IMG/VR virus record: IMGVR_UViG_3300036845_000230
Span: 1 to 32,520 of that record
Strand: one strand, 5' to 3'
Length of the DNA stretch: 32,520 nucleotides
Source: a virus
Of the stretch, positions 1 through 32,520 are shown one piece after another; position 1 is the first letter of the stretch, and every line of letters begins with the position of its first letter. The translations under genes were made by a program, and so were the position numbers. The notes below the pieces were generated by a model. It was not told the origin of the DNA, searched no databases, and worked only from the letters and a program-made list of their open reading frames with translations.

Positions 1-1690
1 CATAAGCATTGACACATGAATTGGAGTACGATATCTGACTACCAGCGCAGTAGTTCGAGGCAGTTCCATTCGTTTGTGCCAATCCCCATCCGATATAGAT
101 AGCAAAGATATTCGGCGTATGAAATGCGGATGAACCCCAATGGTTCATGCAGAATTGGCCGATGCTATAGAAGCGCGCCTGGTTTGAGACGGCAGTTTGG
201 AAAATGGCCGCCATCGTCGCCTGAATGGCGTCGACGTAAGCACCTGCAATCATGAAGGTGCCGCCGCTGATAATGAGGTTACTGTTGTGCGCCATTCCGA
301 CAGAGAAGAACTGTGATCCAACAGCATAGAAGTTTGAACCGACCACGCTGCCGTTGACATCAATGTACCAAGTGCATCCAGTAGCCAGACAAGACGCTAC
401 GCAATTGATGTTGACTATGCCAGCCTGAACACCAATCAGGTTCTGTTGGGCCGGTCCAGAACCAATCGTGGCTCCTCCAGTCACCATGAAGTTAGTCAGC
501 ATACCAATAGCGCCACGAGTAAGGAATTGAACCGGCTTGCCGCCGCTGGTCACTCCAAGCCTAAGTTCAGCACGGAAAGCGGTCCGCAGCATGGTCGTAT
601 TAGCATTGGAGTCGGCATTGATGGCCGCTGCGGTAAAGCCAGTCGACGTGAAGTTACCAGGAGCAGGAACAAACACTGGTGTCGGACCAGCGATGGTCAA
701 TCTTTCAGAGTCAGGATGCTCGATATCAATGGTGACTGTATAGTTATGAATAAGTGCTGGCCCGCTTGTTGCGCCCTGCAAGTTGAATGTCAGCGCACCA
801 GCCAGATCGATGCGACGACGAGACAACCATGTCATAGCTGCGTTCAAATCAACGAAGTCTGCGCCAGCATTTGGTCCAACAACAAACGCAACAGTGCCAG
901 TGATACGCTCCAGCCAGATCGGCGACAGCATCTTGAAATTCGTGCCGTCATACCAGACCCGGATCAGCATCCCAGGCATGATGTCGCCCGGCGACAAATC
1001 AATCAAGCCGGGAAGCTTCATAGGTATGGCACCAAGATTGTTGACGTTGATGTCAACCGGTCCGGTGTTCTTGTTCTTCACAAGGATTGTGAAACCCTGT
1101 CCTGCCGCGTAAGCGGTCGGTGCAATGGCTGGAGTACCAATGATATGATTGGTGGTGCCGACATCAACGATATAATCCGCACCATTAAACCAGCCACCAG
1201 TGACAGTGACGTTGCCTGTCGTACCGCTGACGAGTTGGAAATTCGCACCATCATAGACTAGAACGGCAATGCCGCCAAGGCGCAAGTCACCGGCAATAAG
1301 CGGCGTTCCATCTTTGCGCACGATCTGCGCGGCGGGAAGACCATTGACCCGGATGGTGCTTGGTCCAGTGTTATTATAGGCGCAAAGTACGCGGATCTCA
1401 GTGGCTTGCTCATACGCCGTGATAGGCGGATCAAGCGCAATGCTGAGCGCGTTTTGCGAGCCGGTATCTGTACCGAAAGCAAAGAAGGCGCGGCGGGCGG
1501 CACGTGTGAGTTGGAACAGATCAGCATCAGTCGGGTTATACCCGCCCTTCATGATCATGTTCACAATTTCACGCTGTGGATACTCGATTGACTCGGCAGG
1601 CGGAATGCTACCCGCCAGACCTTGACTGGGATCGCCGTTCACATAACCGGCGTCAGGATCTGTAACGCCATAAGGTGCATGATACTCCAT
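1..1690 (-). CDS. Tail fibre protein, 3' end outside window
   Basis: The frame is open from the ATG at 1690 to the window edge, giving 563 residues with no stop, so the C-terminus is missing. An AAGGGG ribosome-binding site sits six bases before the ATG, just after the stop of the gp48-like gene. Residues about 15-60 resemble the N-terminal, baseplate-attaching part of many tail fibres (GSIPPAESIEYPQREIVNMI, then YNPTDADLFQL). Two short beta-rich segments with the pattern VYDGANFQL / VWYDGTNFKM follow at about 140-150 and 255-265. From about residue 275 (GPNAGADFVDLNAAMTWL) the sequence looks like the start of a right-handed beta-helix of the pectate-lyase type, common in receptor-binding fibres and depolymerases. 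Position after gp48 matches the Mu fibre gene S. Enzymatic activity cannot be judged without the missing part. Confidence 0.85.
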   Translation of the reverse strand, partial: MEYHAPYGVTDPDAGYVNGDPSQGLAGSIPPAESIEYPQREIVNMIMKGGYNPTDADLFQLTRAARRAFFAFGTDTGSQNALSIALDPPITAYEQATEIRVLCAYNNTGPSTIRVNGLPAAQIVRKDGTPLIAGDLRLGGIAVLVYDGANFQLVSGTTGNVTVTGGWFNGADYIVDVGTTNHIIGTPAIAPTAYAAGQGFTILVKNKNTGPVDINVNNLGAIPMKLPGLIDLSPGDIMPGMLIRVWYDGTNFKMLSPIWLERITGTVAFVVGPNAGADFVDLNAAMTWLSRRRIDLAGALTFNLQGATSGPALIHNYTVTIDIEHPDSERLTIAGPTPVFVPAPGNFTSTGFTAAAINADSNANTTMLRTAFRAELRLGVTSGGKPVQFLTRGAIGMLTNFMVTGGATIGSGPAQQNLIGVQAGIVNINCVASCLATGCTWYIDVNGSVVGSNFYAVGSQFFSVGMAHNSNLIISGGTFMIAGAYVDAIQATMAAIFQTAVSNQARFYSIGQFCMNHWGSSAFHTPNIFAIYIGWGLAQTNGTASNYCAGSQISYSNSCVNAY

Positions 1691-1702
1691 GTCGTTCCCC
1701 TT

Positions 1703-2416
1703 CTAAGGCGTTCCCGCCATTGGACCCATCTCTTGCAAGATGGAGTAATCGTAGACCATCTCAGTGTGTGCTGGTTTCCAACGTTCAAGCAAGCACTCTA
1801 TCGGGCTATTGAGTATGATCTTCAAATGCGGGTGAACCCCGCATTGGCTGTAGAGTGTGCCGCAACGAAACCATTCCAGAACCGCCTGATCAGCATTCAC
1901 ATACCAATAATAGCGATTTTCTGGCGGACCAATGTACCAGCGATAAAGCCCGGTATCGTCATACTCATATCTGGTGTCACCACATTCACTGACACCGCAC
2001 ATGAACGGTGCCCATTCCGAAATCTTCAAATTATAGCCGGTCAGATTACTGATTTCTTCAAAGAACGCACGGCTTTGTCCGCCAAGCAAAGTCATGTACA
2101 TGACAAGCATGTTCTGGCGTTCAGCAATCGTCGTAGCTGCCGGGAAGCATGGGTCAGGCAAACCCCAATTCCGTTCCCAGTCTGGCAATAGTTCTACTGT
2201 CTTGCGCGGGTCACTTTCTGTTTCCAATAGATCAGCCGCACGCCCGTCCACGTATCCCCAATATTCGGCAAGACCTTGCACCGTCATGAACAAGATGCCG
2301 CCCGGTGAACGCGGCCACGCTTGGCCTTGCGGCAATAGCCCCATCATCGCATGCGTGTAATCATCCCCACTGCGACGGACGTGAATATCAATTGGAGGAA
2401 GCTGGAGTTGCGTCAT
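1703..2416 (-). CDS. Baseplate protein, Mu gp48-like (YmfQ/DUF2313 family)
   Basis: This 237-residue protein has the family signature at its N-terminus: DYTHAMMGLLPQGQAWPR, followed by LAEYWGYVDGRAADLLETES and DPRKTVELLPDWERNWGLPD. In Mu and P2-like phages this family (P2 gpI / Mu gp48 / YmfQ) builds the baseplate wedge tip that connects to the tail fibres. It begins with an ATGA overlap with the gp47-like gene and is followed by the tail fibre gene, exactly the expected order. The C-terminal half is Cys- and Trp-rich (CGVSECGDTRYEY, then GTLYSQCGVHPHLKII), also typical of the family. Length fits the family, and nothing indicates truncation. Confidence 0.92.
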   Translation of the reverse strand: MTQLQLPPIDIHVRRSGDDYTHAMMGLLPQGQAWPRSPGGILFMTVQGLAEYWGYVDGRAADLLETESDPRKTVELLPDWERNWGLPDPCFPAATTIAERQNMLVMYMTLLGGQSRAFFEEISNLTGYNLKISEWAPFMCGVSECGDTRYEYDDTGLYRWYIGPPENRYYWYVNADQAVLEWFRCGTLYSQCGVHPHLKIILNSPIECLLERWKPAHTEMVYDYSILQEMGPMAGTP

Positions 2417-3555
2417 TGTCCTTTGGTTGCTGGAGGCGAGGGTATCAACAGACCATGGGAAACCGACACGCCATCATAATAGATATCACCGAGCACCGCC
2501 ATATGCCCAAGGCTCGGCATGATATCATCAGCATTGTCCAACAAGTCGAAGCTGACAACACCCGGCGAATTCATAATGGCATATGTCTTCCATACCGCAA
2601 AAATTTCTTGTCCCGGTGCTGCGTTGGCGAACAACATATTCAAGATATTTTGCTGGATAGCACCACGCGTTGCATCATTGTCCACAGAGAGACTGCCGAT
2701 GTGAATATCAATTGTTTCTGGTATTGGGCTGAGTACCCATCGATCCTTGACTGTGACCGGTCGCTTCTGGTCGATATAGGCCGTCACATTGTCAATATCA
2801 GTTTGCAATGGGAAGCCGCCATTGTCCGCGCGCAAATCATCACACATGAACCGGACAGTGACCGTACCGATGCCCATTTCATTCGGGCTACACCAAGCCC
2901 GCGTAACGCCTGGGACGGCCAGAGCCCATTGCTCATAATCAGTTTTGTCACCACCCATCGGCGGCTCACGAATACGCTTTAGAATTCTAGCTCGAAGCTC
3001 ATCATCTGTTTCTGGATCAACACCACCATCCATCGTTACGACGGTCGCCTCATTGTCAATTCCAGGTGGAGGCGTCTGCAACGCCATGATGGTGCCAGCG
3101 GGCAAGTTGCCAATTATCCCAGGCGTTATGGCACGAGCAGGAACCGGCGTTGGCGCATTGGGATCTATGGTGATTTGATCCAGTGTCTGATATTGAACGC
3201 CGTTATCTGCACCGACCAGAATGGTTTCCGCTGGAACAATCGCCAACGGATTACCAGTCAGTGTCACTGTGCCGGAAGCGAGCGTGGCTTGCTTGCGGCC
3301 AACAGTACCATCGGAATTCACCAACCAGATCTGACCATGCCGATCCAGCCATTCAGTCTCAGCGGTGTCTGGAAGAAGCTGAAGCGCCAGCCAATCGATA
3401 TATTGCAGAGTGAGGTGACACAAGGCACCTTGCACGTCGGACATGACACGCAGCACGCTATTCGGTGCAGCGGCGTCAGATCCGGGCAAATACAAATGGA
3501 TATTATCGCGGACTAGGCCGCGGACTTCGCTTAGTGTTGGCGTGGACCACGGCAT
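2413..3555 (-). CDS. Baseplate J-like protein, Mu gp47-like
   Basis: This 380-residue baseplate wedge protein belongs to the baseplate J / gp47 family, which links the tail hub to the peripheral baseplate. The diagnostic stretch is GGVDPETDDELRARILKRIR (about residues 178-197), followed by MGGDKTDYEQWALAVPGVTRAW. The upstream part has the repeated beta pattern GTVTLTG..AIVPAETILVG and IGNLPAGTIMAL seen in the family. It starts directly after the TAG of the gp46-like gene (TAGATG), so translation is probably coupled, and it overlaps the next gene by ATGA. Length is normal for the family. Confidence 0.94.
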   Translation of the reverse strand: MPWSTPTLSEVRGLVRDNIHLYLPGSDAAAPNSVLRVMSDVQGALCHLTLQYIDWLALQLLPDTAETEWLDRHGQIWLVNSDGTVGRKQATLASGTVTLTGNPLAIVPAETILVGADNGVQYQTLDQITIDPNAPTPVPARAITPGIIGNLPAGTIMALQTPPPGIDNEATVVTMDGGVDPETDDELRARILKRIREPPMGGDKTDYEQWALAVPGVTRAWCSPNEMGIGTVTVRFMCDDLRADNGGFPLQTDIDNVTAYIDQKRPVTVKDRWVLSPIPETIDIHIGSLSVDNDATRGAIQQNILNMLFANAAPGQEIFAVWKTYAIMNSPGVVSFDLLDNADDIMPSLGHMAVLGDIYYDGVSVSHGLLIPSPPATKGQ

Positions 3556-4104
3556 CTAAATTCTCATAGCGTTTGGGTTGGCTTGTTGCGAGGCTTGCAA
3601 TTCATCCCACAAGACAGAGTAACGCATATCAATAACAGGGATAGGTCCTTTATAGATAATGATCTGCGAGTCAATCCGTTGCTTGTCAACACGCGCCACA
3701 TAGGCATCGAAAGTGGAAATGATGCTGGCAGTCACATACGGTTGGATTGCATCGTAAATGGCGTTCCTTATCAACATCTCTGTTGCACCAACACGTGACT
3801 CAACCGGGCGTATCGCGGAACGCCTGAAGAGCCAAAGCTTTGAGCCAATCGGCCAAGCATTCCAGATAGTATCACAGTCTAAATCTCCCCACCATCCACA
3901 GCGATCTGTAGAGTCAGGGTCAGGCAATTCATCATCGATGCTGGCGAGCCCATTGGTACCAAGCGCCACCACGATCGCAGTGGCCAAAGCTTGCGTATCA
4001 TCAAGCGTGCCGTCATTCAGCAACGACCAATCAATCGTGATCTGATAGTACGGCGGCTTGAACGTCTGTACAGTTCTGATATCTGGGACGGGATTAAAGT
4101 TCAT
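3556..4104 (-). CDS. Baseplate protein, Mu gp46-like
   Basis: This 182-residue member of the GP46 family is functionally equivalent to the T4 gp25 / P2 gpW wedge protein. The signature is clear: DWSLLNDGTLDDTQALATAI near residues 25-44, then DDELPDPDSTDRCGWWGDL and SKLWLFRRSA. It lies between the spike-like and baseplate J genes, as in Mu. It starts with an ATGA overlap with the preceding gene. Most relatives are about 140-150 residues; the extra C-terminal segment (after about residue 150) is the only slight departure. Confidence 0.92.
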   Translation of the reverse strand: MNFNPVPDIRTVQTFKPPYYQITIDWSLLNDGTLDDTQALATAIVVALGTNGLASIDDELPDPDSTDRCGWWGDLDCDTIWNAWPIGSKLWLFRRSAIRPVESRVGATEMLIRNAIYDAIQPYVTASIISTFDAYVARVDKQRIDSQIIIYKGPIPVIDMRYSVLWDELQASQQANPNAMRI

Positions 4105-5093
4105 CCGATTTTCCCCGGAACATTCTTAGTCGGCCCTTTGACCGTGACGATCAAGGCATACTTGCCACTGCTCTTAGATCCACCACAATAGAAATTCTTA
4201 TCTGAATTGGCTTCCGCCATGGCAGTCCCTTGGTTCTGACTTCCACCACCAGAACTCCCGCCACTGCTCCCGGCTTTGCCGCCCCCTCCTCCACCTCCTC
4301 CTCCACCTCCAGCACTCGCTATGATCAACTGAACAGTCTTACCAGCAAACCTGGAAAGATCCTTGGTCATGTCCATAAAGATGCTGGCATCCTGGTTCTT
4401 ACTCTTCAGTGACTTCTGGCCCATCTGCAAGCCACCCATGCTCCCAAACGCATTGGTGCCACTGGTCGCACTGCCTGTTCCGCCAGTGTCGTACAACGTA
4501 GGGACACCGGGAATTGGCTCGACAAGCGGATCATAAAGATCCTTGATCTTACCAGCAGCGATAGCTGCCAATGCTGCCTTATGGGCCGGTCCGCCCGGCT
4601 GTTGCGCCATCTGCTGTGCTTGATAAGTCTGGCTGGTCATATCCTGCTCAGAGTTGTCACTGAGCAAGGCATGTCGAATTGTCTTGTCATTCGGCGCACT
4701 GCCGAACATGCCATCCTCTGACATGTGGAGTTGTTGCTTTCGACCTTGCGTCGAAAACATGCCAGAGTCACCCTGCGGGAGCCCCATCATACGGTGACGT
4801 TTGTCTTCCATAGGACCAGCAGAAGGAAACGAACGATTACCGCCCATGAAACTCATGAACGACTCGGCACTCGCAACCAGATTGCCGAGCATGCCTTTGA
4901 TAGAGTCCATATTGACAGATGAAAAGCCGAAGTTCTGTGCCGCCTCAATAGCACTTCGGCCTTCACCCTTCATCATATTGCCAGCCATCTCCTGCATGAA
5001 TTGGTTGTCATCCACGCTGCCGACAGTGCTGCGCGCACCGCCCGCAGTGTAAGCACGATAAGCCGCATTAGCTCCAGTCGCACGATGTACCAT
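4101..5093 (-). CDS. Baseplate spike / gp45-like protein with unusual low-complexity regions
   Basis: This 330-residue protein occupies the position of Mu gp45 (baseplate spike, gpV-like), between gp44 and gp46. A recognisable core is EDKRHRMMGLPQGDSGMF followed by KQQLHMSEDGMF (about residues 96-130), matching the part of gp45/gpV proteins that follows the OB fold. The rest is atypical. The N-terminus is rich in Met, Gly and Ala, with no clear OB fold. Residues about 155-190 are Gln/Ala-rich. A run of twelve glycines (about 264-275) precedes a Gly/Ser linker and a short beta segment ending in YALIVTVKGPTKN. It begins at a TAATG junction. The spike role rests on position plus the one conserved core. 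Confidence 0.78.
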   Translation of the reverse strand: MVHRATGANAAYRAYTAGGARSTVGSVDDNQFMQEMAGNMMKGEGRSAIEAAQNFGFSSVNMDSIKGMLGNLVASAESFMSFMGGNRSFPSAGPMEDKRHRMMGLPQGDSGMFSTQGRKQQLHMSEDGMFGSAPNDKTIRHALLSDNSEQDMTSQTYQAQQMAQQPGGPAHKAALAAIAAGKIKDLYDPLVEPIPGVPTLYDTGGTGSATSGTNAFGSMGGLQMGQKSLKSKNQDASIFMDMTKDLSRFAGKTVQLIIASAGGGGGGGGGGGKAGSSGGSSGGGSQNQGTAMAEANSDKNFYCGGSKSSGKYALIVTVKGPTKNVPGKIG

Positions 5094-6253
5094 TATGGGA
5101 TCCTCGGCATTAGGTTGGCGCTTGGGTCTGCTTGTGCTGGAGGAGATGTTCCATAAGCAGGATTAAGTCCAGGAATTTGATTATCGTTCAACATCCACGG
5201 CAACACCAGATCCAGTGTTGATTGTGAACCATTATTGCGGTCCTGGGTAAAAGTCACACGCTGCAAAGCCATCGGTTGATTGATCGGTCCCATGGGAGAA
5301 TTCACCCATAGGCTCATTCCTGGGAAATAAAGATTGCGACCATCATAAGTCCAGCCTTGCACTGTAGCTGTGATATAGACCTTTGCTCCCTCATGCCACT
5401 TGGCTTCATTCTTGGCACGGTCATCAAGTTCGCCTTGGCCTTTTACCGGCTGTTCTGCGACCGTAGTCAAAATAGAAGCTTTGCAGCCTGTCCCTTGGAT
5501 CGGCACGCTTTCTTGCTCGGCCGCAGCACCGCTAGACATGCCGTTGCTGCCAGCCGCATTCTGTCCAATGACTTTGTAGATCAAATAACTGTCATCGACA
5601 TTGACAGTCATATTGAAGGTTTTGATATTGACGCCCTCTTGCAACGTGGCACTCGGCGTTGTGGTGCGATCACCAATCAACAAGAAGCTACCAAGCTTGT
5701 CCGACGCCATTATGATGCCGCGTGGACGCGCCAAGTTCTCTAAGAAGTCCCAGGTCTTTTCGCCCGGATTGGCTTGTACCTTATCGAACGGCAATGGATT
5801 AAGCGTGCCGACAGTAGTCACGGTGCCGTAAGGTGAAAGCACTTTCCGAGCGATCGCCTCAAACGGCATATTGTCGAATGAACCTGTCTGCGTATTGACA
5901 GTCGACTTATAGCCCCACATTGCCAATCCCTTGCCGAGCAATTGGATGGCGTGGCTGTCACTGTCAAAGGCAACTTGGCGCTCGACCAACGTGCCGGTCA
6001 TTGCCAGTTGACCGGAAAGCGTAACTGAAATATCGTCGCACGGTACGAACTGCCACAGCGGCCAATAAGGCACCAGATTAGGTTGACGCTCAGCAGAGGT
6101 GAACCGGCAATAATCGAACGCATCATTCCAGCGAAGCTGAACGTACACTGACTCCCAATCTTGGAACTCTAATCCTTTGACTGTCAATACCGCAATGTCG
6201 GTATCGCTGGCGTAAGCCAGTGGAACTGGATTATCTGCAGGACCAGTCGTCAT
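5093..6253 (-). CDS. Baseplate hub protein, Mu gp44-like (gpP/gpD family)
   Basis: This 386-residue protein matches the Mu gp44 / P2 gpD hub family, equivalent to T4 gp27, which forms the trimeric ring above the spike. Hallmarks are the N-terminal beta region (VTLSGQLAMTGTLVERQVAF), the domain with LGKGLAMWGYKSTVNTQTGS and FEAIARKVLSPYG, and the WDFLENLARPRGIIMASD block, followed by LLIGDRTT. It overlaps the upstream gene by ATGA and leads into the spike gene by TAATG. Order gp43-gp44-gp45 is conserved with Mu. No anomalies are seen. Confidence 0.92.
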   Translation of the reverse strand: MTTGPADNPVPLAYASDTDIAVLTVKGLEFQDWESVYVQLRWNDAFDYCRFTSAERQPNLVPYWPLWQFVPCDDISVTLSGQLAMTGTLVERQVAFDSDSHAIQLLGKGLAMWGYKSTVNTQTGSFDNMPFEAIARKVLSPYGTVTTVGTLNPLPFDKVQANPGEKTWDFLENLARPRGIIMASDKLGSFLLIGDRTTTPSATLQEGVNIKTFNMTVNVDDSYLIYKVIGQNAAGSNGMSSGAAAEQESVPIQGTGCKASILTTVAEQPVKGQGELDDRAKNEAKWHEGAKVYITATVQGWTYDGRNLYFPGMSLWVNSPMGPINQPMALQRVTFTQDRNNGSQSTLDLVLPWMLNDNQIPGLNPAYGTSPPAQADPSANLMPRIP

Positions 6254-6918
6254 GAGCTCAATGCCATTCCATACGTTGGGCAGAAAGCCGGATGGACAAT
6301 CTTATTTTCATCCCGTATCTCATCTGCACGGCTAGCGTCAGCATACAGGCGATAGGCAATCACCAGAGTTGTCAACACAGACGCAAATTGATAATTCACC
6401 ATACGCGGCAACGGCCGTTCAGTCGTAACTAGATGGTCAGTCAGTGCAGCTTGCAGTGAGATCAGCGCTTGAAAAGCCGCCTGATCCATTTCATCTGCGG
6501 CCGTTTCAACCGCGTCACCGAATGGCGTTTGCATAGCCGTCAAGACAGTCTGAACATCCTGTCGGCTAGTGAAAGCCATTGCCCCAATGATCTCTGAATA
6601 GGTGCTCAAGCAAAGCGAGATACAAGAGTTCTTCACCAGCGTACCGCCGAGCGTCGTAGTCACTTGCGCTTCAGTGTCTGCTCGCACTTGGTCGAATTGC
6701 TGCCACGTTGCCCCTGTCGCTTGGACTAGCTCAAAGCAATCCTGCAATGGCGGGCCGATTGCATTCTGCACCAACAGCGACAACGCATCAGCGATTAGGT
6801 CCCCCAATGCGGCGCGGGCTTGCACGCCCTGCGGACCTTGCGCCGGGATGCAGGCGATCAGTTGGCTGCATACTCGTTGGACGACTTTGGAGGCTTCTGT
6901 TGCGTCCGGCTGTTGCAT
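6250..6918 (-). CDS. C-terminal half of a split gp43-type tail/DNA-circulation protein
   Basis: This 222-residue mostly helical protein lies between the gp43 N-terminal-domain gene and gp44. Its size and composition fit the C-terminal part of Mu gp43-type proteins (about 450-490 residues when intact). It starts with ATG at 6918 behind a GGGAG ribosome-binding site seven bases upstream, and a TGA in its own frame sits immediately before the ATG, so it has its own initiation signal. It overlaps the preceding gene by 131 bases in the +1 frame. Assignment is by position and architecture, since no catalytic motif is visible. Confidence 0.75.
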   Translation of the reverse strand: MQQPDATEASKVVQRVCSQLIACIPAQGPQGVQARAALGDLIADALSLLVQNAIGPPLQDCFELVQATGATWQQFDQVRADTEAQVTTTLGGTLVKNSCISLCLSTYSEIIGAMAFTSRQDVQTVLTAMQTPFGDAVETAADEMDQAAFQALISLQAALTDHLVTTERPLPRMVNYQFASVLTTLVIAYRLYADASRADEIRDENKIVHPAFCPTYGMALSS

Positions 6919-7477
6919 TCAACGCTCCCGCTTTTAACGCCTGTTGCGCAAATTGATTTGGATTTTGGGATAGTATGCCTTGCACCTGAGCCTTCAAGAA
7001 GCCAGAGGCTTGGATCAACTGCGCATAGGTGTTCTGCGCACCCGCTGTCGGCTTGATGCCGTACTCCACAAACGACATATCGAAAACGCAATAGCCGCCC
7101 AAGTGTTCTTCTTCAGTGATGCTGTACCGATTGCAAAGAACGTACAACGGCGGCAGCGTAGGCAATTGTAGAATTCCAGGTAAGCCATTATCGAGCACAC
7201 TGATCAAGTTGTCTCGAGGAACTCGATAGTCCCGTTGGAAAAGCGGCTGATTGCTGTCGAATGGATACGCTATGCAATAGCCGCGAATGCTGAACTCCAT
7301 GGCACGACGACCCATAGGCTCAGAATACGGCAGATCACGCTTAGGAAATTGATGCGTGACCACATGCGTCCCGCTCTCACGACGTGTAGACTCGCAATGA
7401 AACTGCATGCCACGAAACATCGCAGGCAATAGCTGATCCCGCCATTTCGTATTTGGAATGTCTAGGATTGTGCTCAT
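6788..7477 (-). CDS. Mu gp43-like protein, DNA circulation N-terminal domain (short)
   Basis: The first about 110 residues carry the DNA_circ_N / Mu gp43 signature: WRDQLLPAMFRGMQFHCEST, SGTHVVTHQFPKRDLPYSEP and GRRAMEFSIRGYC. The family acts in the tail tip or baseplate of Mu-like phages. This product is only 229 residues, about half the usual length, and its last 43 residues (after KAGALNA) are Arg/Pro/Ser-rich and overlap the start of the next gene, so that tail may carry little function. It starts at a TGATG junction with the tape-measure gene. The two adjacent reading frames together equal one normal gp43, which suggests a split gene. Confidence 0.88.
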   Translation of the reverse strand: MSTILDIPNTKWRDQLLPAMFRGMQFHCESTRRESGTHVVTHQFPKRDLPYSEPMGRRAMEFSIRGYCIAYPFDSNQPLFQRDYRVPRDNLISVLDNGLPGILQLPTLPPLYVLCNRYSITEEEHLGGYCVFDMSFVEYGIKPTAGAQNTYAQLIQASGFLKAQVQGILSQNPNQFAQQALKAGALNATAGRNRSLQSRPTSMQPTDRLHPGARSAGRASPRRIGGPNR

Positions 7478-9879
7478 CAGTGCGACGGCGGGTTGAGGCC
7501 GCCTTGCACCGCTGGCTCTGCCGGGCCACTGGTCGCAGGCTGCATTTGAGTTTGTCTATTCATCGGTGTCTTATTGAATAACTGTGATGCTGAAGCACTG
7601 CCTCCTCCGCCAAATCCTGGAATTTCAACACGCAGATGTCCAGCAGCTTCCACACGTTGCTTGGCGTTCTGACCAGCCACTGAGTCAATCGTGCTGCGAG
7701 TTTTCTTAACATCAAAAGCATCGGATGTCGCACCGCCGCCGCCCGGCATGCCACCACCACCTGCGACGCCTGCGGCCGCGCCGCGAAAGCGTTCATTTGC
7801 TTCATTTCTAACTCTCTCGTATGCCGCTTTAGTACCTGCTGGATCATCTCTCAATCCAAACCATTTCCAGCTTTCGCCTCTACGACCAGGATGATGAGTA
7901 GCCGCTCTCATTGTTTCAAAAGCATTAGGACCACCTTCTAATAACTTCTTATACGCAGATGGATATGTTTTTTGTAGATATTCATTCACTGCAATATGTT
8001 GCTGTTCTGAGCTAATCCTGTTAGGTGCGTTAACATCTGGCTGACCTTTCGCTGGCCAAGCCAGCCGTCCTTCGCCGCCTCTAATACCAACAGCCGTTGA
8101 ATGCGGTACTCCTTTAGCTTCAAGATCTGCAACATCGTTGTAGTTCATTTGATAATGACCATAATCATAATTTTTTCCATACGTATGACCATAGCTTTTA
8201 ATATTCGTTGCATCACTATATGCCTCCTTCCAATCTTTCGCTTCATGTTCTCGAATAGCTGCTAGAAATCCCTGTGCGTTTGGATGCAGGTCATCTGATC
8301 CCCCTGCACCAATACCACCACCCTTGCCACTCGGCACGAATGGCTCGGCACCTTTGGTTGGTCCACTCAACAAATCCATAGTGCCGGAGCCTACAATCGA
8401 CGCCTTGCCCGTTGGATCAAATGGCCCTCTATTTGCACCAGCCCATCCACTGAATTCTGGTGTTGCTAGGTTCGGGGCGCGCGGCGTAACGTTCGGCGCT
8501 TTTGGTCCAGGCGGCTCGTTCAACGACTCATTAGATGTTCTTGGTCCCGGTGTAATGCTTGGGGAATTTGGTCCAGGCGCACCACCTTCCACTCCGCCTC
8601 CGCCACGCAAAGCCGAACTACCAGACTCTGCACCAACGCCTCCAGATGTTTCTGGCGGATGCAGAACTTCGTATAACTGATCGTTCAGTCGTTTCAGTTC
8701 ACGCGTATTGTCGTCCATGTCATCAGCGCCAGGAAGTGCTGCGAATGGCACCGCGCCACCGCCTGGAATTCCACCAGGAATTGTCGGCTGCATGGAATTG
8801 AGTTGTTCTGAGTGCTTGCGAAATTGTTCAATCAATAAGTTAGAAGCACCAGCAGCCGGATTAAATGCGTTGAAAGGTGTCGGCGTAATGAATTTGAAAA
8901 AGTCTTGCCAGAAATTATGCCCTTGTAAAAGTTCTTGTCCTTTCAAAATCGCAGCAAAGAATGCATCTGTCGAAGCCTTCGCCGCATGCATCATTGCCGG
9001 GAAGGGGCTCTTATCCGGATCGAACAAATCGCTCTTCAACAATTCCCAGATCTGGTTTATGTTTTCCCAAGTACCGCGCCAGTCCTCTGCAATCTTCTTG
9101 GCGTTTTCATCCATCTTATCCCAGAACTGTTCACGCTCCTTATCCAGTTCCCGCAGTTGCGTGACTAAATGCAATTCCTCATTAAACCCTGTGATGGTGC
9201 GGAACCGTTGCTGAGCATAAGCCTTCTGGGCATCAATCTCTTCACGTGATTGTCCCCTTAGATTTTTCTCAACTATTTCACCAACCTTCTTCTCTGCGTC
9301 AGCCGCCGCATTCAGATATTGCTCTGGCGTCTTGGCAACTGCAATGGCTCTCTTGTACTCCTCTTCAAACTGTTCCCCGAAGCGCATGCGCAATTCACGG
9401 AACTGTTCGTTCAAGCCACGCTTCTGCGCTACGACATGCTGCTGAATGGCATTGCCTACGAGCTCCATCGACTTCTGCTCGTCAATGCCAATGCGCGCCA
9501 GTTGCTCAGAGATATTTTTACCGTGCGCCAGTGTAGTGCCCATGGCTTCCCAGGAACGAGAAGCTTCATTGAAGGAAGTTGCCAGCTTACCGACACGCTC
9601 AGTTGCAACGACAATGGCTGTGACCAACGTAGCGACGCTTCCACCGACACCTAGCAGCTTGGTCCCCATGCCCTCCAGCATGGCTGTCGTGCCACGAGCC
9701 TCCAACCCCATGGCCTTTATCGCGTCTTTAAGAATGTTCCCTTTCTTGGCAAAATTTTCCATGTGCTGCGACGTCGGACCGGTCGCAGTTTCTTTCATGG
9801 TCTGTTGCAATTGCCGTAAGCTGGAAGACGCATTGTCTACCAGCGTAACGGTTAGCCGAAGTTCCTCATACTCAGCCAT
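7477..9879 (-). CDS. Second tape-measure-like protein with muramidase-like domain
   Basis: This 800-residue protein starts at a TAATG junction with the first tape-measure gene, of which it is a paralogue. Shared blocks include the N-terminus (EELRLTVTLVDN against EQLRLQVDLQDD), DENAKKIAEDW with a following SDLFDPDKS, GHNFWQDFF, and LNDQLYEVLHPP. Order: hydrophobic helix about 75-95, long helical/coiled-coil region to about 360, Gly/Pro-rich linker about 410-530, then a globular domain about 535-700. That domain (AAIREHEAKDW, NYDYGHYQMN, FETMRAATHHPG) resembles wall-degrading muramidase or transglycosylase modules of tape measures; E544 or E546 could be the acid, by inference. A short C-terminal segment (KKTRSTIDSVAG, then AAGHLRVEIPGFG) is shared with the first protein. 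Confidence 0.82.
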   Translation of the reverse strand: MAEYEELRLTVTLVDNASSSLRQLQQTMKETATGPTSQHMENFAKKGNILKDAIKAMGLEARGTTAMLEGMGTKLLGVGGSVATLVTAIVVATERVGKLATSFNEASRSWEAMGTTLAHGKNISEQLARIGIDEQKSMELVGNAIQQHVVAQKRGLNEQFRELRMRFGEQFEEEYKRAIAVAKTPEQYLNAAADAEKKVGEIVEKNLRGQSREEIDAQKAYAQQRFRTITGFNEELHLVTQLRELDKEREQFWDKMDENAKKIAEDWRGTWENINQIWELLKSDLFDPDKSPFPAMMHAAKASTDAFFAAILKGQELLQGHNFWQDFFKFITPTPFNAFNPAAGASNLLIEQFRKHSEQLNSMQPTIPGGIPGGGAVPFAALPGADDMDDNTRELKRLNDQLYEVLHPPETSGGVGAESGSSALRGGGGVEGGAPGPNSPSITPGPRTSNESLNEPPGPKAPNVTPRAPNLATPEFSGWAGANRGPFDPTGKASIVGSGTMDLLSGPTKGAEPFVPSGKGGGIGAGGSDDLHPNAQGFLAAIREHEAKDWKEAYSDATNIKSYGHTYGKNYDYGHYQMNYNDVADLEAKGVPHSTAVGIRGGEGRLAWPAKGQPDVNAPNRISSEQQHIAVNEYLQKTYPSAYKKLLEGGPNAFETMRAATHHPGRRGESWKWFGLRDDPAGTKAAYERVRNEANERFRGAAAGVAGGGGMPGGGGATSDAFDVKKTRSTIDSVAGQNAKQRVEAAGHLRVEIPGFGGGGSASASQLFNKTPMNRQTQMQPATSGPAEPAVQGGLNPPSH

Positions 9880-12800
9880 TAGGTTGGACCACCAGCAGTG
9901 TGAACTTGCTCACGAGGAGCAGGAGCACCTTGATCAGAATGTGGATGCACAATCTTACCCGCACCACCAGTAAGATGTCGAACCAATTCGGTCTTCTTGA
10001 AAGCACCTGTTCCGGCCATCTGGATTTTGACATTAGGCGGCGCAATGACATCAGCCTTCAAGTGTCCTGTTGTTTCGATCTGAGCCTTATCTGCACTTGA
10101 CGTTTTGTCAATCGTAGTGCGGATTTTGTGCATGTCCATTTCAGCGCCAGCATGGCCGCTATAATCTGGATGGCTTGGAGTCGGCGGCAGCTTAGACGGT
10201 TCAGATTTTGCGCCTGTATCACCAGCGAAGGTAGCTGGGAATTTGTCCGGGTGTTCAAATGCATCCACCGTCCATTTTGGTGAATTCGCACCAGAATTTC
10301 CCGCTCCCCAATGTGCTTCATGGCCACCACCTATATGGATTGCTGTACCTTCATGCCCCTCCATATAGCCTGGACCAATGCCGATCCCAGTTACACCATG
10401 CCGTCTAGCAGACGCAATTACTTGCTGGATCTTTGCTCGATCCTCTGCGTTATCCGCTTGCAGATATCGTTTCTTGCCATTTTCCATGACATACATGGTC
10501 GTGTCGGCTGCACCACCGTGCATATGCCGACCCGAACCAGAATGCCAGCCGTGTTCTTGCTCACCACCAGAAAAGATATCGAAGCCTACGCCAGTCTCAC
10601 CAGAAATGGCACCTAACTGACCATGAAGTCTAGGATTGATAGCCTCGGGTCTTTGATGCCCGGCTTGTCCTTGATACACACCTGGGCCAGTCTGTTCAGC
10701 CGGAGCCGGTGTATCGCCTTGCTTTTTCGCTTGCTGCGTCTGTTGTGTTTCCTCAGGCTTCTGGCCGTATAAACGAGTGACGACTTCTTGTTGTGCTTTT
10801 TTTGCATGCTCCTCAGTTTGAATTTTGAACCCTGAACCCTCAGGGCCGATCTTTCCAGAACTAAAATCAGGGAAGTTATCCCAATCGTATTTCTTAAGAT
10901 GATCAAGATTATACGATCTAAAAGGTGCAACAGTAACAACTTTATCAACCTTCACATTTGGATTATTCTGCACGAACGTAGAAACAGCTTGGGTGCCTTT
11001 GCTGAAACCGTACAACGCAATCTTACTATTCGGATTGTTCTTTATGAACTCAGACGCTTGCGCATTGTTTTCTCCGATATTATCAGATTTCATTACAACT
11101 GGTCGATAACCTAACGCTCTAGCATGAGCATTGAATGCAGCTTCATCAAAGGCTCCGCCTACGCCTCTGAAGCCAATCATCACTTTATCACCCGCGCCTT
11201 TATCTGCATCTGGCGAAGGTGCCGCAGCCTGTGGACCAGTGGCAGGAGGTGTCGTTGTTGTTGGTTGTTGGATTTCCTTCGGCGCACCAACACCAGCCGC
11301 TATCTGAGCATTGCGTCGTCGTTCAGCTTGCGTGGCAGGGGAATATCTTGTTTTCGGCGCTTCAAAATCTGTAGTCAGTACGTCAGCAACTCTGCCCTGA
11401 TCTGGATGTTCTTTCTTCAGCTCGGCGACAACGCCTTTGTACTGCTGCGCCTCATGCGCCATCCAACGTGCTTGATTAGAAGTATCATTTGGATCAAGGT
11501 TATTGTCCTTCATCCATTTCATCATTGCCTGACCGCGAGAATGGTCAGCACCATAGATAGAAGGCACATAACCACCAGCCGCGCCGCTCTTCTTTCCTTG
11601 ATCATGATATTGGCTTCTCAAACCACTTTCAGCAATGGCTTGACCCACTAACGCATTCGCACCAATCTCAGCTTGCTCAGCAGTATAACCTTCTTTGATC
11701 AATTGATCTTTAGCAGAAGCTTTTACATTTTCGATATTCGGATAACGCCCTCCTTTGGTTGCGGCTGAAGGCTGCGGGATCGAACCCTTATAGCCGGTAT
11801 CGCCAGAAGTCCCACGCGCACCGCCGCCACCAGTGGCACCACCGCCACCACGCACGCCAGAGCCACCACCGCTGTCGCTGGTAAAGCCGCGCCCACCGCC
11901 GCCACCACCCCCGCCACCGCTACGGAAGGCCGCTGCTAGGCCAGCCGCACCGCCACCTAAGCCTACACCGCCGCCGCCGCGTCCACCCGCTCCTCCTGGC
12001 GGATTAAGAATTTGAAATAGTTTTTCGTTGACTTGCTTCAGCAGCTTGGAATTGGTTGTTCGATCTTCTGTATCCTCCGTAACCGCGCGGCGATGATCTT
12101 CAATGTTGGTTGACAGACGCCCTCCAAACCACTGTCCAGTTTCTTCACCTCCCCCAGAAAATCGTTGTGGTTGCCAGCCCAATGAGCGACCACCCGGCTT
12201 CAGCGGCGACAAGCTGCCCGCGCCAAGCTTATTCGCCAGATCATCATTGCCTTGTTCTTCAGGAGGCGTCCATGGCTGGCCGACCAACGGACCTAGATCA
12301 TGACCGCCAACAGTTGCTCGTTTCCCGCCTCCTGTCCCGCGCGCCCAGTCAATCATCTTGTTAAAGAAGTCCATGCCCGCCTTGAATGATGGCGTCATAC
12401 TGAAGTATTCAAAAAGCTGATGGCCGCTTAATATGCTCTCCATCGACTGGAGAATTTTGTAGGTAGCTTCTGTGCCCACTCTCATATCGTGGATCATTCT
12501 AGCAGGCCCACGATCAGGGCGAAATGCATCGCTCAAGAAGAAGTCCTTAATCTGCTTCATATTGGCCATCGTATTATCCCAATCTTCAGCGATGGCCTTG
12601 GCGTTCTTCTCCCTTGTTTCAAGCAAGTCAGAGCGCTTCTTGTCCAATTCGTGCAATGATTTAACGTGGTCGATTTCAACGTCAACACCAAGGATCCTGG
12701 CAGCGGTACGCTTGCCTAACGCAATTTGTTCCTGGATATACGTTTCAGATCGCGTGCTGTTTAACCTCCTGACCTCCGTTTCAATACCTTCAAACATCTC

Positions 12801-13403
12801 CTTGATGGCATTGAATTGATCTTCACGCTTAACCGCTGAAGCAAATTTGCGCTGAAATTCATTGGCAATATCTGGCCGGATTTGATTGCGCAATTCCTCG
12901 AACATCTTGCTGCCGGTAATTCGCATTGCCTCAGCATGCGCCTCACCGATCTGCGCAATCATCCGCGCACCTTTTTCTCCTTCAATACCGGCGCGCGACA
13001 ACTGATCCAAGATATTTACGGCTCGAGAATAACTGATACCTGCCGCTTCAGCCCAACGAGAAGTTTCCCGAATGCCAGTGCCGAATTCTGCCATGCCCTT
13101 CGAGGCATTGTAGAACATGAAGCTGAGACCGGCAGCTTTGACCGCAGCACCACCGATATGCTGCGACATCCCTTCAAAGGATTTCTGCACACCGCGCAGT
13201 TCAATTCCCAAATTCTTAGTGAACTCACCGAGGATAGAAGTATGCCGACGCGTTGCCTCCATGAACCCACGATTAGACCGCTGAAGTTCGTTCAGCTCAC
13301 GCTGCAATCGCTGAAGGCCAGCCATCGCATCGTCTTGCAAGTCAACTTGCAAACGAAGCTGTTCAAACTGCGGTGATGATGGGGTTGGAGTGCGCGTCGG
13401 CAT
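9879..13403 (-). CDS. Tape-measure protein with lysozyme, hydrolase-like and M15-like domains
   Basis: This 1174-residue protein directly follows the tail chaperone frameshift product, the standard place for the tape measure (Mu gp42). The ATG at 13403 has a GAGGGA site and overlaps the upstream stop (TAATG). Domains in order: coiled-coil helices about 10-350; linkers with long glycine runs about 468-535; a phage-tail-lysozyme-like domain about 555-690 with candidate acid E592 (AIAESGL); an alpha/beta-hydrolase-like segment about 740-840 with GFSKG at 799-803 (putative nucleophile S801); a peptidase M15-like segment about 920-1035 with RHMHGGAAD (H960, D967) and AIHIGGG (H1023), the expected zinc ligands; then a tail shared with the next gene. 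The coiled coil sets tail length and the enzymes would open the cell wall on DNA entry. Domain names are by motif reading only. Confidence 0.88.
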   Translation of the reverse strand: MPTRTPTPSSPQFEQLRLQVDLQDDAMAGLQRLQRELNELQRSNRGFMEATRRHTSILGEFTKNLGIELRGVQKSFEGMSQHIGGAAVKAAGLSFMFYNASKGMAEFGTGIRETSRWAEAAGISYSRAVNILDQLSRAGIEGEKGARMIAQIGEAHAEAMRITGSKMFEELRNQIRPDIANEFQRKFASAVKREDQFNAIKEMFEGIETEVRRLNSTRSETYIQEQIALGKRTAARILGVDVEIDHVKSLHELDKKRSDLLETREKNAKAIAEDWDNTMANMKQIKDFFLSDAFRPDRGPARMIHDMRVGTEATYKILQSMESILSGHQLFEYFSMTPSFKAGMDFFNKMIDWARGTGGGKRATVGGHDLGPLVGQPWTPPEEQGNDDLANKLGAGSLSPLKPGGRSLGWQPQRFSGGGEETGQWFGGRLSTNIEDHRRAVTEDTEDRTTNSKLLKQVNEKLFQILNPPGGAGGRGGGGVGLGGGAAGLAAAFRSGGGGGGGGGRGFTSDSGGGSGVRGGGGATGGGGARGTSGDTGYKGSIPQPSAATKGGRYPNIENVKASAKDQLIKEGYTAEQAEIGANALVGQAIAESGLRSQYHDQGKKSGAAGGYVPSIYGADHSRGQAMMKWMKDNNLDPNDTSNQARWMAHEAQQYKGVVAELKKEHPDQGRVADVLTTDFEAPKTRYSPATQAERRRNAQIAAGVGAPKEIQQPTTTTPPATGPQAAAPSPDADKGAGDKVMIGFRGVGGAFDEAAFNAHARALGYRPVVMKSDNIGENNAQASEFIKNNPNSKIALYGFSKGTQAVSTFVQNNPNVKVDKVVTVAPFRSYNLDHLKKYDWDNFPDFSSGKIGPEGSGFKIQTEEHAKKAQQEVVTRLYGQKPEETQQTQQAKKQGDTPAPAEQTGPGVYQGQAGHQRPEAINPRLHGQLGAISGETGVGFDIFSGGEQEHGWHSGSGRHMHGGAADTTMYVMENGKKRYLQADNAEDRAKIQQVIASARRHGVTGIGIGPGYMEGHEGTAIHIGGGHEAHWGAGNSGANSPKWTVDAFEHPDKFPATFAGDTGAKSEPSKLPPTPSHPDYSGHAGAEMDMHKIRTTIDKTSSADKAQIETTGHLKADVIAPPNVKIQMAGTGAFKKTELVRHLTGGAGKIVHPHSDQGAPAPREQVHTAGGPT

Positions 13404-13594
13404 TAATCTTCCCTCGAACGATTACGTCGCTCGATAAGCTGAGCCGTGCGGTACGCATGCAATCGCACATCCTCGAGTGGCATGCTGAGGAAAACATCCG
13501 GATGCTGTTTATAAAATTCGGCCAAGCGATAGCAGTCCAGAATGGACTCTTCCGCGGCGCTCGTGCCTACAGCCAAGCCCGCAGATCCGGCAAG
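13403..13594 (-). CDS. -1 frameshift extension of the tail assembly chaperone
   Basis: This 63-codon segment continues the tail-chaperone gene in the -1 frame and ends at a TAATG junction with the tape-measure gene. After slippage at TTTTTTC the product would be 138 residues of the gp41-like protein plus these 63, about 201 residues. The segment (AEESILDCYRLAEFYKQHPD, then MPLEDVRLHAYRTAQLIE) is helical and well-formed, with no in-frame ATG or ribosome-binding site near its beginning; its first possible start upstream is a TTG without a Shine-Dalgarno sequence. This matches the rule in long-tailed phages that the chaperone is made in short and frameshifted forms (lambda G/GT, P2 E/E'). Confidence 0.8.
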   Translation of the reverse strand, partial: LAGSAGLAVGTSAAEESILDCYRLAEFYKQHPDVFLSMPLEDVRLHAYRTAQLIERRNRSRED

Positions 13595-14007
13595 AAAAAA
13601 TCCCGAAGCCGATAGGCACAGGAATTCCAATCGCGCGGATCCATTGCTTCAAGCATTGGCGGCAGCACCCCACACAACGCCGCCATCACATAGTGCATTT
13701 TGCGCTCATCGATTACGACATCCCCTTCTTGATTAATCCTACAAGGATTGCCGTAGCGATTGATGTCACCCCCGCGTGGCTGTCGAAATTCAAGCTTCTC
13801 CAGCATCTCACCATTTTGATTGGCGATAGGCTTATGGATCAGCTTGACAACGATCGGCCACTTTTCAGACTTGACCAAATCAGCGGGGGTCTTTTCCTCT
13901 TCCGGCGGTGGATCCTCCATGTGGGGTGGAGGAGCCGGCCGAGGCAGCTTCTCTTCTTTTTCTTTTTCTGGTTGAAAACCTTCTTTGAGCCTGACGGCTT
14001 CATTCAT
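13567..14007 (-). CDS. Tail assembly chaperone, Mu gp41-like
   Basis: This 146-residue protein of the Mu gp41 family coats the tape measure during tail tube assembly. The N-terminal 45 residues are a charged, Pro/Glu/Lys-rich arm, and the conserved part is KLEFRQPRGGDINRYGNP followed by MHYVMAALCGVLPPMLEAMD and the tail RDWNSCAYRLRDFFL. The ATG at 14007 has a strong GGGGAG site; a second ATG four bases downstream is out of frame. It follows the tube gene and precedes the tape measure. A TTTTTTC slippery site near its end lets part of the ribosomes make a longer form. Confidence 0.92.
   Translation of the reverse strand: MNEAVRLKEGFQPEKEKEEKLPRPAPPPHMEDPPPEEEKTPADLVKSEKWPIVVKLIHKPIANQNGEMLEKLEFRQPRGGDINRYGNPCRINQEGDVVIDERKMHYVMAALCGVLPPMLEAMDPRDWNSCAYRLRDFFLPDLRAWL
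13594..13600 (-). promoter_or_regulatory. -1 programmed frameshift slippery heptamer T TTT TTC
   Basis: On the minus strand the chaperone reads GAT TTT TTC TTG, so the last T of GAT plus TTT TTC forms the canonical X XXY YYZ heptamer. Slipping back one base gives TTT TTT CTT and joins the downstream frame exactly. The site lies inside the 64-base overlap of the two frames, nine codons before the zero-frame stop at 13567. Confidence 0.8.
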
Positions 14008-14033
14008 AACTATTCTCCCCTGAACCTAGAACG

Positions 14034-14399
14034 TTAGAGTGTAATCTCCTGGCAAGCCAAGCCTTCCCATCGCACGCGCACTTGGCCGTCACGAGTGTTG
14101 TTCTCGAAGCCAGCTTTACAGGTGCCGCCCGTGAGAGTGTATTGCATCCCATTCGCTAGGAGTGCAACGACCGTCACATCAGTTTCGGCTTCGAGATCTT
14201 CAAGCAAGAGACCAGGAACAGTGGAAAGGTCTCCTTCGATATAAGGAACTCGAGGGAGTTCCTGATATCCATGAACGCCATCCTGCCCGGCGATCATTGT
14301 TCGTTCCACGGCGCTTGGGCTAACCGTGAAATTGCCACGCAAGGAAAGTTGCGTTCCGTCCACAGTCAGGAACGCAATTCCGGCGATACGCTGTGCCAT
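14034..14399 (-). CDS. Tail tube protein, Mu gpM-like
   Basis: This 121-residue tail tube protein (Mu gpM / pfam10618 type) is one of the two main building blocks of the contractile tail. The start MAQRIAGIAFLTVDGTQLSL, the block VERTMIAGQDGVHGYQE and the ending GQVRVRWEGLACQEI match the family in order and spacing, and the length is standard. The ATG follows a strong AGGAGG site eight bases upstream, consistent with high expression. It lies after the sheath gene, with a short hairpin between them. Confidence 0.93.
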   Translation of the reverse strand: MAQRIAGIAFLTVDGTQLSLRGNFTVSPSAVERTMIAGQDGVHGYQELPRVPYIEGDLSTVPGLLLEDLEAETDVTVVALLANGMQYTLTGGTCKAGFENNTRDGQVRVRWEGLACQEITL

Positions 14400-14435
14400 A
14401 GATCTATCCTCCTAGGAAGTTGATGATGGAACGGA

Positions 14436-14454
14436 GGACGGCTATACGCCGTCC
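14436..14454 (-). other. Perfect hairpin between tail sheath and tail tube genes
   Basis: A 7-bp perfect stem (GGACGGC / GCCGTCC) with a five-base loop lies in the 59-base gap between sheath and tube. No run of T follows on the minus strand, so it is not a typical factor-independent terminator. It may adjust the ratio of sheath to tube messenger by stabilising or processing RNA; that is inference. Confidence 0.5.
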
Positions 14455-14458
14455 ATTC

Positions 14459-16054
14459 TTACTGCGATGGCGCACCGCTCGCCGCGTTAAACGGCGCTGG
14501 AGCCTGACCGATAATTTGGAGGTCGATGCCGCGGTCGTACTGGAGCCGAAATTGCGCCAACACTGCAAAGATGCGGAGTTGGTTGATCAGATCCGGCGGA
14601 TACAGTACGTTGACACGGTTCGGATCGTTCGGGTCACGCTCGACAATCAGATTGGCCTTGAACGCACTGAGGTTCTCGACAAGACCGTTCCACATGTCGA
14701 TTTGGTATTCGTTCACCAACTCGGCCTTGATGATGCCCGGAGTCACGATTGCCTGACCGGGACCAAACTTTGTTCCATCATCCGCCAACTTCGATCGTGG
14801 GAACTTGCTGGTGATCGCCTGCTTCTGGTTACGCAGAAGCTTGGCCAGCGTTGCCAACGTAGTCACCAACTCGTAGGCATCGTCAGGCTGTCCCCACAGA
14901 TTGAGTTGGTAGGACGTCTGTTCACGCAAGATCATTGGCTGATTGTCGGAACCGCGCTCCTGAATTGCCAAGCCATTGGAAGCAATCGAATTGAGCTCTG
15001 CCCAATTGAAGCTGTCCTGTACCGGGCAACCCTTAATATTGTTCAACGCCAACGTCTGCAACGGTCTGGCTGGATCGTTGATCAACGCGCGTTGCGCCTT
15101 GGCTGCATAAGCCGCCGTACATTCGACCATCATGGATGCCGTAGTCTGCTCGAACGCCATGATAGACTCCACAGCACTATTCAACGTGTCACCCCACAAG
15201 ATCAGGTTGGAGTAGGTGTCACGCTTTGCGCTGAACACATGACCAAACATCTGCCGGTTCCAGCCCCATCGACCTGAGTCAGTGAAGCCAAATTCTTGAT
15301 CCCACACGAACAAACTGTCACTGTCCGTATAGGGCATCGCAACATATTCGAAGGGAAGCTTCTGAATGTTGCTGATAGCATTGTCCATGATCGGGACGCC
15401 AGTGCCACCACTCAACATCCCACCAACCGGAAGAGTGATGCCAAGCCCAACGGGTGTGAACTCCGATCCCATCGTTCCATAATAGTTCATGGTAACGGTG
15501 ACATCGTTTCCGTTGACGCCCTTCCAGTTACATGTCAGATTGACAATCCCGCCAGTCGCCTCCTCCGCGACAACCGGCAATGCCGGTGTCCCCTCCGTAG
15601 CATATTGCGTGTTGATCTCATCGGCAATCGCCGTGGCAATATCATCGACTGTGTCGGTCGTCATGACATTGACGGGCACATGCGTACCGGCGATATAGAG
15701 ATGGATCGTACCAGCTTGCGTCGGTGGCGCAGTAATCACAATCTCTCCAGTCGCAGCTACTGCACCAACAGGTTCCGCAAGAGGCAATGCCCAGACCTCG
15801 TTCGCGAAATTGTTGGAGTAATATGCCTGGAACATCCGGCTGAGTTCGCTACCGGCACCGAAGAACGCATCAGCCATAGCCTGACTACCGATAGGCGTAG
15901 GGATATCGTGAGATGCGCTGCCATCGGAAGTCATGATGCCGACCATCAATGCACGGAGATTAATGCTCGGCAGACCTGCCATCGAAGGATCCACTTCCAC
16001 ATAGTAGAGTGGAACCTTGATATTGGCGGGGATATTTGAGAAACTGATCGGCAT
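14459..16054 (-). CDS. Tail sheath protein, Mu gpL-like
   Basis: This 531-residue contractile sheath protein is of the Mu gpL type. Family features run along the whole length: an N-terminal strap (SFSNIPANIKVPLYYVEVD), the variable insertion about 95-220, the conserved core PFEYVAMPYTDSDSLFVWDQ and GRWGWNRQMFGHVFSAKRDT, and the C-terminal domain LVNEYQIDMWNGLVENLSAF with ERDPNDPNRVNVLYPPDLI. The ATG has an AGAGGAG site. It is three bases from the DUF2635 gene stop, as in Mu (gp38-L-M). Its presence shows the virion has myovirus morphology. Confidence 0.96.
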   Translation of the reverse strand: MPISFSNIPANIKVPLYYVEVDPSMAGLPSINLRALMVGIMTSDGSASHDIPTPIGSQAMADAFFGAGSELSRMFQAYYSNNFANEVWALPLAEPVGAVAATGEIVITAPPTQAGTIHLYIAGTHVPVNVMTTDTVDDIATAIADEINTQYATEGTPALPVVAEEATGGIVNLTCNWKGVNGNDVTVTMNYYGTMGSEFTPVGLGITLPVGGMLSGGTGVPIMDNAISNIQKLPFEYVAMPYTDSDSLFVWDQEFGFTDSGRWGWNRQMFGHVFSAKRDTYSNLILWGDTLNSAVESIMAFEQTTASMMVECTAAYAAKAQRALINDPARPLQTLALNNIKGCPVQDSFNWAELNSIASNGLAIQERGSDNQPMILREQTSYQLNLWGQPDDAYELVTTLATLAKLLRNQKQAITSKFPRSKLADDGTKFGPGQAIVTPGIIKAELVNEYQIDMWNGLVENLSAFKANLIVERDPNDPNRVNVLYPPDLINQLRIFAVLAQFRLQYDRGIDLQIIGQAPAPFNAASGAPSQ

Positions 16055-16057
16055 AGA

Positions 16058-16369
16058 TTATTCTCCTCTTTCCCTAGCAACTCGAGAGTGGTGCTGATGC
16101 TGCGGCGCAGCTTTACGCTCTCGCTCTCGCTCCTCGACAACTTTGACGGAGCCATCAGCAATGCGCCTCCGCGTGAAGATATCGTTTGGCCATTCTACGC
16201 TACCTGTCCCGCGGAAACGAATACCGGACGGGTGCTTTAGGACGGCGCGGAGTTTCTCGTTTGCCGGTTCCACCCGGATACCGGGGCGGTATGCGGCCTC
16301 CCGGATCCGAGCCTGCTTTTCTTTCAGCCTCTGTCCCGGCGTTTGCACTCTGGTCTGAACGTTCACCAT
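16058..16369 (-). CDS. DUF2635 family protein, Mu gp38-like
   Basis: This 103-residue protein lies immediately upstream of the sheath gene, the fixed position of Mu gp38 (DUF2635). The matching motif is near residues 58-80: SVEWPNDIFTRRRIADGSVK, with the family's RRxADGxV core. The ATG has a GGAACA site eight bases upstream, inside the preceding gene. Its first 57 codons overlap the end of the tail terminator gene by 170 bases in another frame, which is long for a phage. The C-terminus is a charged Arg/Glu/His tail. Function of the family is not established. Confidence 0.75.
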   Translation of the reverse strand: MVNVQTRVQTPGQRLKEKQARIREAAYRPGIRVEPANEKLRAVLKHPSGIRFRGTGSVEWPNDIFTRRRIADGSVKVVEERERERKAAPQHQHHSRVARERGE

Positions 16370-16991
16370 TAGCCTGTTCCTTTCGTGAAGAGGTAAAGTC
16401 GTACACTACTTCTACCTGCTCTATTCCAGTTGAGTCAGAGGTCTGTTCAGTTGTAAACAATGTCTTCACATCAATCTCATTAAGCGTATCCGTGATATCC
16501 GGATACCACTCAGTGCGGAAAAAGAAATTCACCTCATATTGCAATTCAACAAAAGGCGTTTCGTTGGTGTTCTGCGGTGAACCGAATATATGCCGCCGCG
16601 TACCACGCACCACGCTCTCAACCATCACGCCTTCATCATTCTGCAAGTTTTCCACAACCTGCATGAAATGCAGATCTGTGAACATCGTTTTCATCAACAG
16701 CAGAAACGCTTGATCACTTTGCTGCTCGGCAACTACCGGGTCATTGTTGGCAATGACAACCGAAAACCCAATCCGCGCCGTATGACTAAAGCGCACACAG
16801 CCCGCATTCGCATCACCATCTGGCGTCATCACCTCCTCAGCCAGATAAATACCGAGATAAGGCAATTGATCTGGCTGCACCGGCAGCATTCTGTTCTTGC
16901 GAAGCTTGTAACCAGAAAAAGCTGGAGTCACCAAATCATAGATCGTATCACGAATTAGAAACGCAAAGCTTTGGGTTTCTGTAATAGGCAT
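16200..16991 (-). CDS. Putative tail terminator, Mu gp37-like position
   Basis: This 263-residue protein starts at a TAATG junction. Residues about 1-185 form a plausible tail-terminator fold: an N-terminal helix (SFAFLIRDTIYDLV), PDQLPYLGIYLAEEVMTPDG, then RIGFSVVIANND with a helix SDQAFLLLMKTMFTD, and a beta strand pair ending VELQYEVNFFFRTEWYPDIT. Tail terminators cap the tube at the head end and lie just before the sheath genes, as Mu gp37 does. The last about 55 residues are Arg/Pro/Gly-rich and overlap the next gene in the other frame, so that part may be a by-product of the overlap. Assignment is by position and predicted fold pattern. Confidence 0.7.
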   Translation of the reverse strand: MPITETQSFAFLIRDTIYDLVTPAFSGYKLRKNRMLPVQPDQLPYLGIYLAEEVMTPDGDANAGCVRFSHTARIGFSVVIANNDPVVAEQQSDQAFLLLMKTMFTDLHFMQVVENLQNDEGVMVESVVRGTRRHIFGSPQNTNETPFVELQYEVNFFFRTEWYPDITDTLNEIDVKTLFTTEQTSDSTGIEQVEVVYDFTSSRKEQANGERSDQSANAGTEAERKAGSDPGGRIPPRYPGGTGKRETPRRPKAPVRYSFPRDR

Positions 16992-17332
16992 TAGGAGACG
17001 ACGGCTCGCAATTGCAGCGTGACTTCACCACCACCATTGTGCCAAACATCAGTAATCTGGAACTGTCCCAATGCCGGTATGCCACTCGCTGGATCCATTG
17101 GAATATCTACGATATCCTCCTGCACTGGCAACGTGGGAAACTCTGCAGCCCGAATGTCAAAAATGGTTTGTTGATTAGTGATGATGCTGCCATCCTCCAG
17201 AATTACATTGAGCATGTCACTCTGATAGATGCCACGTCCAGGCCCGGTATAGCCGTTCCCAGAAAAATTGGCTGGACGACCGAAGGTGTCCTGACATGGC
17301 GCATACAAGTCTGATGAAAAATCTATCGCCAT
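16991..17332 (-). CDS. Putative head-closure / head-tail joining protein
   Basis: This 113-residue protein starts at ATG 17332 behind an AAGGAG site; in-frame codons further upstream overlap the previous gene and have no better site. The pattern is beta-rich: YAPCQDTFGRPANFSGNG, then SDMLNVILEDGSIITNQQTI, LPVQEDIVDIP and QITDVWHNGGGEVTLQLRAV. This layout resembles small closure proteins of the lambda FII / gpH kind that seal the portal and receive the tail, and the gene sits between head and tail modules, but I cannot name a family with certainty. Confidence 0.6.
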   Translation of the reverse strand: MAIDFSSDLYAPCQDTFGRPANFSGNGYTGPGRGIYQSDMLNVILEDGSIITNQQTIFDIRAAEFPTLPVQEDIVDIPMDPASGIPALGQFQITDVWHNGGGEVTLQLRAVVS

Positions 17333-17700
17333 TTCAATTTCTCCTTCATCAGTATTGCCATCCTGGAACAAAGCTGCTCATACAAGTGTGGCCGCAGGAT
17401 TGGCTTAGTCAAACTCAAGACGCGCGGCGTATGCAGCTTTCGAACGATTGCTTCCCTCACCTTACGGCGCTGGCGCATTACTCCACCAGTGCTGGCTTTC
17501 TTAGCTGAAGGCGTATGCTGCACAATAATCGTGTAGACGCTTTTTTCTTCACGTGTCGTATTCGGTTGGGTGCGACGCATGTCATTCGTCTGCCATTCCG
17601 TTAACTCAGTGCTCATGTCTTCCGGAAAGGCAGTCAGCCGTTGCTCCATATCAGTTATCGTCGCAAGCGCATCCTTGGCGTCTACGAAAACTTCAATCAC
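17323..17700 (-). CDS. Putative HK97 gp10-like head-tail protein
   Basis: This 125-residue protein probably starts with GTG at 17700, which overlaps the TGA of the second capsid gene (GTGA), so translation would be coupled. No clear ribosome-binding site is seen. An N-terminal helix (DAKDALATITDMEQRLTAF), a beta pair (EEKSVYTIIVQHTPS), a basic stretch (GVMRQRRKVREAIVRKLH) and the ending RPHLYEQLCSRMAILMKEKL are reminiscent of HK97 gp10 / minor tail connector proteins, which often end in a helix like this. It overlaps the next gene by ten bases. Function is by position and shape only. Confidence 0.6.
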   Translation of the reverse strand: MIEVFVDAKDALATITDMEQRLTAFPEDMSTELTEWQTNDMRRTQPNTTREEKSVYTIIVQHTPSAKKASTGGVMRQRRKVREAIVRKLHTPRVLSLTKPILRPHLYEQLCSRMAILMKEKLKWR

Positions 17701-18773
17701 CACTGCACCGCATTCATGAACGACGTGTGCGGCGCACGCATGCCCCATGTCGCACGCACCGTCATCTTAAGCGCAAAGGCATCGATCTGATACATAGATT
17801 TCACGGGAACCGCACCGCCGATATTCTGCGGCGTAGTATCTTCCATGTGCAATGCAGCCACTTTAGAAACAGTGAACTGCGGATCGCCGATGGCGAACGC
17901 CAAGCTTTCCGGCTCGATGGCTACAACTGAACCGACTGGCAAGCCAACACTGGCCGCAACAGGCAGAACATCAGTCGCAGGTGTCACGCTGAATTGTCCA
18001 CCGGCCCAGAACCGAATAGCGATTGCCTGCGCCGGAGCAGCCACGAAAAAGATCTTACGACCACCTCCACGAGTGGCAACATCCTGAACCAAGACGCCGA
18101 GATCTTGCGCGCAACTATCAAAGCCCAATGTCGAAGTAGACGTCGGCGGCAACGCAGTTAGACCATTGAGCAAACCTGCGGGTTGCACACCTGATGCTGG
18201 AGCAGCAGAAAACATGGCGGCATCAATTGCGATACCAGCAGCTTCTGTCAAAAGCTGACGGACGACAGCTTCGATATTTGATGCTTCCGTGAGTTCCCGT
18301 GTCATGGTCACAATACAAGCGACCTTGGTCGGCCGCAGCGTGGCACCAGGATAAAGGTTCATCTGGCGCACCGGAATGGGCTGTCCTTCTCCAACCCAAG
18401 TGCCAGCATCCGCCGCATGGACAGAACGACCAGGAACAGTCACGCTCGCTACATTGCCAAGGTCCACGCGCAATGCGCCAGCCAATGCCAAGCGCCACGC
18501 CACTGACATTGCAACAATATCTTCAACGGATTGTTCAATGGCAGTGTGCGTGAGTGGACCAGCCCAAGCCGCATCTGCAGTCGTGGCTTGCGTAGTAGCA
18601 GCACGCTCCAAGAGCGCAAGCGTCAAGCGATCATCCGGATATCGGGCCTTGCAAATTTCCACAGGATCTACACCCTCAATATAGCCTTTGAGGACTGCAG
18701 TCGCTTGCCGCCATACGTTGTCCATCCGGACGTTATCCAAACGAACATTCCAATCTTTACCGAGTTGTTTCAT
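17697..18773 (-). CDS. Second HK97-fold major capsid protein paralogue
   Basis: This 358-residue protein is clearly homologous to the capsid part of the protease-capsid gene at 22765-25311. Shared blocks in the same order are GTWVGEGQPIPVRQ (GSFVGEGQPIPVRQ there), TMTRELTEASNIEAVVRQLL (TWTREMDEYSIPAIEGLLRQ), ALHMEDTTPQNIGG (TLHMEDTTPQDITG) and PVKSMYQIDAFALKM (PVKSMWQTDSLALRM), ending in AVQW against GVQW. It has only a short N-terminal helix instead of the long delta-domain, and no protease. The ATG at 18773 has an AAAGG site seven bases upstream. It lies between the connector and gp10-like genes, away from the first capsid gene. It could form vertices (as T4 gp24 does beside gp23) or be a co-assembling minor subunit; that is inference. 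Confidence 0.9.
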   Translation of the reverse strand: MKQLGKDWNVRLDNVRMDNVWRQATAVLKGYIEGVDPVEICKARYPDDRLTLALLERAATTQATTADAAWAGPLTHTAIEQSVEDIVAMSVAWRLALAGALRVDLGNVASVTVPGRSVHAADAGTWVGEGQPIPVRQMNLYPGATLRPTKVACIVTMTRELTEASNIEAVVRQLLTEAAGIAIDAAMFSAAPASGVQPAGLLNGLTALPPTSTSTLGFDSCAQDLGVLVQDVATRGGGRKIFFVAAPAQAIAIRFWAGGQFSVTPATDVLPVAASVGLPVGSVVAIEPESLAFAIGDPQFTVSKVAALHMEDTTPQNIGGAVPVKSMYQIDAFALKMTVRATWGMRAPHTSFMNAVQW

Positions 18774-18785
18774 GGCCAAGCCTTT

Positions 18786-19490
18786 CTAGACCCAATGACG
18801 AATGTACTTGTTCAGCAACAACTGCACGGTGGTCCATGTTGCTGGCAATCCCAATGTGGGAAACATATTTGGACCGTAGTAGCCTATGCGACTTTCTTTG
18901 TGCGTCAACAGTCGCACGCCATAGGAACCTGGACTACGGATCCATGACATGTAGCTTTCACGGAGTAACGCCTCCACAGCAAACTTCAACGTTCCTGGCG
19001 CACCATCCGGCAGTTCATAACCGCCGCCATACTGAACGTCAATCGTGCCAAGCCATGAACCGAATTGATTGGGCATGTAAAGCGTGCCGGTTTCCTCTTC
19101 CAAAATCCAATAGCCTTGTCCACTTCCGGGCGCGCTACCTGGACCGGAAATCAAATATGGTAGAATATCCTCTCCATTACACGAGATGCTGGAAATATCA
19201 TCCAACTTCACCGGCCAACGAGACAAGTATAGTCGACCCGTAGTCACTATGCTGGCGTCTTCCAATTGCCAAAAGCTTTCTTCAACTTCTTCGAAGGCGA
19301 AAACTCGATTGCACAATTTGGCAATTGTCTCAGACAGGTTCGTAATGAGCTCTTGGATCAACGCATCCCATTGCGTGTTGGTGTCTGGTATCGCAAACTT
19401 CATTTTCATTTCTTCAAGCGACACCAAATCATACGGACCAGCCGGAGCAGTGGCAGTTGCCGGAGTAGTCACATTTAAGATTTGTTGCAT
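18786..19490 (-). CDS. Head-tail connector protein (HK97 gp6-like)
   Basis: This 234-residue protein belongs to the gp6-like connector group that forms a ring under the portal. The N-terminal part (LVSLEEMKMKFAIPDTNTQW, LIQELITNLSETIAKLCNR) is the helical gp6 core. A longer C-terminal extension with a beta region (TGRLYLSRWPVKLDDISSIS, GTIDVQYGGGYELPDGAPG) matches the longer members that continue with AVEALLRESY. The ATG has a strong AGGAG site. It lies between the collagen-like gene and the second capsid gene. Fit to the family is good on helix pattern and position. Confidence 0.85.
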   Translation of the reverse strand: MQQILNVTTPATATAPAGPYDLVSLEEMKMKFAIPDTNTQWDALIQELITNLSETIAKLCNRVFAFEEVEESFWQLEDASIVTTGRLYLSRWPVKLDDISSISCNGEDILPYLISGPGSAPGSGQGYWILEEETGTLYMPNQFGSWLGTIDVQYGGGYELPDGAPGTLKFAVEALLRESYMSWIRSPGSYGVRLLTHKESRIGYYGPNMFPTLGLPATWTTVQLLLNKYIRHWV

Positions 19491-19493
19491 GAC

Positions 19494-20948
19494 CTAACTC
19501 CTAGTCTCTTCTACGAACTGCTCAAACATGGTGCGCAAGTTCATCTTTGGACCCATCGTACCATCGCTCAGCACAGTCATAAGTTCGTAACCCTCAATCT
19601 TGACACCAGCCCAATGCGGCGCGGCTTTGCCTTGTAACCCTTGCACACCACGTTCGCCCGGTACTCCTTTTTCACCCTTCTTGCCTACCGGGCCAGATTG
19701 CCATCCTGGACCGGGAACTTCGCCTGGATTATCTCTTCGGGCAACAAACCAGCCGTGGTCGAGAGTGACAACATCAAGCGCCTTATAAGTTTCCTTCGGA
19801 TCATATGTGCCACGAATATTGAATGCTGCTCCGTCCTTTCCTGCGGCTGCGATGCATCGCCAATCACCAGACGTACTAGGCTCCTTGGCAGTATCACGCG
19901 TAGCCTGCCAGCTTGCTCCGGAGTGAGTGACGACATCACCTTCATAAAAGATGCGATCTGTCCATGGCACAATTGCGCTGATAGTTCCGCGCGGGCCGCA
20001 CTCACCGCGGTCTCCTCGCTCGCCCTTCTCACCCGGTAAACCCCTTTCGCCAATCGCGCCATTGCGGCCAGCGTCACCAGGATCTCCCTTTTCTCCTCGT
20101 TCACCACGCTCACCTTTCATTCCAACTAATCCGTCTAAGCCGTTGCGGCCCGGCTCTCCGAGATCGCCTTTTTCTCCACGCTCACCGCGCTCTCCGCGGT
20201 CGCCTTTTTCGCCGCGCGCTCCTTCAGGACCATTGCGGCCCGGCTCACCTGCTTCTCCACGAAGACCCTGTAACCCACCGGATCCCGGAGGGCCGATGGG
20301 GCCGCTTGGTCCAGCAGGTCCTGGCTCACCGCGCTCACCCCTTGGCCCTTGCTGACCGGGTTCACCTGGATCCCCTTTAACGCCTTCGACACCCGGAGGA
20401 CCCTGCGGACCGACCGACCCGGAGTCGCCGCGATCACCCTTTGTCCCTGCAAGACCAGCGACACCGTTGCTCCCCGGCTCACCGGCTTCACCTCTGTCAC
20501 CTTTCGGGCCGGATATCCCGGGAGTTCCTTGCACGCCGTCGTTTCCAGGAGGGCCGATTGGCCCTTGCTGACCGGGCTCGCCGGGATCACCCTTTTCCCC
20601 ACGTTCGCCTGGGAAGCCCTTTTCGCCCTGATCGCCTTTCTCTCCATTACTGCCGTTGCGTCCTGGCTCACCGGCCTCACCATTTTTCATCTCCAAGGCA
20701 CGTCTAGTAATTTGATCACTGAGAGCATTCGTTCTCTCTGCGTATTCCGCGCGGATCAGAGCAACAATTTCCCCATACTTGGCTTCGATCAATTGAAGCC
20801 TACGGGCATATTCTTGCTCTAGCCGTTCCTCGATCTTAGCAAGAGCATCTGCTCCAGCATCAAGGAGTGCGTCCGGAAATATACCGTTGCTGTCGGAGTC
20901 TTCCGGCTCGGTTGATAAGTGTTCTTGAATATGCGACGCGTCGTGCAT
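19494..20948 (-). CDS. Collagen-like fibre protein inside the head gene cluster
   Basis: This 484-residue protein starts with ATG at 20948, behind a GGGAG site, and overlaps the end of the portal gene by 89 bases. Residues about 36-88 are a charged amphipathic helix (KIEERLEQEYARRLQLIEAK), a likely trimerising coiled coil. Residues 90-323 are about 78 uninterrupted Gly-X-Y triplets, rich in charged GEK, GDR and GEP triplets but poor in Pro at position Y. Then come two short Trp/Tyr modules of CBM5/12-like pattern (YEGDVVTHSGASWQAT, YKALDVVTLDHGWFVA), a second short collagen stretch and a C-terminal segment (SDGTMGPKMNLRTMFEQFVE). A trimeric fibre on the capsid or neck with carbohydrate-binding tips is plausible. 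No catalytic residues are seen. Confidence 0.85.
   Translation of the reverse strand: MHDASHIQEHLSTEPEDSDSNGIFPDALLDAGADALAKIEERLEQEYARRLQLIEAKYGEIVALIRAEYAERTNALSDQITRRALEMKNGEAGEPGRNGSNGEKGDQGEKGFPGERGEKGDPGEPGQQGPIGPPGNDGVQGTPGISGPKGDRGEAGEPGSNGVAGLAGTKGDRGDSGSVGPQGPPGVEGVKGDPGEPGQQGPRGERGEPGPAGPSGPIGPPGSGGLQGLRGEAGEPGRNGPEGARGEKGDRGERGERGEKGDLGEPGRNGLDGLVGMKGERGERGEKGDPGDAGRNGAIGERGLPGEKGERGDRGECGPRGTISAIVPWTDRIFYEGDVVTHSGASWQATRDTAKEPSTSGDWRCIAAAGKDGAAFNIRGTYDPKETYKALDVVTLDHGWFVARRDNPGEVPGPGWQSGPVGKKGEKGVPGERGVQGLQGKAAPHWAGVKIEGYELMTVLSDGTMGPKMNLRTMFEQFVEETRS
19980..20681 (-). repeat. Collagen Gly-X-Y triplet repeat, about 78 units
   Basis: An uninterrupted nine-base periodicity of glycine codons encodes the collagen domain of the gene above. 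The triplets are degenerate at DNA level, yet short exact strings recur, such as the codons for GEAGEP followed by GRN or GSN (four near-copies), so the domain probably grew by internal duplication. Confidence 0.9.
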
Positions 20949-22314
20949 CTTTATTGCTCCCTTGCGGTTCCGGCTTCGCTGGTGCCGGTGGCTGCGGCGG
21001 AGCGGCTGGCGATGCAGGTATTTTCCCCGCTGCACTGAGCGGGACTACTTGTTGTTGCACGCGAGGCTCGTCACCAAATTTCACAGAGTCAAGATCTTCC
21101 GCGTTGCGTGCTTCATTAGGAGAATAGATGCCACCCTGCACACCGCGCGCAAGACCCTCGATACGATCCTTAAAGTCAGATCGCAAAAGTGATGTTGTAC
21201 TGAACTCGACATATTCGTCGGGTTGCCCTTCCAATCCAAATGCTTGATCGAAGGCTTCTTCCACATGATTGAGACAGAAGCCTAATCCAGTAGCGACCCA
21301 TTGTCGCATCATTGTTTCTGTATTTCCGCGCGCGCCTACCGCTGGCAAGCCGACAATCTGCGGTGGAACACGGAAAGCCATCGCGATATCTTGGTCAGAC
21401 AACTTCAGCATTTCTACAAGCTGAGCATCCTTCCAATTTGCGACAGGGATATTCTGTGGCTTAAGACCAGAAGTCAATATCGGCGTGCCACCAACATTGT
21501 TACCTGTTGTCTGTTCTGTCCACCGATCACGCAATGCGCTCACTTGATCTTTATCAAGGTTCATATCCGTGGACAACACAAAGCCCGGCTTGGGCTGCCG
21601 AGCATAGAACAGCATCTGCTGTTCACGAATGGTTGCGCCAGTAATCGTATCCAAATATGCCGCCATCAGCGGCGTCTGGCCAAGCAACGGATTGCGTAGT
21701 TGATCAACATGTAGTTTAATGTGAAGAACATCACGTTGTGGGATTGTCGCTAAAGGACCATAGCGGTTTTCAACAACCCAATTGCCACCGAGCGAATAAA
21801 AGACTTCACCATCACCATCAATCAATGCTCGGCAATAACGATTATCCATCAAATGAATTTCGTCGATTTCAAATCGTGCATTGCGCCTACAATACACATA
21901 GGCATTGCCTTGAAGATAAAGCTGACGCACCGAGTTCAACAAGAAATCAGACATAGTTTGATAATCATTGGGATAACGCAATAGTCGTGACAAAGCTGAA
22001 TTCGTAACTCTTATACGGCCGCCTTTGCCATTGGCCCGCCAATGATCTCCAGGACACATGGCCACTGTCTGGCTGTACGCCCCGACACATGCTTCAATGA
22101 TTGCCAGATTGGCGCTTTGCAGCCACGGAGTATATCCGTTCTGCCACCAATTCAATGAGTTGCCGACATCTCCAGGCAACCATCCATGCGTGACAGGCAG
22201 ATACCACGGACCGGGACGATACTGTCCTTCCGATCCGCCGCTGCCACTCGGCGCGTAACCAGCGGCCGTTTTTAAGACGGCCGCTGCACGTTTCATTCGG
22301 TCAGTGAAGCCCAT
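20860..22314 (-). CDS. Portal protein (HK97 family)
   Basis: This 484-residue portal protein forms the dodecameric gate through which DNA enters and leaves the head. Matching blocks of the HK97 portal family are NLAIIEACVGAYSQTVAMCP near residue 70, LRYPNDYQTMSDFLLNSVRQ, YLQGNAYVYCRRN, VLHIKLHVDQLRNPLLGQTP, and LVEMLKLSDQDIAMAFRVPP, followed by VGARGNTETMMRQW. The C-terminus after about residue 430 is a Pro-rich tail ending in basic residues, overlapping the collagen-like gene. It lies after the capsid gene in transcription order rather than before it, which is less usual for HK97-type heads. Confidence 0.95.
   Translation of the reverse strand: MGFTDRMKRAAAVLKTAAGYAPSGSGGSEGQYRPGPWYLPVTHGWLPGDVGNSLNWWQNGYTPWLQSANLAIIEACVGAYSQTVAMCPGDHWRANGKGGRIRVTNSALSRLLRYPNDYQTMSDFLLNSVRQLYLQGNAYVYCRRNARFEIDEIHLMDNRYCRALIDGDGEVFYSLGGNWVVENRYGPLATIPQRDVLHIKLHVDQLRNPLLGQTPLMAAYLDTITGATIREQQMLFYARQPKPGFVLSTDMNLDKDQVSALRDRWTEQTTGNNVGGTPILTSGLKPQNIPVANWKDAQLVEMLKLSDQDIAMAFRVPPQIVGLPAVGARGNTETMMRQWVATGLGFCLNHVEEAFDQAFGLEGQPDEYVEFSTTSLLRSDFKDRIEGLARGVQGGIYSPNEARNAEDLDSVKFGDEPRVQQQVVPLSAAGKIPASPAAPPQPPAPAKPEPQGSNKDARRVAYSRTLINRAGRLRQQRYISGRTP
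22261..22285 (-). other. Perfect 9-bp hairpin in the 5' part of the portal gene
   Basis: AGCGGCCGT and ACGGCCGCT pair perfectly around a seven-base loop, 30 to 54 bases after the portal start codon. It encodes the ordinary residues AAAVLKTAA, so it may be chance from a GC-rich alanine stretch, but a stem this strong near the start could slow translation. Confidence 0.4.
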
Positions 22315-22319
22315 CTAGG

Positions 22320-22688
22320 CTACGCCTTCGCTGAAGTATGACCGTGTTGCGGATTGTGCTGCCCACCACCACCACTATGCGTCGATGCAGTGGATTGGCG
22401 CGTAGCGTATCCGCCTCTGTTCTCGTGATCAGCTGCCATATTTCGATGAACGCCAAACCCGACATTCGGATCTTCCATCGAACCGTCCTTTGCGAGCTCA
22501 GGGTGTTCCCCAAGCTTGAGGAGATCACACTCCTCCTGCGTCGGTGTAGGCGTGCCCTTCATCGCTTCGATTTGCTTTTCGCGCGCCTGCTTGTCTTTGG
22601 CATCGGATGCGAGTTGCTTCCTGGCGTTTGCCGATGACTCCTTTTCTCGAGCCGATGTTTCCCGAGCCGCTGTTTCTCTATCTGCCAT
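22320..22688 (-). CDS. Small charged coiled-coil protein, unknown function
   Basis: This 122-residue hypothetical protein is between the capsid and portal genes. The ATG at 22688 has an AGGAG site seven bases upstream. The N-terminal 42 residues are a highly charged helix (MADRETAARETSAREKESSA). The middle carries PTPTQEECDLLKLGEHPELA, a motif I have seen in small phage head-region proteins without assigned function. The C-terminal 35 residues are Gly/His/Ser-rich and disordered. Its place could suit a scaffolding aid or a head-decorating protein, but nothing in the sequence proves either. Confidence 0.7.
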   Translation of the reverse strand: MADRETAARETSAREKESSANARKQLASDAKDKQAREKQIEAMKGTPTPTQEECDLLKLGEHPELAKDGSMEDPNVGFGVHRNMAADHENRGGYATRQSTASTHSGGGGQHNPQHGHTSAKA

Positions 22689-22707
22689 TTCAAACTCCTG
22701 TGTTAAA

Positions 22708-22731
22708 GAGGGCGAATGGGTTATCGCCCTC
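22708..22731 (-). terminator. Terminator-like hairpin after the capsid gene
   Basis: GAGGGCGA and TCGCCCTC form a perfect 8-bp GC-rich stem with an eight-base loop, 34 bases after the capsid stop. On the minus strand it is followed by TTTAAC, so the T run is only three bases. It would be a weak, leaky terminator or a 3' stabiliser letting capsid messenger exceed downstream messenger. Confidence 0.55.
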
Positions 22732-22764
22732 CTAGTAATAACCCACAACTAGCTCAAGGGTTTC

Positions 22765-25311
22765 TTAGCCCCACTGAACGCCAGTCATCCAGGACACGAC
22801 CGGACGACGCAGGATCCAGTTCATTCGCATGATCATGCGCAAAGCCAGCGAGTCTGTTTGCCACATGGACTTGACTGGCACGGCCGGCGACGGAGTACCA
22901 CCCGTGATATCCTGCGGGGTCGTGTCTTCCATATGCAGAGTAGCCTGATCACTGATTTCCATGCGCGGCCCTTCGGCGCCTGCCGTGACAAAGTCAGCGG
23001 CATCCACCATGATGACCATGCCTGGAGGCACGTTTGCCGACTCGATCAAATCGGCCTTGAGCAGCCGTCCAGCATCCATCATGACAATGAACGGGAACAA
23101 CGGCGTCGCCGCCGCCGGAGGCTGGATCATGCTGATCGCCAATCCTTGGATTGGGTTGATCAGAATGGTCGGACGCCTTACATTGCCGTTGGTCAAGTTG
23201 AGCAAGCCGCCATAGAGCGCCTTGTAGTCAGCAACGAAGTTCGGGAAGCCAACGCCAGCCGCTGACGGCGTCAGTCCAGTCTGGTACGAGCGCAAACCCG
23301 GAGGTGCGATAGCTGTTGCCACATTGGCGCCGATCAGCACCGCATCCATGGCAATCGCCGTATCCTCGAGGATTGCCTGCCGCAACAGACCCTCGATCGC
23401 CGGGATGGAATACTCGTCCATCTCGCGAGTCCAGGTCGTGATGACAGCCATCTTCTTTGGCGTCAAGGTCTGCGAAGCGAATGCGCCTTGCCGCACCGGA
23501 ATGGGCTGACCTTCACCGACGAAGGAGCCAGAGATAGACGGTGTCAGATTACGAGTCGGGATGACGATCCGCCCGTTGGCGCCGAAGGTGAGTGCGAGCC
23601 CCTTGGCCGCAAGCTGCGGATAAATGCTGACCGGGAGCAGGACTTGCATGAAGTCTGCCCAGATGGTCCGCACCAGTTCCGCGGCCCATCCAGTCACCGT
23701 TGTCATCGCCGGCGCCGATGTCGCCTTGAGGATCATATCGCACATGACCCGCGTGACTTCATCATCACCGTAGATCCGCTGACGAATGGCATCGATGCTT
23801 TGGCCTTCGGACTTGGACTTGCCCATGACCAGAGCCGCGCGGAACAGATAGTCCAGCGGTTCTGCCTTCTTCTTCGGAAGCACCAGACCGGGCGGTAGTT
23901 TGATCAAGTCCTTGCCCGACCGTGCCAATGCCGCTGGATCCTCCGCACGCTCACCATTGCGTGCTTCGGCTGCCTGAAGGCTCTTCAGGTTCCGCTGCGC
24001 ATTTTCGATCTTGGCGGTGAAGTCCTCCGTAAGAACCATCTGCTCTTCGGTTGGATCCTCGCCATAGCTTTCCAGATGCTTGTCCAGATTGTCCTGGAGC
24101 GACAGAACCTTCTTCTGTGCTTCCTGGATGCGTTGAGAGAGCAACATGGATTTTCCTTTCCCCTCTCCTGGTTTAATCTCGGCATGCTCGCCGGGTTTCT
24201 TCTCGCTCACCGCCCTCCGCTTGTTGGCATCCTCGCCACGGACAGCCGGGGTAAAACTCCTCTGCACGATGCTTCTGCTGGCATCCTCGCCAAACACCAT
24301 GCGCAAGGTTTCTCGACTAACGCCTAAGCTCTTCGCCACGGCCAAGGCGTTAGGATTGGCCGGTACCGCTACGACGCTGCACTCCATGAGTTCCTGTTCA
24401 GTGTATCGAACACCGAAGTTGTCCGTGTCTTCCAAAGGTTCATACTTTATCGGCTTGAACCCCACGGATGTTGCTCGTAGAATATCAGCGTCGATCAGGT
24501 TGCGGATTTCATCAATGCGATCGCTCGTTCCCCTCGGCGCCAGCACCAGCTTGGCGCGGAGATCCGTAGGACCAGCTTTGATATCTTCCCATTTTCCAAT
24601 GGGAAACGAACTCTGGTGATTGAAAAGTGCAATGGGATTTTTCTTGAACTGCGTAATCTTCCAACCAGCCGGTTCAACAATATCACCAAATCTATCTGGC
24701 GTGGCGTCGGACAAGATGAATTCCATACCAGAACCTTCGGTCGATCTGGTCTTGTGCATGACCAGCCCGGCAGCTTTGTCATCACCGTTGTCTTGGGCAT
24801 CATCCCAAGCCATCTGGCAAGCTTCCTCGGCATCGTCATCCGCCATGTCGTCACATTCGTCCATGCAACGATCCATGAAGTCTTCATGGCTTTCACCATC
24901 GTCCGGATCTGGAACATCCGCCTTCTGCACCACCTCCTTGCGCAAGAAGGCGATGACTGTCTTATCGGTCGGCGGACCTTCCTTGCCGATCTGGGTTTTC
25001 CAAGCCGCAGTAATTCGCAGCTTGATCCGCGACAACTGCGCCTCGTTATATTCCTTATTCTTGGTATTAATCAAATACCAGGAACAACGAATATCGTCCG
25101 GCGTATCGAGCGGATAGCGCTTCTTGCCATCCGAACGATAACCTGGATCGGCGAATTCACTCATCGTAGCCTCCTTCTTGTTGTCGCGCCATATCTGCAG
25201 GCAGGCCGCGACAGCTTGATCTTGATCACGCTTACCATCGCCCATCATTTCAGGTACACAACGACCCATGAAATCGTCTTGGCTTTCGCCCTTATGTGGC
25301 TTCATCGGCAT
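22765..25311 (-). CDS. Prohead protease fused to HK97-type major capsid protein
   Basis: One 848-residue frame runs through both functions. Start at 25311 has a GGAAGGAAG site and overlaps the previous gene by 20 bases. Residues 8-42 and 138-170 carry a repeated GESxxDFMxRC motif with a later AC or AxxAC pair. Residues 60-110 resemble DUF6582 (KKRYPLDTPDDI). Residues about 183-345 are an HK97-type protease: GDIVEPAGWKI, LFNHQSSFPIGKW (H232), LRATSVGFKPI (S282), VVAVPANPNA. After a charged linker (355-388) comes a coiled-coil delta-domain-like region (389-450) and the capsid fold to the end (GEGQPIPVRQ, ITTWTREMDEY, HMEDTTPQD). Internal starts with good sites exist at 25164 and 24147. The first releases protease and capsid from the N-terminal motif; the second makes capsid alone (460 residues). 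Confidence 0.93.
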   Translation of the reverse strand: MPMKPHKGESQDDFMGRCVPEMMGDGKRDQDQAVAACLQIWRDNKKEATMSEFADPGYRSDGKKRYPLDTPDDIRCSWYLINTKNKEYNEAQLSRIKLRITAAWKTQIGKEGPPTDKTVIAFLRKEVVQKADVPDPDDGESHEDFMDRCMDECDDMADDDAEEACQMAWDDAQDNGDDKAAGLVMHKTRSTEGSGMEFILSDATPDRFGDIVEPAGWKITQFKKNPIALFNHQSSFPIGKWEDIKAGPTDLRAKLVLAPRGTSDRIDEIRNLIDADILRATSVGFKPIKYEPLEDTDNFGVRYTEQELMECSVVAVPANPNALAVAKSLGVSRETLRMVFGEDASRSIVQRSFTPAVRGEDANKRRAVSEKKPGEHAEIKPGEGKGKSMLLSQRIQEAQKKVLSLQDNLDKHLESYGEDPTEEQMVLTEDFTAKIENAQRNLKSLQAAEARNGERAEDPAALARSGKDLIKLPPGLVLPKKKAEPLDYLFRAALVMGKSKSEGQSIDAIRQRIYGDDEVTRVMCDMILKATSAPAMTTVTGWAAELVRTIWADFMQVLLPVSIYPQLAAKGLALTFGANGRIVIPTRNLTPSISGSFVGEGQPIPVRQGAFASQTLTPKKMAVITTWTREMDEYSIPAIEGLLRQAILEDTAIAMDAVLIGANVATAIAPPGLRSYQTGLTPSAAGVGFPNFVADYKALYGGLLNLTNGNVRRPTILINPIQGLAISMIQPPAAATPLFPFIVMMDAGRLLKADLIESANVPPGMVIMVDAADFVTAGAEGPRMEISDQATLHMEDTTPQDITGGTPSPAVPVKSMWQTDSLALRMIMRMNWILRRPVVSWMTGVQWG
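24145..24159 (-). promoter_or_regulatory. Internal ribosome-binding site and ATG for capsid alone
   Basis: AAAGGA lies six bases before an in-frame ATG at 24147, preceded by more purine-rich sequence (AGGAGAGGGG). The site falls exactly at the boundary between the protease linker and the delta-domain-like helix that starts the capsid part. This could let capsid protein be made in excess of protease, as the internal start of lambda Nu3 does for scaffold. Confidence 0.6.
25162..25176 (-). promoter_or_regulatory. Perfect internal Shine-Dalgarno before an in-frame ATG
   Basis: AAGGAGG, five bases before an in-frame ATG at 25164 (protein begins MSEFADPGYR), is the strongest ribosome-binding site near this gene's beginning and better than that of the upstream start at 25311. 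A shorter 799-residue fusion lacking the first Cys motif is therefore likely made as well or instead. Confidence 0.6.
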
Positions 25312-25555
25312 TTGTGCTTCCTTCCGGCTGTGACCAGTCCTTGAACTTGTAGCGCACTTGCCAGCCGGACGGCATGTCGCCGACCGTGGTGATTGGCAAT
25401 GTGACGTTCTTGCCGTTAGTCTCATTGACGAGCCAGCCGATAACCTGATGTGGCTCTGTCGCCTCATTGTTTGGATCGAAAGCCTCATAGCCGACTACCG
25501 CTGGCATTAGGCCGATCGTCGTAACAGCTTTAGGCTTTGCGGCTTTCTTTGCCAT
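25292..25555 (-). CDS. Small hypothetical protein with basic N-terminus
   Basis: This 87-residue protein starts with ATG at 25555 behind a GAGGGA site that includes the stop of the fibre gene. The basic N-terminus (MAKKAAKPKAV) is followed by a beta-type pattern, HQVIGWLVNETNGKNVTLPI and GWQVRYKFKDWSQPEG, then an acidic C-terminal end. It overlaps the protease-capsid gene start by 20 bases. I do not recognise a family; position beside the fibre and capsid suggests a virion protein. Confidence 0.7.
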   Translation of the reverse strand: MAKKAAKPKAVTTIGLMPAVVGYEAFDPNNEATEPHQVIGWLVNETNGKNVTLPITTVGDMPSGWQVRYKFKDWSQPEGSTNADEAT

Positions 25556-25565
25556 GTAAGATCCC

Positions 25566-28500
25566 TCAATAGTTATAATATTCTTCGATGTAGACGCCGC
25601 CGATACCACCAGCCGCGCCGCCTGCCAAAGCTGCGCCTGCTGCGCCGAGTACGCCGGTGATCGTCCCTGGAGCACTGACGATGATTTCAGCACAAGCTCC
25701 CGCACCGCCACCCGGACCACCAGGACCGGCCGATGCCGCAGCGTAGGAACCGCCACCACCGCCCGCGCCAGTTCCAGGCTTGCCCGCCGTTCCACTACCT
25801 TGCCCGCCACCACCGCCGCCACCACCAAACATATTGACACCACCACTGCCGCCCGCGCTGTACTGCGTATAAGTGCCGGTGCCTAGACCATCACCACCGC
25901 TAGCTTGAAACACGATATTCCAATTCGTCGGCAGAGTACCAACGGTGACCGCACCACCTACGCCGGGAGCAACGCTGATACCAGCCTTGCCACCACCGAG
26001 CGTCAATGCGAGCACGCCACCGACACTGAACGTCAGGTCGGCCGCATTATTTCCTCCTTGCCCGTTATTCCCAGAACCACCAGCGCCACTCGCTGCTGTC
26101 CTAATCCGGATCCATCTAACTGTATTGCCGCCAGCATTAGTCGGCGTATAGGTGAACGCGCCAGCCGCAGTGATTTTCTGCGTCGTCGGCGGCTGAGCAA
26201 CGATCGGACCCGTTGATGTTCCAGGAGGACCTTGCGGGCCGACTGGACCAATCTGCAGCAATATCGCGACCATATTAACGGCCGCACCAGCATTCGCCGT
26301 ACTCAAGAACGTTGTGTTGGTGCTCTGTACCCCTTGAACTTGGATAGTATCCGTCGTACCGTTGCAGTAGATCAACGCGCTCGCTGTCTGCGCACCAGTG
26401 TAGGCCGATCCACCAGTGACAAATCTAATGCTCTGTGACTCTGCAGTAGAGAGCGAACCGTTCTTCAGGATTGCAACGCCAATCCAACCGTTGGCGACCC
26501 AAGCCGCACCTATCGATGCGCTGATAGCGTAGACGCCAGCGACCTTCGGCGTATAGATACCTGTTGAAGTATTGAAGGTTCCACCCTGAACATCAGTAAC
26601 GATGGTGTCGTACTTGAGAGTGTTCCAGGCTCCCGCAGTCACGCCTGTCTGATTGGCATTCAGTGCAACTTCAAGAGCAATCTGTGCAGGCGTGCCAACA
26701 CTTGATCCGGGCGTACCCTGAATGCCTTGTGGACCTTGTGGACCCTGCGGTCCACTCTGCAACAGCGTCACCACCATGTTAGTCACAGCGGTAGCTGTGG
26801 TGCTGCTGGAATTATAGATAATCGTTCCAGCCGGAAAAGCTTGACACTGAATGGTATCTGTCGTGCCGTTACAATAAATCAGCGCCGACATACTCACTGG
26901 CTCAGCGTTCGGCGTCGTAAAGTTGGCCACCGCGCGATAAGCCTGTGACTCTGGTCCCTTCAAATTGCCATTCTTCAAAATGGCAATGCCGGTCCAACCA
27001 CCATTAATTAGACCTGTCGCGAAACCTGCACTAACCGCATAGAGGCCCGCTTGTGTCGGAGTGAATATTCCAGTTGCTGTGTTATAACCATTTTGAAGAT
27101 CAGTGATCTTCGTGTCGTACTTGACTGCTTGCCATGCGTTCGCAGTAACCGTTAGATTGTTGGCCAGACCAACTTCAAGAACAACATTCGCTGGAGTGGC
27201 TCCGCCGCCAGCAGATTTTACGAATGCCGTAGTTGCTAGCTTAGTAGAATTATCCGTGCTCGCCTGTGTCGGCGCCGTTGGATTTCCAGTCAGTGCTGGC
27301 GAAGCCAACGGTGCGAAGATCGCATCTATGTTATTCCATGCGCTGTTTTCACGCGCGTAGTTATGCCCATCAGTCGGCGCTTCCGGGACTGGACCCGCTG
27401 GTCCTGTTGGTCCTGCCGGTCCTGCTGGACCCGTCGCTCCAGGAGTTCCAGGCGCGCCAGTGGCTCCAGCTACGCCTTGGACACCCTGAGGTCCTGGAAC
27501 ACCAGCAAGATTGATATTCCAATCAGCATGCGTCCCAGAACCAAGGACAGTATCGACGTTGACTGTCAAGTTGCTGCCACTATAGGCGGTGACCTGACCT
27601 TCCATCCAGGTGTTGGCAGTCCCGGCGCTTGCCGCACGCACACGAGCACCGACAGAATAAGCCAGACCCGTTTGTGTTGAAAAAATACAAGAGCCAATTC
27701 CAATCGTCAGAGAAGTCGTGCTGCTCGCCGTGTAACCCGCGCCCGGATTTCCCTGCGGCCCTGCCGGTCCTGTCGCACCAGTATTTCCTGGAACACCTTG
27801 AATGCCCTGCGGTCCCGCTGGACCACTGTCCGTCTTATAGACTTTGAAAAAGCTGGTCGATCCTGTAACCGTGGCTCCTGCACCATAACCCCAGACTTCC
27901 AGATAATCATTGACTGCAAGAATGAGAACACATTGAACGTTGACGTAGGACTTACCATTATCAGCAGAGCCGGTGAAAGTAGTGCCGTTCTTATAAAGAG
28001 CCAATCCACCGACACCGGCTCCAGCAGCAACGTTGACAAAAGTATCAACCAAATACGTGCCAGCAACTTTACAAACCCAACGATAGAGTGTTGGATTAAA
28101 CCCTGCCTGCGTATCTGTGATAATGCTGTTGAACGGCAGCTTGTTCCAAGAAGCAGGCAGACCATAGTTTGTTGTCGACGTGGTGCTGAGCACTTGCGGC
28201 ATGCCCGGACCAGCCGTGCCACCGCCTCCACCTCCGCCACCAGCTTGCGTCGTATCTACAATACTGAGCTCAGTCCAAATGCCGGTAGGATCACAGCAAT
28301 AATAGCCAATCGTCTTGTTCGATATCGTTCTGTTCGCTGCACCGAGCAATATAAGGTTCGTGCCGTTCTGAAGAACAATGTTTCCACCAGAAGGCTCGAA
28401 CGTGACTTGCTTGGTGATGCCGACATTTACGACTTCCGGCGGATCTACGCTTGGATCTATTAGCTGCGGTCCAGGCGGAGGCCCGAAAGAACTGATCGTA

Positions 28501-28631
28501 CCATTGCCGGTGATGATAATCTTGTTCGTATCAACACTATCATCAGGAGGCGCCAGATCAACCTCAGGCGCGCATGGCAACGTTAGACTAGGCGCGTCTC
28601 CCTGCGCGCATTGCCATGGCATTATGCCCAA
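25566..28631 (-). CDS. Large fibre protein with collagen, C1q-like and Gly-rich domains
   Basis: This 1021-residue protein starts with TTG at 28631. An AAAGGAG site lies ten bases upstream, a TGA sits just upstream in frame, and the next ATG is too far from the site. Domains in order: N-terminal beta region 1-130; C1q/TNF-like beta sandwich about 152-265; collagen 268-298; a beta module 300-376; collagen 378-414; a fibre linker 421-472 (DGHNYARENSAWNN, STKLATTAFV); two further C1q-like domains about 482-625 and 649-793, each with ILKNG and the identical ALIYCNGTTDTIQ; short collagen pieces between them; and a polyglycine C-terminal domain 820-1021 ending GGVYIEEYYNY, as in several tail-fibre tips. 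It is a likely trimeric receptor-binding or decoration fibre. Its location among packaging and head genes is unusual. Confidence 0.88.
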   Translation of the reverse strand: MGIMPWQCAQGDAPSLTLPCAPEVDLAPPDDSVDTNKIIITGNGTISSFGPPPGPQLIDPSVDPPEVVNVGITKQVTFEPSGGNIVLQNGTNLILLGAANRTISNKTIGYYCCDPTGIWTELSIVDTTQAGGGGGGGGTAGPGMPQVLSTTSTTNYGLPASWNKLPFNSIITDTQAGFNPTLYRWVCKVAGTYLVDTFVNVAAGAGVGGLALYKNGTTFTGSADNGKSYVNVQCVLILAVNDYLEVWGYGAGATVTGSTSFFKVYKTDSGPAGPQGIQGVPGNTGATGPAGPQGNPGAGYTASSTTSLTIGIGSCIFSTQTGLAYSVGARVRAASAGTANTWMEGQVTAYSGSNLTVNVDTVLGSGTHADWNINLAGVPGPQGVQGVAGATGAPGTPGATGPAGPAGPTGPAGPVPEAPTDGHNYARENSAWNNIDAIFAPLASPALTGNPTAPTQASTDNSTKLATTAFVKSAGGGATPANVVLEVGLANNLTVTANAWQAVKYDTKITDLQNGYNTATGIFTPTQAGLYAVSAGFATGLINGGWTGIAILKNGNLKGPESQAYRAVANFTTPNAEPVSMSALIYCNGTTDTIQCQAFPAGTIIYNSSSTTATAVTNMVVTLLQSGPQGPQGPQGIQGTPGSSVGTPAQIALEVALNANQTGVTAGAWNTLKYDTIVTDVQGGTFNTSTGIYTPKVAGVYAISASIGAAWVANGWIGVAILKNGSLSTAESQSIRFVTGGSAYTGAQTASALIYCNGTTDTIQVQGVQSTNTTFLSTANAGAAVNMVAILLQIGPVGPQGPPGTSTGPIVAQPPTTQKITAAGAFTYTPTNAGGNTVRWIRIRTAASGAGGSGNNGQGGNNAADLTFSVGGVLALTLGGGKAGISVAPGVGGAVTVGTLPTNWNIVFQASGGDGLGTGTYTQYSAGGSGGVNMFGGGGGGGGQGSGTAGKPGTGAGGGGGSYAAASAGPGGPGGGAGACAEIIVSAPGTITGVLGAAGAALAGGAAGGIGGVYIEEYYNY

Positions 28632-28660
28632 TGATCACAAGCTCCTTTGAATGGATTGGG

Positions 28661-28699
28661 GAGAGCGAGCCTATACGAGGATCAGACAGACTCGCTCTC
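28661..28699 (-). other. 9-bp inverted repeat upstream of the large fibre gene
   Basis: GAGAGCGAG and CTCGCTCTC pair perfectly across a 21-base loop in the 164-base gap between the exported Cys-rich gene and the fibre gene. No T run follows on the minus strand, so termination is doubtful. A second, weaker pair (GCAGGTT / AACCTGC) lies a little upstream. The structure ends 11 bases before the fibre ribosome-binding site and might act on its translation. Confidence 0.45.
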
Positions 28700-28795
28700 T
28701 TCGCAGGGGCGGCAGGTTCAGGGGAGTTGGACTGTTACCTAAACCTGCACCTTCCACCACTCGATCGGGCTGGCTGGCAAGCTGACCCGACAGAG

Positions 28796-29056
28796 CTAGA
28801 CGCGTGACGGCAGATAGATACAGAGACCATGCAATACCGGAGTATCCGTCAAATGCGCCACGCAAACGTGACAATTCCCATCTGGCGATACTTTTAGTTG
28901 ATTACGCGCAAAGTGCACCGCCAGCCAATCACCATCCCGCCAGATCCATCCACTCTTGGTATCTGTGATCTGCTCGCATGGCACCGGATGGCAGTGCTGA
29001 TTTGCGCAGCACTCCTGGTCATAGAGCCAATGCACCAGCAGAACAAAGACAATCAA
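28796..29056 (-). CDS. Small exported Cys-rich protein
   Basis: This protein has about 86 residues if started at the TTG at 29056, which overlaps the preceding TGA. In-frame ATGs at 29122 and 29155 exist but lie deep inside the upstream gene and lack good ribosome-binding sites. A hydrophobic stretch (LIVFVLLVHWLY) is followed by a Cys-rich part: DQECCANQHCHPVPCEQI, then GWIWRDG, and SPDGNCHVC near the end. The CC...CxPVP...SPDGxxHxC pattern matches a family of small periplasmic proteins common in alphaproteobacteria and their prophages, of unknown function. A virion role is not obvious. Confidence 0.65.
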   Translation of the reverse strand: MIVFVLLVHWLYDQECCANQHCHPVPCEQITDTKSGWIWRDGDWLAVHFARNQLKVSPDGNCHVCVAHLTDTPVLHGLCIYLPSRV

Positions 29057-29244
29057 TCGATAGTTGGATGTGATGGATAACCAAGATCGAATGGCGCTTT
29101 GCTGTGCGGCCAGTTGACCCATCCATCCGTTCGCATGTGATCGGTGCACGACCATACTCCCGGCTGAGTCAACAGGTTAGCCCGCACAATTTCAATCTGC
29201 GTATCGTTACGCCCACAGAACAAGCAGATTGGTCCATCCGCCAT
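29053..29244 (-). CDS. CxxC mini-protein, possible zinc-binding
   Basis: This 63-residue protein has an AAGGAA site six bases before the ATG. Near the N-terminus is CLFCGRND and, 24 residues on, SCTDHMRTDGW, so two CxxC-like pairs (CxxC and CxxH) could bind one zinc ion. No family is certain. It is tightly coupled to the next gene. Confidence 0.6.
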   Translation of the reverse strand: MADGPICLFCGRNDTQIEIVRANLLTQPGVWSCTDHMRTDGWVNWPHSKAPFDLGYPSHPTID

Positions 29245-29328
29245 TCTAGTTCCTTGAAGGATTGCGCCGGACGCTTACAGTCGTCCCAACAGTTTGAAGC
29301 ACGTCAATTCGTGCTGGCGCAATGGAGG

Positions 29329-30033
29329 TTACTTCTGGCGTCGCTTGCCAGAAGACGACGACGGCGTCGGCGCCGGAACATTTGGAACACCGACAAGGAC
29401 CCACCCTTGCTCTTCATTCCAACCGACGTACCAATCGAAGAGACCTTCGCCTTCCGCAGGCGGCTGTTCCGGCGGGATCACGATCGGGTGTGCCGGATGG
29501 CCGGGCTTCGGCCAGATTTCCGGCGGCAACGGGATCACGATCGGATGCTCGGGATGTGCACCATCCCCCGTCGGTGGCTCCGGCAGCACGATTGGATGTT
29601 CCGGATGGCCCGGATCAATCGCGATGGGCGGACCACCATCCGGCGGCTGCGGCCAAATGATCGGCGGCATGGGATGCTCGGGATGTCCAGGATACCAATC
29701 CGGCCCACCTGGAGCAATCGGGTGCGACGGACTACCACCACCGGGCGCGATGGGATGTGCCGGATATCCCGGTCCCGGCCAGATCACGACTGGAGGTTCA
29801 CCCGGATTGTTCGGCGGCAACACGATAGGATGTGACGGACCACCACCGGGCGCGATGGGATGCGCCGGATGACCGGGACTCGGCCAAATACCCGGAGGTT
29901 CACCACCGGGCGCAATGGGATGTGCAGGCCACCCCGGAACGCCGAACTCCGGATCAACCGGCTCTCCACCTCCGCCTCCACCGCCACTCAATGGACGGAG
30001 CACCGTAACAACTGCCAAATATCTCTGAGCCAT
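29329..30033 (-). CDS. Pro/Gly/His-rich repeat protein
   Basis: This 234-residue protein has a good GAGAGGA site. After a short hydrophobic start (MAQRYLAVVTVLRPL) and a run of seven glycines, residues about 30-200 consist of degenerate repeats built on HPI or HPM (nine copies), usually as PGHPAHPIAPGG or PGHPEHPIVIP, alternating with IWP units (four). The C-terminal 35 residues form a non-repetitive Trp-rich segment (GLFDWYVGWNEEQGWVLVGV) and a basic tail. It is the first gene after the TATAAT promoter. No enzymatic motif is present. Extended polyproline-like structure is likely; a virion surface or host-contact role is speculation. Confidence 0.8.
   Translation of the reverse strand: MAQRYLAVVTVLRPLSGGGGGGGEPVDPEFGVPGWPAHPIAPGGEPPGIWPSPGHPAHPIAPGGGPSHPIVLPPNNPGEPPVVIWPGPGYPAHPIAPGGGSPSHPIAPGGPDWYPGHPEHPMPPIIWPQPPDGGPPIAIDPGHPEHPIVLPEPPTGDGAHPEHPIVIPLPPEIWPKPGHPAHPIVIPPEQPPAEGEGLFDWYVGWNEEQGWVLVGVPNVPAPTPSSSSGKRRQK
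29480..29945 (-). repeat. Degenerate tandem repeats coding for HPI/IWP units
   Basis: Nearly identical strings recur within the gene above. The best are three copies of ACCACCGGGCGCGATGGGAT (one with a single change) on the plus strand near 29737, 29843 and 29902. Unit length is irregular (about 40 to 110 bases), which points to expansion by slippage or recombination. Confidence 0.7.
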
Positions 30034-30083
30034 TTCAAGTCCTCTCGGGTTTTACCTGCGGACCGGGCAGGCGCCGGTAGAAT

Positions 30084-30092
30084 ATTATAACA
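30084..30092 (-). promoter_or_regulatory. Extended -10 promoter for the structural gene cluster
   Basis: On the minus strand TGTTATAAT gives a perfect TATAAT box with the extended TGn element, in an AT-rich stretch within the 80-base gap after the large terminase gene. A -35 box is poor (TTTGTT at 16 bases). The predicted transcript would start near 30077 and lead into the Pro/Gly/His repeat protein and everything downstream. Confidence 0.6.
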
Positions 30093-30113
30093 TGATCGTA
30101 TAACAAACAAATG

Positions 30114-31715
30114 TCAGCCGATCATGGCTTCAACATCAATTTCCTGTGCTCTCAACGGTGCTACGCCCATTGCCATCGCGAGCGCCACCATGCCGTCTAT
30201 TCGACCTGAAGATTTATTCTTGGACAAACGTCGATTGGCGCTATCCTTTCCCTCCACAACGCTGTTCGCCGCGCACATTTTCAACACTGGATGATTGCCG
30301 TGCGCCATCTTATCATCTAGTAAAATCTGTTCTAGGTCCCGCAACGCCGGTGACATGGATTTCTTGCCCTGCCCGAACTCAACAAATTTCTCATTGAACT
30401 CCTGCTCATTAAATCCATTTTCCAACAGCCACGGTTTCAAATGCTTCATGTTCCATGAGTCAAACGCCAGCTTGCGAATATCATAGGTGTCGAACACTTG
30501 CCGCAGCACCACTGCGATATACTGGTAGCTGACGCTGCGGCCGGGCGTGGTTTGAAGGAAACCTTGCTGCGCCCATAGATCGTAAGGTACTCTGTCATTC
30601 CGTGCCTTCTCGGACAGTCCCTCTTCAGGCAACCAGAATGTAGGATGCACCGACCACTTGCCATGAACGAAACCAACCAGCACTAAAGCCGTGAGATCCC
30701 TGACTTCACTTAAGTCCAACCCTGCATAAACCGCAACCTTCCCCAGATCATCGGGCTCGTCCCCATTGCGATCCCACACGCCATGGGAAATGAATGGAGA
30801 TACCGCTTCGACACGCTGATTGAGCACCAGATTACGATATTCTTGCTCTCGTGCTGGCATGCGCTTGGCATCCTGAGCCATCGCCATAGCTTCTCGAGGA
30901 TTGAGGAAATCCCCGAAAGCCGGATTGGCCAGCCGCACCGCCTCTTCACTGAACGGGTCCAGATCCATCGGCGCGCTATACACTCGGCATATCACGCGCG
31001 GATCCGCTTCAGTCAGAGCATCATCGATCAGCACACTCAACAAGTCTGCATCCGTCGGCGCCTGCGTACTGATGATCAGGCTCAGCGGGTTTTCCTGCGC
31101 GCCTGTCGCCGTCTCCAAAGCATCATAGAGTGCGCTGCGTGGCCCGCGTACTTGCCCGAGCTCATCATGAACTACGAATACCGGTGACAAGCCGTAAGCC
31201 GTGGTGACCTCTGCACTCAACGCTCTATAAGTGCTGCGATAAGCCGTGAAGAACAATTGCTTGTGCGTTTCACGGATAATCACTTGGTTTTGAAGGACCG
31301 GTGCCATCCTGATCATCTTTGCAGCAAGACTAAAGATGATCGCAGCCTGCTCCCGGCTTTGTGCTGCGGAGTAAAGGTTCGAATTCGGTATAGCCTTCGG
31401 CCCGCAGAGATGCACCAGAAGCAAGCAGGCACTCAGCGCCGTCTTTCCGTTCTTACGTGCAAAGCTGAGGATAGCACGTCTGGTGCCAGATGGATTATCA
31501 TAAATCCGTGTGATCTCTTCCTTCTGCCATCTTGCCAATCGAAACGGCTCGCCGATCAAACGGCCTTCCGGCACGAAAAGGGTATGTTCAATCCAACCTA
31601 TGATCTGCTTCGCCGTAACTTCATCAGGCGGCAGAGTCATCCATTTCGACGGCCGTCGGACCTCGGGCGAAAGTGTTGGCTTCGTCGATTTCTTTCTTTT
31701 GCTTTCGGGGCTCAT
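30114..31715 (-). CDS. terL: Terminase large subunit
   Basis: This 533-residue packaging motor subunit has an N-terminal ATPase and a C-terminal nuclease. The ATPase has a Walker A-like motif SFARKNGKTA (84-93), a Walker B motif VFVVHDE (D184, E185) and the coupling motif LIISTQAP (213-220). The nuclease has three acidic sites of RNase H type: AGLDLS (D334), AFDSWN (D419) and RIDGMVALAMAMG (D507). This arrangement and the length fit the HK97-type terminase_1 family. It overlaps the small subunit by 92 bases. The ATG at 31715 has only a weak ribosome-binding site, so coupling with the upstream gene is likely. Confidence 0.96.
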   Translation of the reverse strand: MSPESKRKKSTKPTLSPEVRRPSKWMTLPPDEVTAKQIIGWIEHTLFVPEGRLIGEPFRLARWQKEEITRIYDNPSGTRRAILSFARKNGKTALSACLLLVHLCGPKAIPNSNLYSAAQSREQAAIIFSLAAKMIRMAPVLQNQVIIRETHKQLFFTAYRSTYRALSAEVTTAYGLSPVFVVHDELGQVRGPRSALYDALETATGAQENPLSLIISTQAPTDADLLSVLIDDALTEADPRVICRVYSAPMDLDPFSEEAVRLANPAFGDFLNPREAMAMAQDAKRMPAREQEYRNLVLNQRVEAVSPFISHGVWDRNGDEPDDLGKVAVYAGLDLSEVRDLTALVLVGFVHGKWSVHPTFWLPEEGLSEKARNDRVPYDLWAQQGFLQTTPGRSVSYQYIAVVLRQVFDTYDIRKLAFDSWNMKHLKPWLLENGFNEQEFNEKFVEFGQGKKSMSPALRDLEQILLDDKMAHGNHPVLKMCAANSVVEGKDSANRRLSKNKSSGRIDGMVALAMAMGVAPLRAQEIDVEAMIG

Positions 31716-32112
31716 GTTTGCTCTGGGGTGTTAGCCGCAGCCTAGTCGCCAAGGATGTCATAGCACGATGCTCTCGTCCAAGCATGTTGCGCAATGCACC
31801 GTGCGACCTGAGGGCGCGGAGGCTGTTCTTGTCCGTCATGTTAATGTCGGCGAGTTTGTTGCTGTGGATGATTTCCATGATTTCCTGCACGATAACAACA
31901 TGCTGACAATAACCGGCAAGCAGCGGCCATGTTTCAATGGTGAACCATTCCACCGGCATGCGTGCTACGATGCCTCGCCAGACTTCAGCTTCTGCTTCAT
32001 TCAAGTACTCTGGCGGCTCTGGACGCAAATGCTCCACGTTCCCGGGCACCACGCCGAAGGCGGCGGCTGGCTTTGGTCCTTTACTACGCTGACCGTTTGC
32101 ACCATACGACAT
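31624..32112 (-). CDS. terS: Terminase small subunit, P27 family
   Basis: This 162-residue protein recognises phage DNA and starts packaging. P27-family features are PEPPEYLNEAEAEVWRGIVA near residue 32, WFTIETWPLLAGYCQHVVIV, and a C-terminal helix with RALRSHGALRNMLGREHRAM followed by RLRLTPQ. The gene directly precedes terL and overlaps it by 92 bases, so its last 30 residues share DNA with the terL start. The ribosome-binding site (GGTGAG) is weak. Confidence 0.92.
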   Translation of the reverse strand: MSYGANGQRSKGPKPAAAFGVVPGNVEHLRPEPPEYLNEAEAEVWRGIVARMPVEWFTIETWPLLAGYCQHVVIVQEIMEIIHSNKLADINMTDKNSLRALRSHGALRNMLGREHRAMTSLATRLRLTPQSKHEPRKQKKEIDEANTFARGPTAVEMDDSAA

Positions 32113-32122
32113 GTTTCACTAC

Positions 32123-32464
32123 TCACCAACGTTGATTAGGTTGAAGCCAAGGTTCCCGCCATTGATTTTCTGGAGGGATACCACCACGCCATTCGGGCTG
32201 TACTGGAGGAAGCGCTTGAACTGGACGGCGCTTCTCGTATCCAGAACAATGCCCATCAGTCGTGCATTGTACCGTGCCCTTGCTGAAAGCGCAGCCGTAA
32301 GCATCGGTGTGCGAATAGAAAGTGCCGTGAACGCGCGTGCATTTAGCGTGAACCTGCTCAGCCGTGTGATGGCCGAGCTGGAAAGTCTTTGCTCCAGCTT
32401 CCGTGGAAGCAAACAAAGCGAACAATGCGATCAACAAGAGGATGCCGTACAGCAGGTTCATCAT
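32123..32464 (-). CDS. Small exported protein with four Cys, upstream of terminase
   Basis: This 113-residue protein starts with ATG at 32464, six bases after GGAGAG. It has a signal peptide: MMNLLYGILLLIALFALFAS followed by TEAGA, with likely cleavage before KTFQLG. The mature part has four Cys in the pattern HAKCTRVHGTFYSHTDAYGC...VQCTTDGHC, which could make two disulphides, and a Pro/Trp/Gln-rich C-terminus. Similar small exported proteins occur in alphaproteobacterial genomes and prophages without known function. It could belong to lysis or exclusion of other phages, but no motif supports either. Confidence 0.75.
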   Translation of the reverse strand: MMNLLYGILLLIALFALFASTEAGAKTFQLGHHTAEQVHAKCTRVHGTFYSHTDAYGCAFSKGTVQCTTDGHCSGYEKRRPVQALPPVQPEWRGGIPPENQWREPWLQPNQRW

Positions 32465-32520
32465 TTTATCTCTCCGGTCCTCCGATTTGCGGATGTCCTG
32501 ATCACCTCTGAAACCCAAAT
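32461..32520 (-). CDS. Possible C-terminal end of an upstream gene
   Basis: A frame is open from the window edge and ends in TGA at 32461-32463, overlapping the ATG of the exported protein as ATGA, the same junction style used elsewhere in this cluster. The 19 visible residues (ending NRRTGEIK) are too few to identify a family. Confidence 0.3.
   Translation of the reverse strand: MWVSEVIRTSANRRTGEIK

Follow-up and report, generated by a model that had tools for sequence, protein, structure and literature searches.

In most well-studied heads of the HK97 type, a single protein makes up both the pentamers and the hexamers, and bacteriophage T4 is the textbook exception. To our knowledge, two main head-shell proteins are rare outside T4-type phages. 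The T4 protein gp24 is thought to be a duplication product of gp23; the two are about 20% identical and share one fold (PMC9958956). While gp24 loses just 10 N-terminal residues, the main protein gp23 sheds a long N-terminal part in maturation (PMC9958956).

We investigated a 32,520-base IMG/VR virus contig (IMGVR_UViG_3300036845_000230), called the window here; its coordinates are contig positions and refer to the (-) strand. A preliminary description of the window had claimed two HK97-fold major capsid proteins in one phage. Direct alignment, family profiles, pairing across relatives and purifying selection all agree with two paralogous HK97-type capsid proteins, namely a stand-alone protein (MCP1) and the capsid domain of a protease fusion (MCP2). 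As read from the sequences, the pair belongs to a widespread, old and selected two-capsid system in soil phages, which is a stronger statement than the original one.

The two capsid genes and their neighbours

Every recognised gene of the window lies on the (-) strand. The gene order is terminase large subunit (30114-31715, PHROG 9), a large fibre-like protein, the protease–capsid fusion (22765-25311), a small conserved gene with no family match (22320-22748), portal (20860-22314, PF04860), a collagen-like protein kept in relatives with and without MCP1 (19494-21035), head–tail adaptor (18786-19490, PHROG 442), MCP1 (17697-18773), an unassigned gene (17323-17748), a head closure or attachment protein (16991-17371, PHROG 82 and PF05354), contractile tail sheath (14459-16054, PHROG 165), tube and baseplate genes. 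The presence of sheath, tube and baseplate genes indicates a contractile-tailed phage. The fibre-like protein (25566-28631, 1021 aa), immediately upstream of the protease–capsid gene, has collagen-type repeats. Two large proteins of the tail region (9879-13403, 1174 aa, and 7477-9879, 800 aa) have no PHROG match. The PHROG 184 baseplate hub is matched by two overlapping out-of-frame ORFs (6788-7477 and 6250-6918, together 6250-7477), pointing to a split gene, a frameshift or a sequencing error.

MCP1 (358 aa) is encoded by an intact frame with an ATG start, AGAAAGG upstream and a TGA stop. It matches PHROG 617 'major head protein' (E 1.4e-17) and, over the cut-off, Pfam PF05065 Phage_capsid (8e-8), and the profile of its lineage matches the solved capsid chain 9d9w (E 1e-4). 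The short N-terminal extension reported before is indeed all that precedes the capsid region common to both proteins, at about 17 residues, and MCP1 carries neither a delta domain nor a protease. The gene had been placed between connector and gp10-like genes. On the first side, the adaptor ends 12 bases ahead of the MCP1 start; the gp10-like assignment is unconfirmed, since the gene at 17323-17748, whose predicted frame overlaps the 3' end of MCP1, has no family match.

The fusion gene has its best start at an ATG after GGAAGG and forms one frame of 848 aa. It matches PHROG 617 (2.7e-70), PHROG 80 'head maturation protease' and Pfam Peptidase_S78, and the last two matches bear out the fused protease of the preliminary description. 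An S78-type prohead protease (24148-25311, 388 aa ahead of an internal Met), a delta-like scaffold region (23902-24147, MLLSQRIQEAQKKVLSLQDNLDKHLES...) and the MCP2 capsid domain (22765-23901) share this single frame. The delta-like region is assigned from its position, the earlier coiled-coil call and what is known of HK97 gp5, and the capsid domain from its alignment to MCP1 and its family match. MCP2 falls slightly below the PF05065 cut-off (24.0 vs 24.2 bits, 3e-5), and its profile matches the solved capsid chains 8gta (E 4e-9) and 9d9w (3e-7).

We found an in-frame ATG at the start of the delta-like region (24147), which coincides with an end coordinate of the region first described and is conserved among the fusions of relatives. 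It follows the Shine-Dalgarno-like GGAAAGGAAAATCC (GGAAAGGAAAATCC-ATG). Across 75 distinct relatives, the upstream match to the Shine-Dalgarno consensus has a mean of 4.19; the remaining Met codons inside the gene average 2.53 (p 8e-36), and synonymous recodings do not exceed 3.52. The conserved ATG and this signal therefore predict that the internal start probably also gives a separate delta–MCP2 product of 460 aa (22765-24147), like HK97 gp5.

BLASTP aligns MCP1 with the fusion at 33% identity over about 340 aa (154 bits, E 1e-45), spanning MCP1 residues 19-360 when numbered on the 360-aa TTG frame. All of the common blocks noticed earlier (GEGQPIPVRQ, TRE, HMEDTTPQ, PVKSM and the VQW end) lie within this alignment, and the profile-to-profile comparison of the two, which had been proposed as a check, gave 100% probability (E 7e-68). 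AlphaFold models of MCP1 and MCP2 built from shallow alignments reached mean pLDDT values of only 38 and 42. The HK97 fold of both proteins is nevertheless well supported by homology, because both match phage capsid families and solved capsid chains. Twenty-eight columns are conserved and yet different between MCP1 and MCP2; they are scattered along the protein and not limited to the axial domain.

Relatives, ancestry and selection

We found MCP1 orthologues in 27 contigs of the viral collection including the window, the 26 others being 46-67% identical. Each of these contigs has an open capsid frame, and the proteins comprise 24 distinct sequences. A tblastn search of the annotated phage collection gave no match to MCP1. 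Scanning bacterial genomes with the MCP1 alignment likewise recovered no MCP1, and the cultured genomes gave only a related type described below (loci L110 and L115). A search for conserved pairing in related phages had been suggested, and its outcome is uniform: MCP2 is present in 12 of the 12 distinct contigs that reach far enough upstream (counted by contig name, window included). In all 12, the genes lie on the same strand in the order protease–MCP2, small gene, portal, collagen-like gene, adaptor and MCP1, with the MCP1 start 3.5-5.9 kb past MCP2. Where MCP1 stands alone, the sequence upstream of it runs to no more than 3.9 kb, which is too short for these loci to be evidence against pairing.

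A sister group of MCP1 occupies another site, between the terminase and the protease–capsid gene, in related soil phages and Bradyrhizobium prophages. We named it the upstream type (UP). The N-terminus of UP, like that of MCP1, lies nearly at the start of the capsid domain, with no delta domain and no protease. A dedicated search yielded 73 distinct UP proteins with open capsid frames. Both UP and MCP2 are found in 68 loci, all co-oriented (54 distinct with full-length MCP2), at a spacing of 1.1-6.8 kb. A further 19 UP loci lacking MCP2 end 69-5053 bases downstream, within the range of that spacing, so that none is a clear counter-example. UP occurs in the cultured strains Bradyrhizobium stylosanthis BR 446 (L115) and B. 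erythrophlei GAS478 (L110). In one viral contig (L181), two tandem second-type genes (2890-3942 and 3955-4953) that are 40% identical to each other accompany a protease–capsid fusion (7209-9878), making three capsid paralogues.

Many close relatives have MCP2 alone. Prophages of Bradyrhizobium, Ensifer and Sphingomonas (L109, L111-L114 and L116-L119) share the protease–capsid, portal and collagen-like genes with the window, and those of Bradyrhizobium also the adaptor and sheath. Unlike the window, they have one capsid protein, and a second-type gene is absent both from the interval between adaptor and sheath and from the region upstream of the protease. MCP2-only virus records of 45-77 kb likewise have a single capsid match each. 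Since so many close relatives lack it, the second capsid protein is not generally required for heads in this family, and across the family its gene is optional.

In capsid trees with PAJU2 and JLK-2012 as the outgroup, MCP1 forms one clade (100/98), UP forms another (100/100), and the MCP1 and UP group stands apart from MCP2 (100/99.6). Adding 25 further UP rows left this arrangement unchanged. A recent duplication within the clade of the window was rejected (p-AU 0.006), as were UP as a copy of the MCP2 of its own phage (p-AU 5e-5) and MCP1 outside a group of UP and MCP2 (p-AU 0.001). A position of UP outside all others was not rejected (p-AU 0.08), and the tree has long branches. By these trees, MCP1 and UP are one second-capsid lineage with neither delta domain nor protease, and this lineage is old, because a recent duplication and a copy of the phage's own MCP2 are both rejected. 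Its history would involve either many losses or passage between phages.

We then examined how MCP1 evolves. Close MCP1 pairs have a dN/dS of about 0.03-0.2, comparable to MCP2, with values for distant pairs being unreliable owing to saturation. Protein distances of MCP1 follow those of MCP2 (Mantel r 0.88, n=9 phages, p 1e-4), as do those of UP (r 0.67, n=54, p 1e-4), a correlation that taken alone is also expected from shared genome descent. Relative to MCP2 of the same phages, MCP1 diverges 1.5x and UP 1.45x as fast. Together, the dN/dS values and the distance correlations rule out a decaying relic and favour a protein used together with MCP2. The preliminary description had named decay of the gene as part of a refuting outcome, and this is also dismissed by the open capsid frame in every relative. 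In the window, codon GC3 of MCP1 (0.48) is close to that of the portal (0.42) and adaptor (0.48), with MCP2 at 0.68 and the sheath at 0.62. As a proxy for copy number this pattern fails across relatives, where MCP1 has no consistent low-copy sign.

Possible roles of MCP1

The best explanation for these data is that MCP1 is a functional second shell subunit. The protein is an old MCP2 paralogue maintained by purifying selection, and it probably co-assembles into the same head as MCP2. Having no scaffold domain of its own, MCP1 would be unable to initiate a head by itself. Both forms of MCP2, the protease fusion and the separate delta–MCP2 from the internal start, would build the procapsid around the portal, and MCP1 would then be recruited into the MCP2 lattice in dependence on the scaffold domain of MCP2. 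Our leading reading, put forward tentatively by analogy, is that MCP1 occupies the pentameric vertices in the manner of T4 gp24. MCP1 would then form the vertices while MCP2 keeps the hexamers, as in T4. Several points stand against a vertex role. The MCP2 of paired phages has no convincing shared change marking a lost ability to form pentamers (1 site, against 10 and 18 in controls), the 28 columns that set the two proteins apart are scattered along their length, codon use has no consistent mark of a low-copy protein, and many relatives have only one capsid protein.

Alternatively, MCP1 may take part in hexamers as a minor component, or may change the size or geometry of the capsid, rather than be a dedicated vertex protein. 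We regard this as possible but rather unlikely. The conservation and pairing data apply to it equally, the absence of the gene from many relatives would be in keeping with a dispensable regulator of size or stability, and the coexistence of two second-type proteins with MCP2 in L181 is not predicted by a single vertex role. However, purifying selection this strong points to a fixed place in the structure. That same selection makes a decaying relic, left by capsid replacement or by transfer of the gene from one phage to another, barely credible. The tree topology would permit acquisition of the old lineage by transfer, and the gene site differs between the MCP1 and UP groups, but such a relic is already contradicted by the open capsid frames of 24 distinct MCP1 and 73 distinct UP proteins, the dN/dS of 0.03-0.2 in close pairs and the divergence correlated with MCP2.

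Two further explanations would take MCP1 out of the phage's own head. HK97-type folds can self-assemble without a delta domain, as encapsulins do, and MCP1 is a full-length, stand-alone protein of this type. It might thus form a separate shell, be it another kind of particle or a compartment of the encapsulin type. This is improbable, as MCP1 lies inside the head–tail gene cluster beside the adaptor and head-closure genes, its protein distances correlate with those of MCP2, and no conserved cargo gene came to notice among its neighbours. Redirection of phage capsid assembly is known from satellite systems, and MCP1 could similarly interfere with how competing phages or satellites build their heads, or serve as a decoy for capsid-sensing host systems. 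Evolution faster than that of MCP2 would fit such a conflict. We hold this to be a shade less probable still, given the location of MCP1 in the late structural operon, the strong purifying selection on capsid frames free of internal stops, and the presence of the MCP2 partner wherever it is visible.

Returning to a subunit of the phage head, a broader proposal has a somewhat better than even chance in our estimation. It holds that alphaproteobacterial soil phages carry an old, T4-independent lineage of two-component HK97 heads, in which the delta-less paralogue would make up a distinct portion of the shell. The gene would have moved between two sites and, in one phage, been duplicated itself to give three paralogues. 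If so, the evolution of HK97 heads from one to multiple components would be visible among close relatives. Relatives with one, two and three (L181) capsid proteins coexist, and the timing and cause of the gain of the second protein are therefore testable by comparison. Experiments are also practical, since cultured Bradyrhizobium strains carry both two-capsid and one-capsid prophages.

Comparison with known two-capsid and fused-protease phages

The second protein was found in no described phage of the annotated collection. No HK97-type two-capsid pair outside T4 and jumbo phages came to light in the open-licence literature, although an earlier report is possible. One apparent case, Stenotrophomonas phage SOVA965 (L021:4182-5587), is probably one split gene, because its two 'major capsid protein' genes each cover half of the same capsid domain, one after the other.

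Like T4 with gp23 and gp24, the window represents a myophage with a pair of HK97-fold capsid paralogues, and MCP1 resembles gp24 in having a short N-terminal extension where the main protein has a long N-terminal part. The pair of the window differs from that of T4 in its identity (about 33% vs about 20%), in its origin, which is separate as far as visible, and in its absence from many close relatives. The T4 capsid family does not appear among the Pfam and PHROG matches, nor T4 chains among the PDB profile matches, which places the pair outside the gp23/gp24 family by these searches. The proposed likeness in role to gp24, the vertex protein of T4, is one of analogy.

Also unlike T4, the main protein of the window is a protease fusion of the kind seen in PAJU2 and PHROG 617. 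Pseudomonas phage PAJU2 and Escherichia phage JLK-2012 have, like the window, a fused protease–capsid gene beside portal and adaptor genes, at 26% identity over 72-74% of the fusion. Unlike the window, they have one annotated capsid gene in the stretches compared. We take the delta-like N-terminal region of MCP2 and the S78-type protease to be equivalent to features of HK97 gp4/gp5. The window departs from the HK97 arrangement in joining the protease and the delta–MCP in one frame, in its probable internal start and in its second capsid protein.

Follow-up and report, generated by a model that had tools for sequence, protein, structure and literature searches.

The window – the whole 32,520-nucleotide stretch of viral DNA analyzed here – carries on its minus strand a gene that joins a prohead protease, a delta (scaffold) domain, and an HK97-type capsid in one protein (Table 1). 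A preliminary description had read the gene as a single uninterrupted frame for a Cys-motif region, a protease, and a capsid, and this reading was borne out: the frame runs for 848 amino acids without a stop and comprises, in order, a Cys-motif/DUF6582 region, the S78 prohead protease, a linker, the delta helices, and the HK97-type capsid. An additional ATG is present at 25488 in the mechanically defined frame; the conserved start (MPMKPHKG) is at 25311.

Profile matches extend over most of the frame. The major head protein family phrog_617 covers residues 173-846 (E 2e-70), the TIGR01554 major capsid model matches at 38.7 bits (cut-off 27.5), and the Pfam Phage_capsid match (PF05065, residues 577-788) falls just below its cut-off (24.1 versus 24.2). 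With both S78 and capsid domains recognized, the gene is an S78 prohead protease–HK97 capsid fusion of the phrog_617 kind; protease–capsid fusions per se are an already known kind (phrog_617; PAJU2). Against NF045541, the NCBIfam model for prohead protease/major capsid fusions, the protein scores 32.5 bits with a cut-off of 525; it works like NF045541 proteins, yet is no member of that model. Within the protease, H232 and S282 are among the invariant positions of the relatives' alignment and might be catalytic. The model of the fused capsid (mean pLDDT 54.9) was usable for the delta helices alone, which are predicted to span residues 3-26 and 34-66 of the putative internal product (10-residue pLDDT means of 78-89 up to residue 60). 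The Cys-motif occurs twice at the fusion N-terminus (P0001 residues 8-42 and 138-172), and it is also found in separate upstream places of relatives (L005 5781-5882, L037 7157-7258, and L017 4883-5023).

Table 1. Positions in the window of the fusion gene, its domains and start sites, and other head genes.
Feature	Position	Strand	Basis
Protease-delta-capsid fusion gene, full-length product 848 aa	22765..25311	minus	Open frame; S78, capsid, and DUF6582 matches; phrog_617; conserved MPMKPHKG start
Shine-Dalgarno-like GGAAGGAA of fusion start 25311	25318..25325	minus	Sequence; duplex energy -6.3
AAGGAGG, 5 nt upstream of in-frame ATG 25164 (residue 50)	25170..25176	minus	Sequence; energy -12.2; not conserved
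DUF6582 match (residues 50-106; score under the Pfam cut-off), an optional insert separating two Cys-motif repeats	24994..25164	minus	Missing in many relatives
Peptidase_S78 prohead protease domain (residues 205-323)	24343..24699	minus	PF04586, 31 bits, cut-off 21
Linker, poorly conserved (residues 324-388), ends in the internal ribosome-binding site	24148..24342	minus	Alignment
Internal Shine-Dalgarno AAAGGA, 6 nt before ATG 24147	24154..24159	minus	Sequence; family-wide Shine-Dalgarno excess
Predicted internally initiated product: free pro-capsid (delta + capsid), 460 aa	22765..24147	minus	Start codon in 122/122 loci
Delta (scaffold) domain, helical hairpin (residues 389-454)	23950..24147	minus	Predicted helices
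HK97-type capsid core (residues 486-847)	22771..23856	minus	Pfam, phrog_617, TIGR01554, cap2 identity
Portal protein gene	20860..22314	minus	Context
Head-tail adaptor gene, directly upstream of cap2	18786..19490	minus	phrog_442
cap2, second capsid gene, 358 aa, no protease, no delta domain	17697..18773	minus	Adjoins head-tail adaptor gene; own clade
Terminase large subunit gene	30114..31715	minus	Context

The genes around the fusion, for terminase, portal, head-tail adaptor, head closure, tail sheath, and tube, are those that a contractile-tailed phage ordinarily has for its head and tail. Two long ORFs of a collagen-like/C1q-like tail-fibre type lie within the head cluster (19494-21035 and 25566-28631, minus strand), the first of which overlaps the portal gene at its end. 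Two minus-strand ORFs of 1174 and 800 amino acids (9879-13403 and 7477-9879) lie downstream of the tail genes and have no PHROG match.

The window also encodes a second capsid protein, cap2, which is 36% identical to fusion residues 486-847 and exceeds the Pfam Phage_capsid cut-off (32.4 bits versus 24.2). Its AF2 model (pLDDT 76.7) aligns with HK97 prohead I (8fqk_A) at Z 15.5 and rmsd 4.4 over 250 residues, and cap2 is thus predicted to have the HK97 fold. A cap2-type ORF is present in 32 of the 122 fused loci described below (one locus with two). It lies 3.5-5.7 kb downstream of the fusion in the close relatives of the window (9 of the 9 with enough sequence, counting the window and the cut locus L033) and upstream in others; of 25 loci with about 10 kb of sequence flanking the fusion on either side, 20 have no cap2 within that range. 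At L074, two cap2-type ORFs (1051-3176) accompany the fusion, for a total of three capsid genes. A tree was built from 86 capsid domains, hand-chosen from the capsid matches; in it, the 35 cap2 sequences all grouped in a clade of their own (support 99/99), so cap2 is an old paralogue rather than a recent copy. T4 gp24 occupies a special, vertex-type position in its shell; by analogy, the obvious guess is that cap2 sits at a vertex or another special shell position.

Start codons with ribosome-binding sites in the fusion frame

Two further in-frame ATGs with Shine-Dalgarno (SD) sequences had been pointed out at 25164 (AAGGAGG) and 24147 (AAAGGA), and both are present, with the SD 5 nt and 6 nt upstream, respectively. 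The second had been placed at the protease/capsid boundary; its actual place is the boundary between the linker and the delta domain, 66 residues on from where the linker begins and thus past the end of the S78 match (residue 323).

Judged within the window, the two sites rank very differently. The SD of 25164 is exceptional, since so low a score is reached by 0.18% of the family's remaining in-frame ATGs. That of 24147 is ordinary: 2.8% of those ATGs score as low, and several other start-like codons of the window frame have better SD scores. The case for 24147 therefore rests on conservation and not on the window. The proposal that 25164 is a second start did not hold up in this comparison, as its SD, though perfect, is peculiar to this phage. 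The ADPGY motif is shared by 14 other loci, but a strong-SD start at the equivalent position is present in none of them; in L003 and L009, ATGs with weak SDs lie 4-5 codons away, and L006, L064, and L073 (3 of the 14) have start candidates of their own near the DUF6582 region. On this basis we ruled out 25164 as part of a conserved system.

A scan of 22700-25700 for sigma-70-type promoters returned three sites, none on the coding strand, and an internal promoter of that type was rejected as the source of free capsid. An Rfam search of 17500-25700 gave no match.

A 5' start could be identified in 35 representatives, and in these the fusion and internal starts were compared. The mean SD energy was -8.7 at the 5' start versus -7.2 at the internal one, and the 5' SD was the stronger in 20 of the 35. 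Since the 5' SD on average matches or exceeds the internal one, the capsid does not become the major product through SD strength alone, and we found no direct support for the internal start setting the capsid-to-protease ratio.

Conservation of the internal start among relatives

Relatives were gathered in three sets: a protein query yielded 37 loci, bacterial genomes contributed 20 (Bradyrhizobium, Sphingomonas, and Ensifer as well as more distant genomes), and an alignment query gave a list of 80 viral loci; these sets partly overlap and together yield 131 different loci, window included. Both protease and capsid are present in 122. The remaining nine, which lack one half, were left out: L033, L035, and L036 run into contig ends, L038 has cap2 only, L039 is weak, L056 has the protease only, and L057-L059 are distant. 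One of the distant loci, L058, encodes protease and capsid as separate frames. At L056, from Bradyrhizobium, an S78 protease frame of the fusion family (9988-10774) has no capsid match downstream.

All 122 loci that hold both halves encode them in one open frame, at identities to the query down to about 41%, and every one of them has a start codon (121 ATG and one GTG, in L048) for the opening residue of the delta domain. The residues directly before this codon are hardly alike, with 14-16% ungapped identity over the last 10-20 linker residues of 64 representatives. The linker frame is nevertheless open in 95 of 95 representatives, versus 22.6 expected from base-shuffled linkers; to judge from this comparison, the openness of the linker, and hence the fused frame, is under selection. 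The internal start site is carried by the Bradyrhizobium, Sphingomonas, and Ensifer prophages and by PAJU2 alike. Across 195 genomes of the genus of the Bradyrhizobium genome that contains L040 (G001), full-length open copies numbered 12, spread over 10 genomes and in part already among the loci, and one further copy had decayed and contained a stop.

SD strength was scored as the energy of base pairing to the 16S rRNA tail, represented by the anti-SD consensus, and compared with a null in which the same eight codons were recoded by random synonymous choice according to the codon usage of each gene. Upstream of the internal start, the mean over 95 representatives was -6.34 versus -4.55 after recoding, and none of the 500 recoded sets reached the observed value; the Z of about -10 (-10.6) overstates the independence of these sequences, which are related. 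The excess held when the loci were clustered below 90, 80, 70, and 60% identity (105, 95, 64, and 31 representatives; Z of -11.8, -10.2, -8.5, and -6.0), and it persisted with a shorter, five-base anti-SD. The 1666 other in-frame ATGs averaged -2.39, and a sample of 400 of them was without SD excess (Z +2.4).

The signal has a defined position. It peaks sharply (means of -6.0 and -5.8) in 10-nt windows beginning 16 to 14 nt upstream of the start codon and lies between -0.3 and -2.7 beyond this peak and the flanks, and purines account for 93-99% of the bases at -12 to -9. The region of the internal start is also less structured than that of other ATGs (-10.1 versus -13.5 kcal/mol; 95 versus 570 sites). 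Taken at the nucleotide level, these patterns indicate that the ribosome-binding site of the internal start is under selection. The gene shares with nested-start morphogenesis genes of the lambda C/Nu3 kind a conserved in-frame internal start whose ribosome-binding site is under selection. A chance origin of the 24147 site, with which the window alone would be compatible, was rejected on the family-wide start-codon and SD evidence.

The preliminary description had suggested comparing internal starts among homologues and had taken loss of the SD in close relatives as an argument against their use. The comparison came out in favor of the internal start, with the start codon in 122 of 122 loci and an SD beyond synonymous recoding. 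On SD loss the outcome was mixed, as 18 of the 95 representatives have a weak internal SD (E above -4), whereas the start codon is never lost.

Related and comparable head genes

An independent, more distant clade of known fusions shares the internal start. PAJU2 and JLK-2012 proteins are about 26% identical to the window fusion, and the GenBank note for the former reads ‘prohead protease fused capsid protein’. Like the window gene, PAJU2-type fusions (phrog_617; NF045541) have an S78-type protease, delta helices, and an HK97 capsid in one frame, with a start codon and an SD at the delta boundary; the window differs in the extra Cys-motif/DUF6582 N-terminus of its gene and in the coexistence of the fusion with a second capsid gene. 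PAJU2, JLK-2012, and RHph_X2_26 all have a methionine with an SD at the same delta boundary. We examined these three together with 80 IMG/VR viral loci (83 in all), of which L165 and L186 are cut by contig ends; SOVA965 and phiKM1 (L135 and L137) were left out of the count. A start codon is present at the delta boundary in 71 of the 71 fused loci (70 ATG and one GTG), and the SD excess over recoding was seen here too (44 representatives, Z -5.5, 0 of 500 recoded sets).

Ten of the 83 loci are split, and in all ten the separate capsid frame starts at the homologous residue (9 ATG and one TTG); in three of these (L173, L176, and L177), what separates the locus from a fusion is an in-frame stop immediately ahead of the capsid frame, where an assembly error is possible, and three others (L187, L188, and L190) are near copies. 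On sequence grounds, the separate capsid genes of the split relatives appear to be natural versions of the predicted inner gene.

That a nested start can yield a protease-carrying and a plain form from one gene is known in principle from lambda C/Nu3, nested genes reportedly described by Shaw and Murialdo in 1980. The lambda system resembles what is proposed for the window gene, in that an in-frame internal start gives a shorter co-terminal product besides the fusion that carries the protease; the inner product of lambda is a scaffold, with the capsid in a separate gene, whereas that of the window would contain scaffold and capsid together. Herpesvirus UL26/UL26.5 likewise provides a protease–scaffold fusion and a co-terminal scaffold from one locus. 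It is unlike the window gene in using a separate nested transcript and no ribosome-binding site and in not including the capsid. The predicted inner product shares its layout with HK97 gp5: genes 4 and 5 of HK97 encode the protease and the delta–capsid precursor, which the pertinent section of PMC8508860 gives as separate genes.

The Gifsy-2/MD8 fusions also place three functions in one gene, with a ClpP-like protease and a Mu-type capsid in place of the S78 protease of the window. The Gifsy-2 capsid gene is read as a tripartite ClpP-scaffold-capsid fusion. All 15 representatives examined for this type, including Gifsy-2 itself (L219; codon 221 of the capsid gene), have a conserved methionine with GAGGA directly following the ClpP-type protease; L228, L229, and L230 were too short and were left out. 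The SD excess over recoding is modest (2 of 300 recoded sets), with GAGGA sitting on conserved Glu codons, and Gifsy-2 is a suggestive, possible third case of a nested start. The section of PMC8508860 that describes MD8-type genes places protease, scaffold, and capsid in one gene and gives no inner start. ClpP-type fusions are counted in 17 (34%) of siphoviral Paracoccus prophages in the relevant passage of PMC6536676, and a passage of PMC3517404 states that the separately encoded capsid protein of Agrobacterium phage 7-7-1 loses its N-terminus, probably by the action of its prohead protease. Our literature search, whose coverage did not extend to the original PAJU2 and Gifsy-2 descriptions, returned no report of an internal start in a protease–capsid fusion.

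A nested-start model and its alternatives

We consider it very likely that the gene is a protease–scaffold–capsid fusion with a nested in-frame second start, from which both the full fusion and a free pro-capsid would be made. The preliminary description had proposed just such an outcome, a fusion and a free capsid from one gene by way of 24147, and the proposal gains support from the start codon in every fused locus, the SD excess, and the ten split relatives whose capsid frames begin at the same residue. These comparisons strongly support initiation at 24147.

Ribosomes starting at 25311 would make the full fusion, whose own delta and capsid domains would bring the protease into the growing procapsid. 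Those starting at 24147 on AAAGGA would make a free precursor of delta and capsid, a form like the HK97 major capsid precursor. By analogy with HK97 and lambda, the two would co-assemble, with the free form supplying shell subunits, and the protease would then remove the delta domain and itself at maturation. Both proteins would be made during infection, and the internal start may affect the protease-to-capsid ratio.

The same gene could instead act as a polyprotein, made only as the full fusion, in which the protease cleaves itself off and releases the capsid, and the conserved methionine would be a structural or cleavage-site residue. Autocatalytic cleavage is what others have proposed, according to a passage of PMC8306868, for the protease-fused capsid of PAJU2; a covalently supplied protease could cut in cis, and both the protease and the delta domain are conserved. 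What self-cleavage leaves unexplained is the excess of SD strength over synonymous recoding at normal spacing, the fact that both non-ATG cases in fused genes are GTG, itself a start codon, and the position at which the capsid frames of split relatives begin. It would also demand one protease for every capsid subunit. Full-length synthesis followed by self-cleavage seems to us distinctly unlikely. The SD and ATG might also be functionless remnants of two genes that fused recently, and the split loci of the PAJU2-like clade attest that fusion and fission do occur. A relic would have decayed, however: the 122 fused members of the window family, at identities down to about 41%, have kept start codon and SD while the linker diverged. 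The notion of an unused remnant is hardly credible.

A different question is whether, where cap2 is present, it forms the bulk of the shell and the fusion gene mainly delivers the protease. Cap2 is predicted to be a delta-less HK97-fold protein of mature length, and it occurs in every close relative with enough downstream sequence. In the 20 loci without cap2 in the flanking 10 kb, however, the fusion is the only capsid gene found nearby, and in the tree the branches of cap2 are longer than those of the fused capsid; such a division of labor strikes us as rather improbable. Returning to the nested start, a broader scheme is conceivable, though we hold it to be doubtful: one head might be built from three HK97-fold chains – the protease-tethered fusion, the pro-capsid from the nested start, and delta-less cap2 at a special place such as the vertices or the portal neighborhood – and nested starts might be general and overlooked in S78 and ClpP fusion phages alike.

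The presence of cap2 raises the question of why an HK97-type head keeps two capsid genes. Fusion phages are annotated with a single protease–capsid protein; if the inner start is used, each such gene would encode two proteins, and a fusion gene could avoid making one protease for every subunit of the shell.
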